Shown here piece by piece: positions 1-64,000 of a DNA stretch of 64,000 nucleotides. A program made the translations under genes and the position numbers. This DNA is from Devosia sp. 67-54. Its GTDB lineage: Bacteria > Pseudomonadota > Alphaproteobacteria > Rhizobiales > Devosiaceae. Below the pieces are notes generated by a model. That model ran no database searches and was not told where the DNA came from. It saw only the letters and a program-made list of their open reading frames with translations. Numbering within the stretch: position 1 is the first letter of the stretch; the number at the start of each line of letters is the position of its first letter. The stretch covers positions 1 through 64,000 of the forward strand of contig NZ_MKVA01000009.1 in assembly GCF_001899075.1 (NCBI RefSeq), in the 5' to 3' direction.

Positions 1-56
1 AAAATAACCCTCGACCTGTTCTTCAACAGACACACCATGAGTCCAGTGTAAACACT

Positions 57-94
57 GCCCCCTTGCGGGGAGGGGTCGGGGGGTGGGGGCCACA
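57..94. repeat. GC-rich palindromic intergenic repeat unit (copy 1)
   Basis: An 18-nt core at 58-75 (CCCCCTTGCGGGGAGGGG) is followed by a G-rich tail. The same core and tail recur at 22321-22353. The unit lies just past the stop of the minus-strand gene ending at 131, as such elements usually lie at gene ends. The sequence match is seen directly; calling it a rhizobial-type intergenic palindromic element is inference. The 50 bases before it hold nothing I can assign. Confidence 0.6.
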
Positions 95-130
95 GCCACC
101 AGATGCGCGTCCGTTCGGCCGTGAACCGCT

Positions 131-1117
131 CTAGCCGCCGATCTTGCCGCCCAGTTCGTCCTCGACATGGGCGCGGATGATCTCGTCCATCGAGCGTTCG
201 GCCACGAACCCCAGCGCCAGCGCCCGCCTGGTGTCGAAATTGCGCGGCCAGCCCGCGACGATCCTGACGATGGTCGGGTCGGCCTCCTCGCGGATCAGCT
301 TCACCGCCTTGTCGCCGGCGATCCGCCGCAGCGCCTCGATCTCCTCGCCCACGGTGGCGCTGAGGCCGGGCGCGCTCACCGTGCGGCGCCAGCCGAGCGC
401 CGCGCTGTCGAGCGTCGCCGCATGCAACAGGAAGCCGACCGCGGCGCGCGGGCTCGCGAACCAGTGCCGCACGTCGCGGCTCACCGGTAGCACCGCTTCC
501 TTGCCGCTGAGCGGCTCGCGCAGGATGTTGGAGAAGAACCCCGAGGCCGCCAGGTTCGGCTTGCCCGGCCGCACCACGATGGTGGGCAGGCGGATGCCGA
601 CGCCGTCGACGAACCCCTTGCGCGAATAGTCGTTGAGCAGCAGCTCGCCGATGGCCTTCTGCGTGCCGTAGCTGGTGAGCGGCGTCGAGAAGAACTCGTC
701 GTCGATGGCATCCGGGAACGGCGCGCCGAACACCGCGATCGAGGAGGTGAACACCAGCCGCGGCAGGTACGGCGCCGTCTGCCCTTCGCGCCGGATGGCC
801 TCGAGCAGGTCGCGCGTGCCGTCGAGATTGATGCGGTAGCCCTTCTCGAAATCCGCCTCGGCCTCGCCCGAAACGATCGCCGCCAGGTGGAAGATCAGGT
901 CCGGGCGCTTGCCCACCAGCGACGCCGCGGCGCCGGGCGCGCTAAGGTCGAGCGCCAGCGTCTCGACCGCCGCTTCGGTCTTGGGCGCCGCCGCGGCGAC
1001 CACGTCGGCCAGCGTCAGCCGCGCGATCGGCTTGCCGCCCACCTCGCCGCTCCGGACCAGCGCTTCGGTGAGCTTGCGGCCGACCATGCCGGCCGCGCCG
1101 ATGATGAGAATATGCAC
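131..1117 (-). CDS. denD: NAD-dependent epimerase/dehydratase, D-erythronate dehydrogenase-like
   Basis: A 328-residue extended short-chain dehydrogenase/epimerase. The N-terminal nucleotide-binding loop reads IGAAGMVG, the active-site serine region is FTSSIAVFG, and the catalytic Tyr-x3-Lys is in SYGTQK. The overall sequence resembles the DenD family, which oxidises D-erythronate at C2 with NAD in tetronate catabolism; that specificity is inferred from resemblance. The start is GTG at 1117, preceded by a good Shine-Dalgarno (TGGAGG, about 8 bases upstream). The usual partners (tetronate kinase and decarboxylase/isomerase) are not in this window, so its pathway is unproven here. It lies 57 bases downstream of the caspase-like gene on the same strand. 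Confidence 0.8.
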   Translation of the reverse strand: MHILIIGAAGMVGRKLTEALVRSGEVGGKPIARLTLADVVAAAAPKTEAAVETLALDLSAPGAAASLVGKRPDLIFHLAAIVSGEAEADFEKGYRINLDGTRDLLEAIRREGQTAPYLPRLVFTSSIAVFGAPFPDAIDDEFFSTPLTSYGTQKAIGELLLNDYSRKGFVDGVGIRLPTIVVRPGKPNLAASGFFSNILREPLSGKEAVLPVSRDVRHWFASPRAAVGFLLHAATLDSAALGWRRTVSAPGLSATVGEEIEALRRIAGDKAVKLIREEADPTIVRIVAGWPRNFDTRRALALGFVAERSMDEIIRAHVEDELGGKIGG

Positions 1118-1174
1118 GAGAAAGCCTCCAGCGATGCGGCCGGGACCTTAGCCGCCGCCGCACCCGACGGAAAC

Positions 1175-3829
1175 CTATTTGGGCAGGATCGCCAGCACCT
1201 TGTCCACTGCCGCGAGATATTGCGTGTAGAAATCGTCCGCCGGCGCCCCGAGCTCGCGCATCCTGTCGCGCGCCGCAAGGGTGATCTGCTGCGCTTCCAG
1301 CACCGGCGCGCGGTCCATCGTCTTCAGCCCCTTCATCAGCAGCGTCGTGGCGATGGCCGTCTGCAGCCCCTGCCATTTGCTGGCGCCGCGCGCCACGGTG
1401 GTGATCTCGCCGGCCGCGTCGTACGCGGCGAGGGCCGCATCGAGATTGGGCGCGGGGTCCTCGTATTCGGCCAGCGCCGCCAGCGCGTTGCCCAAATTCT
1501 GCTGGTAGTCGGCCCAGTCGAGCGGCATCGACTCGCGCGACGTCGTCGCCACCACGTCGCGATAGATGCCCACCGCCTGCCGCAGCGGCGCCGGATCGCC
1601 GGTCTCGTCCGCCAGCTTCTTGAGCGTGATGGCGAGGTTGTTGCTCGAGCGCACCCACTGCGCCGGCGTGCGCTCGCGCGTGTGCACCTGGAGCACGCTT
1701 TCGTAGAGCTGGGCCGCCTTGCGCAGGTCGGGCGGCGAATGGTTCATCTCGCCCTTCTGCTCGTAGCCCGACGCCAGCGTGTGGCTGAGCATCGCCCGGT
1801 CGAGCGGATTGAGGCTGCTGCCCTTGGCGTCGAGCGCGCTGTGCAGGGTGGTCAGCGCCACCTCGAGGATGGCGTTGGCATCGGCGCGCGCCTTGACCAC
1901 TTCGGGAATGTTGGTGGGGTCGGCGACGCCGGCCGCGGCGGCGGCCATCTCGGCATTGTCGGTCGCCGCATAGGTGAGCGCGGCGAGATCGACGCGCACC
2001 GCCGTGAGGTTGCCCAGCGTCACGCTCCATTTGGCCGGCATGTCCTCCGGCGTGAACACCGTGAGCGCGGCCTGCATCGCGGCCACCGCCTCGTCCAGCA
2101 TGGCGGTGTCGCGCTGGCGCATGCCGATGGTGTAGAGGATGTTGCCCAGATTGTTCTGGGTGTTGGCCCACTCGACGGGCATCGCCGCCTTGGTCCGCAC
2201 GTCGAGCGCGGCGCGATACGACAGCAGCGAGGTCTCGAGCATGCTGGGGTCGGTCAGCCGGTCGCCCAGCACCTGCTGCGCCTGCCCCATGCGGTCGCGC
2301 ACCTCCGACCAGCCGGTGGGATCGTTCTCCCGCGGCGCCAGCGTCAGCGCGTCGTGATAGACGAACAGCGCCGCCGTGATCGCGGCGTTGTCGGCCTTGT
2401 AATAGCCCTGGTCGTAGAGCGCATCGCCCTGCCCGATCTTGTAGGTCAGCGCCTGCGCCTTGTCCCAGTCCTTCACCGCGTCATAGGCCTTGCCGTAGAG
2501 CTCGGCCGCGTGCCGGTGGTCGAAATTCAGGAGCGCCGTCGCCGCGTTCTGCGCATAGGTCGCGGCGATGTCGAGCATGTCCTGGCGAAGCTGTTCGGCC
2601 TGCTTCTGCTTCTGGTCGAGCAGCGTATCGGCGCGGCCGCTGGCCGCGTCGCGATATTTGAGCGCCAGCGCGATGGCGCCTTCCGCCTCGGCGTCGTCGG
2701 CCAGCTTGGAAAGCCGTTCCAGCTCGGGGTCGGTCTTCACCGCCTGCGGCTTCTCGGCGATGATCTGCTTCAGCCGCTCGGCCCCCTTCTGCAATTGCTG
2801 TTCGACGTCGCCGCCCTCGTCGCTGGTCTTGATGCCGAGCACGTCGAGCATGCCGTAGAGCGCATCGAGCGGCACCTTTTCCTGGCCGGCGAGCTGCTCG
2901 ACATATTTCTTCGTCGCCACCGGCGTGCCGGCGATGCTGAGCAGCAGCTTGCGCCGCTCGCTCTTGATCGCCGACTGGTCGGAATCGCCGTCTCCGTCCG
3001 CCGGCGCCTCGAAATTCAGCACCTTGCGCAGCGACGAATTGGTCCACGGCAATTGCCTGGCCTTGGTCTTGAGATAGACCTCCTCGGTGACCATGGTCAT
3101 CACGTCGCCGAACGAATAGCCGCCGGCGGCGAAATGCTTGAGCAAAGCCGCGGCATAGGGCGAATTCTCGCCCGGCGCCCCGTCCAGCGCCGGCTCGCCC
3201 GGGCTTGCCGAAAAGCCGATGACCGAGCCGAAGCTGTCCGGATCGGCCGCCTTGACCGCCACCGGCGTCGGCCCGCGCACCGGGGCGAGCCCGTGCCCCT
3301 CGACCGGCGTCGGCGCGGTGTCGCCCGGCAGCACGATGGTCTGCCCCGGCGGGAACGGATCGGAGCGGCAAGCGTCGAGCAGGATGATCGACACCGGCAC
3401 CACCCTGGCAAGCGCATCGAGGATCGGCTGCACCGCGATCATGCTGGCGCCCGCCGTCTCCGGCGTCTTGAGGTCGGTATCGGTGGGGGCGATGAAGTTC
3501 TGCCCCTTGGCCTCGATGCCGTGCCCCGAATAGTAGATCAGCGCGATGTCGGCATCCTTGGCTTCGTCCTCGAAGCGGGCGATCGCCTCCTGCAATTCGT
3601 CGCCATCGGCATTGAGCACGCGGTCGACGTCGAAGCCGAGATCGCCCAGCAGCCGGTCGATGTCGCGCGCGTCCTTGCTCGGATTGGCGAGCGCCGGCAA
3701 TTGCTCGTATTTGCTCTCGCCGATGACCAGCGCCACCCCGTGCATCGCCTGGGCGGCCCATGCAACCTGAGTGGCGGCAAGCGGGCTGGCCGCGAAAACG
3801 GTGGCGACGAACAGGACGCGGAAGATCAC
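1175..3829 (-). CDS. Secreted caspase-family (C14) protein with TPR-like repeats
   Basis: An 884-residue protein with an N-terminal signal sequence (hydrophobic residues about 4-26). A caspase p20-like domain spans about residues 30-260. The catalytic histidine is in YYSGHG (His103) and the cysteine in LLDACRSDPF (Cys154), so the dyad is intact. From about residue 380 to the end the sequence is helical with TPR-like units carrying repeated NLGN/NLA motifs (for example QNNLGNILYTIG). Bacterial orthocaspases of this layout probably cleave after Arg/Lys and have mostly unknown roles in signalling or regulated death. The start is GTG with a weak Shine-Dalgarno; a later start would lose the signal peptide. 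It is divergent from the operon starting at 4043, across a 213-base gap in which I see no clear promoter. Confidence 0.85.
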   Translation of the reverse strand: MIFRVLFVATVFAASPLAATQVAWAAQAMHGVALVIGESKYEQLPALANPSKDARDIDRLLGDLGFDVDRVLNADGDELQEAIARFEDEAKDADIALIYYSGHGIEAKGQNFIAPTDTDLKTPETAGASMIAVQPILDALARVVPVSIILLDACRSDPFPPGQTIVLPGDTAPTPVEGHGLAPVRGPTPVAVKAADPDSFGSVIGFSASPGEPALDGAPGENSPYAAALLKHFAAGGYSFGDVMTMVTEEVYLKTKARQLPWTNSSLRKVLNFEAPADGDGDSDQSAIKSERRKLLLSIAGTPVATKKYVEQLAGQEKVPLDALYGMLDVLGIKTSDEGGDVEQQLQKGAERLKQIIAEKPQAVKTDPELERLSKLADDAEAEGAIALALKYRDAASGRADTLLDQKQKQAEQLRQDMLDIAATYAQNAATALLNFDHRHAAELYGKAYDAVKDWDKAQALTYKIGQGDALYDQGYYKADNAAITAALFVYHDALTLAPRENDPTGWSEVRDRMGQAQQVLGDRLTDPSMLETSLLSYRAALDVRTKAAMPVEWANTQNNLGNILYTIGMRQRDTAMLDEAVAAMQAALTVFTPEDMPAKWSVTLGNLTAVRVDLAALTYAATDNAEMAAAAAGVADPTNIPEVVKARADANAILEVALTTLHSALDAKGSSLNPLDRAMLSHTLASGYEQKGEMNHSPPDLRKAAQLYESVLQVHTRERTPAQWVRSSNNLAITLKKLADETGDPAPLRQAVGIYRDVVATTSRESMPLDWADYQQNLGNALAALAEYEDPAPNLDAALAAYDAAGEITTVARGASKWQGLQTAIATTLLMKGLKTMDRAPVLEAQQITLAARDRMRELGAPADDFYTQYLAAVDKVLAILPK

Positions 3830-4042
3830 GGGTGGGCTTTCGGCATGGTCGAAACGGCGGGCTTACCCCAATAGACGCCTCAGGCGGCGCTATCCTTGGC
3901 CGCCCCGCGGCCGGCGGGCAAGATGCAAAACATAGGCGGCCCAACCTGAACGGCAGCTAAACCGGGTTGGACGGCGCCTTCCGATCGGCTAACAAGGCGC
4001 CGCCGGGTCGTTCTCCGGTCGAGGAGGAGCATCCGGGCCAAA

Positions 4043-4930
4043 ATGTCGGACGTCGAAGGCCGTATCGCCGCGCTGCCGATCTGGACCGGCCCCGTGGCCC
4101 TCGCCCCGCTGGCGGGCGGCATCTCCAACCAGAGCTTCACCGCCACCGATTCCACCGGCAGATACGTCGTCCGCATCACCCGCGACTTCCCCTTCCACCA
4201 CGTCTTCCGCGACCGCGAGGTGATGGCGGCCCGCGCCGCCCACGCCGCCGGCTTTGCCCCGGAGGTGGTGCATGCCGAGCCCGGCCTGATGGTGTCGCGC
4301 TTCATCGAGGGCGAGGTGCTGACGGCCGACCGGGTGCGCGCCGCCATCCCGCGCATCGCCGCCTTCCTCCGCCGCTTCCACCATGACATGCCGCCCGGCC
4401 TCAGCGGCCCGGGCTTCATCTTCTGGGTGTTCCACGTCAACCGCGACTACCTGCGCCAATTGCGCGAGACGGGCCACGCCGACGCCCCGCTCGCCGCCTG
4501 GCAGGCGATCAACGCCGAGCTCGAAGCGGCGCAGACGGATTTGCCCATCGTCGTCGGCCACCATGACCTGCTGCCCGCCAACCTCATCGACGACGGCCGC
4601 CGCCTGTGGCTGATCGACTACGAATATGCCGGCTTCGGCACCGCCATGTTCGACCTCGCCAATCTGAGCTCGAACAACCATTTCTCGGCCGCCGAGTCCG
4701 AGACATTGCTCGCGAGCTATTTCGGCGCCCCGCCGAGCGCGGCGGTGCGGCGCAGCCATGCCGCGATGGAGGCCGCCTCGCTGCTGCGCGAGGCACTGTG
4801 GTCGCTGGTCTCGGTCGACCATCTCGACCGCCCCGGCGTCGACTACGCCGCCTATGCCGACGAGAATTTCGCCCGGCTCGACATTGCGCTCGGCGCGTAT
4901 CGCCGGCGCTTCGGCGGGCCGCCCGCATGA
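4043..4930 (+). CDS. Choline/ethanolamine kinase-family phosphotransferase
   Basis: A 295-residue APH-fold kinase. The catalytic loop is GHHDLLPAN (Asp175, Asn180) and the metal-binding Asp is in LIDYEYAG (Asp192), followed by FDLANLSSNN, typical of choline/thiamine-kinase-like proteins. It should phosphorylate a small hydroxyl compound; the substrate is not evident. It is the first gene of a plus-strand operon and overlaps the next gene by 4 bases (ATGA). Its neighbour is a dimethylglycine-dehydrogenase-like demethylase, so an N-methylated amino alcohol is a reasonable guess, but only inference. A GAGGAGGAG stretch lies 13 bases before the chosen ATG, which is rather far. Confidence 0.8.
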   Translation: MSDVEGRIAALPIWTGPVALAPLAGGISNQSFTATDSTGRYVVRITRDFPFHHVFRDREVMAARAAHAAGFAPEVVHAEPGLMVSRFIEGEVLTADRVRAAIPRIAAFLRRFHHDMPPGLSGPGFIFWVFHVNRDYLRQLRETGHADAPLAAWQAINAELEAAQTDLPIVVGHHDLLPANLIDDGRRLWLIDYEYAGFGTAMFDLANLSSNNHFSAAESETLLASYFGAPPSAAVRRSHAAMEAASLLREALWSLVSVDHLDRPGVDYAAYADENFARLDIALGAYRRRFGGPPA

Positions 4931-7350
4931 CCTTGCCGGCGCACGCGCAGATCGTGGTGATCGGCGGCGGCATCATCGGCTGCTCGACGGCCTACCATCT
5001 GGCGAAGGAGCACAAGGCCGACGTGCTGCTGCTCGAACAGGGCAAGCTCACCTCGGGCTCGACCTGGCACGCGGCCGGGCTCGTCGGCCAGCTCCGCTCC
5101 TCGGCCTCGATCACCCAGGTGCTGAAACGCTCGGTCGAGCTCTACAAGACCCTCGAGGCCGAGACCGGCCTCGCCACCGGCTGGAAGATGACCGGCTGCC
5201 TGCGCCTCGCCATGACCGACGACCGCTGGACCGAGTACAAGCGGCTCGCCACCACGGCGCGCAGCTTCGGCATGGAGATGGAGCTGATCTCGCCCGCCGA
5301 GGTCAAGCGCATGTGGCCGCTGCTCGACGTCTCCGACCTGATCGGCGCCTCGTGGCTGCCCACCGACGGCCAGGCCTCGCCCTCCGACATCACGCAATCG
5401 CTGGCCCGCGGCGCCCGCATGCACGGCGCCAGGATCCACGAGGGCGTGCGCGTCACCGGCTTCGAGATGCAGGGCGCGCGCATCGCCGCGGTGCTCACCA
5501 CCGCCGGCCGCATCGCCTGCGACACGGTCATCAACTGCGCCGGCATGTGGGCCCGCGAGATCGGCGCCATGGCCGGCGTCGCGGTGCCGCTGCAGCCGGT
5601 CAGGCACCAGTACATCGTCACCGAAAAGATCGACGGCCTCGCTCCCGGCCTGCCGACGCTGCGCGACCCCGACCGGCGCACCTACTTCAAGGAGGAGGTC
5701 GGCGGCCTGGTGATGGGCGGCTACGAGCCCGACCCCATCGCCTGGACCACCGGCGACATCCCGCGCCCCTTCGAGTTCCAGCTCTTCGACGACGATTGGG
5801 AGCATTTCGGCCAGCATCTCGAGCAGGCGATGGCGCGCGTGCCAGTGCTCGCCACCGCCGGCATCCGGCAGATGATCAACGGCCCCGAAAGCTTCACCCC
5901 CGACGGCAATTTCATCCTCGGCGCCGCGCCCGAATGCGCCAATCTGTACGTCGGCGCCGGCTTCAACGCCTTCGGCATCGCCTCGGCCGGCGGCGCCGGC
6001 TGGGCCCTGGCCGAATGGGCCATGCGCGGCGAAGCGCCGCTCGACCTCTGGGTCGTCGACATCCGCCGCTTCTCGGCCCTCCACCGCGACCGCGACTGGG
6101 TCAGCGAGCGCACCCTCGAGGCTTACGGCAAGCACTACACAATCGCCTACCCGCACGAGGAATATGAGAGCGGCCGCAACCGCATCGTCTCGCCGCTCTA
6201 CGATCGCCTCAAGGCCGCCGGCGCCGTGTTCGGCAGCAAGCTCGGCTGGGAGCGCCCCAGCTGGTTCGCCCCGCCCGGCAGCGAGCCGCACGACCGCTAT
6301 GCCATGGGCCGACAGAACTGGTTCGACGCCGTCGGCGCCGAGCACCGGCTGGTGCGCGAAAAGGCCGGCCTCTTCGACCAGTCCTCCTTCGCCAAATACG
6401 AGGTCGCCGGCAAGGACGCCGCGGCGGCGCTGAGCTGGATCGCCGCCAACAGCGTCGACAAGCCCGTCGGCCGCCTGACCTACACGCAGCTGCTGAACTC
6501 GCGCGGCGGCATCGAATGCGATCTCACCATCGCGCGCCTTGCCGACGACCGCTTCTACATCGTCACCGGCACCGGCTTTCGCACCCACGACCTCGCCTGG
6601 ATACGCGACCATATCCCGGCTGGCAGCGACGCCACCATCGCCGACGTCACCGAAGACTTCGGCACGCTGGTGCTGATGGGCCCGCGCGCCCGCGACATCC
6701 TCGGCGCCGTGACCGGTGCCGACATCTCCAACGCCGCCTTCCCCTTCGGCCATGTGCGCCTCGTCCCCATCGCCGGGCACGAGGTGCGCGCCCTGCGCGT
6801 CACCTATGTCGGCGAGCTCGGCTGGGAGCTGCACGTGCCGCTCGCCGCCACCGGCGACGTCTACGACGCGCTGCTCGCCGCCGGCGCGCCGCACGGCCTC
6901 CGCCCGGTCGGCTATCGCGCCCTCGACTCGCTGCGCCTCGAAAAGGGCTATCGCGCCTGGGGCAGCGACATCACGCCCAACGACACGCCGTTCGAGGCCG
7001 GGCTCGGCTGGGCGGTAAAGCTCGGATCCGGCGTGCCGTTCCTCGGCCGCGACGCACTTGTTGCGCTGCAGGACAAGCCGCTGAGGAAACGGCTTGCCAC
7101 CTTCACCACCGCTCGCGAGGACATCGTTCTACTCGGCCGCGAGACCATCTTGCGCAATGGCGAGTTCGCCGGCTACCTCACCTCCGGCGGCTATGGCTAC
7201 ACGATTGGCAAGCCCATCGGCATGGGCTATGTGCGCCACCCGGAGCCCCAGGCGGGCAACTACGAGCTGGTCGTCGCCAATGAGCGGGTCACGGCGCAGA
7301 TTCATTTCGCGCCGCTCTACGACCCGCAGAACGCGAAGGTGAAGGCGTGA
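4927..7350 (+). CDS. FAD-dependent oxidoreductase, dimethylglycine/sarcosine dehydrogenase-like (DAO + GcvT domains)
   Basis: An 807-residue enzyme. The N-terminal D-amino-acid-oxidase fold has FAD motif [11 protein letters not shown] and the sequence GSTWHAAGL, whose histidine (His48) matches the covalent-FAD histidine of dimethylglycine dehydrogenase. The C-terminal half (about residues 430-807) is GcvT/aminomethyltransferase-like, the folate-binding part that captures the one-carbon unit. Such enzymes oxidatively demethylate N-methyl amines and pass electrons to electron-transfer flavoprotein; etfB and etfA follow directly, overlapping by 4 bases each, which supports this. The exact substrate (dimethylglycine, sarcosine, methylaminobutanoate or another) cannot be read from sequence. 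The ATG start overlaps the upstream stop codon (ATGA). Confidence 0.9.
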
Positions 7351-8096
7351 AGATAGTGGTGGCCGTCAAGCGCGTCGTCGACGCCAATTTCCGCGTCCGC
7401 GTCAAATCCGACGGCTCGGGCGTCGAGCTCGACAACGTCAAGATGGCGATGAACCCGTTCGACGAGATCGCCGTCGAGGAGGCCATCCGCCTCAGGGAAG
7501 CCGGCATCGCCAGCGAGATCGTCGTCGCGTCCATCGGCCCCGCCAAGGCCGAGGACACGCTGCGCCAGGCCCTCGCCATGGGCGCCGACCGCGCCATCCT
7601 CGTCGTGCACGACGGCAAGGCCGACTCGCTCGGCGTCGCCAAGACCCTTGCCGCCATCGCCCGCAGCGAAGCGCCCGACCTGGTGCTGCTCGGCAAGCAG
7701 GCCATCGACGACGATACCAACGCCACCGGCCAGATGCTGGCCGCCCTGCTCGGCCGCGGCCAGGCAACGTTTGCCAGCCGCATCGCCGTCGCCGACGGCA
7801 AGGCGACCGTCACCCGCGAGGTCGACGGCGGCCTGCAGACGCTGGAGCTGGAGCTGCCCGCCGTGGTCACCACCGACCTCCGCCTCAACACGCCGCGCTT
7901 CACCGCGCTGCCCAACATCATCAAGGCCCGCTCGAAGCCGCTGGCCAAAACCACGCCGGCCGAGCTCGGCGTCGACCTCGCGCCGCGCTTGACGACCCTC
8001 AGGGTCGAGGAACCCGCGGCGCGCCCGCCCGGCATCGTCGTCGGCTCGGTGGACGAATTGCTCGCCAAACTGCGCGACGCGAGGGTGCTGCCATGA
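7347..8096 (+). CDS. etfB: Electron transfer flavoprotein beta subunit
   Basis: A 249-residue protein of normal EtfB length. It has the family N-terminus [12 protein letters not shown], the conserved [11 protein letters not shown] segment and the nucleotide-binding region [16 protein letters not shown]. With EtfA it forms the heterodimer that accepts electrons from FAD dehydrogenases and delivers them to ETF:ubiquinone oxidoreductase. The start is GTG, overlapping the stop of the upstream flavoprotein gene (GTGA). Its place directly after the demethylase suggests the pair serves that enzyme, although it may also be the general ETF of the cell. Confidence 0.95.
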
Positions 8097-8914
8097 CCAC
8101 GCTGCTCATCGCCGACGGCGCCGCGACCCCGCACGCGCTCACCGCCGCGCTCGCGCTCGGCGCCGAGGTGCACGTGCTGGAGCTGCCGCCGAACGCCATC
8201 GCCGAAGCCTGGGCCGAGCCGATCGCCGCGCTCGCCGGCTACGACGCCATCGTCGCCCCGGCCACCTCGACCGGCAAGAATTTGCTGCCTCGCCTCGCCG
8301 CCCTGCTCGACGTCATGCTGATCTCCGACGTGGTCGAGGTGCTCGCGCCCGACATCTTCAAGCGCCCGACCTATGCCGGCAGCGCCATCGAGACGGTGCA
8401 GTCGGCCGACGCCAGGCGCATCGTCACGGTGCGCGCCTCCGCCTTCCCGCCCACCTCGCTCGCGGGCGTTACGACCATCACGCTGAGCCCCGCCGACACC
8501 ACGCTCTCCCGCCTCGTTTCCGAGGATGCGCAAATCTCCGACCGGCCGGAGCTGGGCTCGGCGAAAATCGTCGTTTCCGGCGGCCGCGCCTTCGGCAGCA
8601 AGGAGACGTTCGACGCCCTGCTCGGCCCGCTGGCGGCCAAACTCGATGCCGCCATCGGCGCCTCGCGCGCCGCGGTCGATGCCGGCTACGCCGCCAACGA
8701 TCTGCAGGTCGGCCAGACCGGCAAGATCGTCGCCCCCGACCTCTACATCGCCATCGGCATCTCCGGCGCCATCCAGCACCTCGCCGGCATGAAATCGAGC
8801 AAGCTGATCGTCGCCATCAATTCCGACCCGCAGGCGCCGATCTTTTCCATCGCCGATTACGGCCTGGTGGGCGATCTGTTCGCGCTGGTGCCCGAGCTGA
8901 CGAGCAAGCTCTAG
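8093..8914 (+). CDS. etfA: Electron transfer flavoprotein alpha subunit (short form)
   Basis: A 273-residue EtfA. The C-terminal FAD domain is complete and strongly conserved ([43 protein letters not shown]). The N-terminal domain is compact: between the opening MTTLLIAD and [14 protein letters not shown] roughly 40 residues present in typical EtfA (about 310 aa) are missing, without any frameshift. It overlaps etfB by 4 bases and abuts the following membrane-protein gene with no spacer, so it is translated within the same operon. Confidence 0.93.
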
Positions 8915-10825
8915 ATGGCGGAGCGGCGCGCGGTCTGGCCGGGTGTGATTGCCTTCGCGCTGTTCCTGCTGCTGTTCCTCACCGGCCTTGCCCCGTTCGG
9001 CTTCGAGTTTCCGCTCGGCGACATGGAGGGCTCGTGGATCCTCGCTTCGGTCTATGCCGGCCTCCACCGCTTCGCTTATGGAACGCAGTTCGTCTTCACC
9101 AACGGCCCGCTGTTCCCGCTCTACCATCGCGACTGGGCCGGCGGCGATTCCGGCTGGTACGTGCTCGGGCGGCTCGCCCTCGTGCTTTATCTGAGCTGGG
9201 GCTTCGCCCGCCTGAGCGACACCGGCCGGCCGCTGGGCTGGGCCATCCTCGCCGCCGCGGCGCTGCTGCTCTGGCCCACCGTCGCCTGGCAGGCCAATGA
9301 CGGCCTCCTGCTCGCCATTCCGCTGCTCGCCGGCCTGCTGGCGCTGGCGCGGCGCGACGGCTGGGCCGGCCGCACCGCCGGCATCGTCGCCGCTGCCGCC
9401 ATCGGGCTCGGCAAGGTATCGTTCATCCCCTTCTGCCTCGGGGTGTTCGTTTTGGTCGACATCGCGGCGCTCTCCCGCCGCCGCCCGCCGGTGGCGACCC
9501 TCGGCTACGCCGCCGCCAGCTGGGCGCTGTTCGTCCTCGCCGGCCAGCAGCCGGGGGATTTCGTGCCCTTCCTCATCGGCAGCGCCGAGATGACGGCAGC
9601 CTATACCGCCGCGCTCGCCGTCGACGGCCCGCTGCTCGAGCTCGTGGCGTTCCTCGCGCTCTGCGCCTTCACCCTGCTCGTCGCGCTATGGCGCGAGATC
9701 GGCCTCGTCCGCCGCGGCGAGGAACGGCCGCTGGTTTCGCTGCTGCGCCTGCTGCTGGTCGCCGGCACCGGCTTCATGGCGCTGAAGGCCGGCTTCGTCC
9801 GCCACGACACGCACTCCATCGCCGCCTGGGGCCTGCTGCTCATGCTGCTGCTCCTGCTCGGCCTGCCCCGCACCGCGCCGGCCTGGCGCCCCCGCATCGC
9901 CTGGACCCTCTACGCCCCGATGCTGCTGGCGCTCGTCGGCATCTGCGGCCTGTTCGCCGCCACCGGCCAGTCGCTGGCGCCGCTCGCCGCCACCCCGGCC
10001 GGCATCCTCGCCGGCCAGGTGACGGCGGCCGGCGCCTTCGTCCGCAACCCCGCGGCATGGCTTGCCGGCCAGCAACAGCGCTCCGACGCCGCCTACGCGC
10101 AGATCCGCGCCGACCTGCCCCTGCCGCCGCTCACCGGCCGCGTCGATGCCCTCTCCAACATCCAGGGCGCGGTGATCGCCGCCGGGCTCGACTACGCGCC
10201 GCGCCCGACCATCCAGGAGAACATGACCGCCTCGCCGGCGCTGATCGCCCGCAACGCCGCCTATCTCTCCGGCCCCGGCGCGCCCGACCATCTGCTGTTC
10301 GCCCCCGGCGCCACCGACAACCGCCACCCCGCCTCGGTCGAAGGATCGCTCTGGCCCCTGCTGCTGTCGGACTATGCCATTGCCGGCGAGGCCTCCGGCC
10401 AGTTGCTCCTCGACCGCCGCCCCGCGCCCGCGCCGATCGCCGCAACGCCCCTCGCGCCGATCGCCGCCGGCTTTGGCAAGGACATCGCCCTGCCGCAGGG
10501 CCGGCCGCTGCTGCTGCAACTCGACATCGGCGAAACGCTCCTCGGCCGCCTCGCCGAGATCGCCTTCAAGCCGCCGCTGGTCTATCTCACCCTCGGCTAC
10601 GCCGACGGCCGCAGCGAGACCTACCGCCTGATCCCGGGCATGATCCGCGCCGGCATGCTGATCTCGCCCACCATCCGCAGCATCGCCGACTATCGCGCTT
10701 TGGCCGCCGGCACCATCGCCGGACTCGACGCGCCGATCACGATCCGCATCGAAACCGCCGGCCCCTGGGCCTATGATGCGGCCATCACCGGCACCCTCGC
10801 GGCGCTGGCCATTCCGGCGTCCTGA
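8915..10825 (+). CDS. Polytopic membrane protein of unknown function, possibly GT-C-like
   Basis: A 636-residue protein. About 10-12 hydrophobic segments fill residues 8-350; a soluble, probably periplasmic C-terminal part (about residues 380-636) follows. The first loop contains an acidic motif (LGDMEGSW, about residues 34-41), a position where GT-C glycosyltransferases keep catalytic or metal-binding acids; this is the only hint of function and is weak. I do not recognise a named family. The ATG immediately follows the etfA stop codon, so it is co-transcribed with the kinase/demethylase/ETF genes, an unusual partner for that metabolism. The amidohydrolase follows after 29 bases. Confidence 0.75.
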
Positions 10826-10854
10826 TCCTCACCCGCTTTGCTACAGGCTGATCC

Positions 10855-11679
10855 ATGCGCATCGTCGATACCCATCTGCACCTCATCTACCTCGACAAGT
10901 TCAGCTATCCCTGGCTGGCCGAGGTGCCGGCCCTCAACCGGCAATGGGACGCGCCGAGCTATTTCGCCGAAGCCGAAACGCTCGGCATCGAGGCGGCCCT
11001 GCACATGGAGGTCGACGTTCCGGTGCAGGAGATGGAGGACGAGACGCGCTTCGTGCTCGACCTCGACCCGCGCGTGGTCGGCGCCATCTCCAACGCCCGC
11101 CCCGAGCACGTCGACTTCCCCCAGCACCTCGAGCGCATGGCGGTCGACCGGCGCATCAAGGGCATCCGCCGCCTGCTGCAATCCGACCCGGACGAGTTGT
11201 CCGCCGGCGCGGTGTTCCGCGACAATCTCCGCCGCCTGGCGCCGCTCGGCCTGAGCTTCGACATCTGCGTGCGGGCGCGCCAGCTCGGGCTCGCCCGCGA
11301 TCTCGCCGCCGCCTGCCCCGACGTGCAGTTCGTGCTCGACCATTGCGGCAACCCGCCGATTTCGAGCGGCGACATCCGGCAATGGCGCGCCGACATCGCC
11401 GCGCTGGCGCAATTGCCCAACGTCGCCGGCAAGATTTCCGGCATCGTCACCCATGCGCGGCCCGACTGGACGGCCGACGATCTGCGCCCCGTCGTCGAGC
11501 ACATGCTGGAGCGCTTCGGCTGGGACCGCGTGGTGTGGGGCTCCGACCGCCCGGTGCTGACCCGCAACGGCACGCTGACGCAATGGGTCGAGGCCACGAA
11601 AGTCCTCGTCGCCGGCGCCAGCACCGACGAACAGGCCCGCCTGTTCCACCGCAACGCCGAGCGGATCTATCGGATCTGA
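10855..11679 (+). CDS. Amidohydrolase family protein (COG3618-type lactonase/hydrolase)
   Basis: A 274-residue TIM-barrel hydrolase. It opens with DTHLHLI, the first metal-ligand motif, has FVLDHCGNPP in the middle, and ends with VVWGSDRPVLT, where the aspartate is the catalytic base. This pattern fits the group containing L-fuconolactonase and 2-pyrone-4,6-dicarboxylate lactonase, enzymes that open sugar or aromatic lactones. The substrate is not known. It is the last gene of the operon from 4043 and faces the ABC exporter genes tail to tail across a repeat-filled gap. Confidence 0.8.
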   Translation: MRIVDTHLHLIYLDKFSYPWLAEVPALNRQWDAPSYFAEAETLGIEAALHMEVDVPVQEMEDETRFVLDLDPRVVGAISNARPEHVDFPQHLERMAVDRRIKGIRRLLQSDPDELSAGAVFRDNLRRLAPLGLSFDICVRARQLGLARDLAAACPDVQFVLDHCGNPPISSGDIRQWRADIAALAQLPNVAGKISGIVTHARPDWTADDLRPVVEHMLERFGWDRVVWGSDRPVLTRNGTLTQWVEATKVLVAGASTDEQARLFHRNAERIYRI

Positions 11680-11740
11680 TCTGCGCCCTCGCCGCTGGCA
11701 CCCCTCGCCTCTCAGGCGCGCAACGATCCTGCAGTCGGTC

Positions 11741-11931
11741 CCCTCGCCCCTCAGGGGAGAGGGTAGCGCAGCTTCGGAGCGCAGCGACGTAGCGGAGCTG
11801 GGTGAGGGGTGCGGTGGTGAACCTTGCACGTTGCGAACAGCATCGCTCGGAGGAGGCATCGCACCCCTCACCCGCTTGCTAGGCTCGCTCTGCTCGCCAA
11901 GCGCGCGACCTCTCCCCTGAAGGGGCGAGGT
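11741..11931. repeat. Composite inverted repeat between convergent genes
   Basis: Two nested pairs of arms fill the gap between convergent genes. The outer arms at 11742-11762 and 11909-11930 are near-perfect inverted copies, each itself a small hairpin around CCCCTCAGGGG or CCCCTGAAGGGG. The inner arms are GGGTGAGGGGTGCG (11800-11813) and its exact complement (11860-11873). The whole could fold into one long cruciform or RNA hairpin and may act as a bidirectional terminator. It resembles the mosaic palindromic elements of rhizobial genomes (inference). Confidence 0.75.
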
Positions 11932-11954
11932 GAGCAGATGGCGGGTTCGGCGCC

Positions 11955-13847
11955 CTACGTCGCCGCCCCCACGCCCGCGGCGGTGGGGATCATCTCTTCG
12001 GGGATGTCGTCGAAGCTGGCGTAGTTCATGTTGTAGAGCTTGGCGTAGAGGCCGCCGAGCTTCATCAGCTGCTCGTGATTGCCCTGCTCGATCAGAACAC
12101 CGTTCTGCAACACCAGGATGCGGTCGGCGTTGCGGATGGTCGCCAGCCGGTGCGCGATCACGAGGCCGGTGCGGCCCTTGAGCAGCACCTTCAGCGCCTC
12201 CTGGATCTGCAGCTCGGTGTAGCTGTCGATCGACGCCGTGGCCTCGTCCAGCACCAGGATCTTGGCGTCCTGCACCAGCGCGCGGGCGAAGCTGATCAGC
12301 TGCCGCTGCCCCAGCGATAGGTTGCCGCCGCGCTGCTCGAGCTTGGTGTCGTAGCCCTCGGGCAGCGCCATGATGAAATCGTGCGCGCCCACCGCCTGCG
12401 CCGCCTTGGTGACCTCTTCCACCGTGGCGTCGGTCTTGGCGTAGCGGATGTTCTCGATCACGGTGCCGGTGAACAGGAACGGCTCCTGCAGCACCATGGC
12501 GATGGAGCGGCCGAGCGAGGCCTGCGTCACGTCGCGCACGTCGTGCCCGCCCACCACCACCGCGCCGTCCCACACGTCGTAGAAGCGGTGCACCAGCGCC
12601 ATCGACGAGGTCTTGCCCGAGCCCGTCGGCCCGATGAGCGCCACGGTCTCGCCCGGCTTCACCGTGAAGCTCACATCCTTGAGCACCGGCTGGTTCTTGC
12701 GATAGCCGAAGGTCACGTGCCGGAACTCGACCGAGCCGTCCATGTCGGGCTTGAGATCGACGGCGTCGGGCTTGTCCTTGATGTCGACCGGCACGTCGAG
12801 CACTTCCGAGATGCGCTGCCCCGACGCCATGGCGCGCTGCATTACCGAATACTGCATGGTCAGCGAGCGGATCGGATCGAAGAAGCGCTGGATGTAGAAC
12901 AGGAACGCCACCATCACGCCGATGGCGAGCTCGTGGTTGAGCACCATCTGGCCGCCGACCACGATCACCGTCGCCATCGAGATGCCGGTGAGCGTATCGA
13001 CGATCGGCACCGTCACCTGCGCGAACTTGGCGGCGCGCAGATGCGTCTTGAGGTTGTTGTAGGCCTTCTCGTCATAGAGGTCGAAATTGACCCGCTGCCG
13101 GTTGAGGCTCTGCACCGTGCGCACGCCGTTGATGCCCTCGGCCAGCGCGCCGTTGGCGATCGAATTGGTCTCGTGCGCCGCCATGAAGCTGCGCTTGGCC
13201 GGCGGCAGCCAGAAGAAGCGGATGACCAATAGCGTCGGCATCGTCGCCATGGTCAGCAGGCCCAGCCGGAAATCCAGCGCCAGCAGCACGAAGAAGATGC
13301 CGAACAGCAGCACGATGTCGCCCACCGACATCACCGAGGTCTCGAGGAACTCCTGCATCGAGTTCACGTCGCCCTGCAGGCGCGACATCAGCCGCCCCAC
13401 CTCGGTCTTGTCCATGAAGCTCAGCGACACCTTCTGCAGCCGCGCCATCATCGCCCGGCGCATGTCGAACAGCACGTGCTCGGCCACCTTGCCGACCACC
13501 GATTCCTGCACCCGGCTGGCGCCGTAATTGATGCAGATCACCACGAAGAACGCCGCGATGCACCACAGCAGCACCTGCCCGTCGCTGCCCGACGCCATGC
13601 CCTTGTCGATGGCGAAGCGGATGATCAGCGGGATCGCGAGGTTGGTGAGCGTGAACACCAGCACCGACACCACCGAGATCAGGATGCGGCTGCGATAGGG
13701 TTTGACGAACGACCAGATGCGCCGGACGATGCGCGGATCGTACGCCTTGCCGAACACCTCCTCTTCCTCGCGGTGCGAGCCGACCACCGCCTTGCTCGGG
13801 CGGCGGCTGCGGTCTTCTTCCTCGAGATCGACGTCGACGGTGCTCAT
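11955..13847 (-). CDS. ABC exporter half-transporter (permease-ATPase), consensus Walker B subunit
   Basis: A 630-residue fused exporter: N-terminal cytosolic extension, six membrane segments (about residues 50-330), then a nucleotide-binding domain. Walker A is GPTGSGKTS, Walker B ends ILVLDEATAS with the catalytic Glu present, and the H-loop is IAHRL. The signature is LSLGQ rather than LSGGQ. It lies one base after the companion exporter gene, so the two surely form a heterodimer. The drug, lipid or peptide cargo is not evident from sequence. The gene ends at the composite inverted repeat. Confidence 0.9.
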   Translation of the reverse strand: MSTVDVDLEEEDRSRRPSKAVVGSHREEEEVFGKAYDPRIVRRIWSFVKPYRSRILISVVSVLVFTLTNLAIPLIIRFAIDKGMASGSDGQVLLWCIAAFFVVICINYGASRVQESVVGKVAEHVLFDMRRAMMARLQKVSLSFMDKTEVGRLMSRLQGDVNSMQEFLETSVMSVGDIVLLFGIFFVLLALDFRLGLLTMATMPTLLVIRFFWLPPAKRSFMAAHETNSIANGALAEGINGVRTVQSLNRQRVNFDLYDEKAYNNLKTHLRAAKFAQVTVPIVDTLTGISMATVIVVGGQMVLNHELAIGVMVAFLFYIQRFFDPIRSLTMQYSVMQRAMASGQRISEVLDVPVDIKDKPDAVDLKPDMDGSVEFRHVTFGYRKNQPVLKDVSFTVKPGETVALIGPTGSGKTSSMALVHRFYDVWDGAVVVGGHDVRDVTQASLGRSIAMVLQEPFLFTGTVIENIRYAKTDATVEEVTKAAQAVGAHDFIMALPEGYDTKLEQRGGNLSLGQRQLISFARALVQDAKILVLDEATASIDSYTELQIQEALKVLLKGRTGLVIAHRLATIRNADRILVLQNGVLIEQGNHEQLMKLGGLYAKLYNMNYASFDDIPEEMIPTAAGVGAAT

Positions 13848-13848
13848 C

Positions 13849-15699
13849 TCATTCTCCCGCCATCAGCGGCGCGTCGGTCTCCGGCCTGACCTGCAGATCG
13901 TACAGCGCCCGGTACTTGCCGCGCCGCGCCAGCAGCTCGAGATGCGAGCCGCGCTCGACGATCTTGCCGTCCTCGATGAACAGGATCTGGTCGGCATGCA
14001 TCAGCGAGCTCAGCCGGTGCGCGATGATGATCGTCACCCGGCCCTCGGAGAATTTGCGCATGGCGAGCCGGATGCGCTGCTCGGTCGCCGCGTCGATCGC
14101 CGCGGTCGAATCGTCGAACACCATCACCGCCGGCTTCAGCACCAGGCTGCGCGCGATGGTGAGGCGCTGCCGCTGCCCGCCGCTCAGCGACACCCCGCGC
14201 TCGCCCACGATCGTGTCGTAGCCCGCCGGCAGGCCGGCGACGTAATTGTGCAATTGCGCCGATTCCGCCGCGCGCTCGATGCGCCGCTCCTTCGCCCACG
14301 GATTGCCGTAGGCGATGTTGTTCTCGATCGTGGTGGTGAACAGGAACGAATCCTGCTGCACCACCGCCACCTGCCGGCGCAGCGAATCGAGCTTCACCTC
14401 GGCGACGTTCTGCCCGTCGATGGTGATGGTGCCGCTCGACACGTCGTAATAGCGCGGAATCAGGTGCACGAGGCTGGACTTGCCGCTGCCCGGCGGGCCG
14501 ACCAGCGCGATGGTCTCGCCGCGCCTGGCGGTGAAGCTCACATCCCTGAGCACGTCGCGGGTGGTGCCCGGATAGCGGAAGCTCACATGCGAGAATTCGA
14601 GCGTGCCCTCGGTCACCTTGAGCTCGGGCGCGTTGGGCTTGTCCTGCACCGCGAGCTCGAGATCGAGCAGGGTGAACAGCCGCATGCCGCAGGTGGCGCC
14701 GCGGGCAATGGAATTGACCAGGAGGCCAAGCTGCCGCACCGGCATCTGCAGAATGGTCATGAAGGTCAGGAACTGCGCCAGCGAGCCGACGCTGATCTCG
14801 CCCGCCATCACCTTGTTGCCGCCCACCCACAGCACCAGCATCATGGCGAGGAAGAACGAGAAGTTCATCGCCGAGGTGCTCTTGACCCGCAGATCGACGC
14901 GCTCATGCGCCAGCTCGAGCGCGTGGCCCGAGGTCTTCTCGAACTTCTGCATCTCGTGCTCGCCGGCATAGAAGGCGCGGACGACGCGGATGCCGCCGAG
15001 ATTTTCTTCCATCACCCGCGACATCACCGTCAACCGGTTCTGCAGTTCGAGCCAGGTGGCGCGCAGCTTGAGCTGCGTCCGCGACGAGGTCCACGCCACG
15101 AACGGCACGAAGCTGAGGCTCAACAGCCCGAGCACCAGATCGGACGAGATCAGCAGATAGGCCCCGACCCCGATCAGCACCACCAGCAGCACGAAGCGCA
15201 CCAGTGCCGTGGCGAAGAACATGCGCACGCCGTCGATGTCGAGGATGCCCAGCGTGATCAGGTCGCCCGAATGCACCCGGTCGTGGAACGAAAAGCTGAG
15301 CTGCTGCAGCTTCTCGTAGGCCGCGAGGCGCAGCTCGTAGGCCGCGTGGTGCCCGACGCTTTCGCTGTAATAGTTCTGCAGCAGCGTGAACACGCCGCGC
15401 CCGATGGAGATGCTGAGCAGCAGCATCGCCGTCTGCCACAGCGCCGCCTGCGCCGCCGCGCCCGACCCCGCGCCCAGCCCCTGCGCCTGGTCGACCGCAT
15501 GGCCGAGCAGCCGCGGGATGAACAATTGCAGCGTCGCCGCGATGAAGGTCGACACGATGCAGATCGTCACCTGCACCGGATGGCGCAGATTGAGGCGGAC
15601 GATCCGCCATAGCGTACCTACGCCTTTCCCCCAGCTCGCCTTGGCGACATGGGAGAATGAATTGGCGCGCCGTCTGGCGCCGGCCCGGTCCGTGGTCAC
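13849..15699 (-). CDS. ABC exporter half-transporter with degenerate Walker B
   Basis: About 616 residues from a GTG at 15699; an in-frame ATG at 15879 would add a basic, poorly conserved leader, so I prefer the later start with moderate certainty. Six membrane segments are followed by an ATPase domain: Walker A GPPGSGKSS, signature LSGGQ, H-loop IAHRL. Walker B ends VMVFDDSTAA, with Asp where the catalytic Glu is expected. This is the hallmark of the non-hydrolysing site of heterodimeric exporters such as TM287/288 (established for that group). The partner gene follows with a one-base gap. Confidence 0.88.
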   Translation of the reverse strand: MTTDRAGARRRANSFSHVAKASWGKGVGTLWRIVRLNLRHPVQVTICIVSTFIAATLQLFIPRLLGHAVDQAQGLGAGSGAAAQAALWQTAMLLLSISIGRGVFTLLQNYYSESVGHHAAYELRLAAYEKLQQLSFSFHDRVHSGDLITLGILDIDGVRMFFATALVRFVLLVVLIGVGAYLLISSDLVLGLLSLSFVPFVAWTSSRTQLKLRATWLELQNRLTVMSRVMEENLGGIRVVRAFYAGEHEMQKFEKTSGHALELAHERVDLRVKSTSAMNFSFFLAMMLVLWVGGNKVMAGEISVGSLAQFLTFMTILQMPVRQLGLLVNSIARGATCGMRLFTLLDLELAVQDKPNAPELKVTEGTLEFSHVSFRYPGTTRDVLRDVSFTARRGETIALVGPPGSGKSSLVHLIPRYYDVSSGTITIDGQNVAEVKLDSLRRQVAVVQQDSFLFTTTIENNIAYGNPWAKERRIERAAESAQLHNYVAGLPAGYDTIVGERGVSLSGGQRQRLTIARSLVLKPAVMVFDDSTAAIDAATEQRIRLAMRKFSEGRVTIIIAHRLSSLMHADQILFIEDGKIVERGSHLELLARRGKYRALYDLQVRPETDAPLMAGE

Positions 15700-15899
15700 G
15701 GGAGTTGATCCGAAATCTGGATGCCCGCGACTGCACGGGCGAGAGCGGACTCCTTGTCGGGGTCCGAGTCGGTAACGACTGTTAGGACACTGGGCGGCGG
15801 ATTTCAACGCCAAATCCGCGAGTTGCAACGTCACAAGCCTGACATGGTCCTGTGCCGCCGCCCTGCCGGCTCCGGACAATTTTCAGCAAATTTTACGCC

Positions 15900-15914
15900 T
15901 TAACCAATGCTTAA
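15900..15914. promoter_or_regulatory. Predicted CtrA binding site (TTAA-N7-TTAA)
   Basis: The sequence TTAA-CCAATGC-TTAA matches exactly the full consensus for the alphaproteobacterial cell-cycle regulator CtrA. It lies about 130 bases upstream of the first polysaccharide gene. The second TTAA is also the centre of the palindrome ATGCTTAAGCAT (15907-15918). The match is seen; binding is inference. Confidence 0.6.
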
Positions 15915-15951
15915 GCATCGCCTCCGCGTGATTGAAATTCCCGCTAGAGAT

Positions 15952-15967
15952 CGTGGAAATTTCCACG
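15952..15967. promoter_or_regulatory. 16-bp perfect palindrome upstream of the EPS operon
   Basis: CGTGGAAATTTCCACG is a perfect inverted repeat with an AT-rich centre, 80 bases upstream of the sugar transferase start. It has no T-run and no loop, so it is more likely a protein-binding operator than a terminator. The binding protein is unknown. Confidence 0.5.
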
Positions 15968-16046
15968 GATCCCGCCGGAACTGGCCAACACCGAACACCT
16001 CGCCGCCAGCTCGGATCGCCGCGCTCTCCCCCGCGGCGAGGAGGTG

Positions 16047-17441
16047 ATGCATCGGCTGATCCTGTGTGCCATCGTCGCCGCCATCGAGGCCGCCATCGCC
16101 TTCGTCCTCGTGCTCGGCGCGGCCGTCGCCTACCATCTGTGGGGCCTGCACCAGTCGCTGGCGACCTTCGACGGGCACTTCTACGTCGCCTATGGCGTGC
16201 TGACCGCCTTCGTCTATGGCCTGTTCGCCGCCGTCGCCTGCTCCCGCCTGCTCGACCGCACGGTCACGCCCTATCTCGACATCCAGCACGCCTTCTATTC
16301 CTGGACCGCCTCGATCGGCATCACGCTGCTCACCGCGTTCCTGCTCGGCCGCGTCGGCGATTTCTCGCGCGTCTCGCTGACCACCGCCTACCTCGTCGGC
16401 ATTCCCGTGATGTTCGTGGTGCGCAACCTCGTCCAGACCTTCGTCGACGGGCGCATCCGCCGCGGCGAATTGCACTACGACACCATCGCCGTGATGGGAA
16501 ACCGCGCCGACGTGCTCAATTTCCTCCTCGGCGGCGAGATCTGGCGGCAGGGCCACAAGCTGCAATCCACCCTGTATTTCGAGGAGGCCCGCGACGAGGC
16601 CGGCAGGCTGCGCCCCGAGGCCGTCCTGCAGTTCGCGCAACGCAACCTCAGGCACGGCACCGACCAGCTCGTCTTCGTCGGCAACCTCGCCGAGCTCGAC
16701 GCCTTCGAGGGTGTCGCCAGCGAGCTCAAGCGCTACGCCCTGAACCTGCTCTACGCCCCCGCCTCGCGCAACCGGGCGCTGAAATTCCTCGACGTCACCG
16801 CCATCGGTCCCAACAACGTGCTGCGCATCGTGCGCACGCCGATGGGCGAAACCTCGGTGATCCTCAAGCGCGCCTTCGACATCGTGCTCGCCGGCCTCGG
16901 GCTGCTGCTGCTGTCGCCGCTGCTGGCCCTCGTCGCCCTGCTGATCGTCGTCGAATCCCGCGGCCCGGTGATCTTCCGGCAGGCGCGCCGCGGCTTCAAC
17001 GGCGACACCTTCATGATCTGGAAGTTCCGCTCCATGCGGGTGGTCGAAAGCGGCTACCGGATGCAGCAGGCGCAAAAGAACGACCCGCGCATCACCCGCG
17101 TCGGCCGCTTCATCCGCGCCACCTCGATCGACGAGCTGCCGCAGCTGGTCAACGTCCTCACCGGCCAGATGAGCCTGGTCGGCCCGCGGCCGCACGCCGT
17201 CTCGCACGACGAGGCGCTGAGCCGCGAGCTTGCGGTCTACGCCCATCGCCAGCGCATCAAGCCGGGCATCACCGGCTGGGCCCAGGTGCACGGCTTCCGC
17301 GGCGAGACCACGACGCGCGAGCAGATCGAAGGCCGCGTCGAGCACGACATCTACTACATCGACAACTGGTCGATCCTGCTCGACCTCTGGATCATCATCC
17401 TCACCGTGTTCCACCCCGCCGCCCGCAGGAACGCGCGATGA
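16047..17441 (+). CDS. Polyprenyl glycosylphosphotransferase (initiating EPS sugar transferase)
   Basis: A 464-residue WcaJ/HfsE-type enzyme that loads the first sugar-1-phosphate onto undecaprenyl phosphate. Four N-terminal membrane helices lie in residues 1-115, a Rossmann-like central region follows, and the catalytic bacterial-sugar-transferase domain occupies about residues 270-464 ([19 protein letters not shown] membrane re-entry, then [21 protein letters not shown] and MSLVGPRP). Adjacent GTG (16044) and ATG (16047) codons are both possible starts; the purine-rich AGGAGG overlaps them, so the choice is uncertain. It overlaps the GT26 gene by 4 bases. It is the first gene of the plus-strand polysaccharide operon and follows a CtrA-type box and a palindrome. 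Confidence 0.9.
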
Positions 17442-18226
17442 GCGTGCTCGACATCATCGGCGGCGCCGCGCCGGAACGGGACGCGCCCACCATCGTCCTC
17501 GGCGGCCTGCCCATCACCGTCATCGACCGCCGCGCCGAAGCCGAGCTGATGGTGCGCCTTGCGGCGCGCCGGCGGCCGCAGGGGCCGCTGTTCTTCACCT
17601 CCGCCAATGGCGAGGTCATCGCCCGCACTGCCTTCGATCCGGCGCAGGCAGCCCTCTTTGCACTGGCCGACCAGATCGTCGCCGACGGCCAGCCGCTGGT
17701 CATCGCCTCGCGCCTGCTCTGCCGCGAGCCGCTGCCCGAGCGCGTCGCCACCACCGACCTCTTCCACGACGTGGCGCGGCTGGCGGAAACCACCGGCACC
17801 AGCTTCTACCTGTTCGGCGCCACCGAGGCCGAGAACGCCCGCGCCGTGGCCGCCGCTCGCGCCGCCTATCCGCGCCTCGACATCGCCGGTGCCACGCATG
17901 GCTATCTGGACGGCGCGGCGCTCGAGGCAAAGCTCGCCGAGATCGACGCGCTCGCCCCCGACATCTTGTGGCTCGGCCTCGGCGTGCCGCGCGAGCAGAT
18001 ATTCTTCCGCGAGCACGGCCACAGGCTCCGCCATGTCGGCATGATCAAGACGGCCGGCGGCCTGTTCGACCACATGGCCGGGAAAGTCCGGCGCGCGCCC
18101 CTGCTCTGGCAGCGCCTCGGCTTCGAATGGCTGTGGCGGCTGCTGATGGAGCCGCGCCGCCTGTTCGTGCGCTACCTGACCACCAACCCCAAGGCGCTCT
18201 ACGCCATGCTGAGGAATTCGCGATGA
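17438..18226 (+). CDS. WecG/TagA/CpsF family glycosyltransferase (GT26)
   Basis: A 262-residue GT26 enzyme. Recognisable elements are the N-terminal sugar-nucleotide segment TSANGEVIART, the catalytic-aspartate region IVADGQPLVIASR, LFGATEAEN, and GLGVPREQIFF near the end of the core. Members add the second sugar (often N-acetylmannosamine or its uronate) to the lipid-linked intermediate made by the initiating transferase, at the inner membrane. The gene sits exactly where this step is expected, overlapping the phosphotransferase gene by ATGA and the next gene likewise. Caulobacter HfsJ, a holdfast enzyme, belongs to the same family. Confidence 0.9.
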   Translation: MSVLDIIGGAAPERDAPTIVLGGLPITVIDRRAEAELMVRLAARRRPQGPLFFTSANGEVIARTAFDPAQAALFALADQIVADGQPLVIASRLLCREPLPERVATTDLFHDVARLAETTGTSFYLFGATEAENARAVAAARAAYPRLDIAGATHGYLDGAALEAKLAEIDALAPDILWLGLGVPREQIFFREHGHRLRHVGMIKTAGGLFDHMAGKVRRAPLLWQRLGFEWLWRLLMEPRRLFVRYLTTNPKALYAMLRNSR

Positions 18227-19389
18227 CCGCGGACACCGATATCGCCATCGTCGGCGGCGGCCTCGCCGGCACCATCGCCGCCATCGCCCTTGCCCGTACC
18301 GGCGCACGCGTCACCCTGATCGACCGCAACGCCGTGCCGCCCGACGAATTCCGCGTCGAAAAGCTCGGCGGCATGCAGCTCGAAAGTCTCGAGCGCCTCG
18401 GCCTGCTCGACCTGCTCGCCGCGCACTCCACCCGCTTCGACCAGTCGCTCAACATCCGCCATGGGCGCATCGTCGACCGCACCAATGCCCGCTACCAGGC
18501 CGCCTTCTACGCCGACATGGTCAAAACCATGCGCAGCGCCCTGCCAGGCGGCGTGCGCACTGTCATCGGCCGCGTCACCGAGCTTGCGACCGGCGCCGAA
18601 CTGCAGCAGTTGACCATCGCCGAGCACGGCACGCTCGGCGCCCGCCTCGTCGTCCTCGCTAGCGGCATGAGCGATTTGCTGCGCGCCCGCCTCGGCATCA
18701 CGCGCGAGGTGCTGCACGAGCGCCAGTCGCTGACCTTCGGCTTCAATTTGAGACCGCGCGACGGCATCGCTGCTCATCCGGCGCTGACCGTCTATGGCGA
18801 GCGCCCGCGCGACGGCATCGACTATCTGACCCTGTTCCCCATCGGCGGGCTCATCCGCGCCAACCTCTTCGTCTTCCTCGACCACCGCGACGCGTGGATC
18901 AAGGCGCTGCGCGCCGACCCGCTCGCCGCGCTCGACGACAGGCTCCCCGGCCTCCGCCATCGCCTCGACGACGTCGAGCTCGAGGGGCGGGTGCAGAACT
19001 GGATCATGGACCTCGCGGTCGCCCGCAACGTCCGGCAGCCGGGCGTGGTGCTGATCGGCGACGCCTACCAGACCTCCTGCCCCGCCGCCGGCACCGGCGT
19101 CAGCCGCCTCCTGACCGACGTCGAGCGCCTCGCCGCCCATGTGCCGGCCTGGCTGGCGACGCCCGGCATGGACGCGGCCAGGATCGCCGCCTTCTACGAC
19201 GATCCGGTCAAGGCGGCGATGGATGCGCACGCCCTCGGTCTCGCCGGCTATCGCCGCGCCTTCACCGTCGACACCCGCCTGTCGTGGCGCGCCCGGCGGC
19301 AGGCGCAGTTCCTGCGCCGCCGCCTGCTCAATGCCATCGATACGCTGAGCCCGCCGCTGGCAGCCCGCATCCGCGCCCTGCGCGCCTAG
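18223..19389 (+). CDS. FAD-dependent monooxygenase-like flavoprotein in the EPS operon
   Basis: A 388-residue group A flavoprotein. The N-terminal FAD motif is IVGGGLAGTIAAIAL and the second FAD motif is VVLIGDAYQTSCPAAGTG, the GD signature of UbiH/PHBH-like hydroxylases, halogenases and reductases. A basic C-terminal tail (about residues 350-388) could touch the membrane. Its reaction is unknown; it might act on a lipid-linked sugar or a carrier lipid. It is translationally coupled to the GT26 gene (4-base overlap), so association with polysaccharide synthesis is firm in position though not in mechanism. Its TAG stop shares the palindrome CTAG with the stop of the convergent acetyltransferase. 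Confidence 0.85.
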   Translation: MTADTDIAIVGGGLAGTIAAIALARTGARVTLIDRNAVPPDEFRVEKLGGMQLESLERLGLLDLLAAHSTRFDQSLNIRHGRIVDRTNARYQAAFYADMVKTMRSALPGGVRTVIGRVTELATGAELQQLTIAEHGTLGARLVVLASGMSDLLRARLGITREVLHERQSLTFGFNLRPRDGIAAHPALTVYGERPRDGIDYLTLFPIGGLIRANLFVFLDHRDAWIKALRADPLAALDDRLPGLRHRLDDVELEGRVQNWIMDLAVARNVRQPGVVLIGDAYQTSCPAAGTGVSRLLTDVERLAAHVPAWLATPGMDAARIAAFYDDPVKAAMDAHALGLAGYRRAFTVDTRLSWRARRQAQFLRRRLLNAIDTLSPPLAARIRALRA

Positions 19390-20549
19390 TCCCCGACGCG
19401 CTCCGGCTGCTCCGCAAGCACCGCCGGCTCGGGCGCCGCCGCGGCGTCGTCCTGCGGCCGTGCCTTGCCGGTGCGCGAGTCGAACAGGCTGCGCGCCAGC
19501 GCCTTCACCGACGGCAGCCGCTCGACCACCGCCGAGGCGACGAAGCCGAGCGGGCTGCCGGCCCGCAACAGCTGCCACATCGGCGTCGGCTGCGCCCCGA
19601 ACGTGCGCTTGTAGGGCTCGTCGCCGATGGTGAAATCGAGCAGCGTCTCGCCATGCGCGATGCAGTCCCGCGCGATCTGCTCGAACAGCAGGCTGCCCAG
19701 CGACTGGTTCTTGAACTCGGTCTGGGTGAAGCCGCCGAGGATGACGAGGAACGCGCCGCCATGGGCAAGCCCCAGCGCCGTGGCGACGATGCGGCCGTCG
19801 ACCGTCAGGCGATAGGTGCGCGCCAGTTCCGGCCGGCGCGCGATCGCGAGGTAGAAATCGAAATAGGCCGGCACCTGCAGCAGCTCGCCGCCGCCATTGA
19901 GCTCGAAGCGGTCGCGGCGGAAGACCTTCATCGCCTCGAACGCCGCCCTGAGGCCCACCGCGTCGGTGACTTCGGCAAACGCCACCTCGCCCTTGCGCCT
20001 GAGCTGCCGCAGCTTCTTGCCGAGTTCCTTGCCGTAGGAGCGGTTGAGGTGGCTGGCCCGCCAGCTCTCGAAATCGCCGTCCAGCGGCACCGCATAGGAA
20101 TTGGTGCGCATCGGCCGCAGCGCGCCGACCCCGAACAGCCGGTTGAGCGGCAACGCCCCGTCCGGCAGCTTGCCGATGCGCAGCACGTCGTGCGGGCCGA
20201 TGGCCGCAACGATCTGCCGCCACGTCGCGCCGCCGGCGACGATTGCGCCGAACGTCGCCGGGTCGGTCACCACCGCCGTATAATCGGAGACGCGCAGATC
20301 GGCGAACTCCACCACCTTCAGCATGCCGTAGCGCCGTCGCACCAGCGGCAGCACCGCCGCCAGCGAGCGATCGGCGGCATGGCGCAGCACCACGATCAGC
20401 GGCGTCGCGTCGTTCGCCGCCACCAGCCGGCCATAAAGCTCGGCAAGCCAGGCGGGATGCTGGAACGCCGTCGCTGACGACGCGCGGTACAGCGCGGCAT
20501 ACTCCGGCGAGGCGAAGTTGAAATCGTCTTCAACCGAAACAGCGAACAC
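19386..20549 (-). CDS. GNAT acetyltransferase, BcsL/CelD (HfsK-like) family
   Basis: A 387-residue protein of the Acetyltransf_6 type used in cellulose and holdfast loci. The N-terminal half has FQHPAWLAELY, typical of the family; the C-terminal GNAT domain includes DGRIVATALGLAHGG, the acyl-CoA-loop region FKNQSLGSLLFEQIA and the late motif DFTIGDEPYKRTFG. It probably N- or O-acylates a sugar or peptidyl precursor in the cytosol. Start is GTG at 20549. It is transcribed alone on the minus strand, divergent from the GINT1-like gene and convergent with the flavoprotein gene, and has a low-complexity Ala/Pro tail. Confidence 0.8.
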   Translation of the reverse strand: MFAVSVEDDFNFASPEYAALYRASSATAFQHPAWLAELYGRLVAANDATPLIVVLRHAADRSLAAVLPLVRRRYGMLKVVEFADLRVSDYTAVVTDPATFGAIVAGGATWRQIVAAIGPHDVLRIGKLPDGALPLNRLFGVGALRPMRTNSYAVPLDGDFESWRASHLNRSYGKELGKKLRQLRRKGEVAFAEVTDAVGLRAAFEAMKVFRRDRFELNGGGELLQVPAYFDFYLAIARRPELARTYRLTVDGRIVATALGLAHGGAFLVILGGFTQTEFKNQSLGSLLFEQIARDCIAHGETLLDFTIGDEPYKRTFGAQPTPMWQLLRAGSPLGFVASAVVERLPSVKALARSLFDSRTGKARPQDDAAAAPEPAVLAEQPERVGD

Positions 20550-20777
20550 GAGGGCGACGCCCCTCCCTTGATCTGCCGCTCCTCATCGGCCACGCCGCAG
20601 CCGGCGGCAACTTACGCTTGCGCAAATGGTTTACGCCGGCGCCGCCGCACCGAAGCGCGGTTAAGGTTGACGCCAATTCCGCCGCCGGGCGGGCAGAAAT
20701 GCTTTGCCTCCGGCCCCGTCTGCGGCGACCCTGCCGACAGCCGGCGTTCCGCGCCATTGCAGCAAGAACGGTGTTTT

Positions 20778-22208
20778 ATGCAAATTGACATCATCGTTCC
20801 GCGCCCGGCCCGCCGCTGGCACGCGATCCTCGCCGACCGCCTCGCGGCCGCCGGTCACGATCTCGCGATCATCCCCGCCGCCGCGGCCGGCTGGCCCGCC
20901 ACGACGCGCGCCGTGCTGGCGCTCGAGCGCCGCCTCCTCCATCGCGGCGCCCTGTCGGCCGCCGTCGATCTGCCGGCCCGTTCCCGCCCCGGCGCCGCCG
21001 ATCTCGCCGTCGATCTGACCGGCACCGCCGCAGCGACGGCCCCCACCCTCCGCCTCGCCTTCGACGGCACCGTCGACGACGCCGCCGTTCCCGCCGCGCT
21101 GGCCGGCGGCCGCCTGCCCGAGATCGACATCGTGCTCGACGGCCGCGGCTTCGGCCACGCCGCGCCGATGGTCGACAACCGCGTCGTCATGGCCGCCGGC
21201 GCCGACGACGTCTTCGCCCGCGCCATCACCCTCGCCGTCGCCGCCGTCGCCCGCTACGGCGCCGGCGACCGCGCCACCGCGCCGCTCGCCGCGCCCCCCG
21301 ACAGCGGCGCCTTCGCGCTGCGCTACCTCGGCTCGGCCCTGCCGCGCCTCGCCCGCGAAGCGCTGCGGCGCCGCCGCTACCGCTTCGCCCATTGGCGCGT
21401 CGGCTACCGCCTCCTCGACGGCCCCGGCGTCGCCGAGACGGGCGCGCTCGGCGCCGGCTGGTCCGTGCTGCCCGACGACGGCAGCCGCTTTTTCGCCGAC
21501 CCCTTCCCGGTCGAGCACGACGGCCGCCGCTACATCTTCGTCGAGGACTATCCGCACACCACGCGCAAGGCCGTCATCTCGGTCTCGGCGCTCGACGACC
21601 ACGGCGTCGCCGGCCCGCCGGTGCCCGTGCTCGAAGCGCCGCACCATCTCTCCTATCCGCAGATCTTCGCCCGCGACGGCAGCCTCTGGATGCTGCCCGA
21701 AGGCAGCGGCGGCGGCGGGCTGACGCTCTACCGCGCCGAGCGCTTCCCCGATCGCTGGACCCCGGCGGCCACGCTCCTCGGCGGCGAGATTTCCGACGCC
21801 ACCCTCGTCGAGCACGACGGCGCCCTCTGGCTGTTCGCCACCGACCGCGACGGCGGCCTCGGCAGCACCTCCGACACGCTGGTGGTGTATCGCGCCCCGA
21901 CGCTGCTCGGCCCGTGGACGCCGCATCGCCGCAATCCCATCCGCATCGACCGGCGCCGCGCCCGTCCCGGCGGCGGCGTCATCCGCCACGGCAGCGAGCT
22001 GCTGCTGCCGGTGCAGGACGGCACCGACGGCTATGGCGCCGGCCTCGGCCTCAGCCGCATCGTCCGGCTCGATGCCGACGAAGTGGTCCTCGGCGAGCCG
22101 CGCCCGGTGTCCGGCGCCGGCGACTTCCCCTATCCGCAGATCCATACCCTCAACCGCGCCGGCCGCCTCGAAGTGATCGATGGCATCGCCGCGGTGCGGA
22201 AGCGCTAG
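20778..22208 (+). CDS. GINT1-like glycosyltransferase (beta-propeller, glucosamine inositolphosphorylceramide transferase-related)
   Basis: A 476-residue protein. Residues 1-170 are an alpha/beta domain beginning MQIDIIVPRPARRWHAIL. Residues about 220-476 form a five-bladed-propeller-like domain with FFADPFPVEHDGRRYIFVED, HHLSYPQIF, WMLPEGSG and DATLVEHDGALWLFATD, the pattern of the family annotated as glucosamine inositolphosphorylceramide transferase 1. In bacteria such proteins occur in polysaccharide loci and probably transfer a sugar. The ATG at 20778 has a weak ribosome site (AAGAACGG). A GGTTAA element (CtrA half-site complement) lies at 20659-20664 in the 228-base upstream gap. Confidence 0.75.
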   Translation: MQIDIIVPRPARRWHAILADRLAAAGHDLAIIPAAAAGWPATTRAVLALERRLLHRGALSAAVDLPARSRPGAADLAVDLTGTAAATAPTLRLAFDGTVDDAAVPAALAGGRLPEIDIVLDGRGFGHAAPMVDNRVVMAAGADDVFARAITLAVAAVARYGAGDRATAPLAAPPDSGAFALRYLGSALPRLAREALRRRRYRFAHWRVGYRLLDGPGVAETGALGAGWSVLPDDGSRFFADPFPVEHDGRRYIFVEDYPHTTRKAVISVSALDDHGVAGPPVPVLEAPHHLSYPQIFARDGSLWMLPEGSGGGGLTLYRAERFPDRWTPAATLLGGEISDATLVEHDGALWLFATDRDGGLGSTSDTLVVYRAPTLLGPWTPHRRNPIRIDRRRARPGGGVIRHGSELLLPVQDGTDGYGAGLGLSRIVRLDADEVVLGEPRPVSGAGDFPYPQIHTLNRAGRLEVIDGIAAVRKR

Positions 22209-22243
22209 GCAACCTCGCACAAAACAATATCCGGCGAATTCTG

Positions 22244-22353
22244 CCCCCACCCTCGTTCCCTCCCCGCAAGGGGGAGGGAGGCGATGGAGCCGCGATCACG
22301 GTGGTGCAGTCGGGCTCCCCTCCCCCTTGCGGGGAGGGGCTGGGGGTGGGGGC
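22244..22353. repeat. Inverted GC-rich palindromic repeat pair between convergent genes
   Basis: Positions 22258-22278 and 22318-22338 are exact inverted copies of a 21-base sequence built around CCCCCTTGCGGGGAGG. The right copy continues into the same G-rich tail seen at 57-94. The pair lies between two convergent genes (stops at 22208 and 22376) and could terminate both transcripts. Confidence 0.8.
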
Positions 22354-22375
22354 CACAACCACAAAATTCCGTATC

Positions 22376-23458
22376 CTAAGTCCGGACCAGCAGCGCCTCA
22401 TACTCGGCGCACATGCGCTCTGGCGAATAGCGCTCCGCCAGCTGCCGCCCGGCGCGCGACAGCGCCGCGGCCAGCGCCGGATCGCTGCGCACCTGTTGCA
22501 CCGCCGCCGCCAGCGCCTCGGGCCGTTCGGCATCGGCGTAGATCGCCGCCTCGCCCAGCACCTCGCGCAGCACCGTCAGGTCATTGGCGACCACCGGCAG
22601 TCCCGCGATCGCCGCCTCCGCCGCCGCCAGCCCGAACGTCTCGGTTCGCGACGGAAACACGTACACATCGCCGGCCGCGAGGAAATCCGCCAGCTGCTGC
22701 CGCGGCAGCTCGCCGACCAGATGCAGCCGCCCGCCGATGCCCTTCGCCGCCGCCAGCGCCAGCAGCGGCTCCCGCTCCGGCCCGACCCCCGCCAGCGCCA
22801 GGTGCACGTCGGGCAGCGCCGCGAGCACGCCGACCAGCGCCGCGTGGTTCTTGTCGCGCGTCAGCCGCCCGCTCGACACCATGAGACAGCTCCCGGCCGG
22901 CAGGTCGAACGCCGCCCGCGCCTCGCGCCGCCCCAGCGCGCTCGCCGCGGCGGCGACGCCATGGTCGATCCGCTTGAGCCGCCTGCGATAGCCCGCGGGA
23001 TAGCCGTCGAACTGCGCCGCCAGCCAGCCCGAATTGGCAATGGAATAGTGATACACACCGGCGAGCCCCAGCAGCCGGTCGGCCAGCGCCGCCGGCCAGC
23101 CGCCATGCCGGCCCGGCGCCCCGCTCTGGTTGGCGAGCAGGTGCCGCGCCCCGGCCAGCCGGCCGGCGATGGTGCCGGCGATGTTGCCGTAGTGCTGGTA
23201 CGAGATCACCGCATCGGGGCGCGCCCGGCGCATGTAGCCGACGAGCCCCGTCACCGCGCGCAGCAGATCGCCGGCGCCGCGCGGCCGGTGCGCGAGCACG
23301 AAATCGGCGTGCGGATCGCCATCATAGGCGTCGGTCTTGCGATAGAGGAACACCGTGCGCACCTCGTGGCCGCGTGCCCTCAGGCCCGCGCCGACCATGT
23401 CGGACACCCGCTGCGCCCCTGCCGCTTCGGCCTGCGTCTGCACCTGGACGATCTTCAC
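22376..23458 (-). CDS. Glycosyltransferase family 4
   Basis: A 360-residue GT-B enzyme. The C-terminal nucleotide-sugar domain shows SSGRLTRDKNHAALVGVLAALP, LHLVGELPRQQLADF, and the E-x7-E motif in SRTETFGLAAAEAAIAGLPV, which identifies retaining GT4. It adds a sugar to the growing lipid-linked repeat unit on the cytosolic face. Start is GTG; it begins 6 bases after the flippase gene ends, so the two form a minus-strand pair diverging from the chain-length gene. Confidence 0.92.
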   Translation of the reverse strand: MKIVQVQTQAEAAGAQRVSDMVGAGLRARGHEVRTVFLYRKTDAYDGDPHADFVLAHRPRGAGDLLRAVTGLVGYMRRARPDAVISYQHYGNIAGTIAGRLAGARHLLANQSGAPGRHGGWPAALADRLLGLAGVYHYSIANSGWLAAQFDGYPAGYRRRLKRIDHGVAAAASALGRREARAAFDLPAGSCLMVSSGRLTRDKNHAALVGVLAALPDVHLALAGVGPEREPLLALAAAKGIGGRLHLVGELPRQQLADFLAAGDVYVFPSRTETFGLAAAEAAIAGLPVVANDLTVLREVLGEAAIYADAERPEALAAAVQQVRSDPALAAALSRAGRQLAERYSPERMCAEYEALLVRT

Positions 23459-23464
23459 CTGCGG

Positions 23465-24835
23465 CTATCCCAGCACGCGCCGGCCGGCCGGCAGCCGCAG
23501 CAATCCCAGCACCGACGAGTCGATGCCGATGCGCCGTTTGGCGATGCCGACCGAAATGCTGTTCCACACGATCAGCGTGCCGGCGATGCTCGCCGCCGCG
23601 CCCGGCGGGCCGAGCTGCCACGTCGCCAGCGCCGTGACACAGAGGCCGATGGCGTTGACCGCCACCAGCACCTTGAGCAGCGAGTTCTGCAGTCCCGTCA
23701 GGTGCGACAGCAGTTCGATCGGCCCGCACGCCGCGGCGAAGCTCGCCCCCAGCGCGAAAATGATCAGCACCGCATGCGTGCCGGGCGTCGCATAGGCCGG
23801 ATCGAAGATTCGGAGGATGAACGGCCCGAACGCGGCGAACACCGCCAGCGTCAGCACCGCCACCACGCTCGCGCCCAGCGCCGTGAGGCTGGTGATCCGC
23901 TGCACATGCTCGGTGTCGCCGCTGTAATAGGCGCCGCTGATTTCCGGCGCCAGCGCCTGGTTGATGCCGGTGAGCGCCAGCAGCACCACGCGCGTCGTGC
24001 GGTCGGCGACGAACACCGCGCCCGCCACTTCCGGCCCGAGGATGGCGGCGACCAGCAGCGTGCTCACCTGCCCCAGCGCCGGCGGCAGCGACGTGGCGCC
24101 CCAGAGCCCCAGCGTCACGCTGCGAAATTCCCGCTTCTGCTCCAGGCTCAGCGGGGTCCGCTCGAGCCGCAGCGTGTCGCGCAGCAGCAGCACCGCCTGC
24201 GGCAGCACCGACAGCAGCAGCAGCCCGGCCGTGAGCAGCGTCACCGTCACCGCGTCGGTGCTCCCATGCGTGACATAGAGGCCGCCGGTCGCCAGCAGCA
24301 CGAGCGCGCGCCACACCACGTCGCGCGGCAGCAGCGCCCCCACCAGCACGCTCTTGGCGCGGAACGCGCCCGAGGCGAATTCCGACCAGCCCAGCGCCAG
24401 CGACAGCAGCGCCGCGGCACAGCAGAGCGGCAGCCATTCCGGCGTCGCCACGCTGAACCCCGGCAGCATGCCCACCAGCACCAGCCCGGCGCTGGTCGCC
24501 ACGAGGCCGCCCATGGCGACCAGGATCGAGCGCAGCATCAGGCTGTTGGCTACCCCCTTTTGTCCGGCGCCGGCATATTGCGGCCAGAAGCGCAGCACCA
24601 CGCTCTGCTGCCCGACGCTGGCGAAGAACGACACCAGGCTCGCCCCGGCATAGGCGGCGCTGAACAGGCCGAACTGCCGCTCGTCGGTCACCAGCGCCAC
24701 CGCCAGGAACATCGCGAACGACAGCCCGGCGCTCGCCAGCTTGATGATTCCCGCGACCGCGCCGTTGCGGGCGAGGCCGGTCACCGAAATGCGTTCGGCC
24801 GGGGCCGAATAGTCAATGGCTTCGGTGCTGCTCAC
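23465..24835 (-). CDS. Polysaccharide flippase, Wzx/MATE-like
   Basis: A 456-residue integral membrane protein with about 12-14 hydrophobic helices spread over its length, typical of the Wzx/RfbX branch of the MVF/MATE superfamily (GAVAGIIKLASAGLSF near the start). It should flip undecaprenyl-pyrophosphate-linked repeat units to the periplasm for Wzy. Start is GTG at 24835. It is upstream of the GT4 gene and divergent from the Wzz-like gene, with a CtrA-type box between them. Confidence 0.88.
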   Translation of the reverse strand: MSSTEAIDYSAPAERISVTGLARNGAVAGIIKLASAGLSFAMFLAVALVTDERQFGLFSAAYAGASLVSFFASVGQQSVVLRFWPQYAGAGQKGVANSLMLRSILVAMGGLVATSAGLVLVGMLPGFSVATPEWLPLCCAAALLSLALGWSEFASGAFRAKSVLVGALLPRDVVWRALVLLATGGLYVTHGSTDAVTVTLLTAGLLLLSVLPQAVLLLRDTLRLERTPLSLEQKREFRSVTLGLWGATSLPPALGQVSTLLVAAILGPEVAGAVFVADRTTRVVLLALTGINQALAPEISGAYYSGDTEHVQRITSLTALGASVVAVLTLAVFAAFGPFILRIFDPAYATPGTHAVLIIFALGASFAAACGPIELLSHLTGLQNSLLKVLVAVNAIGLCVTALATWQLGPPGAAASIAGTLIVWNSISVGIAKRRIGIDSSVLGLLRLPAGRRVLG

Positions 24836-25010
24836 TCAGGTTCGCCATCCGCGGGACAGGATCGCACCCGGGACCGACGCCGCGTGCATGCCCGCTTATC
24901 GCCAATCGCGCCACCCGCTTCCACCGCCACGGCCCGCAATGGTTACTCCGGCCCCGGCTGGAACGGCGATCCGATCGCTCGCATTTGACTCAAATGCAGC
25001 GGCTTTAAGG

Positions 25011-25025
25011 TTAACCGCCGCCTAA
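25011..25025. promoter_or_regulatory. Near-consensus CtrA binding site (TTAA-N7-CTAA)
   Basis: TTAA-CCGCCGC-CTAA has one mismatch to TTAA-N7-TTAA. A further TTAA lies at 25005-25008. The box is in the gap between the divergent flippase and chain-length genes, 58 bases before the latter. Confidence 0.45.
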
Positions 25026-25082
25026 CATTGGTTGGTCTTGGCCCGCGCGATAGCTTCGCCCCAAACAGGACCTCGCGGCACC

Positions 25083-26996
25083 ATGACCTCCGCCATTCTC
25101 GACTATCGCAACCCGCCTCCGCTGTTCGACGTGGGTGCCGTGTGGAGCATCCTCTGGCGCCGCCGCCTGCTGGTGGTGCTGGTGACCGTCGCCAGCATCG
25201 TTCTGGCCTCGCTCTATGTCCTGGTTACGCCGGCCAGCTACACCGCCACCGCCGCCATCCTGGTCGATCCGCGCGACATCAAGACCACCAATATCGACAG
25301 CGTGCTGCCCGGCATCGGCGCCGACAGCGCCGCCATCGCCAGCCAGGTCGCGGTGATCGAATCGCGCGATCTGCTCGGCAAGGTCTTCGACCGGCTCGGC
25401 CTTGCCGCCGACCCCGAATTCGCCGGCTCCGGCGGCGGCCTGCTGGGCATCCTCCGCCCCGCCGCTCCCGCCGACGACGCCGTGGCGCTGCAGAAATTCC
25501 TGCGCGCCGTCAACGTCGAGCGCGAGGGCCTGACCTACGTCATCGACGTCACCGTCAAATCGGCCAGCCCCGACAAGGCGGCCCGCATCGCCAACGCCGT
25601 GGTCGAGCAGTACATCGCCGCCAATGGCGCGCAGCAGACCAATGCCGCCGCCAGCGTCACCAGCACGCTCAATACCCGCATCACCGCCTTGCAGGCCGAC
25701 GTCGGCGCCGCCGAGCGCGCCGTCGCCGACTTCAAGCAGCAGAACGGCATCTACGACGAAACCACCGGCGGCACCCTGCAGTCGCAGATCGACGCCATCT
25801 CGGCGCAGGTCGTCGCCGCCCAGGACGCGCTCAGCCTGGCGCAGGCCCGCCTCGACCAGGCCAGGGCCGCCGGCACCTCGCCCGCCGCCCTGCTCCGCCT
25901 CTCCGACGCACTGTCGTCGCCGGCCATGGACGCCTTGCGCACCGACTACAACCAGAAGGCCGCCGCCCTCGCCAGCGCCCAGGCGACGCTCGGCCCGCGC
26001 CACCCCACCGTGGTGCAGGCCAATGCCGAGCTCGCCAAGGTCGTGGCACTGCTGTCGCGCGAGGCGGCGCGCATCTCGCGCCAGCTCCAGGCCGACCGCG
26101 ACCTCGCCGCCGCCAATCTCGACAAGCTCGATGCCAGCCTCGCCGGCATGCGCCGGAAAGCCGCCGACATGAACCTGGCGCAGGTACAGCTTCGCCAATT
26201 GCAGGGCAAGGCCGACGCCGCCCACAAGGTGCTCGACGATTTCCAGCAGCGCTCGCAGGAGACGGCGCAGATCGAGGGCCTGCAGAACCAGCAGGTGCAC
26301 GTCATCTCCCGCGCCGCCGCCCCCACCGAGGCCACCTGGCCGAAGCCCGCTCTGCTGCTGCCGGTCAGCGCCGTGCTCGGCCTGCTCGCGGGCTCGGGCC
26401 TGGCGCTGCTGCTCGGCCCCGCCGCGCGCGATACCGCCCCGGCGCCCGCGCCGGTCACGCCCGACCGGCCCCGCCGCGAGCGCGGCCTCGCCCGCGCCAC
26501 GCCCGCGGAATTGCCGCGCTCCACCGCCCGCCGCTATGCCAGCCTCGACAGCGCCCGCCGCGAAATCTTCGGCACCGACGCGACGCCGCTGACCCAGGCC
26601 GTGCAGGATTTGCTGCGCGAAGTGCTCGCCGTGCTGCCCACCCATGACGGCCCCTTCGTGCTCGCCGTCACCGCCAGCGATCCCGAGCTCGCCGCCTATG
26701 GCACGGCGCTCGCCGCCATGGGCCTCGAGCGCATCGGCGGCAAGGCGCTGGTCGCCGAGCCCGGCGAAATTCCCGGCGACGCCGCCGCCTACCGCTTCAT
26801 CCTCGTGGGCGACACCCATCACCTCGCGTCCAGCGCCGATCTCGACATCCGCGTCGCCTCCACCGACGAGTTGCGGCGACGCCCGCTGCATCCGGGCGAG
26901 GTGGCGCTGGTGCTGCCCGGCGAGCCGCCGCCGCGTCCGCAATTGGTGCCGGTGCAATCGCCATCGCGCCCCTCGAGGGTCGCCGCGGTACAGTGA
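25083..26996 (+). CDS. Wzz/GumC-type chain-length protein with a kinase-dead C-terminal domain
   Basis: A 637-residue polysaccharide co-polymerase. A short cytosolic start is followed by membrane helix 1 (about residues 29-49, VLVTVASIVLASLYVLVT), a long periplasmic coiled-coil-rich domain (about 50-415, many Gln/Ala heptads), and helix 2 (about 420-445). The C-terminal cytosolic region (about 490-637) corresponds in place to the BY-kinase domain of Wzc-like proteins, but no Walker A loop and no tyrosine-rich tail are visible. Polymer length control with Wzy and Wza is the expected role. The ATG at 25083 is chosen over an in-frame upstream start because family similarity begins there. It overlaps the GH5 gene by 4 bases. 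Confidence 0.88.
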   Translation: MTSAILDYRNPPPLFDVGAVWSILWRRRLLVVLVTVASIVLASLYVLVTPASYTATAAILVDPRDIKTTNIDSVLPGIGADSAAIASQVAVIESRDLLGKVFDRLGLAADPEFAGSGGGLLGILRPAAPADDAVALQKFLRAVNVEREGLTYVIDVTVKSASPDKAARIANAVVEQYIAANGAQQTNAAASVTSTLNTRITALQADVGAAERAVADFKQQNGIYDETTGGTLQSQIDAISAQVVAAQDALSLAQARLDQARAAGTSPAALLRLSDALSSPAMDALRTDYNQKAAALASAQATLGPRHPTVVQANAELAKVVALLSREAARISRQLQADRDLAAANLDKLDASLAGMRRKAADMNLAQVQLRQLQGKADAAHKVLDDFQQRSQETAQIEGLQNQQVHVISRAAAPTEATWPKPALLLPVSAVLGLLAGSGLALLLGPAARDTAPAPAPVTPDRPRRERGLARATPAELPRSTARRYASLDSARREIFGTDATPLTQAVQDLLREVLAVLPTHDGPFVLAVTASDPELAAYGTALAAMGLERIGGKALVAEPGEIPGDAAAYRFILVGDTHHLASSADLDIRVASTDELRRRPLHPGEVALVLPGEPPPRPQLVPVQSPSRPSRVAAVQ

Positions 26997-28027
26997 CCGC
27001 CTTGCGCGTCACCCGCCGCACCGCCCTCGCCGCGCTCGCGGCCGGCGTCGTCGCACCCGCCCTGGCGCAGGCTTCGGCACAGGCGCGCGTCCCGAGCCGC
27101 GGTTTCGCCCTGCCCGACTGGCTCGCCGCCACGCCGCGCGAACCGGCCCCGGCGCTGCTCGACCGGTTGCGTGCGCTGGGCTTCGAGACCATCCGCCTGC
27201 CCGTCGATCCGACCTTCGTGTCGCCGGCCACGCTCGGCCGCATCGCCGCGGTGCTGGCAACGGTGACCGCCCATGGCTTCAACGCCATCCTCGACCTGCA
27301 CCCGGGTGGCGACATCGACTCCGACCAGATCCAGCTCTGCTGGCGGCTGCTGGCCCCGGTCGTTGCCGCCACCGATCCGGACCGCGTCTATGCCGAGCTG
27401 CTCAACGAGCCGCCATTGGCACCGCGAGCGTGGGATAACCTGAGAGAATCGCTGGTCGAAATCGTTCGCACTGCCACCACAAACCACACGGTGATCTGGG
27501 GTCCCGCCCGCGTGCAGGGCATCTGGGAGCTCGACGCCACCGGCCCCCTGGCCGACGCCAACAGCATCGTCGCGGCGCACTATTACACCCCGATGCTGTT
27601 CACCCATCAGGGCGAGACCTGGGACCCTAACCCCCTCGCCCGCATGCACAATCTGCCCTTCCCGCTCAGCCCCGACATGCCCGAGATCACAGCTCTCGCG
27701 GCCACCCTCGACGCCGCCGACCGCCGCTATCTCGAGGCCGAGCTCAAGACCGCCTGGACCGCCGCCCGCATCGCCGGCGACCTCGCCACCCTCGCCGCCT
27801 GGGCCAAGGCGCACGGCACCCCCGCCCTGCTCGGCGAATTCGGCGTGCTCGATTTCGCCGTCGATCCGCAAAGCCGCGCCCGCTGGGTCCGCGTCGTGCG
27901 CGAAGCCGCCGAGGCCAATGGTATCGGCTGGACCTATTGGGAAGCAGACCAGGGCTTCGGCTTCGTCGCCGATCGCGCCGCAGCCGGCGGCATCGATGCC
28001 GGCATGGTCGAGGCGCTGCTCGCATGA
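26993..28027 (+). CDS. Glycoside hydrolase family 5 (cellulase-like), exported
   Basis: A 344-residue protein with an N-terminal export signal carrying twin arginines (RVTRRTALAALAAG, residues 5-18) and a likely cleavage after ALAQA. The GH5 barrel has the acid/base glutamate in LLNEPP (Glu139), HYYTP and the nucleophile in LLGEFGVLD (Glu282), so both catalytic residues are present. A periplasmic endo-glycanase inside a Wzx/Wzy operon usually trims or edits the nascent polymer, suggesting a beta-linked backbone; this is inference. GTG start overlapping the Wzz stop (GTGA); next gene overlaps by ATGA. Confidence 0.88.
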   Translation: MTALRVTRRTALAALAAGVVAPALAQASAQARVPSRGFALPDWLAATPREPAPALLDRLRALGFETIRLPVDPTFVSPATLGRIAAVLATVTAHGFNAILDLHPGGDIDSDQIQLCWRLLAPVVAATDPDRVYAELLNEPPLAPRAWDNLRESLVEIVRTATTNHTVIWGPARVQGIWELDATGPLADANSIVAAHYYTPMLFTHQGETWDPNPLARMHNLPFPLSPDMPEITALAATLDAADRRYLEAELKTAWTAARIAGDLATLAAWAKAHGTPALLGEFGVLDFAVDPQSRARWVRVVREAAEANGIGWTYWEADQGFGFVADRAAAGGIDAGMVEALLA

Positions 28028-29538
28028 CTACCGACGCGCTGCAGCAGCCCCCGCTTCGCCTGCGCCTCGCGCCGGCCGCCGCCGAGGCGCTGTTTCATGC
28101 CGGCATCGCCGTGCTCGTCGTCATCCTCTCGGTCTCGAGCTTTGCCGTCTCCACCGTCTTCGGCGTCGCCGCCAGCTTCGTGATGACGGCGATCGTCGCC
28201 ATCGCCGTGCCGGCATCGATCCCGCTGCTCGTCGCCGTCTCCTTCGTCACCCAGAACATGGTGGTCGCCTGGTACACGCCGAGCATCCCCGACAACACCG
28301 ATTTCGACGCCCTGCGCGGCGCCAATTTCGTCATTCTCGCCACTGCCTTCGCCGCCTTCTTCCTCGCCGCCTTCCAGGCGCGGGCTCGCGCCATCGCCGA
28401 GTTGCGGCCCTGGATCGTCGGCGGCGTCTGGCTGTGCGGCACGATCGTCGTCTATCTCGGCCTCGGCGCCGTGCACGGCGACGCCAAGGACGCCATCGTC
28501 TATTTCCGCAACGTCATCACCCCGATCGCCTGCTTCTACGTCGCCATCATCGCCGCCAGCCTCTATCGCATCGACCTCACGCGCACCGTGCCCTGGCTCG
28601 CCGGCTTCGCCATCGCCTACGGCTATTGCGAGCTCGCCTTCGGCATGGATTTCCTCAGCCTGTTCCACGGCGACCAGTACATCCTCCGCGCCATCGCCCG
28701 GCAGATCCAGAGCGGCGCCTACGAAAAGGCGCTGCAGGAGACCGGCTTCGTGCTCCGCGGCCTGCAGGACGTGCTGCTGACCAATCTGTTCAACCTGCCT
28801 ATCCCCGGCCTGCCGCAGGTCTTCCGCATCGGTGGACCGACGTTCCATTCGATCAGCTTCGCCTACGCGCTGAGCATCGTCTCGGTGTGGTTGCTGTTCA
28901 ACAGGCGCTGGCTGCTGCCGCTGCTGGCGCTGCCGCTGCTCCTGGTCATCGGCTCCAAGGGCGCTATGTTCCTGCTGCTGGTCGGCCTGTTCGTCCGCCT
29001 CGCAAAGCCGCTGCTCGGCATTCGGCCGGCGCTGCTGCTCACCGTTGCGGCGTCGGTGGCCTGGGTTGCCGGCTCGATCGGCTTCGGCATCCGCGCCGGC
29101 GACTACCACGTGCTCGGCCTGTTCGCCGGCCTGCGCGAATTCACGCACAATCCGCTCGGGGTCGGCCTCGGGCTCGGCGGCAACCTGTCGAGCACCACCG
29201 TCGACGTCAACTGGGATCTCGCCCAGGCGCACGGCGCCGCCGCCCAGCCGATGGAAAGCGCCATCGGCGTCATGCTCTACCAGATGGGCATCGGCAGCCT
29301 GCTGTTCCTCGCCTTCCTGCTGGCCATTGCCCGTGCCGCGTGGCGTGCCTATCGTCGCAGCGGCGATTTTGCCGTGCTGTTCCTAGTGGTCGCGGTCGTC
29401 GCCATCACCGCCAACGCCGTGCTGCAGGAGGAGGCCTTCTTCTCGCCGCTGGCGCTCGGCTTCGCGCTGCTGCTCGGCGGCGCCCGCCTTGCCGCCCACT
29501 GGTCGCCGACCTCACAGGCGCGGAGTTTCCGCGAGTAA
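28024..29538 (+). CDS. Wzy-like polysaccharide polymerase / O-antigen ligase-family membrane protein
   Basis: A 504-residue protein with about 11-12 membrane helices and one large periplasmic loop (about residues 215-285). Near the C-terminus are FTHNPLGVGLGLGG and VMLYQMGIGSLLFLAFLL, the layout of O-antigen polymerase/ligase proteins. It is expected to polymerise repeat units flipped by Wzx. The ATG overlaps the GH5 stop (ATGA). Its TAA stop codon lies inside the predicted LacI-type operator at 29534-29547, so the following promoter begins inside this gene's end. Confidence 0.85.
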   Translation: MTTDALQQPPLRLRLAPAAAEALFHAGIAVLVVILSVSSFAVSTVFGVAASFVMTAIVAIAVPASIPLLVAVSFVTQNMVVAWYTPSIPDNTDFDALRGANFVILATAFAAFFLAAFQARARAIAELRPWIVGGVWLCGTIVVYLGLGAVHGDAKDAIVYFRNVITPIACFYVAIIAASLYRIDLTRTVPWLAGFAIAYGYCELAFGMDFLSLFHGDQYILRAIARQIQSGAYEKALQETGFVLRGLQDVLLTNLFNLPIPGLPQVFRIGGPTFHSISFAYALSIVSVWLLFNRRWLLPLLALPLLLVIGSKGAMFLLLVGLFVRLAKPLLGIRPALLLTVAASVAWVAGSIGFGIRAGDYHVLGLFAGLREFTHNPLGVGLGLGGNLSSTTVDVNWDLAQAHGAAAQPMESAIGVMLYQMGIGSLLFLAFLLAIARAAWRAYRRSGDFAVLFLVVAVVAITANAVLQEEAFFSPLALGFALLLGGARLAAHWSPTSQARSFRE

Positions 29539-29547
29539 ATATTTATT
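29534..29547. promoter_or_regulatory. Predicted operator for the LacI-type regulator (copy 1)
   Basis: AGTAAATATTTATT, containing the 10-bp palindrome TAAATATTTA, lies 68 bases before the regulator's start codon. Its exact reverse complement occurs at 30650-30663, before the transport genes. The AT-rich 14-mer stands out in DNA this GC-rich. It overlaps the stop codon of the upstream Wzy gene. Confidence 0.7.
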
Positions 29548-29614
29548 GCCGCCTTGGCCGGTTTTTGCCATCAAGGCTGCCGAGAGGTGGGGCTCCCCCT
29601 TCAAGCTGAAGCCA

Positions 29615-30640
29615 ATGGTTACCCTCAAGGAAATCGCCAAAGCCGTCGGTGTGTCGACCGCGACCGTGTCGCGCGTGCTCAATTTCGACCAGACCCTGTC
29701 GGTGACGGCCAGGAAGCGCCAGGCCATCATCGAGACGGCCGAGGCGATGAACTACGCCACCCCGCGGGCGCGCAACCGCGCCAACCAGCAGGGCCTCAAC
29801 AAGGTGGCGCTGGTGCATTTCCTGCGTCCCGAGCAGGAGCTGATCGACCCGTATTACGTCGGCCTCCGCCTCGGCATCGAGAGCCGCTGCCAGGCCCTCA
29901 AGATCGAGACGGTGAAGGTCTACCACACCGAATCGCTGCCCGAGGCGTCGCTGCTGCAGAGCGCCTCCGGCGTCATCGCCATCGGCGGCCATCGCGAGCA
30001 TGAGATCGCCTGGCTGAAAAAGCACAGCCGCCACGTCGTCTTCGCCGACTTCGCCCCGCCGTCGGGCGAGTTCGACGGCGTCGACAGCGACCTGCTGCTC
30101 GCCATGCGCAAGCTGCTGACCTCGCTGACCGAGATGAACTACCGCCGCATCGGCTTTGCCGGCTGGGTCGACGAGAACAGCCCCGGCCCCTACGAGGAGA
30201 GCCGCTGCCGCGCCTATGTCGCCTGGATGCAGGAGCACGATCTGTTCGAGCCCAAGCTGTGCGCCACCGACCGCGCCATCGAACGCAACACCGAGCAGAC
30301 CGGCTACCAACTGGGCCTGCGGCTGCTCGGCCAGAAGAAGCCGCCCGACGTCATCGTCACCTGCAACGACAACATCGCCGTCGGCGTCTATCGCGCCGCG
30401 CACGAGCTCGACCTCGCCATCCCCGACGATATCGCCATCGCCAGCTTCAACGACATCTCGGTGGCGCAATTCCTCAACCCGCCGCTGACCACCGTGCACC
30501 TGCCCTCCGAAGAGATCGGCGAGACCGCCGTCGAGCTGCTGCTCGAGCGCATTGCCGGCCGCGAGCTTGCCAAGCGCATCACCCTCGCCAACCAGATCAT
30601 CTGGCGCGGCAGCACGCGCCGGCCGCCGGCGGCGATCTGA
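29615..30640 (+). CDS. LacI-family transcriptional regulator of the sugar importer operon
   Basis: A 341-residue regulator. The N-terminal helix-turn-helix and hinge are classical (MVTLKEIAKAVGVSTATVSR, residues 1-20), followed by a periplasmic-binding-protein-like effector domain ending with IPDDIAIASFNDISVAQFLNP and the usual dimer-interface strand. The ATG at 29615 is chosen because the HTH begins there. It should repress the downstream ABC/GH2 genes until a sugar binds, and itself, since identical operators flank it (29534 and 30650). The inducer is unknown, probably a sugar released by the GH2 enzyme. Confidence 0.93.
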   Translation: MVTLKEIAKAVGVSTATVSRVLNFDQTLSVTARKRQAIIETAEAMNYATPRARNRANQQGLNKVALVHFLRPEQELIDPYYVGLRLGIESRCQALKIETVKVYHTESLPEASLLQSASGVIAIGGHREHEIAWLKKHSRHVVFADFAPPSGEFDGVDSDLLLAMRKLLTSLTEMNYRRIGFAGWVDENSPGPYEESRCRAYVAWMQEHDLFEPKLCATDRAIERNTEQTGYQLGLRLLGQKKPPDVIVTCNDNIAVGVYRAAHELDLAIPDDIAIASFNDISVAQFLNPPLTTVHLPSEEIGETAVELLLERIAGRELAKRITLANQIIWRGSTRRPPAAI

Positions 30641-30649
30641 AAATCCCGG

Positions 30650-30663
30650 AATAAATATTTACT
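30650..30663. promoter_or_regulatory. Predicted operator for the LacI-type regulator (copy 2)
   Basis: AATAAATATTTACT is the exact reverse complement of the 14-mer at 29534-29547. It lies just upstream of a possible promoter and 87 bases before the binding-protein start codon. Confidence 0.7.
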
Positions 30664-30670
30664 GAAAATA

Positions 30671-30699
30671 TTGCGCCTCCCGAACCGCCCCGCTACCAA
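30671..30699 (+). promoter_or_regulatory. Possible sigma-70 promoter for the sugar importer operon
   Basis: TTGCGC (30671-30676) and TACCAA (30694-30699) are separated by 17 bases, directly after the LacI-type operator. The -10 is imperfect, so this is only a candidate. A strong GGGAGGA ribosome site follows at 30737-30743. Confidence 0.35.
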
Positions 30700-30749
30700 T
30701 GTGGGCACGAGGCAGGGAGGAACCCGCCTCTGTTATGGGAGGACATCAC

Positions 30750-32027
30750 ATGAATCGCTTCGCCCCCTGGCGTCGCGCCCTTGGCATTGCCGTGGCCGGG
30801 ATCAGCATGATCACCGCCTCGGCCGCCCTCGCGGCGACGACCGTCAACGTCTGGTGCTGGGACACCAATTTCAACGGCGCCGCCATGCGTGAGGCCGCCG
30901 CGCGCTACAACAGGGACCACCCCGACGTGACCATCAACATCGATGTGTCCATGTCGCAGGACGATATCCGCCAGAAGCTGCAGACCCAGCTTCTCGCCAA
31001 CAACACCCAGGGCCTGCCCGACATCGTGCTGATCCAGGACGACGTGGCGCAGAAATATCTGCAGTCCTTCCCGGGCGCCTTCGTGCCGCTCGGCGACAGC
31101 ATCGATATGTCGCAATTCGCCCAGTACAAGGTCGCGGCCGCGACCCATGACGGCAAGGCCTATTCGCTGCCCTTCGACTCCGGCGTAACGGGCTTGTTCT
31201 ACCGCACCGACTATCTCGACCAGGCCGGCTACAAGGCCGCCGACCTGCAGGACATCGACTGGGACAAGCTTATCGACATCGGCAAGACCGTGAAGGCCAA
31301 GACTGGCCATAACCTGTTCGGTCTCGACCTCAATGGCGACGGTCTCATCCGCATCATGATGCAGTCGGCCGGCGCCTGGTACTTCAACAAGGACGGCTCG
31401 CTGAACATCGTCGACAACGCCCCGCTGAAGGCCGCGCTCACCGCCTACGGCAAGATCTGGCAGGCCGACATCGTCAAGCCGGTGTCCGGCTGGACCGATT
31501 TCACCGGCGCCTTCACCTCGGGCGACACGGTCGGCACCGTCGACGGCGCCTGGATGGTGGGCACCATCAAGTCCAAGCCCGACCAGTCCGGCAAATGGGG
31601 CGTCGCGCCCACGCCTAAGCTGGCCGGCGTCGACGGCGCCACGCACTACTCCAACGAAGGCGGCTCGAGCTGGTACGTGCTGTCCTCGGGTCCGGGCAAG
31701 GACGCCGCCATCGACTTCCTCAAGACCATCTGGGCCGGCGACAAGGACTTCTACCAGAAGATCCTGGTCGGCCAGGGCGCCGTCGGCACCTGGCTCGCCG
31801 CCCGTGACGGCGAGGCCTACAAATCTTCCGACGAGTTCTTCGGCGGCCAGCCCGTCTGGGCCAATTTCTCCGACTGGCTCGCCAAGATCCCGGGCGTCGA
31901 CTACGGCACCTTCACGGCCGAAGTGGATGCCGCCGTGGTGGCGCAGCTTCCGGCCATCGCCAAGGGCGGCAGCGTCGATGACGCGCTCAAGGCCATCAAC
32001 GACCAGGCCCAGCAGCAGATGCAGTAA
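30750..32027 (+). CDS. Sugar ABC transporter substrate-binding protein (family 1)
   Basis: A 425-residue periplasmic binding protein. A signal peptide (residues 1-27, ending SAALA) precedes a mature domain starting TTVNVWCWDTNF. Features of carbohydrate-binding family 1 include DIVLIQDD, SLPFDSGVTGLFYRTD and GGSSWYVLS. The start ATG has a strong ribosome site (GGGAGGA, 6 bases upstream). It is first in the operon with two permeases, a GH2 glycosidase and a MalK-type ATPase, so it likely binds an oligosaccharide or glycoside. A hairpin follows the stop codon. Confidence 0.93.
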   Translation: MNRFAPWRRALGIAVAGISMITASAALAATTVNVWCWDTNFNGAAMREAAARYNRDHPDVTINIDVSMSQDDIRQKLQTQLLANNTQGLPDIVLIQDDVAQKYLQSFPGAFVPLGDSIDMSQFAQYKVAAATHDGKAYSLPFDSGVTGLFYRTDYLDQAGYKAADLQDIDWDKLIDIGKTVKAKTGHNLFGLDLNGDGLIRIMMQSAGAWYFNKDGSLNIVDNAPLKAALTAYGKIWQADIVKPVSGWTDFTGAFTSGDTVGTVDGAWMVGTIKSKPDQSGKWGVAPTPKLAGVDGATHYSNEGGSSWYVLSSGPGKDAAIDFLKTIWAGDKDFYQKILVGQGAVGTWLAARDGEAYKSSDEFFGGQPVWANFSDWLAKIPGVDYGTFTAEVDAAVVAQLPAIAKGGSVDDALKAINDQAQQQMQ

Positions 32028-32036
32028 ACCGGGTTT

Positions 32037-32064
32037 CGGAGGCGGTGCGTTTCGCCCGCCTCCG
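32037..32064 (+). terminator. Intercistronic hairpin after the sugar-binding-protein gene
   Basis: CGGAGGCGG (32037-32045) and CCGCCTCCG (32056-32064) form a 9-bp stem with a 10-base loop. No long T-run follows, so it more likely attenuates transcription or protects the upstream mRNA, giving more binding protein than permease. Confidence 0.6.
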
Positions 32065-32153
32065 TTCTCCCGGCGGCCGCGCCCCGTGGTGACGGTGGCG
32101 CGACCGCTTGCCGGCCGCTAGTGTATCGCGGCGTTTGTCTTCGGGGGGTGCAA

Positions 32154-33044
32154 GTGGCGCAAGCGAAGCTCGGCCGTAGCGAACAGGTGACGGGCTGGGC
32201 CTTCGTCGCCCCGGCGCTGGTGCTGCTCGGCATCTTCATGATCTACCCCATCATCTGGTCGCTGTGGATGAGCTTCCAGGTCGGCAAGGGCATGAATCTG
32301 AGCTTCGGCGGCTGGGCCAACATCATTCGCCTCACCAAGGACCCGGTGTTCATCCGCGCCCTCGTCAACACCTGCATCTTCTTTGTCGTGCAGGTCCCCA
32401 TCATGATCGTGCTGGCGCTGCTCTTTGCGGTCGCCCTGAACGACCCGAAGCTGCGCTTCCGCGGCCTCTTCCGCACCGCGATCTTTCTGCCCTGCGTCAC
32501 CTCGCTGATCGCCTACTCGACCCTGTTCAAATCGATGTTCGCCACCGACGGCGTGGTCAACAACGCGCTGATCTGGCTGCACGTCGTCTCCGGCCCGATC
32601 CCGTGGCTGCAGGATCCGTTCTGGGCCAAGGTGCTGATCATCCTCGCCATCACCTGGCGCTGGACCGGCTACAACATGATCTTCTACCTCGCGGCGCTGC
32701 AGAACATCGACCGCTCTATCTATGAGGCCGCCCGCATCGACGGCATTCCCGCCTGGGCCCGCTTCACCGGCATCACCATCCCGATGCTGAAGCCGGTGAT
32801 CCTGTTCACCACCATCATCTCCACCATCGGCACGCTGCAGCTGTTCGACGAGGTCAACAACATCACGATCGGCGGCCCCTCCGACGCCACGCTGACGCTG
32901 TCGCTCTACATCTACAACCTGACCTTCAAATTCATGCCCAGCTTCGGCTACTCCGCCACCGTCTCCTGGGTCATCGTGGTCATCGTCGCGATCCTGAGCT
33001 TCCTGCAGTTCCTCATCGCCCGCGACCGGAGGCCCGCCGCATGA
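32154..33044 (+). CDS. Sugar ABC transporter permease (MalF/UgpA-like)
   Basis: About 296 residues with six membrane helices. The EAA loop contacting the ATPase reads YEAARIDGIPAWARFTGITIP. The start is taken as GTG 32154 because the G-run at 32143-32148 gives a well-spaced ribosome site; GTG codons at 32121 and 32148 are alternatives. It overlaps the second permease gene by 4 bases. Confidence 0.9.
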   Translation: MAQAKLGRSEQVTGWAFVAPALVLLGIFMIYPIIWSLWMSFQVGKGMNLSFGGWANIIRLTKDPVFIRALVNTCIFFVVQVPIMIVLALLFAVALNDPKLRFRGLFRTAIFLPCVTSLIAYSTLFKSMFATDGVVNNALIWLHVVSGPIPWLQDPFWAKVLIILAITWRWTGYNMIFYLAALQNIDRSIYEAARIDGIPAWARFTGITIPMLKPVILFTTIISTIGTLQLFDEVNNITIGGPSDATLTLSLYIYNLTFKFMPSFGYSATVSWVIVVIVAILSFLQFLIARDRRPAA

Positions 33045-33856
33045 ACGCGCTCGCCCTCGCCCGCCGCCCCCTCGTCTACGTCCTGCTCAGCGTCGCCGCC
33101 TTCGTCTCGGTCTTTCCGTTCTACTGGATGGTCGTGGGCGCCACCAACAAATCGGCCGACATCGTCACCGGCAAGCCGAGCCTCGGCGACAGCCTGTTCG
33201 CCAACGCCGCGACCTTCTTTGCCACCGTCGACGTGGCGCGCATCTTCTGGAACTCGGCGCTCATCGCCGTGGTCGGCAGCCTGCTCACCCTCGCCGTCTC
33301 CTCGCTCGCCGGCTACGGCTTCGAGATGTTCCGCTCGCGCTTCCGCGAACGGCTGTTTGCCCTGATGCTGCTGCTGCTGTCGATCCCGTTCGCGGCGCTG
33401 ATGGTGCCGCTGTTCGTGATGATCTCGCAGGCGCACCTCACCAACACCTACGCCGCGGTGATCCTGCCCGGCATCGCCTCGATCTTCATCATCTTCTACT
33501 TCCGCCAGGCCACCAAGGCGTTCCCCGCCGAGCTGCGCGACGCCGCGCGCGTCGACGGCCTCAAGGAATGGCAGATCTTCCTCTACATCTACCTGCCGGT
33601 GATGCGTTCCACCTACGCGGCGGCCACCATCATCGTGTTCATGGCCAACTGGAACAACTACCTCTGGCCGCTGATCGTGCTCAACACCGCCGACATGAAG
33701 ACCGCGACGCTGATCATCTCGGCCCTCACCTCCGCCTACACCCCCGACTACGGCATGATCCTGTTCGGCACGGTGCTGGCGACGCTTCCCACCCTCATCA
33801 TCTTCTTCCTGCTCCAGCGCCAGTTCGTCGAAGGACTGCTGGGCTCCGTGAAATAA
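33041..33856 (+). CDS. Sugar ABC transporter permease (MalG/UgpE-like)
   Basis: A 271-residue permease with six membrane helices and the EAA loop ELRDAARVDGLKEWQIFLYI. It pairs with the preceding permease, its ATG overlapping that gene's stop (ATGA), to form the membrane channel of the importer. The GH2 gene begins 13 bases later. Confidence 0.92.
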   Translation: MNALALARRPLVYVLLSVAAFVSVFPFYWMVVGATNKSADIVTGKPSLGDSLFANAATFFATVDVARIFWNSALIAVVGSLLTLAVSSLAGYGFEMFRSRFRERLFALMLLLLSIPFAALMVPLFVMISQAHLTNTYAAVILPGIASIFIIFYFRQATKAFPAELRDAARVDGLKEWQIFLYIYLPVMRSTYAAATIIVFMANWNNYLWPLIVLNTADMKTATLIISALTSAYTPDYGMILFGTVLATLPTLIIFFLLQRQFVEGLLGSVK

Positions 33857-33869
33857 GGTTCTATCGACT

Positions 33870-36059
33870 ATGCGTTCCGTGACTTCCTTCAATGACGGCT
33901 GGCTGTTCGAGGGCAAGGCCGTCACCCTGCCGCACAACGCGGTGGAGCTGCCCTTCGCCTATTTCGACGAGCGCATCTACCAGCGTCCCTTCACCTACAC
34001 CAAGAGCTTCGACGCCGATCCCGCCTGGGCCGGCAAGGAGGTATCGCTGGTTTTCGACGCCGCCATGGCCAATGCCGTGGTGTCGCTCAACGGCGAGCGC
34101 ATCGCCTCCCACAAGGATGGCTACACGCCGTTCGAGGCGCGTCTCACCGGCCGGCTGCGGCCCGGCCGCAACGAGCTCACCGTCAGCATCGACGGCTCGG
34201 AGAACCCTGAAATCCCGCCCTTCGGCGGCCGCATCGACTACCTGACCTATGCCGGCCTCTATCGCGACGTCTGGCTGAAGCTCACCGCCCCCGTCTCCAT
34301 CGGCGCCGTCAAGATCGAAACCCCCGACGCGCTGGCCGACCGCAAATCCGTCCGCGCCCGCGTCGATCTCAGCAACCCGACGAACGCAGCCGTCTCGGGC
34401 ACCCTCACCGCCACGCTGCGCGACGCCGGCGGCAGCATCGTCGCCACCACCTCGATGCCCGCCGCGGCACGCATGCTCGTCCGCTTCGACGATCTCGCCG
34501 GCATCGCGCTGTGGGATCTCGATAGCCCCAACCTCTATGTGCTGGACCTCGCCCTCGGCGACGACACCCTTACCACCGGCTTCGGCTTCCGCACCGCCGA
34601 GTTCACCACCGAGGGCTTCCGCCTCAACGGCAGGCCGCTGAAGCTGCGCGGCCTCAACCGCCACCAATCCTTCCCCTATGCCGGCTACGGCCTCGGCCGC
34701 GCCGCGCAGGAGCGCGACGCCGAAATCCTCAAGCACGAGCTGCACGTCAACATGGTGCGCACCTCGCACTACCCGCAATCGCCGTGGTTCCTCGATGCCT
34801 GCGACCGGCTTGGCCTGCTGGTGTTCGAGGAGATCCCCGGCTGGCAGCACATCGGCGACAAAGCGTGGCAGGCCGAAGCCATCGAGAATGTCCGCCGCAT
34901 GATCACCCGCGACTGGAACCACCCGTCCATCGTCATCTGGGGCGTGCGCATCAATGAATCGCAGGACGATCACGACTTCTACCTCGAGACCAACCGGCTG
35001 GCGCACGAGCTCGACGCCACCCGCCCCACCGGCGGCGTCCGCTACATCACCGACAGCGAGCTGCTCGAAGACGTCTACACCATGAACGACTTCATCCTCG
35101 GTAACGAGGAGCTGGGCGGCAACCGTCCGCGCACGGCGCTGCGCCCCATCGCCGAAACCACCGGCCTCGACCGCCCCGTACCCTACATGATCACCGAGTT
35201 CGGCGGGCACATGTACCCGACCAAGAGCTTCGACCAGGAGCAGCGCCAGGCCGAGCACGTCCGCCGCCATCTCGAAGTGCTCGATGCCGCCTACGGCAAT
35301 CCCGGCATCGCCGGCGCCATCGGCTGGTGCGCCTTCGACTACAATACCCACAAGGATTTCGGCTCGGGCGACCGCATCTGCCACCATGGCGTCATGGACA
35401 TGTTCCGCGAACCGAAATTCGCCGCCTATGTCTATGCCAGCCAGTGCGAGCCGCACGAAGAGGTGATCCTGCAGCCGGTGACCTTCTGGGCCCGCGGCGA
35501 GCGCAATATCGGCGGCACCCTGCCGCTGATCGTGCTCACCAATTGCGACGAGGTCGAGCTCATCTACGGCAACCACCCGCCCAAGCGCGTCGGCCCCGAC
35601 CGCGAGGCCTTCCCGCATCTGCCGCATCCGCCCGTGGTCATCGACCGCCGGCACTTCACCGCCGAAGAGCTCGGCCTGTGGGGCATGGAATGGCTGGACG
35701 TGAAGCTCGTCGGCTATGTCGACGGTAAGCCGGCCGCCGAGATCAGCTACGTCGCCGACCCTGTGGCGCACCGCCTCGACGTGGTCGCCGACCGCAACGA
35801 GATCGACGCCGCCGGCAAGGACTGCGTGCGCGTCATGGTCCGCGCTCTCGACCAGGCCGGCAACAAGCTGCCCTTCCTGTTCGACCCGGTCGACATCGAG
35901 GTCGAGGGCGCTGCGCGCCTGGTCGGCCCGCACCTCGTGCCGCTGCGCGGCGGCTCGACCGGCTTCTGGCTCGAATCCACCGGCACGCCCGGCCCCATCG
36001 CCGTCAGGGTGACCGGCCCGCGCTTTGGCACCACCACCATCTCTCTGAGCGCCACCTGA
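33870..36059 (+). CDS. Glycoside hydrolase family 2 (beta-galactosidase/glucuronidase-like), probably cytosolic
   Basis: A 729-residue GH2 enzyme without a signal peptide: N-terminal sugar-binding jelly-roll (about 1-140), Ig-like domain (about 140-245), TIM barrel (about 250-540) and a C-terminal beta-rich region. The acid/base Glu is in WGVRINESQDD (Glu363) and the nucleophile in MITEFGGHM (Glu443); the preceding TSHYPQSPWFLDACDRLGLL is typical. It should cleave a beta-glycoside after import. Galactoside versus glucuronide versus mannoside specificity cannot be settled by eye. Its place between permeases and ATPase ties it to the LacI-controlled uptake operon. Confidence 0.9.
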   Translation: MRSVTSFNDGWLFEGKAVTLPHNAVELPFAYFDERIYQRPFTYTKSFDADPAWAGKEVSLVFDAAMANAVVSLNGERIASHKDGYTPFEARLTGRLRPGRNELTVSIDGSENPEIPPFGGRIDYLTYAGLYRDVWLKLTAPVSIGAVKIETPDALADRKSVRARVDLSNPTNAAVSGTLTATLRDAGGSIVATTSMPAAARMLVRFDDLAGIALWDLDSPNLYVLDLALGDDTLTTGFGFRTAEFTTEGFRLNGRPLKLRGLNRHQSFPYAGYGLGRAAQERDAEILKHELHVNMVRTSHYPQSPWFLDACDRLGLLVFEEIPGWQHIGDKAWQAEAIENVRRMITRDWNHPSIVIWGVRINESQDDHDFYLETNRLAHELDATRPTGGVRYITDSELLEDVYTMNDFILGNEELGGNRPRTALRPIAETTGLDRPVPYMITEFGGHMYPTKSFDQEQRQAEHVRRHLEVLDAAYGNPGIAGAIGWCAFDYNTHKDFGSGDRICHHGVMDMFREPKFAAYVYASQCEPHEEVILQPVTFWARGERNIGGTLPLIVLTNCDEVELIYGNHPPKRVGPDREAFPHLPHPPVVIDRRHFTAEELGLWGMEWLDVKLVGYVDGKPAAEISYVADPVAHRLDVVADRNEIDAAGKDCVRVMVRALDQAGNKLPFLFDPVDIEVEGAARLVGPHLVPLRGGSTGFWLESTGTPGPIAVRVTGPRFGTTTISLSAT

Positions 36060-36069
36060 GGAGTCCCCG

Positions 36070-37128
<1,059 letters not shown>

Positions 37129-37199
37129 CTCGGCAGTCGGAACCTTTCCCTGTTTCCCTCGTTCCATTGCCGCTGCATTGTGGGCGCAGCGGGGAGCGC

Positions 37200-38762
37200 A
37201 TGACCGAAATCCGATCCGTCCATACGATGAGCGAGGCCGATCGCTACCGGCTGCTCATCGACGCGATTGCCGACTACGCCATCTATATGCTGGACGCCGG
37301 CGGCTATGTGGCGAGCTGGAATCCGGGTGCCCAGCGCTTCAAGGGCTATCGGGCCGAGGAAATCCTGGGCCAGCATTTCTCCCGCTTCTATACGCCCGAG
37401 GATCGTGCCGTGGACCTGCCGGCCCGCGCGCTGCGCACGGCGGAAACCGAGGGCCGCTTCGAAAACGAAGGCTGGCGCGTCCGCAAGGACGGCTCGCGCT
37501 TCTGGGCCCACGTCATCATCGACCCGATCAGGGACGAGGACGGCCGCACCATCGGCTTTGCCAAGGTGACGCGCGACCTCACCGAACGCCGGGAAGCGGC
37601 GCAGTCGCTGGCGCAGACCAAGGAAGAGCTGCTGCAGAGCCAGAAGATGGAGGCCATCGGCCGTCTGACCGGCGGCGTGGCGCACGATTTCAACAATCTG
37701 CTGATGGCCATCACCGGCAGCCTCGAGCTGCTGCGCAAGCGCATCCCCGACGATCCGCGCCTCATCCGGCTCATCGACAACGCCATGCAGGGCGCCCGTC
37801 GCGGCGCCTCGCTGACGCAGCGCATGCTGGCCTTTGCCCGCCGGCAGGAATTGCGGCCCGATTTCGTCGACGTCGCCGCCCTGGTCTCCAGCATGACCGA
37901 GCTGCTGTCACGCTCGCTCGGTCCCGGCGTCGAGATCGAAACCTATACCATCGGCCCGCTGAGCCGCGTGCTCATCGATGCCAACCAGCTCGAGCTCGCC
38001 ATCCTCAACCTCGCGGTCAACGCCAAGGACGCCATGCCGGACGGCGGCCGCCTGACGATCAGCGCCCGCGACGAGGTGCTGGCCAGCCGGCAGTCGGGGC
38101 TCCCGCCCGGTCGCTACGTCACCCTGTCGCTCACCGATACCGGCACCGGCATGGACGAGGAGACGCTCACCCACGCCACCGAACCGTTCTTCACCACCAA
38201 GGGCGTCGGCAAGGGCACCGGCCTCGGCCTCGCCATGGTACGCGGCCTGACCGAGCAGTCGGGCGGCACGGTGACGCTCGAAAGCACGCTGGGCACCGGC
38301 ACTACCGTCACCCTGTGGCTCCCCGAGGTCACCGGCGAAGCCGCCGAAATGGCGGCGACCGAGCCCGGCGACGCCGCCGAAGCCGCCGAGCCGGACGCAG
38401 GCCGGCCGCTGCGCGTCCTCGTCGTCGACGACGATTTCCTCGTCGCCATGAACACCTCGGCGATGCTCGAGGATCTCGGTCATGAAGTGGTCGAGGTGCA
38501 TTCCGGCCAGCTCGCGCTCGAGCAGCTCAAGACCAACAACGGCTTCGACCTGATGATCACCGACCAGGCCATGCCACAGATGACCGGTATCCAGTTGATC
38601 GGCGCCGCGCACGAGCTCAACCCGCATCTGCGGGTGGTCCTCGCCACCGGCTATGCCGAATTGCCGCCCGGCGCCGACCAGACCATTCCGCGCCTGTCCA
38701 AGCCCTTCTTCCAGTCCGATCTGGAAAAGGTCCTGGCGCAAATCGGCCCGCGCGCCGATTGA
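37200..38762 (+). CDS. PAS-domain hybrid sensor histidine kinase/response regulator
   Basis: A 520-residue protein with no membrane helices, so probably cytosolic. Order: PAS (about 14-130, DYAIYMLDAGGYVASWNPGA), HisKA with phosphoacceptor in GGVAHDFNNLL (His162), HATPase (about 265-380, NLAVNAKDAMPDGG and GKGTGLGLAMVRGL), then a receiver domain (about 400-515) with phospho-acceptor in MITDQAMPQM (Asp455). No separate DNA-binding regulator lies beside it, so its target is unknown. The ATG at 37200 has a GGGGAG ribosome site; it starts 71 bases after the importer ATPase gene. Confidence 0.93.
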   Translation: MTEIRSVHTMSEADRYRLLIDAIADYAIYMLDAGGYVASWNPGAQRFKGYRAEEILGQHFSRFYTPEDRAVDLPARALRTAETEGRFENEGWRVRKDGSRFWAHVIIDPIRDEDGRTIGFAKVTRDLTERREAAQSLAQTKEELLQSQKMEAIGRLTGGVAHDFNNLLMAITGSLELLRKRIPDDPRLIRLIDNAMQGARRGASLTQRMLAFARRQELRPDFVDVAALVSSMTELLSRSLGPGVEIETYTIGPLSRVLIDANQLELAILNLAVNAKDAMPDGGRLTISARDEVLASRQSGLPPGRYVTLSLTDTGTGMDEETLTHATEPFFTTKGVGKGTGLGLAMVRGLTEQSGGTVTLESTLGTGTTVTLWLPEVTGEAAEMAATEPGDAAEAAEPDAGRPLRVLVVDDDFLVAMNTSAMLEDLGHEVVEVHSGQLALEQLKTNNGFDLMITDQAMPQMTGIQLIGAAHELNPHLRVVLATGYAELPPGADQTIPRLSKPFFQSDLEKVLAQIGPRAD

Positions 38763-38793
38763 CCTTGCCGCCGGGCGCCGCCACCATGGCGGC

Positions 38794-40077
38794 ATGACCC
38801 AGCAGCCCTCCCGCCTCACCGACGCCGTCGACAGCCGTCGCGACGACCTCGTCGCCTTCACCGCCGACCTGATCCGCATCCCCACCATCAACCCGCCGGG
38901 CAACGCCTATCGCGAGATCTGCGAATACGTCGAACGCCGGCTCAGGCCGCGCTTTCCCGAGATCGAGCTGATCCGCGCCGAAGGCGCCATCGGCGACATC
39001 GACAAATATCCGCGCTGGAACGTGGTCGCCCGCCGCCCCGGCAAGGCCGGCGGCGATACCGTGCATTTCAACTCGCACCACGACGTGGTCGAGATCGGCA
39101 GCGGCTGGACCGTCGATCCCTTCGGCGGCGAAGTGAAGGACGACAAGGTCTATGGCCGCGGCGCGTGCGACATGAAAGGCGGCCTCGCCGCCTCCATCAT
39201 CGCCGCCGAGGCCTTCATCGACACCCACCCGGATTTCTCCGGCGCCATCGAGATTTCCGCCACCGCCGACGAGGAAACCGGCGGATATGGCGGTGTCGCG
39301 TACCTCGCCGAGAGGGGTATGTTCTCGCCCAACCGCGTGCAGCACGTCATCATTCCCGAGCCGCTCAACAAGAACCGCATCTGCCTCGGCCACCGCGGCG
39401 TGTGGTGGGCGGAGATCGAGACGCATGGCCGCATCGCCCACGGCTCCATGCCGTTCCTCGGCGACAGCGCCATCCGCCACATGGCGGCGCTGCTCGGCGA
39501 GATCGAGACCAGCCTTTACCCCGCCCTCGCCACCCGGCAGACGGCGATGCCGGTGGTGCCGCCGCTCGCCCGGCAATCGACGCTCAACATCAATTCCATC
39601 CACGGCGGCCAACCCGAGCCTGAAGACGGCTACACCGGCTTTCCCGCTCCGGTCGTCGCCCATTCGGCCCGCATCGTCATCGACCGCCGCTATCTGATCG
39701 AGGAAAAGCCCGAAGCGGTGCGCCAGGAAGTGCTGGACCTGCTGGAGCGGCTGAAGGCCACCCGCCCCGGCTTCAGCTACGAGCTGCGCGACCTATGGAC
39801 CATCCCGCCGACCATGACCGACAAGGCTGCGCCCGTCGTCCGCGCCGTCGACGCCGCCATCAATGCAGTGCTCGGCCTCAGCCCCGACTACGTGGTTTCG
39901 CCCGGCACCTACGACCAGAAGCATATCGACCGCATCGGCCGGCTGCACGACTGCATCGCCTACGGTCCCGGCATCCTCGATCTGGCGCACCAGCCCGACG
40001 AATATGTCGGCATCACCGACATGCTCGATTCCGCCAAGGTGATGGGGCTGGCGCTGGAAAATCTCCTGCGCGTGTAG
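38794..40077 (+). CDS. M20-family metallo-deacylase (ArgE/DapE-like)
   Basis: A 427-residue di-zinc amidohydrolase. Metal and catalytic motifs are visible in order: FNSHHDVV, GRGACDMKGG, ADEETGG (general-base Glu), IIPEP and a late AHQPDE histidine. The family includes acetylornithine deacetylase and succinyl-diaminopimelate desuccinylase; beside a peptide-type ABC importer a role in deacylating an imported N-acyl amino acid or peptide is more likely than biosynthesis. It begins 31 bases after the kinase gene and lies 104 bases before the binding-protein gene. Confidence 0.85.
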   Translation: MTQQPSRLTDAVDSRRDDLVAFTADLIRIPTINPPGNAYREICEYVERRLRPRFPEIELIRAEGAIGDIDKYPRWNVVARRPGKAGGDTVHFNSHHDVVEIGSGWTVDPFGGEVKDDKVYGRGACDMKGGLAASIIAAEAFIDTHPDFSGAIEISATADEETGGYGGVAYLAERGMFSPNRVQHVIIPEPLNKNRICLGHRGVWWAEIETHGRIAHGSMPFLGDSAIRHMAALLGEIETSLYPALATRQTAMPVVPPLARQSTLNINSIHGGQPEPEDGYTGFPAPVVAHSARIVIDRRYLIEEKPEAVRQEVLDLLERLKATRPGFSYELRDLWTIPPTMTDKAAPVVRAVDAAINAVLGLSPDYVVSPGTYDQKHIDRIGRLHDCIAYGPGILDLAHQPDEYVGITDMLDSAKVMGLALENLLRV

Positions 40078-40181
40078 CGATTGGGTTTTTCTGTCCCGAA
40101 AGACCATTTGTGCGCGCGCAAAATCGTTCTAAGCTTCGCCCAAGGCCGCACCAGGCGGCTGCCTTACGGGAAGGGACGTCC

Positions 40182-41660
40182 ATGCGCAAATCCTTGATTC
40201 TGCTGGCGATTGCCGGCGCAATGCTGTCGGGCACCGCTTATGCCCAATCGCGGACCGATGTGAATATCGCGATGCAGCTCGAACCCCCGAGCCTCGATCC
40301 CACCACCGGCGGCGCTGCCGCCGCCATCCGCTCGGTGACCTATGACAACATCTTCGAGGGCCTGACCCGCATCGACCGCGATGGCGCCGTGCAGCCGCTG
40401 CTCGCCAAGTCCTGGGACATCTCCGCCGACGGCCTGACCTACACCTTCCACCTGCACGACGGCGTGAAGTTTCAGGACGGCACGCCCTTCACCGCCGACG
40501 ACGTGAAATACTCGCTGGATGCCGCACGCGGGGAAAAGTCGGTCAACGCGCAGAAGCAGCTGTTCGCCAAGATCGCCTCGGTCGACGTCGTCGATCCCAC
40601 CACGGTCAAGGTGACACTCAGCGGCCCGCAGGGCGATTTCCTCTATGACATGGGCTGGGGCGATGCGGTGATCGTGTCGCAGAAGACCGCCGCCACCAAC
40701 GCCACCAACCCGGTCGGCACCGGCCCCTACCGCTTCAGCGACTGGGTCAAGGGCGACCATGTCACCCTCGTCGCCAATCCGGACTATTGGGGCGCCAAGC
40801 CCTCGATCGAGAAGGCCACCATCAAGTTCATCTCCGATCCGACCGCGGCGGTCGCGGCGATCCTCGCCGGCGACGTCGACGTCTTCGGCGGCTTCCCGGC
40901 GCCCGAGGCCGTCGACCAGATCAAGGCCGACCCGCGCTTCTCCGTGACCGTCGGCTCGACCCAGGGCGAAACCGTGCTGGCCATGAACAACGGCAAGGCG
41001 CCGCTCGACAACATCAAGGTGCGCGAGGCCATCGCCCACGCCATCGACCGCAAGGCGATCATCGACGCCGCGCAGTTCGGCTACGGTACGCCGATCGGCT
41101 CGTTCTTCTCGCCCGGCGATCCGGCCTATATCGACCTGACCTCGATCTCCAATTTCGACCCCGACAAGTCCAAGGCCCTGCTCGCCGAAGCCGGCGTGAA
41201 GGACCTGACGCTGTCGCTGAAGCTGCCGCCGGCCCAATATGCCCGGGCCGCCGGCCCGGTGATCCAGCAGGAGCTCGCCAACATCGGCATCAAGGTCGAC
41301 ATCACCAATGTCGAATGGGCCGATTGGCTCTCCAACGTGTTCACCAACAAGGACTATGACCTGACCATCGTCAGCCACGTCGAGCCCAACGATTTCGGCA
41401 ATTTCGGCAAGGACGGCTACTACTTCAACTACAAGAATCCGGAGTTCGCCAAGCTGATGACCGAGCTGGGCAACACCACCGATCCTGCCAAGCAGACCGC
41501 CATCAAGCAGGACGTGCAGAAGCTGCTCGCCAACGACTTTGCGGCCGGCTTCCTGTTCGAGCTGCCCAACATCACCGTGGCCAACAAGGACCTCAAGGGC
41601 ATCTGGGAAAACGCACCGATCCCGGCCACGATCATCTCCGAGATGTCCTGGGCACAGTGA
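40182..41660 (+). CDS. Peptide-type ABC transporter substrate-binding protein (family 5)
   Basis: A 492-residue DppA/OppA-type protein. Signal peptide at residues 1-22 (cleavage after AYA), then IAMQLEPPSLDP, TYDNIFEGL, LAKSWDISADGLTYTFHLHD and DGTPFTADDVKYS, all typical. It captures a peptide, opine or similar solute for the following permeases. The ribosome site is AAGGGA, 8 bases upstream. A strong hairpin lies between this gene and the permeases. Confidence 0.93.
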   Translation: MRKSLILLAIAGAMLSGTAYAQSRTDVNIAMQLEPPSLDPTTGGAAAAIRSVTYDNIFEGLTRIDRDGAVQPLLAKSWDISADGLTYTFHLHDGVKFQDGTPFTADDVKYSLDAARGEKSVNAQKQLFAKIASVDVVDPTTVKVTLSGPQGDFLYDMGWGDAVIVSQKTAATNATNPVGTGPYRFSDWVKGDHVTLVANPDYWGAKPSIEKATIKFISDPTAAVAAILAGDVDVFGGFPAPEAVDQIKADPRFSVTVGSTQGETVLAMNNGKAPLDNIKVREAIAHAIDRKAIIDAAQFGYGTPIGSFFSPGDPAYIDLTSISNFDPDKSKALLAEAGVKDLTLSLKLPPAQYARAAGPVIQQELANIGIKVDITNVEWADWLSNVFTNKDYDLTIVSHVEPNDFGNFGKDGYYFNYKNPEFAKLMTELGNTTDPAKQTAIKQDVQKLLANDFAAGFLFELPNITVANKDLKGIWENAPIPATIISEMSWAQ

Positions 41661-41720
41661 CCTCGCAATCAGGACTCCTCTCCCGCGGCGCGGGCGAGGA
41701 GGACCAGCCAAGCTGGTACA

Positions 41721-41755
41721 GGGGCGGCCGCACACTTCATGTTCGTGGCCGCCCC
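41721..41755 (+). terminator. Intercistronic hairpin after the peptide-binding-protein gene
   Basis: GGGGCGGCC (41721-41729) and GGCCGCCCC (41747-41755) form a 9-bp stem with a 17-base loop, followed by TTTCC. It lies in the 198-base gap before the permease genes and probably attenuates or stabilises the operon mRNA. Confidence 0.6.
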
Positions 41756-41858
41756 TTTCCATCGCCTTCGGGGCCACCCTTTTCGCCGTGCAGGGAAAGC
41801 CCGACCGCAATCGCACTGCTCCGCTTGCGCCCCTGCGCAGGCATGGTTGAATAGCCCG

Positions 41859-42803
41859 ATGTCCACCTATCTGCTCGGCCGCCTGGGCTCGCTCGTCATC
41901 AGCCTGCTTGTCGCGTCCATCGTCATCTTCCTGATCCTCGAGGTCGTGCCCGGCGATCCGGCGCAGTTCATGCTGGGCATGAACGCGCAGCCCGACACCC
42001 TCGCCGCCCTGCGCGAGCAGCTCGGCCTCGACCAACCGGCCTTCAGCCGCTACGTCACCTGGCTGTTCGGCATGCTGCATGGCGATCTCGGCATCTCCTA
42101 CACCTACAAGACCCCGGTGACCGAGCTGGTGCTGCAGCGCCTCGGCGTGTCGCTGCCGCTCGCCGTGCTGTCGCTGAGCCTCACTATCCTCATCGCCTTT
42201 CCGGCCGGCATTCTTGCCGCCGCAAAACGCAATTCCAGAACCGATTTCGCCGTGATGGGCGTCACCCAGTTCGGCGTGGCCGTGCCCAATTTCTGGTTCG
42301 CCATCCTGCTCGTCTGGGTGTTCGCGGTGATCCTCCACTGGTTTTCGGCCGGCGGCTTTCCGGGCTGGGACAAGGGCCTGTGGATCGGCCTGCGCTCGCT
42401 CATTTTGCCCGCCATCGCGCTGGCGCTGCCGCAGGCCTCGATCCTTGCCCGCGTCATGCGCTCGGCCCTGCTCGATACGCTCGAGGAAGACTACATCCGT
42501 TCAGCCCGGGCCCGCGGCCTGTCGCAGCGCGCCACGCTCTGGCGTCACGCGGTGCGCAACGCCCTGATCCCGGTGCTGACCATCGTCGGGCTGCAATTCG
42601 CCTTCCTGCTGGCCGGCGCCATCATCATCGAGAACGTGTTCTTCCTGCCCGGGCTCGGGCGCCTCATCTTCCAGGGCATCACCCAGCGCGACCTGATCGT
42701 CGTCAAATCGGTGGTGATGCTGCTGGTATTCGCCGTCATCCTCGTCAATTTCCTGGTCGATCTGAGCTACATCGCCGTCGACCCGCGGCTCAGGAGGCGC
42801 TGA
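41859..42803 (+). CDS. Peptide-type ABC transporter permease (DppB-like)
   Basis: A 314-residue permease. It starts with the DppB signature MSTYLLGRLGSLVISLLVAS, has VVPGDPAQFMLG early and the ATPase-contact loop EDYIRSARARGLSQRATLWRH. Six membrane helices are expected. Its stop and the next start codon overlap (TGATG), so both permeases are translated together. Confidence 0.93.
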   Translation: MSTYLLGRLGSLVISLLVASIVIFLILEVVPGDPAQFMLGMNAQPDTLAALREQLGLDQPAFSRYVTWLFGMLHGDLGISYTYKTPVTELVLQRLGVSLPLAVLSLSLTILIAFPAGILAAAKRNSRTDFAVMGVTQFGVAVPNFWFAILLVWVFAVILHWFSAGGFPGWDKGLWIGLRSLILPAIALALPQASILARVMRSALLDTLEEDYIRSARARGLSQRATLWRHAVRNALIPVLTIVGLQFAFLLAGAIIIENVFFLPGLGRLIFQGITQRDLIVVKSVVMLLVFAVILVNFLVDLSYIAVDPRLRRR

Positions 42804-43677
42804 TGGCCGACGCCGGCATCGCCTCCATCGACCTGCCGCGTGGCTCGCTGCTGCGCGCCGCGCTGCGTTCGCCCAGCTTCGTCGCCGGCGCCATCGTCAC
42901 CCTGCTCTTCGTCGGCATCGCGTTGCTGAGCTTCGTGTGGACGCCCTACGACTTCGCCGCGCAGGACATTCCCAACAAGCTCCACGCCCCCACCGCCGCG
43001 CACTGGTTCGGCACCGACCAGTACGGCCGCGACGTGTTCTCGCAGATCCTGGTCGGCGCCCGCACCTCGCTTGCCGTCGCCCTCATCGCCGTGACGGTCG
43101 GCGTGGGCGTCGGCGTGCCGCTCGGCCTGTGGGCGGCCGCCCGCCGCGGCACGCTGCTCGACGAGACCATCATGCGGCTCAACGACCTGGTCTTCGCCTT
43201 TCCGGCGCTGCTGATCGCCATCCTCATCACTGCCGTTTTCGGCCCCAGCGCCACCAACGCCGTCATCGCCATCGGCATCTTCAACATCCCTGTCTTCGCC
43301 CGACTGAGCCGTGCCGCCGCGCTCAGCATCTGGACCCGCGACTTCATCCTCGCCGCCCGCGTCGCCGGCAAGGGCGCCACCCGCATCTCGCTCGAGCACA
43401 TCCTGCCCAACATCCTCAATACGCTGGTGGTGCAGATCACCATCCAGTTCTCCCTCGGCATCCTGGCCGAGGCGGCGCTCGCCTATGTCGGCCTCGGCGC
43501 GCAGCCGCCGACCCCGAGCTGGGGCAAGATGCTGGCCGACAGCCAGACCCTGATCTCGCTTGCCCCGCATCTCGCCATCATCCCCGGCGTCGCCATCGTG
43601 CTGACCGTGCTCGGCCTGAACCTGATGGGCGACGGGCTGCGCGACATTTTCGATCCGCGCCTGCAGCGGAGCCGCCA

Positions 43678-43681
<4 letters not shown>
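42803..43681 (+). CDS. Peptide-type ABC transporter permease (DppC-like)
   Basis: A 292-residue permease with the DppC hallmarks HWFGTDQYGRDVFSQILVGA near residue 60 and the EAA-like loop DFILAARVAGKGATRISLEH. Its coding region overlaps the ATPase gene by 4 bases (ATGA). Ribosome site AGGAGG at 42792-42797. Confidence 0.93.
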
Positions 43682-45267
<1,586 letters not shown>

Positions 45268-45288
45268 GTTAGGGTCGCGGAGGCGGCG

Positions 45289-45948
45289 CTATACGCCCTG
45301 CCCCGCCCACACGATGCGATACATTTCCGCCTCACCGGCGAACCGCCAGCGCGGATCGGCATCGGCGATCAGCTCCGTCGTCCCATCGGGAAGCCGCTGC
45401 AGCCGCCGCGGCAAGAGCTCGTCGCCGACCGCCACCAGATAGAGACCCGTTCTAGCCGGCCGCTCCCGGATATCGAGCACGAGGAAAGCCCCCTTGCCGA
45501 TCGCCGGCGCCATGCCGCCATCGCCCGCCGACGCATAGCGTGCCGCCGCCTCGCTGAGCCCGAGCCCGTCCAGCCAGTGTGAGCTCACGGCGAATTCGGA
45601 TGGCGTCCACCGCTCGACCATGCGCCCGCCGGCCGTCACCACCTCCGGCCGCAGCGGCAACAGCCGCACGAAGCCCGGCAGGGCGTCGAACGTCGCGGCG
45701 CCGGCGTCGCTCAGCCCCCGCAGGTCCGGCCGCACGGCCTGACCGCTCGCCACCCAGTCGAGCGTCACCCCGGCGGCCCGCGCCAGCACCAGCACGTCCT
45801 CGAGCCGCAGCGGCGCGCCTGGCTTGCGCATGTTGTCGACATGTGTTCGCGTCTTACCCAGCAGCGCCGCCGCCCGCACCGGCCCGCCCACGGCGTTCAC
45901 CAGCGCCGCGATACGCTCTTCCTGCGTTTTCCCATCGAGTTCGGCCAT
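45289..45948 (-). CDS. HTH/S24-like (LexA-CI type) regulator lacking catalytic residues
   Basis: About 219 residues from ATG 45948 (a GTG at 45963 is an alternative). The N-terminal helix-turn-helix (about 1-60) includes AALLGKTRTHVDNMRK; the C-terminal part resembles the S24 signal-peptidase/LexA domain (GMAPAIGKGAFLVLD, then GLYLVAVGDELLPRRLQR). At the self-cleavage serine before the conserved Met there is Gly, and the expected Lys is Arg, so autoproteolysis looks lost. Inverted ATGCAA/TTGCAT repeats lie immediately upstream, suggesting autoregulation and control of the divergent small gene and the downstream aldehyde-dehydrogenase operon. Confidence 0.8.
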   Translation of the reverse strand: MAELDGKTQEERIAALVNAVGGPVRAAALLGKTRTHVDNMRKPGAPLRLEDVLVLARAAGVTLDWVASGQAVRPDLRGLSDAGAATFDALPGFVRLLPLRPEVVTAGGRMVERWTPSEFAVSSHWLDGLGLSEAAARYASAGDGGMAPAIGKGAFLVLDIRERPARTGLYLVAVGDELLPRRLQRLPDGTTELIADADPRWRFAGEAEMYRIVWAGQGV

Positions 45949-45970
45949 ACCCGACAAATCCACTTGACGG

Positions 45971-46011
45971 ATGCAAAATTACGTTGGCACAATGCAAGAA
46001 TAATTTTGCAT
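45971..46011. promoter_or_regulatory. Operator cluster between the S24-like regulator and the small ORF
   Basis: ATGCAAAATTA (45971-45981) is the exact complement of TAATTTTGCAT (46001-46011). A third half-site ATGCAA begins at 45992, 21 bases (two helical turns) after the first. TTGACG at 45964-45969 could be a plus-strand -35. The repeats are seen; assigning them to the S24-like regulator is inference. Confidence 0.6.
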
Positions 46012-46079
46012 ATCACACGGTGCGCCCAGAGTCGTGGACACCCCTTTGTGACACAGGCCATGTTGGAAGCGAAGCCACG

Positions 46080-46328
46080 ATGAGCGAAGGGCCGCCTTTG
46101 GGCGCCGACGCGGTCGCCGAGACGTATCTCGGCATCGCCGCCGCGACCGCCGGACGCAGCATCCCGGTGGTGCGCGCCGCGCTGGCCATGTCGATCACCC
46201 TCATCGGCGAGCAGCACGGGCTGCGCGGCGCCGCCTTGCTCGCCTGGATCGACTCCATCGCCGAGACTGCCCGCAAGGCTGCCGGCACACCGACGGACGT
46301 TCGCCGGCGGACACGGCCGGAGCACTGA
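46080..46328 (+). CDS. Small protein of unknown function, divergent from the S24-like regulator
   Basis: An 82-residue ORF starting MSEGPPLGADAVAETYLGIA, mostly helical and rich in Ala (GAALLAWIDSIAETARKAAG), ending in a basic tail. No signal peptide and no family I recognise. A GGAAG lies 9 bases before the ATG. It sits alone between an operator cluster and the aldehyde dehydrogenase gene (59-base gap), so it may be the first gene of that operon. It could be a small regulator or partner protein; no toxin or antitoxin feature is visible. Confidence 0.55.
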   Translation: MSEGPPLGADAVAETYLGIAAATAGRSIPVVRAALAMSITLIGEQHGLRGAALLAWIDSIAETARKAAGTPTDVRRRTRPEH

Positions 46329-46387
46329 GTGCCCCCTGGCGTCGTCATGTCTTGATGCCAAGGGAGGAGCGGCGTAGGCAGGTCGGC

Positions 46388-47838
46388 ATGAACATCCGAC
46401 CCGATCCGCAGCTTTTCTTCGATCCCTCCAAATGCTTCATCGGCGGCCGCTGGGTCGCCCCGCTCGGCGGCGATGCCCTGCCCGTCGAGAACCCGTCCGA
46501 CGGCACCGTTATCGCGCAGATCCCACGCGGCACCGCGGCCGACATCGACGCGGCGGTGGCCGCGGCGCGCGCCGCCCTCGACGGCGCCTGGGGCAGGACA
46601 CCCGCGGCCGAACGCGGACGCATTCTTGCCCGCATCGGCCGGCTCGTGCTTGAGCGGGTCGACGACCTCGCCCGTATCGAGGCGCTCGATGTCGGCAAGC
46701 CGCTGAAGCAGGCGCGCGCCGACGCCCTCGCCCTCGCCCGCTACATGGAGTTTTATGGCGGGGCCGCCGACAAGGTGATGGGCGAGACCATTCCCTATCT
46801 CGACGGCTATACCGTCTATACCCTGCGCGAGCCACACGGCGTCACCGGCCACATCATCCCGTGGAACTACCCCATGCAGGTGCTGGGCCGCTCCGTCGGC
46901 GGCGCGCTGACCATGGGCAACGCCGTGGTGCTGAAGCCGGCCGAAGAAGCCTGCCTCACCGCCATCGCCTTCGCGCAAATCGCCAAGGAAGCCGGCCTGC
47001 CGGACGGTGCGCTCAATGTCGTCCCCGGCCTCGGCGAGGAGGCAGGCGCGGCGTTGACCGCGCATCCGGGCGTCAACCACATCTCCTTTACCGGCTCGGT
47101 GCCGGTCGGACAGATCATCCAGCGCGCCGCCGCGCAGAACGTCGTTCCGGTGACGCTGGAGCTCGGCGGCAAGTCGCCGCAACTGGTGTTTGCCGACGCC
47201 GATCTCGACCGCGCCCTGCCCTTCCTCGTCAACGCCGGCATCCAGAACGCCGGCCAGACCTGCTCGGCAAGCTCGCGCATCCTGGTTGAGCGCAAGATTC
47301 ACGATGAACTGCTGGCCCGCATGGCCGAGCGCTACCGCGCGCTGCGCGTCGGCGCGGCGATTGCCGACCTCGACCTCGGCCCGATGGTCAGCGAACGGCA
47401 AAAGCAGGTGGTCTCGGACTTCCTCGGCGACCTCGGCGGCGCCGAGATCGCGGGCCGCGGCAGCATCGAGACCGATGCCCCCGCCGGCGGCCATTTCCTG
47501 CAGCCGACGCTGCTCGCGGGTGTCTCCCCCGACAACCGGCTGGCGCAGGACGAAATTTTCGGCCCGGTACAGGTTGTGATCCCGTTCGACAGCGAGGAGG
47601 AGGCCGTCGCCATCGCCAACGGCACCGATTTCGGCCTTGTCGCCGGCCTCTGGACCGATCACGGCGGCCGGCAGATGCGGCTGGCCAAGGCCATCCGCTC
47701 GGGCCAGGTGTTCATCAACAATTACGGGGCCGGCGGCGGCGTCGAGCTGCCCTTCGGCGGCACCGGCAAATCCGGCTTCGGCCGCGAGAAAGGCATGGAA
47801 GCATTGTACGGGTTCAGTGTGCTCAAGACGGTGGCGGC

Positions 47839-47851
<13 letters not shown>
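46388..47851 (+). CDS. NAD(P)-dependent aldehyde dehydrogenase
   Basis: A 487-residue ALDH of normal length. The general-base Glu is in TLELGGKSP (Glu259) and the catalytic Cys in NAGQTCSASSR (Cys292); the fold's PWNYPM and FTGSVPVG motifs are present. It resembles betaine/aminobutyraldehyde dehydrogenases, but the aldehyde cannot be named from sequence. Its 3' end overlaps the SDR gene by 13 bases. The ATG at 46388 is preferred; an in-frame TTG/ATG lies 33-36 bases upstream. Confidence 0.92.
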
Positions 47852-48582
<731 letters not shown>

Positions 48583-48591
48583 GGTTTGGCC

Positions 48592-49911
48592 ATGGCCCAG
48601 GATGCGCTTGGCAACGCAGTGAGCAGCGGTGACGCCACGACGCTGCACGGCATCGACGATTTCGTCACCGGCTTCCTCGCCTACGAGACCAGGGCCACCA
48701 ACGTGCTGGCCGCCGCCGACGCCGATGCGGAGTCGGTGCTCGCCAACATCTATGCCGGCTTCACCTGGATGTTCCTCGAGGCCGCCGGGGCGGAAGCGCG
48801 TGCGCAGCTCTATCTCGACCGCGCCCGCAGCGCCGCGGCGGCGGCCAATCCGCGCGAGGCGCTGCTGCTGCGCCAGCTCGAGCGCTGGATCGCCGGCGAC
48901 ATCCCCGCCGTGCAGGCCATCGGCGAAACCATCGTCGATGCCTTCCCGCGCGACCTCGCGTCGGTGAAGCTGCACCAATATTTCAGCTTCAATCGCGGCG
49001 ACGCGCCCGCCATGCTGGCCATCGCGCAGAGGGCCGAGGCGGCCAATTCCGACAGCCCCCACCTCTACGGCATGCTGGCCTTCGGCTACGAGCAGACGCA
49101 TCAGCTTGCCGACGCCGAGCGTGCCGCCCGCCGCGCCCTCGAGATCAAGCAGAAGGAGCCATGGGCCCACCACGCGCTGGCGCATGTGATGCTCTCGACC
49201 GGCCGCGTGCGCGAGGGCGTCGACTTCCTCGGCGAGGCGCAGCGCACCTGGGTCGACCTCAACAGCTTCATGTACACCCACAATTGGTGGCACAAGGCGC
49301 TGTTCCACATCTCGCTGGGCGACACCGCCGCGGTGTTCGACGCCTACGACAACCATGTGTGGGGCATCGAGCCGACCTATTCGCAGGACCAGGTCGGCGC
49401 GGTATCGCTGCTTGCCCGCATGGAGATCGCCGGCCTCGACGTCGGCGACCGCTGGCAGCAACTGGCGCAATATCTGAAGCCTCGTGCACAGGACGTCATC
49501 CAGCCGTTCCTGACGCTGCAATATCTCTATGGCCTCGCCCGCGCCGACTATGCCGAGGCCGACGCGCTCCTCGCCGCCGTCGAGGAGAAGGCCCGCACGT
49601 CGGACGCCTTCGACCGCCTGGTCTGGCGCGAGGTGGCGCTGCCCGCCGCGCGCGGCGTCTATGCCCATGCGAAGCGCGACTGGGCCATCGCCGCACGCAA
49701 CCTCGCCGTTGCCAATCCGCGGATGACCGAGATCGGCGGCAGCCACGCCCAGCGCGACCTGTTCGGACAGCTCCTGCTCGACGCCCATCTCAAGCTGGGC
49801 AATTGGCGTGTCGCTGCCGACATGCTGGAAATGCGCCGCATCTGGGACCCCGACGGCGTGCCTCTCAACCGTGACCTCGCTCTCGTCCGCTCACACCTGG
49901 CGCTTACATGA
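48592..49911 (+). CDS. TTC38-like tetratricopeptide repeat protein
   Basis: A 439-residue all-helical protein. The segment MYTHNWWHKALFHISLGD followed by YDNHVWG is the signature of the tetratricopeptide repeat 38 family shared with animals; TPR units cover about residues 80-420. No signal peptide or catalytic motif is seen. Function is unknown; a scaffold or regulatory role for the neighbouring enzymes is possible. It overlaps the P1-peptidase gene by 4 bases, so is translated with it. Confidence 0.85.
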   Translation: MAQDALGNAVSSGDATTLHGIDDFVTGFLAYETRATNVLAAADADAESVLANIYAGFTWMFLEAAGAEARAQLYLDRARSAAAAANPREALLLRQLERWIAGDIPAVQAIGETIVDAFPRDLASVKLHQYFSFNRGDAPAMLAIAQRAEAANSDSPHLYGMLAFGYEQTHQLADAERAARRALEIKQKEPWAHHALAHVMLSTGRVREGVDFLGEAQRTWVDLNSFMYTHNWWHKALFHISLGDTAAVFDAYDNHVWGIEPTYSQDQVGAVSLLARMEIAGLDVGDRWQQLAQYLKPRAQDVIQPFLTLQYLYGLARADYAEADALLAAVEEKARTSDAFDRLVWREVALPAARGVYAHAKRDWAIAARNLAVANPRMTEIGGSHAQRDLFGQLLLDAHLKLGNWRVAADMLEMRRIWDPDGVPLNRDLALVRSHLALT

Positions 49912-50918
49912 AACCTGGCCCCCGCAATCTCATCACCGATGTCGCCGGCCTTCGCGTCGGCAATGCCGAAGACCACACCATCAAGACCGGCACCACGGTG
50001 CTCGTCGCCGACCGGCCGTTCCGCGCCTCCGTCGACGTGATGGGGGGCTCGCCCGGCTCGCGCGAGACCGATCTGCTCTCGCCCGACAAGCTGGTCGATC
50101 AGGTCGATGCGCTCGTCCTCTCCGGCGGCTCGGCCTTCGGCCTCGACGCCGCTTCGGGCGTCGCCGATGGCCTGCGCGCCCAGGGCCGCGGCTTTGCGGT
50201 GGGGCCGGTGACCGTGCCCATCGTGCCGGGCGCCATCCTGTTCGACCTGATCAATGGCGGCGACAAGAGCTGGAACGAGAATCCATACCGCAACCTCGGC
50301 CGGCGCGCGCTCGAAGCCGCCGCCGAAGATTTCGCCCTCGGAACCGCCGGCTGCGGCGTCGGCGCCACGACCGCCGGGCTCAAGGGCGGCCTCGGCTCCG
50401 CGTCGCTGCTGCTGCCCAGCGGCTTCACCGTGGCCGCTCTGGTAGGCGCGAATCCTACCGGCGGCGTCGTCGCTGGCGATGCCGGCCATTTCTGGGCCGG
50501 CGCGTTCGAGATCGGCGACGAATTCGGTGGTCTCGGCCCCTCCCCGCAGCGTGTCTCGCTGGTCGACGCCGGGCGCACCAAGCGCGAATACATGACCGAG
50601 ATGTCCAACACCACCATCGCTATCGTCGCCACCGACGCCGATCTCAGCAAGGCGCAGCTCAAGCGCCTGTCGGTGGCAGCGCAGGATGGCATGGCGCGCG
50701 CCATCAGCCCGTCGCATTCCCCAGTCGACGGCGACATCGTGTTCTCGGTCTCGACGGGCAGCCGGCCGATCAGCGAGCCGATCTACGACATGATCGCGCT
50801 TGGCCACGCGGCGGCGGTCTGCCTCAGCCGCGCCATCGCGCGCGCCGTCTATTTCGCGACGCCGGCGCCCGGCGATCACTTCCCGACCTGGCAGCAGAAA
50901 TGGGGGAAGCGCGACTAG
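49908..50918 (+). CDS. P1/S58-family aminopeptidase (DmpA-like, self-processing)
   Basis: A 336-residue N-terminal-nucleophile-like hydrolase. It begins NLITDVAGLRVGN and has VLSGGSAFGLDAASGV, both typical. The autocleavage site appears to be in MSNTTIAIVATDADLS, where the Thr after Asn would become the nucleophile of the beta chain; DmpA has Ser there and many homologues Thr. Such enzymes hydrolyse N-terminal L-amino acids, D-amino-acid esters or beta-peptides. Its stop codon shares a CTAG with the convergent VanZ-like gene. Confidence 0.88.
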   Translation: MKPGPRNLITDVAGLRVGNAEDHTIKTGTTVLVADRPFRASVDVMGGSPGSRETDLLSPDKLVDQVDALVLSGGSAFGLDAASGVADGLRAQGRGFAVGPVTVPIVPGAILFDLINGGDKSWNENPYRNLGRRALEAAAEDFALGTAGCGVGATTAGLKGGLGSASLLLPSGFTVAALVGANPTGGVVAGDAGHFWAGAFEIGDEFGGLGPSPQRVSLVDAGRTKREYMTEMSNTTIAIVATDADLSKAQLKRLSVAAQDGMARAISPSHSPVDGDIVFSVSTGSRPISEPIYDMIALGHAAAVCLSRAIARAVYFATPAPGDHFPTWQQKWGKRD

Positions 50919-51262
50919 CGCGGCCCAGGCCTCAGGCGCGTCAGCACGGCGCCGATGGCGAGGCCGACGACGCCGCCAGCCACCTTCACTCCAAGATCGA
51001 GCCAGCGGCCATGCCGGCTCGGCTCGAACACCTGCGTCAGCTCAAGCAGCGCCGTCGCTCCCACCAGCAGCAGGCCGACCAGCAATATGTGCCGTGGATA
51101 GGCCAGCGCGAACACGATGCCGATCAGCAACAGCGCCAGGGCCCGCTCAAGTTGCGTCGGCAACGGCGAGATCGGCCGCCAGCCGATGGGGCCGATGGTC
51201 ACCACCACCAGCGCGGCCAGCAGCAGCCAGGCGAGGATTTTGAGCAGGAGCGACAGCGACAC
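50915..51262 (-). CDS. VanZ-like small membrane protein
   Basis: A 115-residue protein with three to four hydrophobic helices (residues 5-25, 39-54, 58-73, 91-107). PIGWRPISPLPTQLERALAL and LLELTQVFEPSRHGRWLDLGVK, a long loop with the E-x-x-Q and RxxxxxD pattern, match the VanZ-like family. VanZ-like proteins often accompany polysaccharide genes; here it diverges from the Wza-like gene across 150 bases. Function otherwise unknown. Confidence 0.78.
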   Translation of the reverse strand: MSLSLLLKILAWLLLAALVVVTIGPIGWRPISPLPTQLERALALLLIGIVFALAYPRHILLVGLLLVGATALLELTQVFEPSRHGRWLDLGVKVAGGVVGLAIGAVLTRLRPGPR

Positions 51263-51314
51263 GATGGGAGCCGGGGTTGGACTGGAGGGACCTACCCTAT
51301 CAGGGTAAGCGGCT

Positions 51315-51364
51315 GGTTAAGCGGCGCTCGCAGGCTGCACCTGCCTTCAAGCAATATTAACCAT
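51315..51364. promoter_or_regulatory. CtrA half-sites upstream of the Wza-like gene
   Basis: TTAACCAT at 51357-51364 is the extended CtrA half-site, and GGTTAA at 51315-51320 is the complement of another TTAACC. They lie 49-98 bases before the Wza-like start codon. Half-sites alone are weak evidence. Confidence 0.35.
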
Positions 51365-51412
51365 GCTGGCGCACCTTTGAGCCAGTTGTGTATTGCGTCC
51401 CGTGGTTGTGTC

Positions 51413-51964
51413 ATGCGTTGGTCCGTGCTGTTCGTCGCCCTGGCGGCGCTTTCGCTTGCTGGCTGTGCCGTCAACCGGATGCCGGACAGCAGCCTTTCCG
51501 CCCCGACCGAATACACCCTCGACACCGGCGATATCCTGCGCGTCACCGTCTATGGCGACGCCACGCTGAGCACCACCTACACCGTCACCGACAAGGGTAC
51601 CATCAGCCTGCCGCTGGCCGGCTCGATCAATGTGCGCGGCCGCACCATCACCAGCACCGAGCAGATGATCACCCGGCTGCTTGCCGACGGCTACATGATC
51701 AGCCCAAAAGTGTCGGTGGAGATCAGCACCTACCGTCCCTTCTTCATCGACGGGGCCGTCGTCAGTGGCGGCCAGTTCCCCTATGTCTGGGGCATGACCG
51801 CCCGCGCGGCCGTGGCCACCGCCGGCGGTTTCAAGGACTTCGCCGATCGCGGCCACGTCACCATCTATCGCAAGCTGGGTGCGCAAACGGCAAAGCTGTC
51901 GGTGCCGCTGGACACGCCGATCCGCCCCGGCGACAGCCTCGTCATCGATGACCGCTGGTTCTGA
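51413..51964 (+). CDS. Short Wza/GumB-type polysaccharide export lipoprotein
   Basis: A 183-residue protein. The lipoprotein signal ends in the lipobox LAGC (Cys18). A polysaccharide-export (Poly_export) domain follows: YTLDTGDILRVTVYGD, DKGTISLPLAGSINVRGRT, then one SLBB-like domain from STYRPFFIDGAVVSGGQFPY to the end (RPGDSLVIDDRWF). It should form the outer-membrane or periplasmic outlet for a polymer. It is much shorter than Wza (about 380 aa), like short export proteins of rhizobial and holdfast loci. It is the one export component absent from the 16-29.5 kb locus and so probably serves it. Confidence 0.88.
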   Translation: MRWSVLFVALAALSLAGCAVNRMPDSSLSAPTEYTLDTGDILRVTVYGDATLSTTYTVTDKGTISLPLAGSINVRGRTITSTEQMITRLLADGYMISPKVSVEISTYRPFFIDGAVVSGGQFPYVWGMTARAAVATAGGFKDFADRGHVTIYRKLGAQTAKLSVPLDTPIRPGDSLVIDDRWF

Positions 51965-51978
51965 CCGATCGCGGCGCG

Positions 51979-54212
<2,234 letters not shown>

Positions 54213-54221
54213 GCCATCGCC

Positions 54222-54836
54222 TCAGATGTCGAAGAACACTGTTTCATCCGGCCCCTGCAGGTGGATGTCGAAGCGATAGCTGTCCCCGGTTCGCGTCCCG
54301 ATCAGCGTCGGCACGCGCGTCCGGTGTTCGATCCGCAACAGGATCGGATCGGCGGCATTGGCCTCCGCTTCGTCGGAAAAGTACATGCGCGTGTTGAGTC
54401 CCAGATTGATGCCACGCGCCACGATCCATAGGCTCACATGCGGCCCCTGCAATCGCCCGTCGGGAAACGGCACCCGGCCCGGCTTGATGGTCTCGAAGCG
54501 ATAGAGGCCGCTCTGCGGATCGGCCGCCGCCCGCCCCCAGCCGGCGAAATTGGGGTCGGCGGTTCCGCGCGTCTCCGACGGGCTGGGATAGAGCCCCGCG
54601 GCATCGGCCTGCCAGATCTCGATGACGCAGTCGCGCAGCGGCTCGCCGGTGCCGTCGAACACGTGCCCCTCGATGGCGATGCGCTGGCCCTTGGCCTTGT
54701 CGTTGAGCATCCGCCCGCCGAGGTCTTCGGCATGCGCCCCGTGGATGCCGACGAAGTTCGGCATCAGTCCGATATGGACATACGGCCCCGCGGTCTGCGA
54801 CGGCGTCTCCTTGAGCGTGTCGAGCGCCTGCGGCAT
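54222..54836 (-). CDS. pcaG: Protocatechuate 3,4-dioxygenase alpha subunit
   Basis: A 204-residue subunit starting MPQALDTLKETPSQTAGPYV. It has the intradiol dioxygenase fold (CVIEIWQADAAGLYPSP, FAGWGRAAAD, GPHVSLWIVARG) but not the iron-ligand histidine pair, as expected for alpha. It pairs with PcaH to cleave protocatechuate. Its ATG shares a base with the pcaH stop codon (TGATG). Confidence 0.95.
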   Translation of the reverse strand: MPQALDTLKETPSQTAGPYVHIGLMPNFVGIHGAHAEDLGGRMLNDKAKGQRIAIEGHVFDGTGEPLRDCVIEIWQADAAGLYPSPSETRGTADPNFAGWGRAAADPQSGLYRFETIKPGRVPFPDGRLQGPHVSLWIVARGINLGLNTRMYFSDEAEANAADPILLRIEHRTRVPTLIGTRTGDSYRFDIHLQGPDETVFFDI

Positions 54837-55585
54837 CAATTGCCCTCCAGCCGGTTCTCGAACATGGTCGAGCGTCGTCCGCGCAGCACGATGTCGAATT
54901 TGTACGCGGTCGCATCCATGGGAATGGTGCGCGCCATGTCGAGCGGAGCAATCAGTTGCTCCACCGCGCGCCGGTCGCTGAGGCCGCCGGTCATCGGGTC
55001 GAGTTTGATCAGCGGGTCGCCCTCGAAATACATCTGCGTGATCAGCCGCTGCGCGAAGCCCGAGCCGAAGATCGCGAAATGAATATGCGCCGGCCGCCAG
55101 TCGTTGACGCCGTTCGGCCACGGATAGGCGCCCGGCTTGATGGTGCGGAACGCATAGCTGCCATCCTCGCCCGACAGGGCCCGCCCGCAGCCGCCGAAAT
55201 TCGGATCGAGCGGCGCCAGATACCCGTCCTTCTTGTGCCGGTAACGCCCCGCCGCGTTGGCCTGCCAGAACTCGATCAGCACGCCCGGCACCGGCCTTCC
55301 ACGCTCATCGAGCACGCGACCGTGCACGATGATGCGCGGTCCCTGCGCACTCTCGCCGGGCTTGGCGAAATTGTGGATCAAATCGTTGTCGAGCTCGCCG
55401 ATGATGTTCGGCCCGAACACCGGCCCGGTCATTTCCGACATCGTGTTGGAGAACGAGATCGGCGCGCGCTGCGGCGAGCGCAGCACGGTGGTCTTGTAGG
55501 CCGGGGTCAGCGCCGGCGGATGCCATAGCCGGTCGCGCGGATAGAACGGCCCGGTCTCGGGCGCTTCGTTGCTCCGCCCGCTCAT
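54836..55585 (-). CDS. pcaH: Protocatechuate 3,4-dioxygenase beta subunit
   Basis: A 249-residue catalytic subunit. The four Fe(III) ligands are visible with the family spacing: Tyr115 (GRYRHKKDGY), Tyr154 (GAYPWPNG), His167 and His169 (PAHIHF). It opens the protocatechuate ring to 3-carboxy-cis,cis-muconate. Start overlaps pcaC stop by 4 bases. Confidence 0.97.
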   Translation of the reverse strand: MSGRSNEAPETGPFYPRDRLWHPPALTPAYKTTVLRSPQRAPISFSNTMSEMTGPVFGPNIIGELDNDLIHNFAKPGESAQGPRIIVHGRVLDERGRPVPGVLIEFWQANAAGRYRHKKDGYLAPLDPNFGGCGRALSGEDGSYAFRTIKPGAYPWPNGVNDWRPAHIHFAIFGSGFAQRLITQMYFEGDPLIKLDPMTGGLSDRRAVEQLIAPLDMARTIPMDATAYKFDIVLRGRRSTMFENRLEGN

Positions 55586-55986
55586 TCGCCCTTCCCCGCC
55601 GCGATGTCGGCGAACACCTGCTTGGCCACCCGGAACGCCGTATTGGCCGTCGGCACGCCGGCATAGATGGCGACATGCAACAGCGCTTCGCGTACGTCCG
55701 CTTCGGTGGCGCCGGTGCGCGCCGTCGCCCTGATATGCATCGCCAATTCGTCGGTATGCCCCAGCGCGGCCAGCAGCGCGATGGTGACGATCGAGCGCTC
55801 GCGCTTGCTCCATTCGTTGCGCGACCACAGATGCCCCCACGCCGCCTCGGTGATCAGCGCCTGGAACGGCTCGTCGAATTCGGTCGTCGCCGCTTCGACC
55901 CGTTCGACATAAGCATCGCTGAGGACGGCTCGTCGGGTTTCCAGTCCCTGCCGGAGACGCGGCGATTTGAGATCAGTGACTGACAT
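55582..55986 (-). CDS. pcaC: 4-carboxymuconolactone decarboxylase
   Basis: A 134-residue CMD-family protein (AhpD-like helical fold), with EAAWGHLWSRNEWSKRERS, LAALGHTDELAMHI and LLHVAIYAGVPTANTAF. It decarboxylates gamma-carboxymuconolactone to beta-ketoadipate enol-lactone. It overlaps pcaD by 14 bases. It is a free-standing protein here, not the PcaDC fusion found in some bacteria. Confidence 0.96.
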   Translation of the reverse strand: MSVTDLKSPRLRQGLETRRAVLSDAYVERVEAATTEFDEPFQALITEAAWGHLWSRNEWSKRERSIVTIALLAALGHTDELAMHIRATARTGATEADVREALLHVAIYAGVPTANTAFRVAKQVFADIAAGKGE

Positions 55987-56791
55987 GAGAACCCGTCTCC
56001 GTTGCGACGAAGGACATGAAACTACGCGTGATGGCGGCCAGGGTGTCCGGCTGCTCGATCGAAGGAAGATGCCCGCAGGCCTTGATCAGTTCGAACCGCG
56101 CCCGCGGGATGGACCGCGCGAAATCGGCCACTGCCGCGGCCGGCGTCGAGCCGTCCTCGTCGCCGACGACGCAGATCGTCGGCACCCGGATCCGCGGCGC
56201 CAGTGCGCTGAGGTCGGCATCGCGCAGCGCCACGCAGGTCGCGAGATATCCCTCGACCGCCTGCCGTTCGAACATGGTGCGATAGCCGGCATAGTCGGGA
56301 TTGTCCGGCACGCGGAACGCCGCCGTGAACCAGCGCGAGAGAATGCCATCGGCCACCGCCACGAGGCCCTCTGCCTCGATCCGGCCGATGCGTGCCGCCC
56401 AGAACGCGGCATCGCCGATCTTTCCCAGCGTGTCGCACAGCATCAGCGCCTCGACCAGATCGGGGCGCGAGGCATAAAGCTGCTGCGCCACCAGTCCACC
56501 CACCGACACGCCGCAGATGATGGCGCGGCCGATCCCGAGATGCCCGAGCAGCGCCGCCAGGTCGTCCGCCAGCAGCGCGATCGAATACGGCGTGCGCCCC
56601 ACTTCGCTCAACCCGTGCCCGCGCATGTCGTAGGCGACAATGGTCACCTCGCCGGCAAGCCGCACCACCAGGTCACGCCAGATCCGGAAATCCGTCCCCA
56701 GCGAATTCACGAGCACCAGCGTCGGCCGGCCCTTGGGCCCGCCGATCACCTGATGGTGCATCGTGACGTCGTTGAGGCGCGCGAACTGCAT
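55973..56791 (-). CDS. pcaD: 3-oxoadipate enol-lactonase
   Basis: A 272-residue alpha/beta hydrolase with oxyanion region LVNSLGTDFRIW, nucleophile elbow CGVSVGGLVAQ and catalytic His in CGHLPSIEQP. It hydrolyses the enol-lactone to beta-ketoadipate. The next enzymes (PcaIJ, PcaF) are not in this window. Its ATG shares a base with the stop of the aldehyde dehydrogenase gene. Confidence 0.95.
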   Translation of the reverse strand: MQFARLNDVTMHHQVIGGPKGRPTLVLVNSLGTDFRIWRDLVVRLAGEVTIVAYDMRGHGLSEVGRTPYSIALLADDLAALLGHLGIGRAIICGVSVGGLVAQQLYASRPDLVEALMLCDTLGKIGDAAFWAARIGRIEAEGLVAVADGILSRWFTAAFRVPDNPDYAGYRTMFERQAVEGYLATCVALRDADLSALAPRIRVPTICVVGDEDGSTPAAAVADFARSIPRARFELIKACGHLPSIEQPDTLAAITRSFMSFVATETGSHVSH

Positions 56792-58239
56792 CAGAACGGA
56801 TAGCCCTGCTTGGGATCCTCGATGGTGATCCAGCGCAGATCGGTGAACTCGTTGATCGCCGCCTTGCCGCCGAAGCGACCGAAGCCCGATCCCTTGACGC
56901 CGCCGAACGGCATCTGCGCCTCGTCGTTCACCGTCGGCCCGTTGATGTGACAGATGCCGGCCTCGATCTGCGCCGCGACCCGCAGCGCCCGCTGGATGTC
57001 GCGGCTGAACACCGCCGACGACAGGCCGTACTCGGTGTCGTTGGCGACGCGGATCGCCTCTGCCTCGCCCTTGACGCGGATCACCGACTTGACCGGCCCG
57101 AACGACTCCTCCGTATAGAGGCGCATCCCCGGCCCGACATTGTCGAGCACCGTCGCCTCCACCACCGTGCCGGTGCGCTTGCCGCCCGCCTTGAGCTTGG
57201 CGCCCTTGGCCGTCGCGTCGGCGATCAGCGCCTCCATCTTTTCGGCCGATTGCGTGCTGATCAGCGAGCCCAGCACCACATGCCCGCGCGGATCGCCCGC
57301 CGGCAATTGCGCCGCGCGCGCCGCAAGCTTGTCGACGAACGCGTCGGCGATCGTGTCGTCGACGATGATGCGTTCGGTCGACATGCAGATCTGGCCCTGA
57401 TGCATGAACGCGCCGAAGATCGCCGCATTCACCGCGCCGTCGAGGTCGGCGTCGTCCAGCACCACCAGCGGCGCCTTGCCGCCGAGCTCGAGCAGCGCCG
57501 GCTTCAGGTGCTTGCCAGCAAGCTCGCCGATGCGCCGGCCGACCCCGGTCGAGCCGGTGAAGTTCACGCGCCGCACCGCCGGATGCGCGATCAGCGCTTC
57601 GACCACGGCGGCAGCGTCCTTGGGATCGTTGCTGATGACGTTGACCACGCCTTTGGGCATGCCGGCATCGGCGAGGCACTGCCCGATCAGCCGATGGATG
57701 CCGGGGCAGCTCTCGGACGCCTTCAGCACCACCGTGTTGCCGCAGGCGAGCGGCATGGCGATGGCGCGGGTGCCCAGGATCACCGGCGCGTTCCATGGCG
57801 CGATGCCCAGCACCACGCCGGCCGGCTGCCGGATGCCCATGGCCAGGGTGATGCCCGGATTGTTGGACGGGATCACCTCGCCGGCGATCTGCGTCGTCAT
57901 CGCCCCGGCCTCGCGCAGCATGTTGGCCGCCAGCATGACGTTGAAGCCGGCCCATGGCGCCGTGCCGCCGGTTTCCTCGATCATCAGCCGCGTGAACTCG
58001 TCGACACGGCTGTCCATGATGTCGGCCGCCTTCATCAGCAACGCGCGGCGCTCACCGGGTCCGGTCTTGCTCCAGCTCTTGAACGCCGCCGCGGCCGCCT
58101 CGACCGCCGCGATGGCATCGGCGACGCCCGCCGCCGCAGCCCGGGTCGCGAGCTTGCCCGTATAGGGATCGTTGCGGTCATAGGTCGCTCCGCTCTGCGC
58201 CTGCCGCTCCTCGCCATCGATCAGAAACCCGATGTCCAT
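56791..58239 (-). CDS. Aromatic aldehyde dehydrogenase-like (vanillin/salicylaldehyde type)
   Basis: A 482-residue ALDH with Glu251 in LLELGGKAP and Cys285 in HQGQICMSTERI; GQICMSTER is typical of vanillin/salicylaldehyde dehydrogenases. It probably oxidises an aromatic aldehyde (4-hydroxybenzaldehyde, vanillin or protocatechualdehyde) to the acid that enters the pca route; the exact substrate is inferred from neighbours. It begins 9 bases after the SDR gene and is fused translationally to pcaD. Confidence 0.88.
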   Translation of the reverse strand: MDIGFLIDGEERQAQSGATYDRNDPYTGKLATRAAAAGVADAIAAVEAAAAAFKSWSKTGPGERRALLMKAADIMDSRVDEFTRLMIEETGGTAPWAGFNVMLAANMLREAGAMTTQIAGEVIPSNNPGITLAMGIRQPAGVVLGIAPWNAPVILGTRAIAMPLACGNTVVLKASESCPGIHRLIGQCLADAGMPKGVVNVISNDPKDAAAVVEALIAHPAVRRVNFTGSTGVGRRIGELAGKHLKPALLELGGKAPLVVLDDADLDGAVNAAIFGAFMHQGQICMSTERIIVDDTIADAFVDKLAARAAQLPAGDPRGHVVLGSLISTQSAEKMEALIADATAKGAKLKAGGKRTGTVVEATVLDNVGPGMRLYTEESFGPVKSVIRVKGEAEAIRVANDTEYGLSSAVFSRDIQRALRVAAQIEAGICHINGPTVNDEAQMPFGGVKGSGFGRFGGKAAINEFTDLRWITIEDPKQGYPF

Positions 58240-58248
58240 CTCGCTCTC

Positions 58249-59037
58249 CTAAAATCCCAGCATCTGTGCATTGACCGCAGCTTCGAGGCCGCCATCGGCG
58301 GCGACGTTGCTGCCATTGATCCAGCGCGCGCCATCCGAACACAGGAACGCGATCACCGGCGCGATGTCGGAGGGCGTGCCGGCGCGCCCCACCGCGGCGA
58401 TGTCGGCATCGACCCGCTGGTCGCCGAACACCTGCCGGAACTGCCCCAGGATCGGCGTTTCGACCGGACCCGGGCTGACCGATACTACCCGCACGCCGCG
58501 ATCCTTGAAGGCCGCATCATGCGCCGCGAGCTGCGTCCATGGCAGCAGCAATTCCTTGCTCAGCGGATAGGCTTCGGCATCGGTCGCACCATGCTCCTTG
58601 AGCACGGCGGCGACATCGGGGAAACCGGCGACCGCTACCATCGAGCGCGCCCGGTTGAGATTGGCGCGCCAGCCATAGCCGGCGATCGAAGCGACATTGA
58701 CCACCACGCCCCCGGGGCGGATGTGCTGCGCCGCCGCCTCGCTCAGCGCCCGCAGCCCGTAGAAATTGACCGCCACCGCCGGTGCCGCGCCGCTGGCGCT
58801 CGACAGGCCGGCGACATTGCACAGCGCATCGAACCGCCCGGGCAGGTGCCGCGCGATTTCGGCGACGCCCGCGGCGGTCGACAGATCGCCATGGATGAAG
58901 CCGCTGAGCGGCGCCCGCCCCTCCTTGAGGTCAACGCCGATCACCTCAGCCCCGAGCTGGGCGCAGAGTTCGGCCGTGCGCGCACCGATGCCCGAGGCCG
59001 CGCCGGTGATGACGATGCTTTTGCCCAGCAGCATCAT
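58249..59037 (-). CDS. SDR, coniferyl-alcohol dehydrogenase-like
   Basis: A 262-residue SDR: cofactor loop ITGAASGIGAR, catalytic Ser117, and Tyr157/Lys161 in YPLSK. The unusual segment GYGWRANLNRA before a long insertion before the Tyr matches proteins annotated as coniferyl-alcohol dehydrogenase or 3-alpha-hydroxysteroid dehydrogenase. Next to an aromatic aldehyde dehydrogenase it likely oxidises an aromatic alcohol. Starts with two consecutive ATG codons overlapping the LivM-type gene stop. Confidence 0.85.
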   Translation of the reverse strand: MMLLGKSIVITGAASGIGARTAELCAQLGAEVIGVDLKEGRAPLSGFIHGDLSTAAGVAEIARHLPGRFDALCNVAGLSSASGAAPAVAVNFYGLRALSEAAAQHIRPGGVVVNVASIAGYGWRANLNRARSMVAVAGFPDVAAVLKEHGATDAEAYPLSKELLLPWTQLAAHDAAFKDRGVRVVSVSPGPVETPILGQFRQVFGDQRVDADIAAVGRAGTPSDIAPVIAFLCSDGARWINGSNVAADGGLEAAVNAQMLGF

Positions 59038-60059
59038 TTGCCGCCCTCCTCCTGCCGCACATCCGACCGGACGTCGAGGCGGTAGCCGACCGGCAGCAGC
59101 CGCAGCCCGGTGCGCCGCTCGATGGCGCCCCAGATGCCGCGCGGCAGCAACAGGGCAAAGACCAGCGCGGTCGCCCCGAGGCCGACGAGGTACCAGACTC
59201 CGGCCGAGCCGAACCATGTCTCGATCAGAAAGAAGATCACCGCACCGATGATCGCCCCCTCGAACGTGCCGATACCGCCCACCAGCACCATGAAGATCAT
59301 GTAGGCGGTCCACTGCACCGAAAAGAACGCCTTTGGCTGGAAGGTCAGCGCGGTGGCGAGCCATAGCGCCCCGGCGATGCCCACGCCGAACGCCGCCAGC
59401 ACGAAGATCAGCCGCTTGGTGGCGGTTACCCGCACGCCCACCGACGCCGCCGCATCCTCGTTGTCGCGGATCGCCTGGATGGCCGCGCCGACGCGGCTGC
59501 GCAGCAGCAGGAACAGCCCGCCCAGCAGCCCGAGCAGCGACGCCAGCGCCAGCCAGTAGATGACGTTGCGCCTGAGCACCGGATCGAAGGCGTTGAGCGC
59601 GATCAGCGACGTGCCGGTCTCGCCCCGCACCAGCGGATCGAGGTTGACCAGCAGATGCGCGAGCTCCGCCACCACCCACATGCCGATGGCGAACTCGCCG
59701 CCCTTGAGCCGCAGCATCGGATAGCTGAGCGGCACCGCGACGATGGCCACGATCATTCCCGCCAGCATCATCCCCACGAACGGGTTGAGGCCCCAATCGG
59801 CGAGCTTGATGGTGAAATAGGCCCCGAGCCCGACGAACAATTGCTGGCCGACGCTCACCAGGCCGGCATAGCCGGCGAGCGCATTCCACATCGCCGCCAT
59901 GATCACATAGACGAACAGGATGGTGAGCCGGTCCATGGCACCCGGCCCCAGCCACTGCGGCGCGATCGCCGCCACCACCGCGAGCACCGCCACGCACGCC
60001 ACGCTGGCGCGCGACACCGTGGTCCAGCGCTCGACGCGAAAGCCGGTCTGCGCGTTCAT
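59034..60059 (-). CDS. LivM-type ABC permease, probable protocatechuate/aromatic acid uptake
   Basis: A 341-residue permease with about 10 hydrophobic helices; NALAGYAGLVSVGQQLFVGLG and AIRDNEDAAASVGV are LivM signatures. Its partners and operon position (with pca genes under a PcaQ site) match the protocatechuate-inducible ABC transporter known in Sinorhizobium meliloti, so branched-chain amino acids are less likely. It overlaps both neighbours by 4 bases. Confidence 0.9.
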   Translation of the reverse strand: MNAQTGFRVERWTTVSRASVACVAVLAVVAAIAPQWLGPGAMDRLTILFVYVIMAAMWNALAGYAGLVSVGQQLFVGLGAYFTIKLADWGLNPFVGMMLAGMIVAIVAVPLSYPMLRLKGGEFAIGMWVVAELAHLLVNLDPLVRGETGTSLIALNAFDPVLRRNVIYWLALASLLGLLGGLFLLLRSRVGAAIQAIRDNEDAAASVGVRVTATKRLIFVLAAFGVGIAGALWLATALTFQPKAFFSVQWTAYMIFMVLVGGIGTFEGAIIGAVIFFLIETWFGSAGVWYLVGLGATALVFALLLPRGIWGAIERRTGLRLLPVGYRLDVRSDVRQEEGGK

Positions 60060-60937
60060 GTCCGCCCCCTGAGGAACGGGCGGACGCCACCGGCAAGCCA
60101 GATGCGCACGAACAGCACCACGAGGAACACGCCGTGTCCGGCAATCAGGAAGCCCAGCGGCGACACCTTGGCGCCGAGCGTCTGCGCCAGCGCCAGCACG
60201 ATGCCGCCCAGCAGCGTGCCCCACACCGAGCCGGCGCCGCCGATCACCGCCGCCTCGAAGGCGAACAGCAATTGCGCCGCGCCGGAATAGGCGTCGAACG
60301 TGCCGCGCATGCCCAGCGCCGCCCCGGCGAGACCGACCGTCGCCAGCGCGATGGCCGAGGCCACCGCCGTGGCCATGCGCGCATTGATCCCCACCAGCCC
60401 GGCGGTGTCGGGATCTTCCGACGTCGCCCGGATCGCGCGCCCATAGGGCGTGAAGCTCAGGAACAATTGCAAGCCGACCAGGACGATGATCGCCAAAGCG
60501 AAAATGCCCACCGACAGCTCGCCCACATAGATGCCGCCGGGCAGCTCGATCGAATCGTAGCTCAGCGTGCCGATATAGTTGCTGAGCGAGCGGGTGTTGG
60601 CTCCGAAGCCGGTGAACAGCGCATTGTCGATGACGATGGAAAGCCCGAACGTCGCAAGAATGGGCACCAGCTCGCCGGCGCGGAGCGCCCTGTCGAGCAC
60701 GAAGCGTTGCAGCAGGAACCCGATGACCGCCATCAGCGGCAGCACCACGAGCAGGCCGAGGAACGGCGAGATGCCGTAGTTCTGCGCCAGCACCAGCAGC
60801 GCATAGGCGGCCAGCACCGCGAGGCTGCCATGCGCCAGATTGATGATGCGCATCACCGAGAACATGAAGCTGAGGCCCGCCGCGATCAGCGCGTAGTAGC
60901 CGCCGAGCAGAACGCCCTGGATGATGGTATTGATCAT
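60056..60937 (-). CDS. LivH-type ABC permease, probable protocatechuate/aromatic acid uptake
   Basis: A 293-residue permease starting MINTIIQGVLLGGYYALIAA with FSVMRIINLAHGSLAVLAAY, the LivH signature, and GRAIRATSEDPDTAGLVGIN as the ATPase-contact loop. Forms the channel with the LivM-type partner. Four-base overlaps on both sides. Confidence 0.92.
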   Translation of the reverse strand: MINTIIQGVLLGGYYALIAAGLSFMFSVMRIINLAHGSLAVLAAYALLVLAQNYGISPFLGLLVVLPLMAVIGFLLQRFVLDRALRAGELVPILATFGLSIVIDNALFTGFGANTRSLSNYIGTLSYDSIELPGGIYVGELSVGIFALAIIVLVGLQLFLSFTPYGRAIRATSEDPDTAGLVGINARMATAVASAIALATVGLAGAALGMRGTFDAYSGAAQLLFAFEAAVIGGAGSVWGTLLGGIVLALAQTLGAKVSPLGFLIAGHGVFLVVLFVRIWLAGGVRPFLRGRT

Positions 60938-61653
60938 GCCATCGCCCTCTCGCGCCCGACGCCGAAATAGGCCTCGGTCACCGCCTCGCGCGGCAGCGAC
61001 GCGGTGGGTCCCTCGAGCACCACACGGCCTTCGAGCATGCATACGACGCGTTGCGCCACCCCGAGGGCTCGCGACAGATCCTGCTCCACCAGCAGCACCG
61101 TGGTGCCCGACTGCATCAGCCCCTTGAGCGAGTCGTAGAGCCGCTCGATGGCGATCGGCGACAGGCCGAGCGACACCTCGTCGAGCAGCAGCAGCGAGGG
61201 ATTGCTCATCAGCGCCCGCCCGATCGCCGTCGCCTGCTGCTCGCCGCCCGACAGCGTCCCGGTGCGAGCCTTGAGGCGGGCCTCGAGATTGGGAAAGGTC
61301 TCGAGCACCTTCCTGACCGTCCACGGCCCCTTGCGGCCCGCCAGGCGTCCGACCAGCAGATTCTCCTCGACCGTCATCTGCGTGAACAGCCGCCGCCCTT
61401 CCGGCACCAGCGCGATGCCCATGGCCACGCGGCGGTGCGCCGGCACCTGCGTGATGTCCTGCCCGTCGAGCTCGATACGTCCGGCGGTCGGCCGGTGCGC
61501 CCCGGCGATCGCGCGCAACAGGGTTGTCTTGCCGGCGCCGTTGGCGCCCACCAGCGCCAGCACCTCGCCGCTCGCCACCTCGAACGATACTTCGCGCACG
61601 GCATGCAGCAGCCCGTGATGCAGATCGAGCGATTTGACGGTCAGCGCGCTCAT
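60934..61653 (-). CDS. LivF-type ABC ATPase, probable protocatechuate/aromatic acid uptake
   Basis: A 239-residue ATPase: Walker A GANGAGKTT, LVPEGRRLFTQMTVEENL (LivF hallmark), signature LSGGEQQ, Walker B LLLLDEVSLGLSP and H-loop region LLVEQD (Gln rather than His, as usual in LivF). Four-base overlaps with the neighbouring genes. Confidence 0.93.
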   Translation of the reverse strand: MSALTVKSLDLHHGLLHAVREVSFEVASGEVLALVGANGAGKTTLLRAIAGAHRPTAGRIELDGQDITQVPAHRRVAMGIALVPEGRRLFTQMTVEENLLVGRLAGRKGPWTVRKVLETFPNLEARLKARTGTLSGGEQQATAIGRALMSNPSLLLLDEVSLGLSPIAIERLYDSLKGLMQSGTTVLLVEQDLSRALGVAQRVVCMLEGRVVLEGPTASLPREAVTEAYFGVGRERAMA

Positions 61654-62384
61654 GCCGGCGCGCCTCCCAGATAGGCCGCCACCACGCCTTTGTCGGACAG
61701 CACCGCCTGCGGAGCGCCGTCGGCGATGATCTTGCCGGCATCCATGCAGATCAGCCGCTCGGCCACCTGCACCAGCACCTGCACGATGTGCTCGATCCAG
61801 ACGATCGAGATGCCTCGCCGCCTGAGCACGCGGATGGTCGCCACCAGATCGTCGGCCTCGGCATTGGTGAGGCCGCCCCCGATCTCGTCGAGCAGCAGCA
61901 GCGATGGCCGCGTCGCCAGCGCGCGCGCCAGCTCCAGCCGCTTGCGCGCCAGCAGGCCGAGCGTTTCCGCCGGCCGGTTGGCGACCTTCAGCATGTCGCA
62001 TTGCGCCAGCGCATCGGTGGCGATGTCATAGGCTTCGTCGCCGCTGGCGCCGCCGGCCTGGCTCGCCGCCACATAGGCGTTCTCGAACACGGTCATGCCC
62101 GAGAACGGCCGCGGTATCTGGTGCGTCCGTGCCAGGCCGCGCCGGCAACGCGCCGGCGCCCCCAGACGCGTCACATCATCGTCCTTGAAGCGGATGCTGC
62201 CCGCCGACGGAGGCTGCGCCCCCGCCAGCACCGACAGCAGTGTGGTCTTGCCGGCCCCGTTGGGGCCGACGATGCCCAGCGCCTCGCCCTCGCCGATGCT
62301 GAGGTCGACACCGTCGAGCACCACAAGCGCGCCGAAGCGCTTGTGCAGCCCGTCGGCGACGAGGATCGGCGTTGTGGCCTGCAT
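61650..62384 (-). CDS. LivG-type ABC ATPase with divergent signature motif
   Basis: A 244-residue ATPase from ATG 62384. Walker A GPNGAGKTT and the LivG segment GLARTHQIPRPFSGMTVFENA are clear. The expected signature (LSGGQ, or LSYGxQ in LivG) is replaced by LGLLARKRLELARAL, and Walker B continues LLLLDEIGGGLT instead of DEPxxGL. The domain is otherwise complete, so it is probably functional together with the LivF partner. 28 bases follow the binding-protein gene. Confidence 0.9.
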   Translation of the reverse strand: MQATTPILVADGLHKRFGALVVLDGVDLSIGEGEALGIVGPNGAGKTTLLSVLAGAQPPSAGSIRFKDDDVTRLGAPARCRRGLARTHQIPRPFSGMTVFENAYVAASQAGGASGDEAYDIATDALAQCDMLKVANRPAETLGLLARKRLELARALATRPSLLLLDEIGGGLTNAEADDLVATIRVLRRRGISIVWIEHIVQVLVQVAERLICMDAGKIIADGAPQAVLSDKGVVAAYLGGAPA

Positions 62385-62412
62385 GGCACGGCTCCGGATG
62401 GCTCCCTTGCGA

Positions 62413-63711
62413 TCAGCTATTGTACGGCAACAGCTTGGCCGCGACGGGAACATTCGGATCGGGAGCATTGTCCACGATCACCAGGTCGAACGGATATTTG
62501 CTGCCCGGCTTCGACTTCACCCATTGCGCCCCGATGATCGGGGCCTCCGACACGTTCGGCACCGGTCCGGTGTTGAAGTCGACCTTGCCGACCATGGTCG
62601 TGGTGTTGAGGGTCGACAGGGCTTTGGCCAACGCTGCCTTGTCGTTGGGCGTCCCTGCGGCGGCCAACGCCGCGAAGCCGCCGTCGAGCAGCGCCATGCT
62701 GGCGCCGAGCTGCTGCTGGCGCTGCTTGCCCGCCGTCGCCTCGTAGCCGCTCGCCAGATCTTCGCCCGACATGCCGGTGAGCGACGATTTGTACGGGAAG
62801 GTCCAGTGCCAATAGGCCGCCGTCGCCAGCTTGTCACCAAGATCGCCCACCGCTTCGATGTCGCTTGGGAACAACCCGGTCTTGGCGATCTGCGCGATCT
62901 TGATCTGCTTGGTCAGGCCCTGCTGCGCCGCCTGCCGCCAGAAGGCCGCAAAGTCCGGCGGGATCGGGAAGGTGTTGAACATCTCAACCCCCTCGTCCTT
63001 GAACTTCTGGATCTGCGACGAATAGTCGGTGGTGCCGTCCTCGTACGGACCCGGATCGATGATCGTATAGCCGCCCTTCTCGAGCAGTGGCGCCAGGGCC
63101 GCGCGAATGGCGTTGCCATCGGCGTCGTTGGGATACATCACGCCGATCTTCTTGTTGGTTTCGATGCCCTTCCACATGCTCAGATAGGTTTCGGCGAACA
63201 CCTCGGTGCCGAAGCTGAACAGGTAGGTCCATTTGAACGGCGACGGTGCGCCCGGCTTGGCGCCACGGCCGAAGTAGAACGCTTCCCACGGCACGATGGT
63301 GCCGAGGCACGGTACACCTGCCGCTTCGCAGGCATCGGCCACCGGATTGACCACCTCGGGCGTCGAAGTGGTGAGCATCATGTCGATGCCCTGGTTGTTG
63401 ATCAGATCCTTGGCCAACTGGCCGGCGCGCGCCGGATCGGATTGCGTGTCCTGGTCGATGATGGTGACGGCATAGGTCTTGTCGCCCACCTTGAAGCCGT
63501 TGGCGAGCGCCTTGCGCGCCATGTCGAGCACGTAGCCGTCGCCCTCGCCGAACCCGCCCAGCGGGCCGGTGCGCGGGCTGATGAAGCCGACCTTCAGCGT
63601 GTCTGCGGCCTGCGCCGAATTGGTGCCGGCGCCAAGCGCGACGGCACCGGCGGCTGCGGCGGACGATGCGAGGAAGCCCCGGCGGGTAAGGCCGGTCCGG
63701 TGTTCTGTCAT
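62413..63711 (-). CDS. ABC transporter substrate-binding protein (LivJ-like), Tat-exported, probable aromatic acid binding
   Basis: A 432-residue family-4 binding protein. The N-terminus carries a twin-arginine signal (LTRRGFLASSAAAAG, residues 8-22) with cleavage near SAQA. The mature part starts DTLKVGFISPRTGPLGGFGEG, typical of amide/branched-chain/aromatic-acid binding proteins. Ribosome site GGGAGGA lies 6 bases before the ATG. First gene of the minus-strand pca unit and divergent from pcaQ, with the PcaQ-type palindrome in between. Confidence 0.93.
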   Translation of the reverse strand: MTEHRTGLTRRGFLASSAAAAGAVALGAGTNSAQAADTLKVGFISPRTGPLGGFGEGDGYVLDMARKALANGFKVGDKTYAVTIIDQDTQSDPARAGQLAKDLINNQGIDMMLTTSTPEVVNPVADACEAAGVPCLGTIVPWEAFYFGRGAKPGAPSPFKWTYLFSFGTEVFAETYLSMWKGIETNKKIGVMYPNDADGNAIRAALAPLLEKGGYTIIDPGPYEDGTTDYSSQIQKFKDEGVEMFNTFPIPPDFAAFWRQAAQQGLTKQIKIAQIAKTGLFPSDIEAVGDLGDKLATAAYWHWTFPYKSSLTGMSGEDLASGYEATAGKQRQQQLGASMALLDGGFAALAAAGTPNDKAALAKALSTLNTTTMVGKVDFNTGPVPNVSEAPIIGAQWVKSKPGSKYPFDLVIVDNAPDPNVPVAAKLLPYNS

Positions 63712-63799
63712 GTCAGTCCTCCCTTGACGGCCCTCCTGCCGCCGCTGCCACAATCGAGCACCGTTCCGTATTGGTAAAATGAGAAATTTTCCGGTACCC

Positions 63800-63815
63800 A
63801 TAACCCGGAGGTTAT
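63800..63815. promoter_or_regulatory. PcaQ binding site (ATAACC-N4-GGTTAT)
   Basis: ATAACC (63800-63805), CGGA, GGTTAT (63810-63815) is a perfect inverted repeat matching the PcaQ site described in Sinorhizobium/Agrobacterium (ATAACC-N4-GGTTAA). It covers the pcaQ ribosome site (CGGAGG, 63806-63811), so binding would repress pcaQ while activating the divergent uptake/catabolic operon whose first ATG is 89 bases away. Confidence 0.85.
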
Positions 63816-63818
63816 TCC

Positions 63819-64000
63819 ATGACCGATCTTCCGGTAAAGTTCCGGCATCTGCGCACACTGGTCGAGGTGGCGCGCCAGCAAAGCGTCGGCAAGGCCGCCG
63901 ACGTGCTGCATGTGAGCCAGCCGGCCGTCACCAAGACTCTGCGCGAGCTCGAAAGCGCGCTCGGCACGACGCTGGTCGAACGCGACGGCCGCGGCATCCG
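63819..64000 (+). CDS. pcaQ: LysR-family regulator PcaQ (partial, runs off the window)
   Basis: The first 60 codons are visible. The helix-turn-helix reads LVEVARQQSVGKAADVLHVS followed by QPAVTKTLRELESALGTTLV, closely like PcaQ, the activator of pca genes that responds to beta-carboxymuconolactone. The ribosome site CGGAGG is 7 bases before the ATG and inside the palindromic PcaQ site. Divergent from the transporter/pca operon, the arrangement seen in Rhizobiales. Confidence 0.9.
   Translation, partial: MTDLPVKFRHLRTLVEVARQQSVGKAADVLHVSQPAVTKTLRELESALGTTLVERDGRGI

Follow-up and report, generated by a model that had tools for sequence, protein, structure and literature searches.

The question raised by this stretch of the Devosia sp. 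67-54 genome (the window, 64,000 nucleotides of contig NZ_MKVA01000009.1) is whether a cluster of polysaccharide genes, which a sequence-only reading had likened to the holdfast and unipolar polysaccharide (UPP) loci, serves a polar adhesin or another surface polymer. Our analysis favours the second answer: the cluster is likely to be an accessory, probably horizontally acquired module for a Wzx/Wzy-dependent surface polysaccharide of the EPS type, separate from the upp-like locus of the same genome. The locus is of an ordinary kind and its recognition was sound, but the holdfast-like label was wrong; telling this rhizobial EPS module from the similar polar adhesin locus should prevent mutants from being misread.

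Gene content of the locus

Gene models were obtained with our own codon-score caller, and families were assigned with Pfam and NCBIfam profiles. Ten genes were called within positions 16047-29538; the first begins near 16047 and not at 15900, the open reading frame at 15900-17414 lying on the opposite strand. They encode: an initiating polyprenyl-phosphate hexose-1-phosphate transferase (PHPT) of the WcaJ/EPS_sugtrans type (16047-17441, + strand; PF02397, 1.3e-67), which scored 364.9 bits with TIGR03025 (above the cut-off of 295.55) and 380.6 with the WcaJ model TIGR03023 (below the cut-off of 410.75); a WecG/TagA/CpsF (GT26) glycosyltransferase (17438-18226, +; PF03808, 3.5e-50); a flavoprotein resembling group-A flavin monooxygenases (18223-19389, +; PF01494, FAD_binding_3, 8.2e-16); a GNAT acyltransferase (19386-20549, - strand; PF13480, Acetyltransf_6, 1.2e-23); a GINT1_N protein with an N-terminal alpha/beta part and a predicted GH130/GH43/GH62/GH117-type propeller (20778-22208, +; PF24793, 2.2e-32); a GT4 glycosyltransferase (22376-23458, -; PF00534, 6.3e-28; 60% identity with Mesorhizobium); a Wzx-type flippase (23465-24835, -; PF01943, 30.0 bits against a cut-off of 28.2; 67% to Mesorhizobium); a Wzz/PCP chain-length protein (25083-26996, +; PF02706, 9.4e-14; GNVR, 1.9e-06); a GH5 hydrolase (26993-28027, +; PF00150, 6.5e-23); and a candidate Wzy polymerase (28024-29538, +). 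Every family listed by the sequence-only reading was recovered, including the flavoprotein, the GH5 and a short Wza at 51.4 kb (51425-51964, +; PF02563, 6.2e-22). The Wzx/Wzy type of the locus stood as well, profile searches having found the initiating PHPT, glycosyltransferases, Wzx, Wzz and Wza of such a pathway. The genes overlap by four bases at each join in PHPT-WecG-FAD and in Wzz-GH5-Wzy, which suggests that these two sets are coupled operons.

The window WecG was the sole WecG-family match in its genome by profile search; it matched the TagA-type structure 7mpk (E 7.9e-26) and is 68-70% identical to the proteins of Mesorhizobium loci such as L066, L067 and L072. The predicted model of the flavoprotein (17 aligned orthologues, 46-60% identity) had a pLDDT of 80.8, and Foldseek placed PnpA first (6.1e-21), followed by UbiI, squalene epoxidase and UbiH. 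Naming the fifth protein a GINT1-like transferase was too strong. The plant GINT1 glycosyltransferase carries a C-terminal GT64 catalytic domain, and Pfam found no such domain in the window protein, giving GINT1_N at the N-terminus and a GH43 match below threshold. Judged by its predicted model, this protein is a glycosidase-type propeller of the GH130/GH43 kind and not a GT64 enzyme; its VIA rows span residues 215-476, Foldseek TM-scores over the whole length are low (~0.35), and no hydrophobic, signal-like segment was found in it. The N-terminus of the GH5 looks TAT-like by eye, and the two Glu motifs to be expected (NEP and GEFG) are present and align with those of the endoglucanase 7vt5 (structure match, 2.4e-25). 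A Walker-A pattern was not found in the window Wzz, which is therefore a Wzz without a P-loop. The polymerase was accepted as a candidate: its ~10 hydrophobic segments, its position and its conservation (ten aligned relatives at 45-57% identity) fit a Wzy, and it had no meaningful match in Pfam or NCBIfam. PF01943 matched at five places in the genome, and the window Wzx was therefore rejected as its only flippase; one of the flippase-like genes lies beside a FemAB/GNAT gene.

Proposed pathway and product

In the pathway that we propose, the PHPT would prime undecaprenyl phosphate with a hexose phosphate; WecG and GT4, perhaps with the propeller protein, would extend the unit; the GNAT protein would acylate, and the flavoprotein oxidise, a lipid-linked or sugar intermediate; Wzx would flip the repeat unit; Wzy and the Wzz without a P-loop would polymerise the units; the exported GH5 would trim or release the polymer; and the short Wza would export it. 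Two dedicated proteins, the flavoprotein and the propeller protein, are candidates for new chemistry in a pathway of nodulating bacteria and plasmids. The GT108 family includes propeller-fold mannosyltransferases and, by analogy, the cytosolic-looking propeller protein might act as a glycosyltransferase or phosphorylase in repeat-unit assembly. That it does so, and that the flavoprotein oxidises the lipid-linked repeat or the isoprenoid carrier, a chemistry new to described Wzx/Wzy pathways, is a speculative combination that we regard as unlikely.

The earlier suggestion of a new polar adhesin or EPS survives in its second half, an accessory rhizobial module having been matched. Another product, a cell-bound capsule or O-antigen-like polymer and not a secreted EPS, is the strongest rival, albeit an unlikely one: capsules use the same parts, and Sphingomonas sp. 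LM7 has a cell-bound Wzx/Wzy polymer beside a secreted one (PMC11340318, available part), whereas Pfam found no O-antigen-ligase domain in the ten module proteins and the GH5 and Wza fit polymer release, both of which weigh little either way. The secreted Wzx/Wzy EPS of that strain, promonan, is encoded by a cluster (prm) that has, as in the window, a PHPT, a WecG-type glycosyltransferase and glycosyl hydrolases. Compared by gene content, the two clusters differ: a BYK kinase, a second ATPase, GH10, GH16 and an OafA-type acyltransferase belong to prm (same part of PMC11340318), whereas the window has the GH5, the GNAT protein, the flavoprotein, the propeller protein and the Wzz without a P-loop.

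The module in other genera and its origin

By homology, the gene set is a conserved module common to several rhizobial genera, and its grouping goes beyond chance, the genes recurring together in those genera. The comparison covered the best 80 named loci from a scan with the window-type WecG profile, which is not a census; a module gene was called at 40% identity and 60% coverage. Flanks reach no further than 10 kb, and less far in some loci, which often leaves GH5 and Wzy out of range. Of these best 80 loci, 38 had one or more further module genes and 25 had four or more of the eight others; the loci with no further module gene at this threshold (42) are chiefly from Bradyrhizobium. Since a PHPT-like gene was present in just 4 of the 80, the PHPT seems to belong loosely to the module, and homologous modules differ from the window in that it is mostly not adjacent.

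The same genes, at ~43-71% identity, make up the modules of Mesorhizobium, Rhizobium tropici CIAT 899 and Shinella. One Mesorhizobium locus (L218) reads WecG-FAD-GNAT-GINT1-GT4-Wzx-Wzz-GH5-Wzy, with order and strands identical to the window. On the R. tropici CIAT 899 megaplasmid pRtrCIAT899c (L166) the module genes stand in another arrangement, a 248 aa protein is present and GNAT gave no match; the module of Shinella curvata (L090) is also rearranged, with no flavoprotein or GNAT match in the stretch, and S. zoogloeoides (L164) has a partial set. The order on a plasmid of Mariluticola halotolerans (L165) is PHPT-WecG-311 aa-GNAT-Wzx-GINT1-GT4-Wzz-GH5-Wzy, the 311 aa protein giving a cupin-like match below the cut-off and the GNAT and Wzx proteins being 29% and 25% identical to their window counterparts. 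For this widespread module no described product was found in the open-licence literature searched. A link to the floc polysaccharide of S. zoogloeoides was dropped, floc formation mapping to cellulose genes in the accessible portion of PMC9012009; for an R. tropici mutant that is acid-sensitive and affected in a polysaccharide gene of a megaplasmid (PMC5936775, in excerpt), no position on the module could be established, and no link is claimed.

The WecG tree was an unrooted, single-gene tree of 59 sequences, without true HfsJ or the rhizobial WecGs that replace HfsJ. The window WecG fell in a 13-row clade (99/95) with sequences of Mesorhizobium, Rhizobium, Shinella and unclassified Rhizobiales, apart from two congeners (G018 and G004) and from Mariluticola, a grouping which hints at transfer. 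The G+C of the module is 0.710, against 0.677 for the remaining window. This one tree and the G+C point to a module that was probably acquired horizontally. A 33-row clade (100/100) encloses the window WecG; outside it, on long branches and in an unsure position, lie the WecGs of f82, the family from which the two best HfsE matches come.

A separate upp-like locus

Profile searches found two PHPTs, two Wza and one WecG in the genome. The second PHPT and the second Wza lie together on contig C5 (~1,085-1,093 kb), with a NodB-type deacetylase (PF01522, 2.1e-15) and a Wzz on one strand and Wza-GT4-PHPT-Wzy on the other; merR-, ihfA-, fabH- and plsX-like genes (by eye) follow ~13-16 kb downstream. 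The HfsE profile was run on 385 class genomes, 216 of which had a match; its cut-off of 750 was reached by none of the 385 and by 1 of 14 named control genomes. The C5 PHPT scored 354.9 bits over model positions 51-460 and ranked fifth, while the window PHPT scored 234.9 bits over positions 258-456 only, the C-terminal part. The profile comparison with hfs and upp genes, which had been suggested as a check on the holdfast likeness, went against it: an initiating transferase of the UppE/HfsE lineage was not found in the window, and a Wzz divergent from Wza-GT4-PHPT-Wzy is absent from the window and present at C5.

Ten further C5-type loci were compared (L209-L217 and L221, from Bradyrhizobium, R. 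rhizogenes, Mesorhizobium, Phreatobacter and the window's own family). The order Wzz, then Wza-GT4-PHPT-Wzy on the other side, was kept in nine; the tenth, Bradyrhizobium L210, is without Wza only, which is in place in two other Bradyrhizobium loci (L209 and L211). Its absence fits the location of uppC apart from the upp locus in B. ottawaense and B. japonicum (PMC12727192, available part). The deacetylase was found in six of the ten loci, and merR/ihfA/fabH-like genes were near in six. From these comparisons, among which there was no Agrobacterium upp sequence, we strongly infer that the C5 locus is a Rhizobiales upp core.

The window and C5 have the generic families PHPT, GT4, Wzz, Wza and Wzy in common, the PHPT and Wzy being of other lineages and the deacetylase being added at C5. 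Where both loci have a part, the two are not close relatives (PHPT 38%, Wzz 30%, GT4 31% over 144 residues, Wza 51% identity), and BLAST found no match between the two Wzy proteins. A separate canonical upp/hfs locus with orthologues of all the window genes, the finding that the sequence-only reading had set against itself, was encountered in part: C5 has the make-up of an upp core, but it has no counterparts of the window WecG, Wzx, flavoprotein and GH5. The C5 locus may borrow parts from elsewhere, because it has no Wzx and one GT4.

The C5-type Wzy is widespread and the window-type Wzy is patchy. With the window's own genome counted in, 32 of 41 relatives carry the former; among the 18 congeners, 13 have it (weakly in G008 and as a fragment in G013) and G001, G004, G005, G014 and G016 have none; all 19 named genomes had it, at 33-38% identity. 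The latter was found in 38 of 397 genomes of the order, own included (53% identity in G462, 47% in G747 and 27-36% in the remaining 35), and, of those 19 named genomes, 14 have it (13 at 56-60% and one at 33%) and five gave no match; in five congeners (G018, G004, G015, G016 and G017) BLAST of the surroundings of WecG gave none. A WecG match was found in 25 relatives (24 above the cut-off and one below), 7 of which are without the C5-type Wzy; conversely, no WecG-family match was found in 14 of the 32 genomes that carry the C5-type Wzy. Since each gene occurs without the other, neither requires its counterpart.

HfsH is the polysaccharide deacetylase of the Caulobacter hfs locus, and Pfam found no such deacetylase among the ten module proteins. 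What Caulobacter hfs and the window have in common is a set of generic families, those of the PHPT, HfsJ (WecG type), HfsK (an N-acyltransferase), the flippase, the polymerase and the export proteins (PMC6372794, in excerpt); beyond the missing deacetylase, the window module differs in that its proteins include neither a GT2 (HfsL) nor an N-terminal half like that of HfsE. HfsJ, of the WecG family, is required for the Caulobacter holdfast and can be replaced there by the WecGs of R. leguminosarum, Brucella ovis and Phaeobacter, and not by that of prm (PMC11340318, available part). Since the R. leguminosarum and B. ovis proteins replace HfsJ, some rhizobial WecGs may serve pathways of the holdfast type. 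HfsJ homologues are reported in Caulobacterales and, by the criteria of that study, were not shown for all Alphaproteobacteria with polar adhesins (PMC9980756, in the portion available).

These observations leave some room for a module that makes a second polar polysaccharide beside the UPP, or that shares its WecG and Wzx with it. A. tumefaciens reportedly makes two UPP polymers, as Onyeziri 2022 is said to describe. A C5 locus with no Wzx and one GT4 would have to draw on genes elsewhere, and Agrobacterium uppABCDEF has also been called incomplete (PMC4018554, in part). We nevertheless regard this as distinctly improbable, since the genome has other flippase-like genes, including the one beside the FemAB/GNAT gene, and the upp-type Wzy is present in relatives without WecG. 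An identity of the cluster with the holdfast/UPP locus, or with a variant of that locus, is highly improbable and was dropped after the HfsE profile, the C5-type gene order, the WecG trees and the co-occurrence counts: the overlap of families with the holdfast, the HfsJ replacements and the sole WecG of the genome speak for it, but the genome has a separate locus with the PHPT nearer HfsE and with a deacetylase, Wza and Wzy in a recurrent order, 14 of 32 relatives with the C5-type Wzy have no WecG, and the clade of the window WecG excludes those of f82.

The distant Wza and the borders of the locus

The short Wza, of Poly_export and SLBB only, lies ~22 kb from the module that we read as an EPS locus. 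Its identity is 61-63% with the Wza that adjoins PHPT-WecG in congeners G004 and G018, and 51% with the other Wza of its genome, at C5; its neighbour is a VanZ-like protein (50915-51262, -; PF04892, 1.6e-04, below the cut-off; 61% to the G004 neighbour). By homology, the two genes appear to go with the module. Among Wza proteins at large, the short ones form the commonest class (PMC9603273, accessible portion), and a short Wza is therefore no mark of a holdfast. A VanZ-like gene stands beside Wza in G004 too.

Two ABC half-transporters (11955-15576, -; named by eye) form one border and are not part of the locus; they lie beside the locus in G018 and G004 at 85-88% identity. In these two congeners the PHPT-WecG pair is near the same two ABC genes with different partners, and in G004 it is also near a LacI-type gene. 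We read the site as a variable EPS locus, with the module as a probable arrival from elsewhere. The other border, likewise not part of the locus, is a LacI-type regulator (29615-30640, +; named by eye), 66% identical to the regulator bordering the EPS cluster of G004; it precedes a sugar-ABC operon.

The genome of Devosia sp. 67-54 carries, on another contig (C5) and separate from the polysaccharide module of the window, a upp-core-like locus encoding a deacetylase, Wzz, Wza, a GT4 glycosyltransferase, an HfsE-like transferase and Wzy (L006:13405-18548 and L002:574-3382). This locus contains no flippase. A FemAB/GNAT acyltransferase and an adjoining lone Wzx-like flippase, located on the same contig at about 409.7-412.1 kb (L229:8678-11097), are a candidate pair possibly serving the upp pathway.

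In the window, the displaced Wza is adjoined by genes of aromatic-degradation type (51979-60144; pobA-, pcaB- and pcaG/H-like starts by eye), which are unrelated to the polysaccharide module.

The congeners G018 (L038) and G004 (L040/L041) differ in content at the site that the module occupies in the window: the interval between their Wza and PHPT-WecG pair harbours genes judged by eye to resemble those for asparagine synthetase, an acyl carrier and an AMP ligase, joined in G018 by a gene with a NAD-synthase domain (Pfam). We take this gene set to be reminiscent of exosortase-associated EPS clusters. Several congeners (L017, L019, L020, L023, L024, L032) encode a WecG of another type (about 34-39% to the window WecG), in most cases adjoined by a gene of 419-453 aa.
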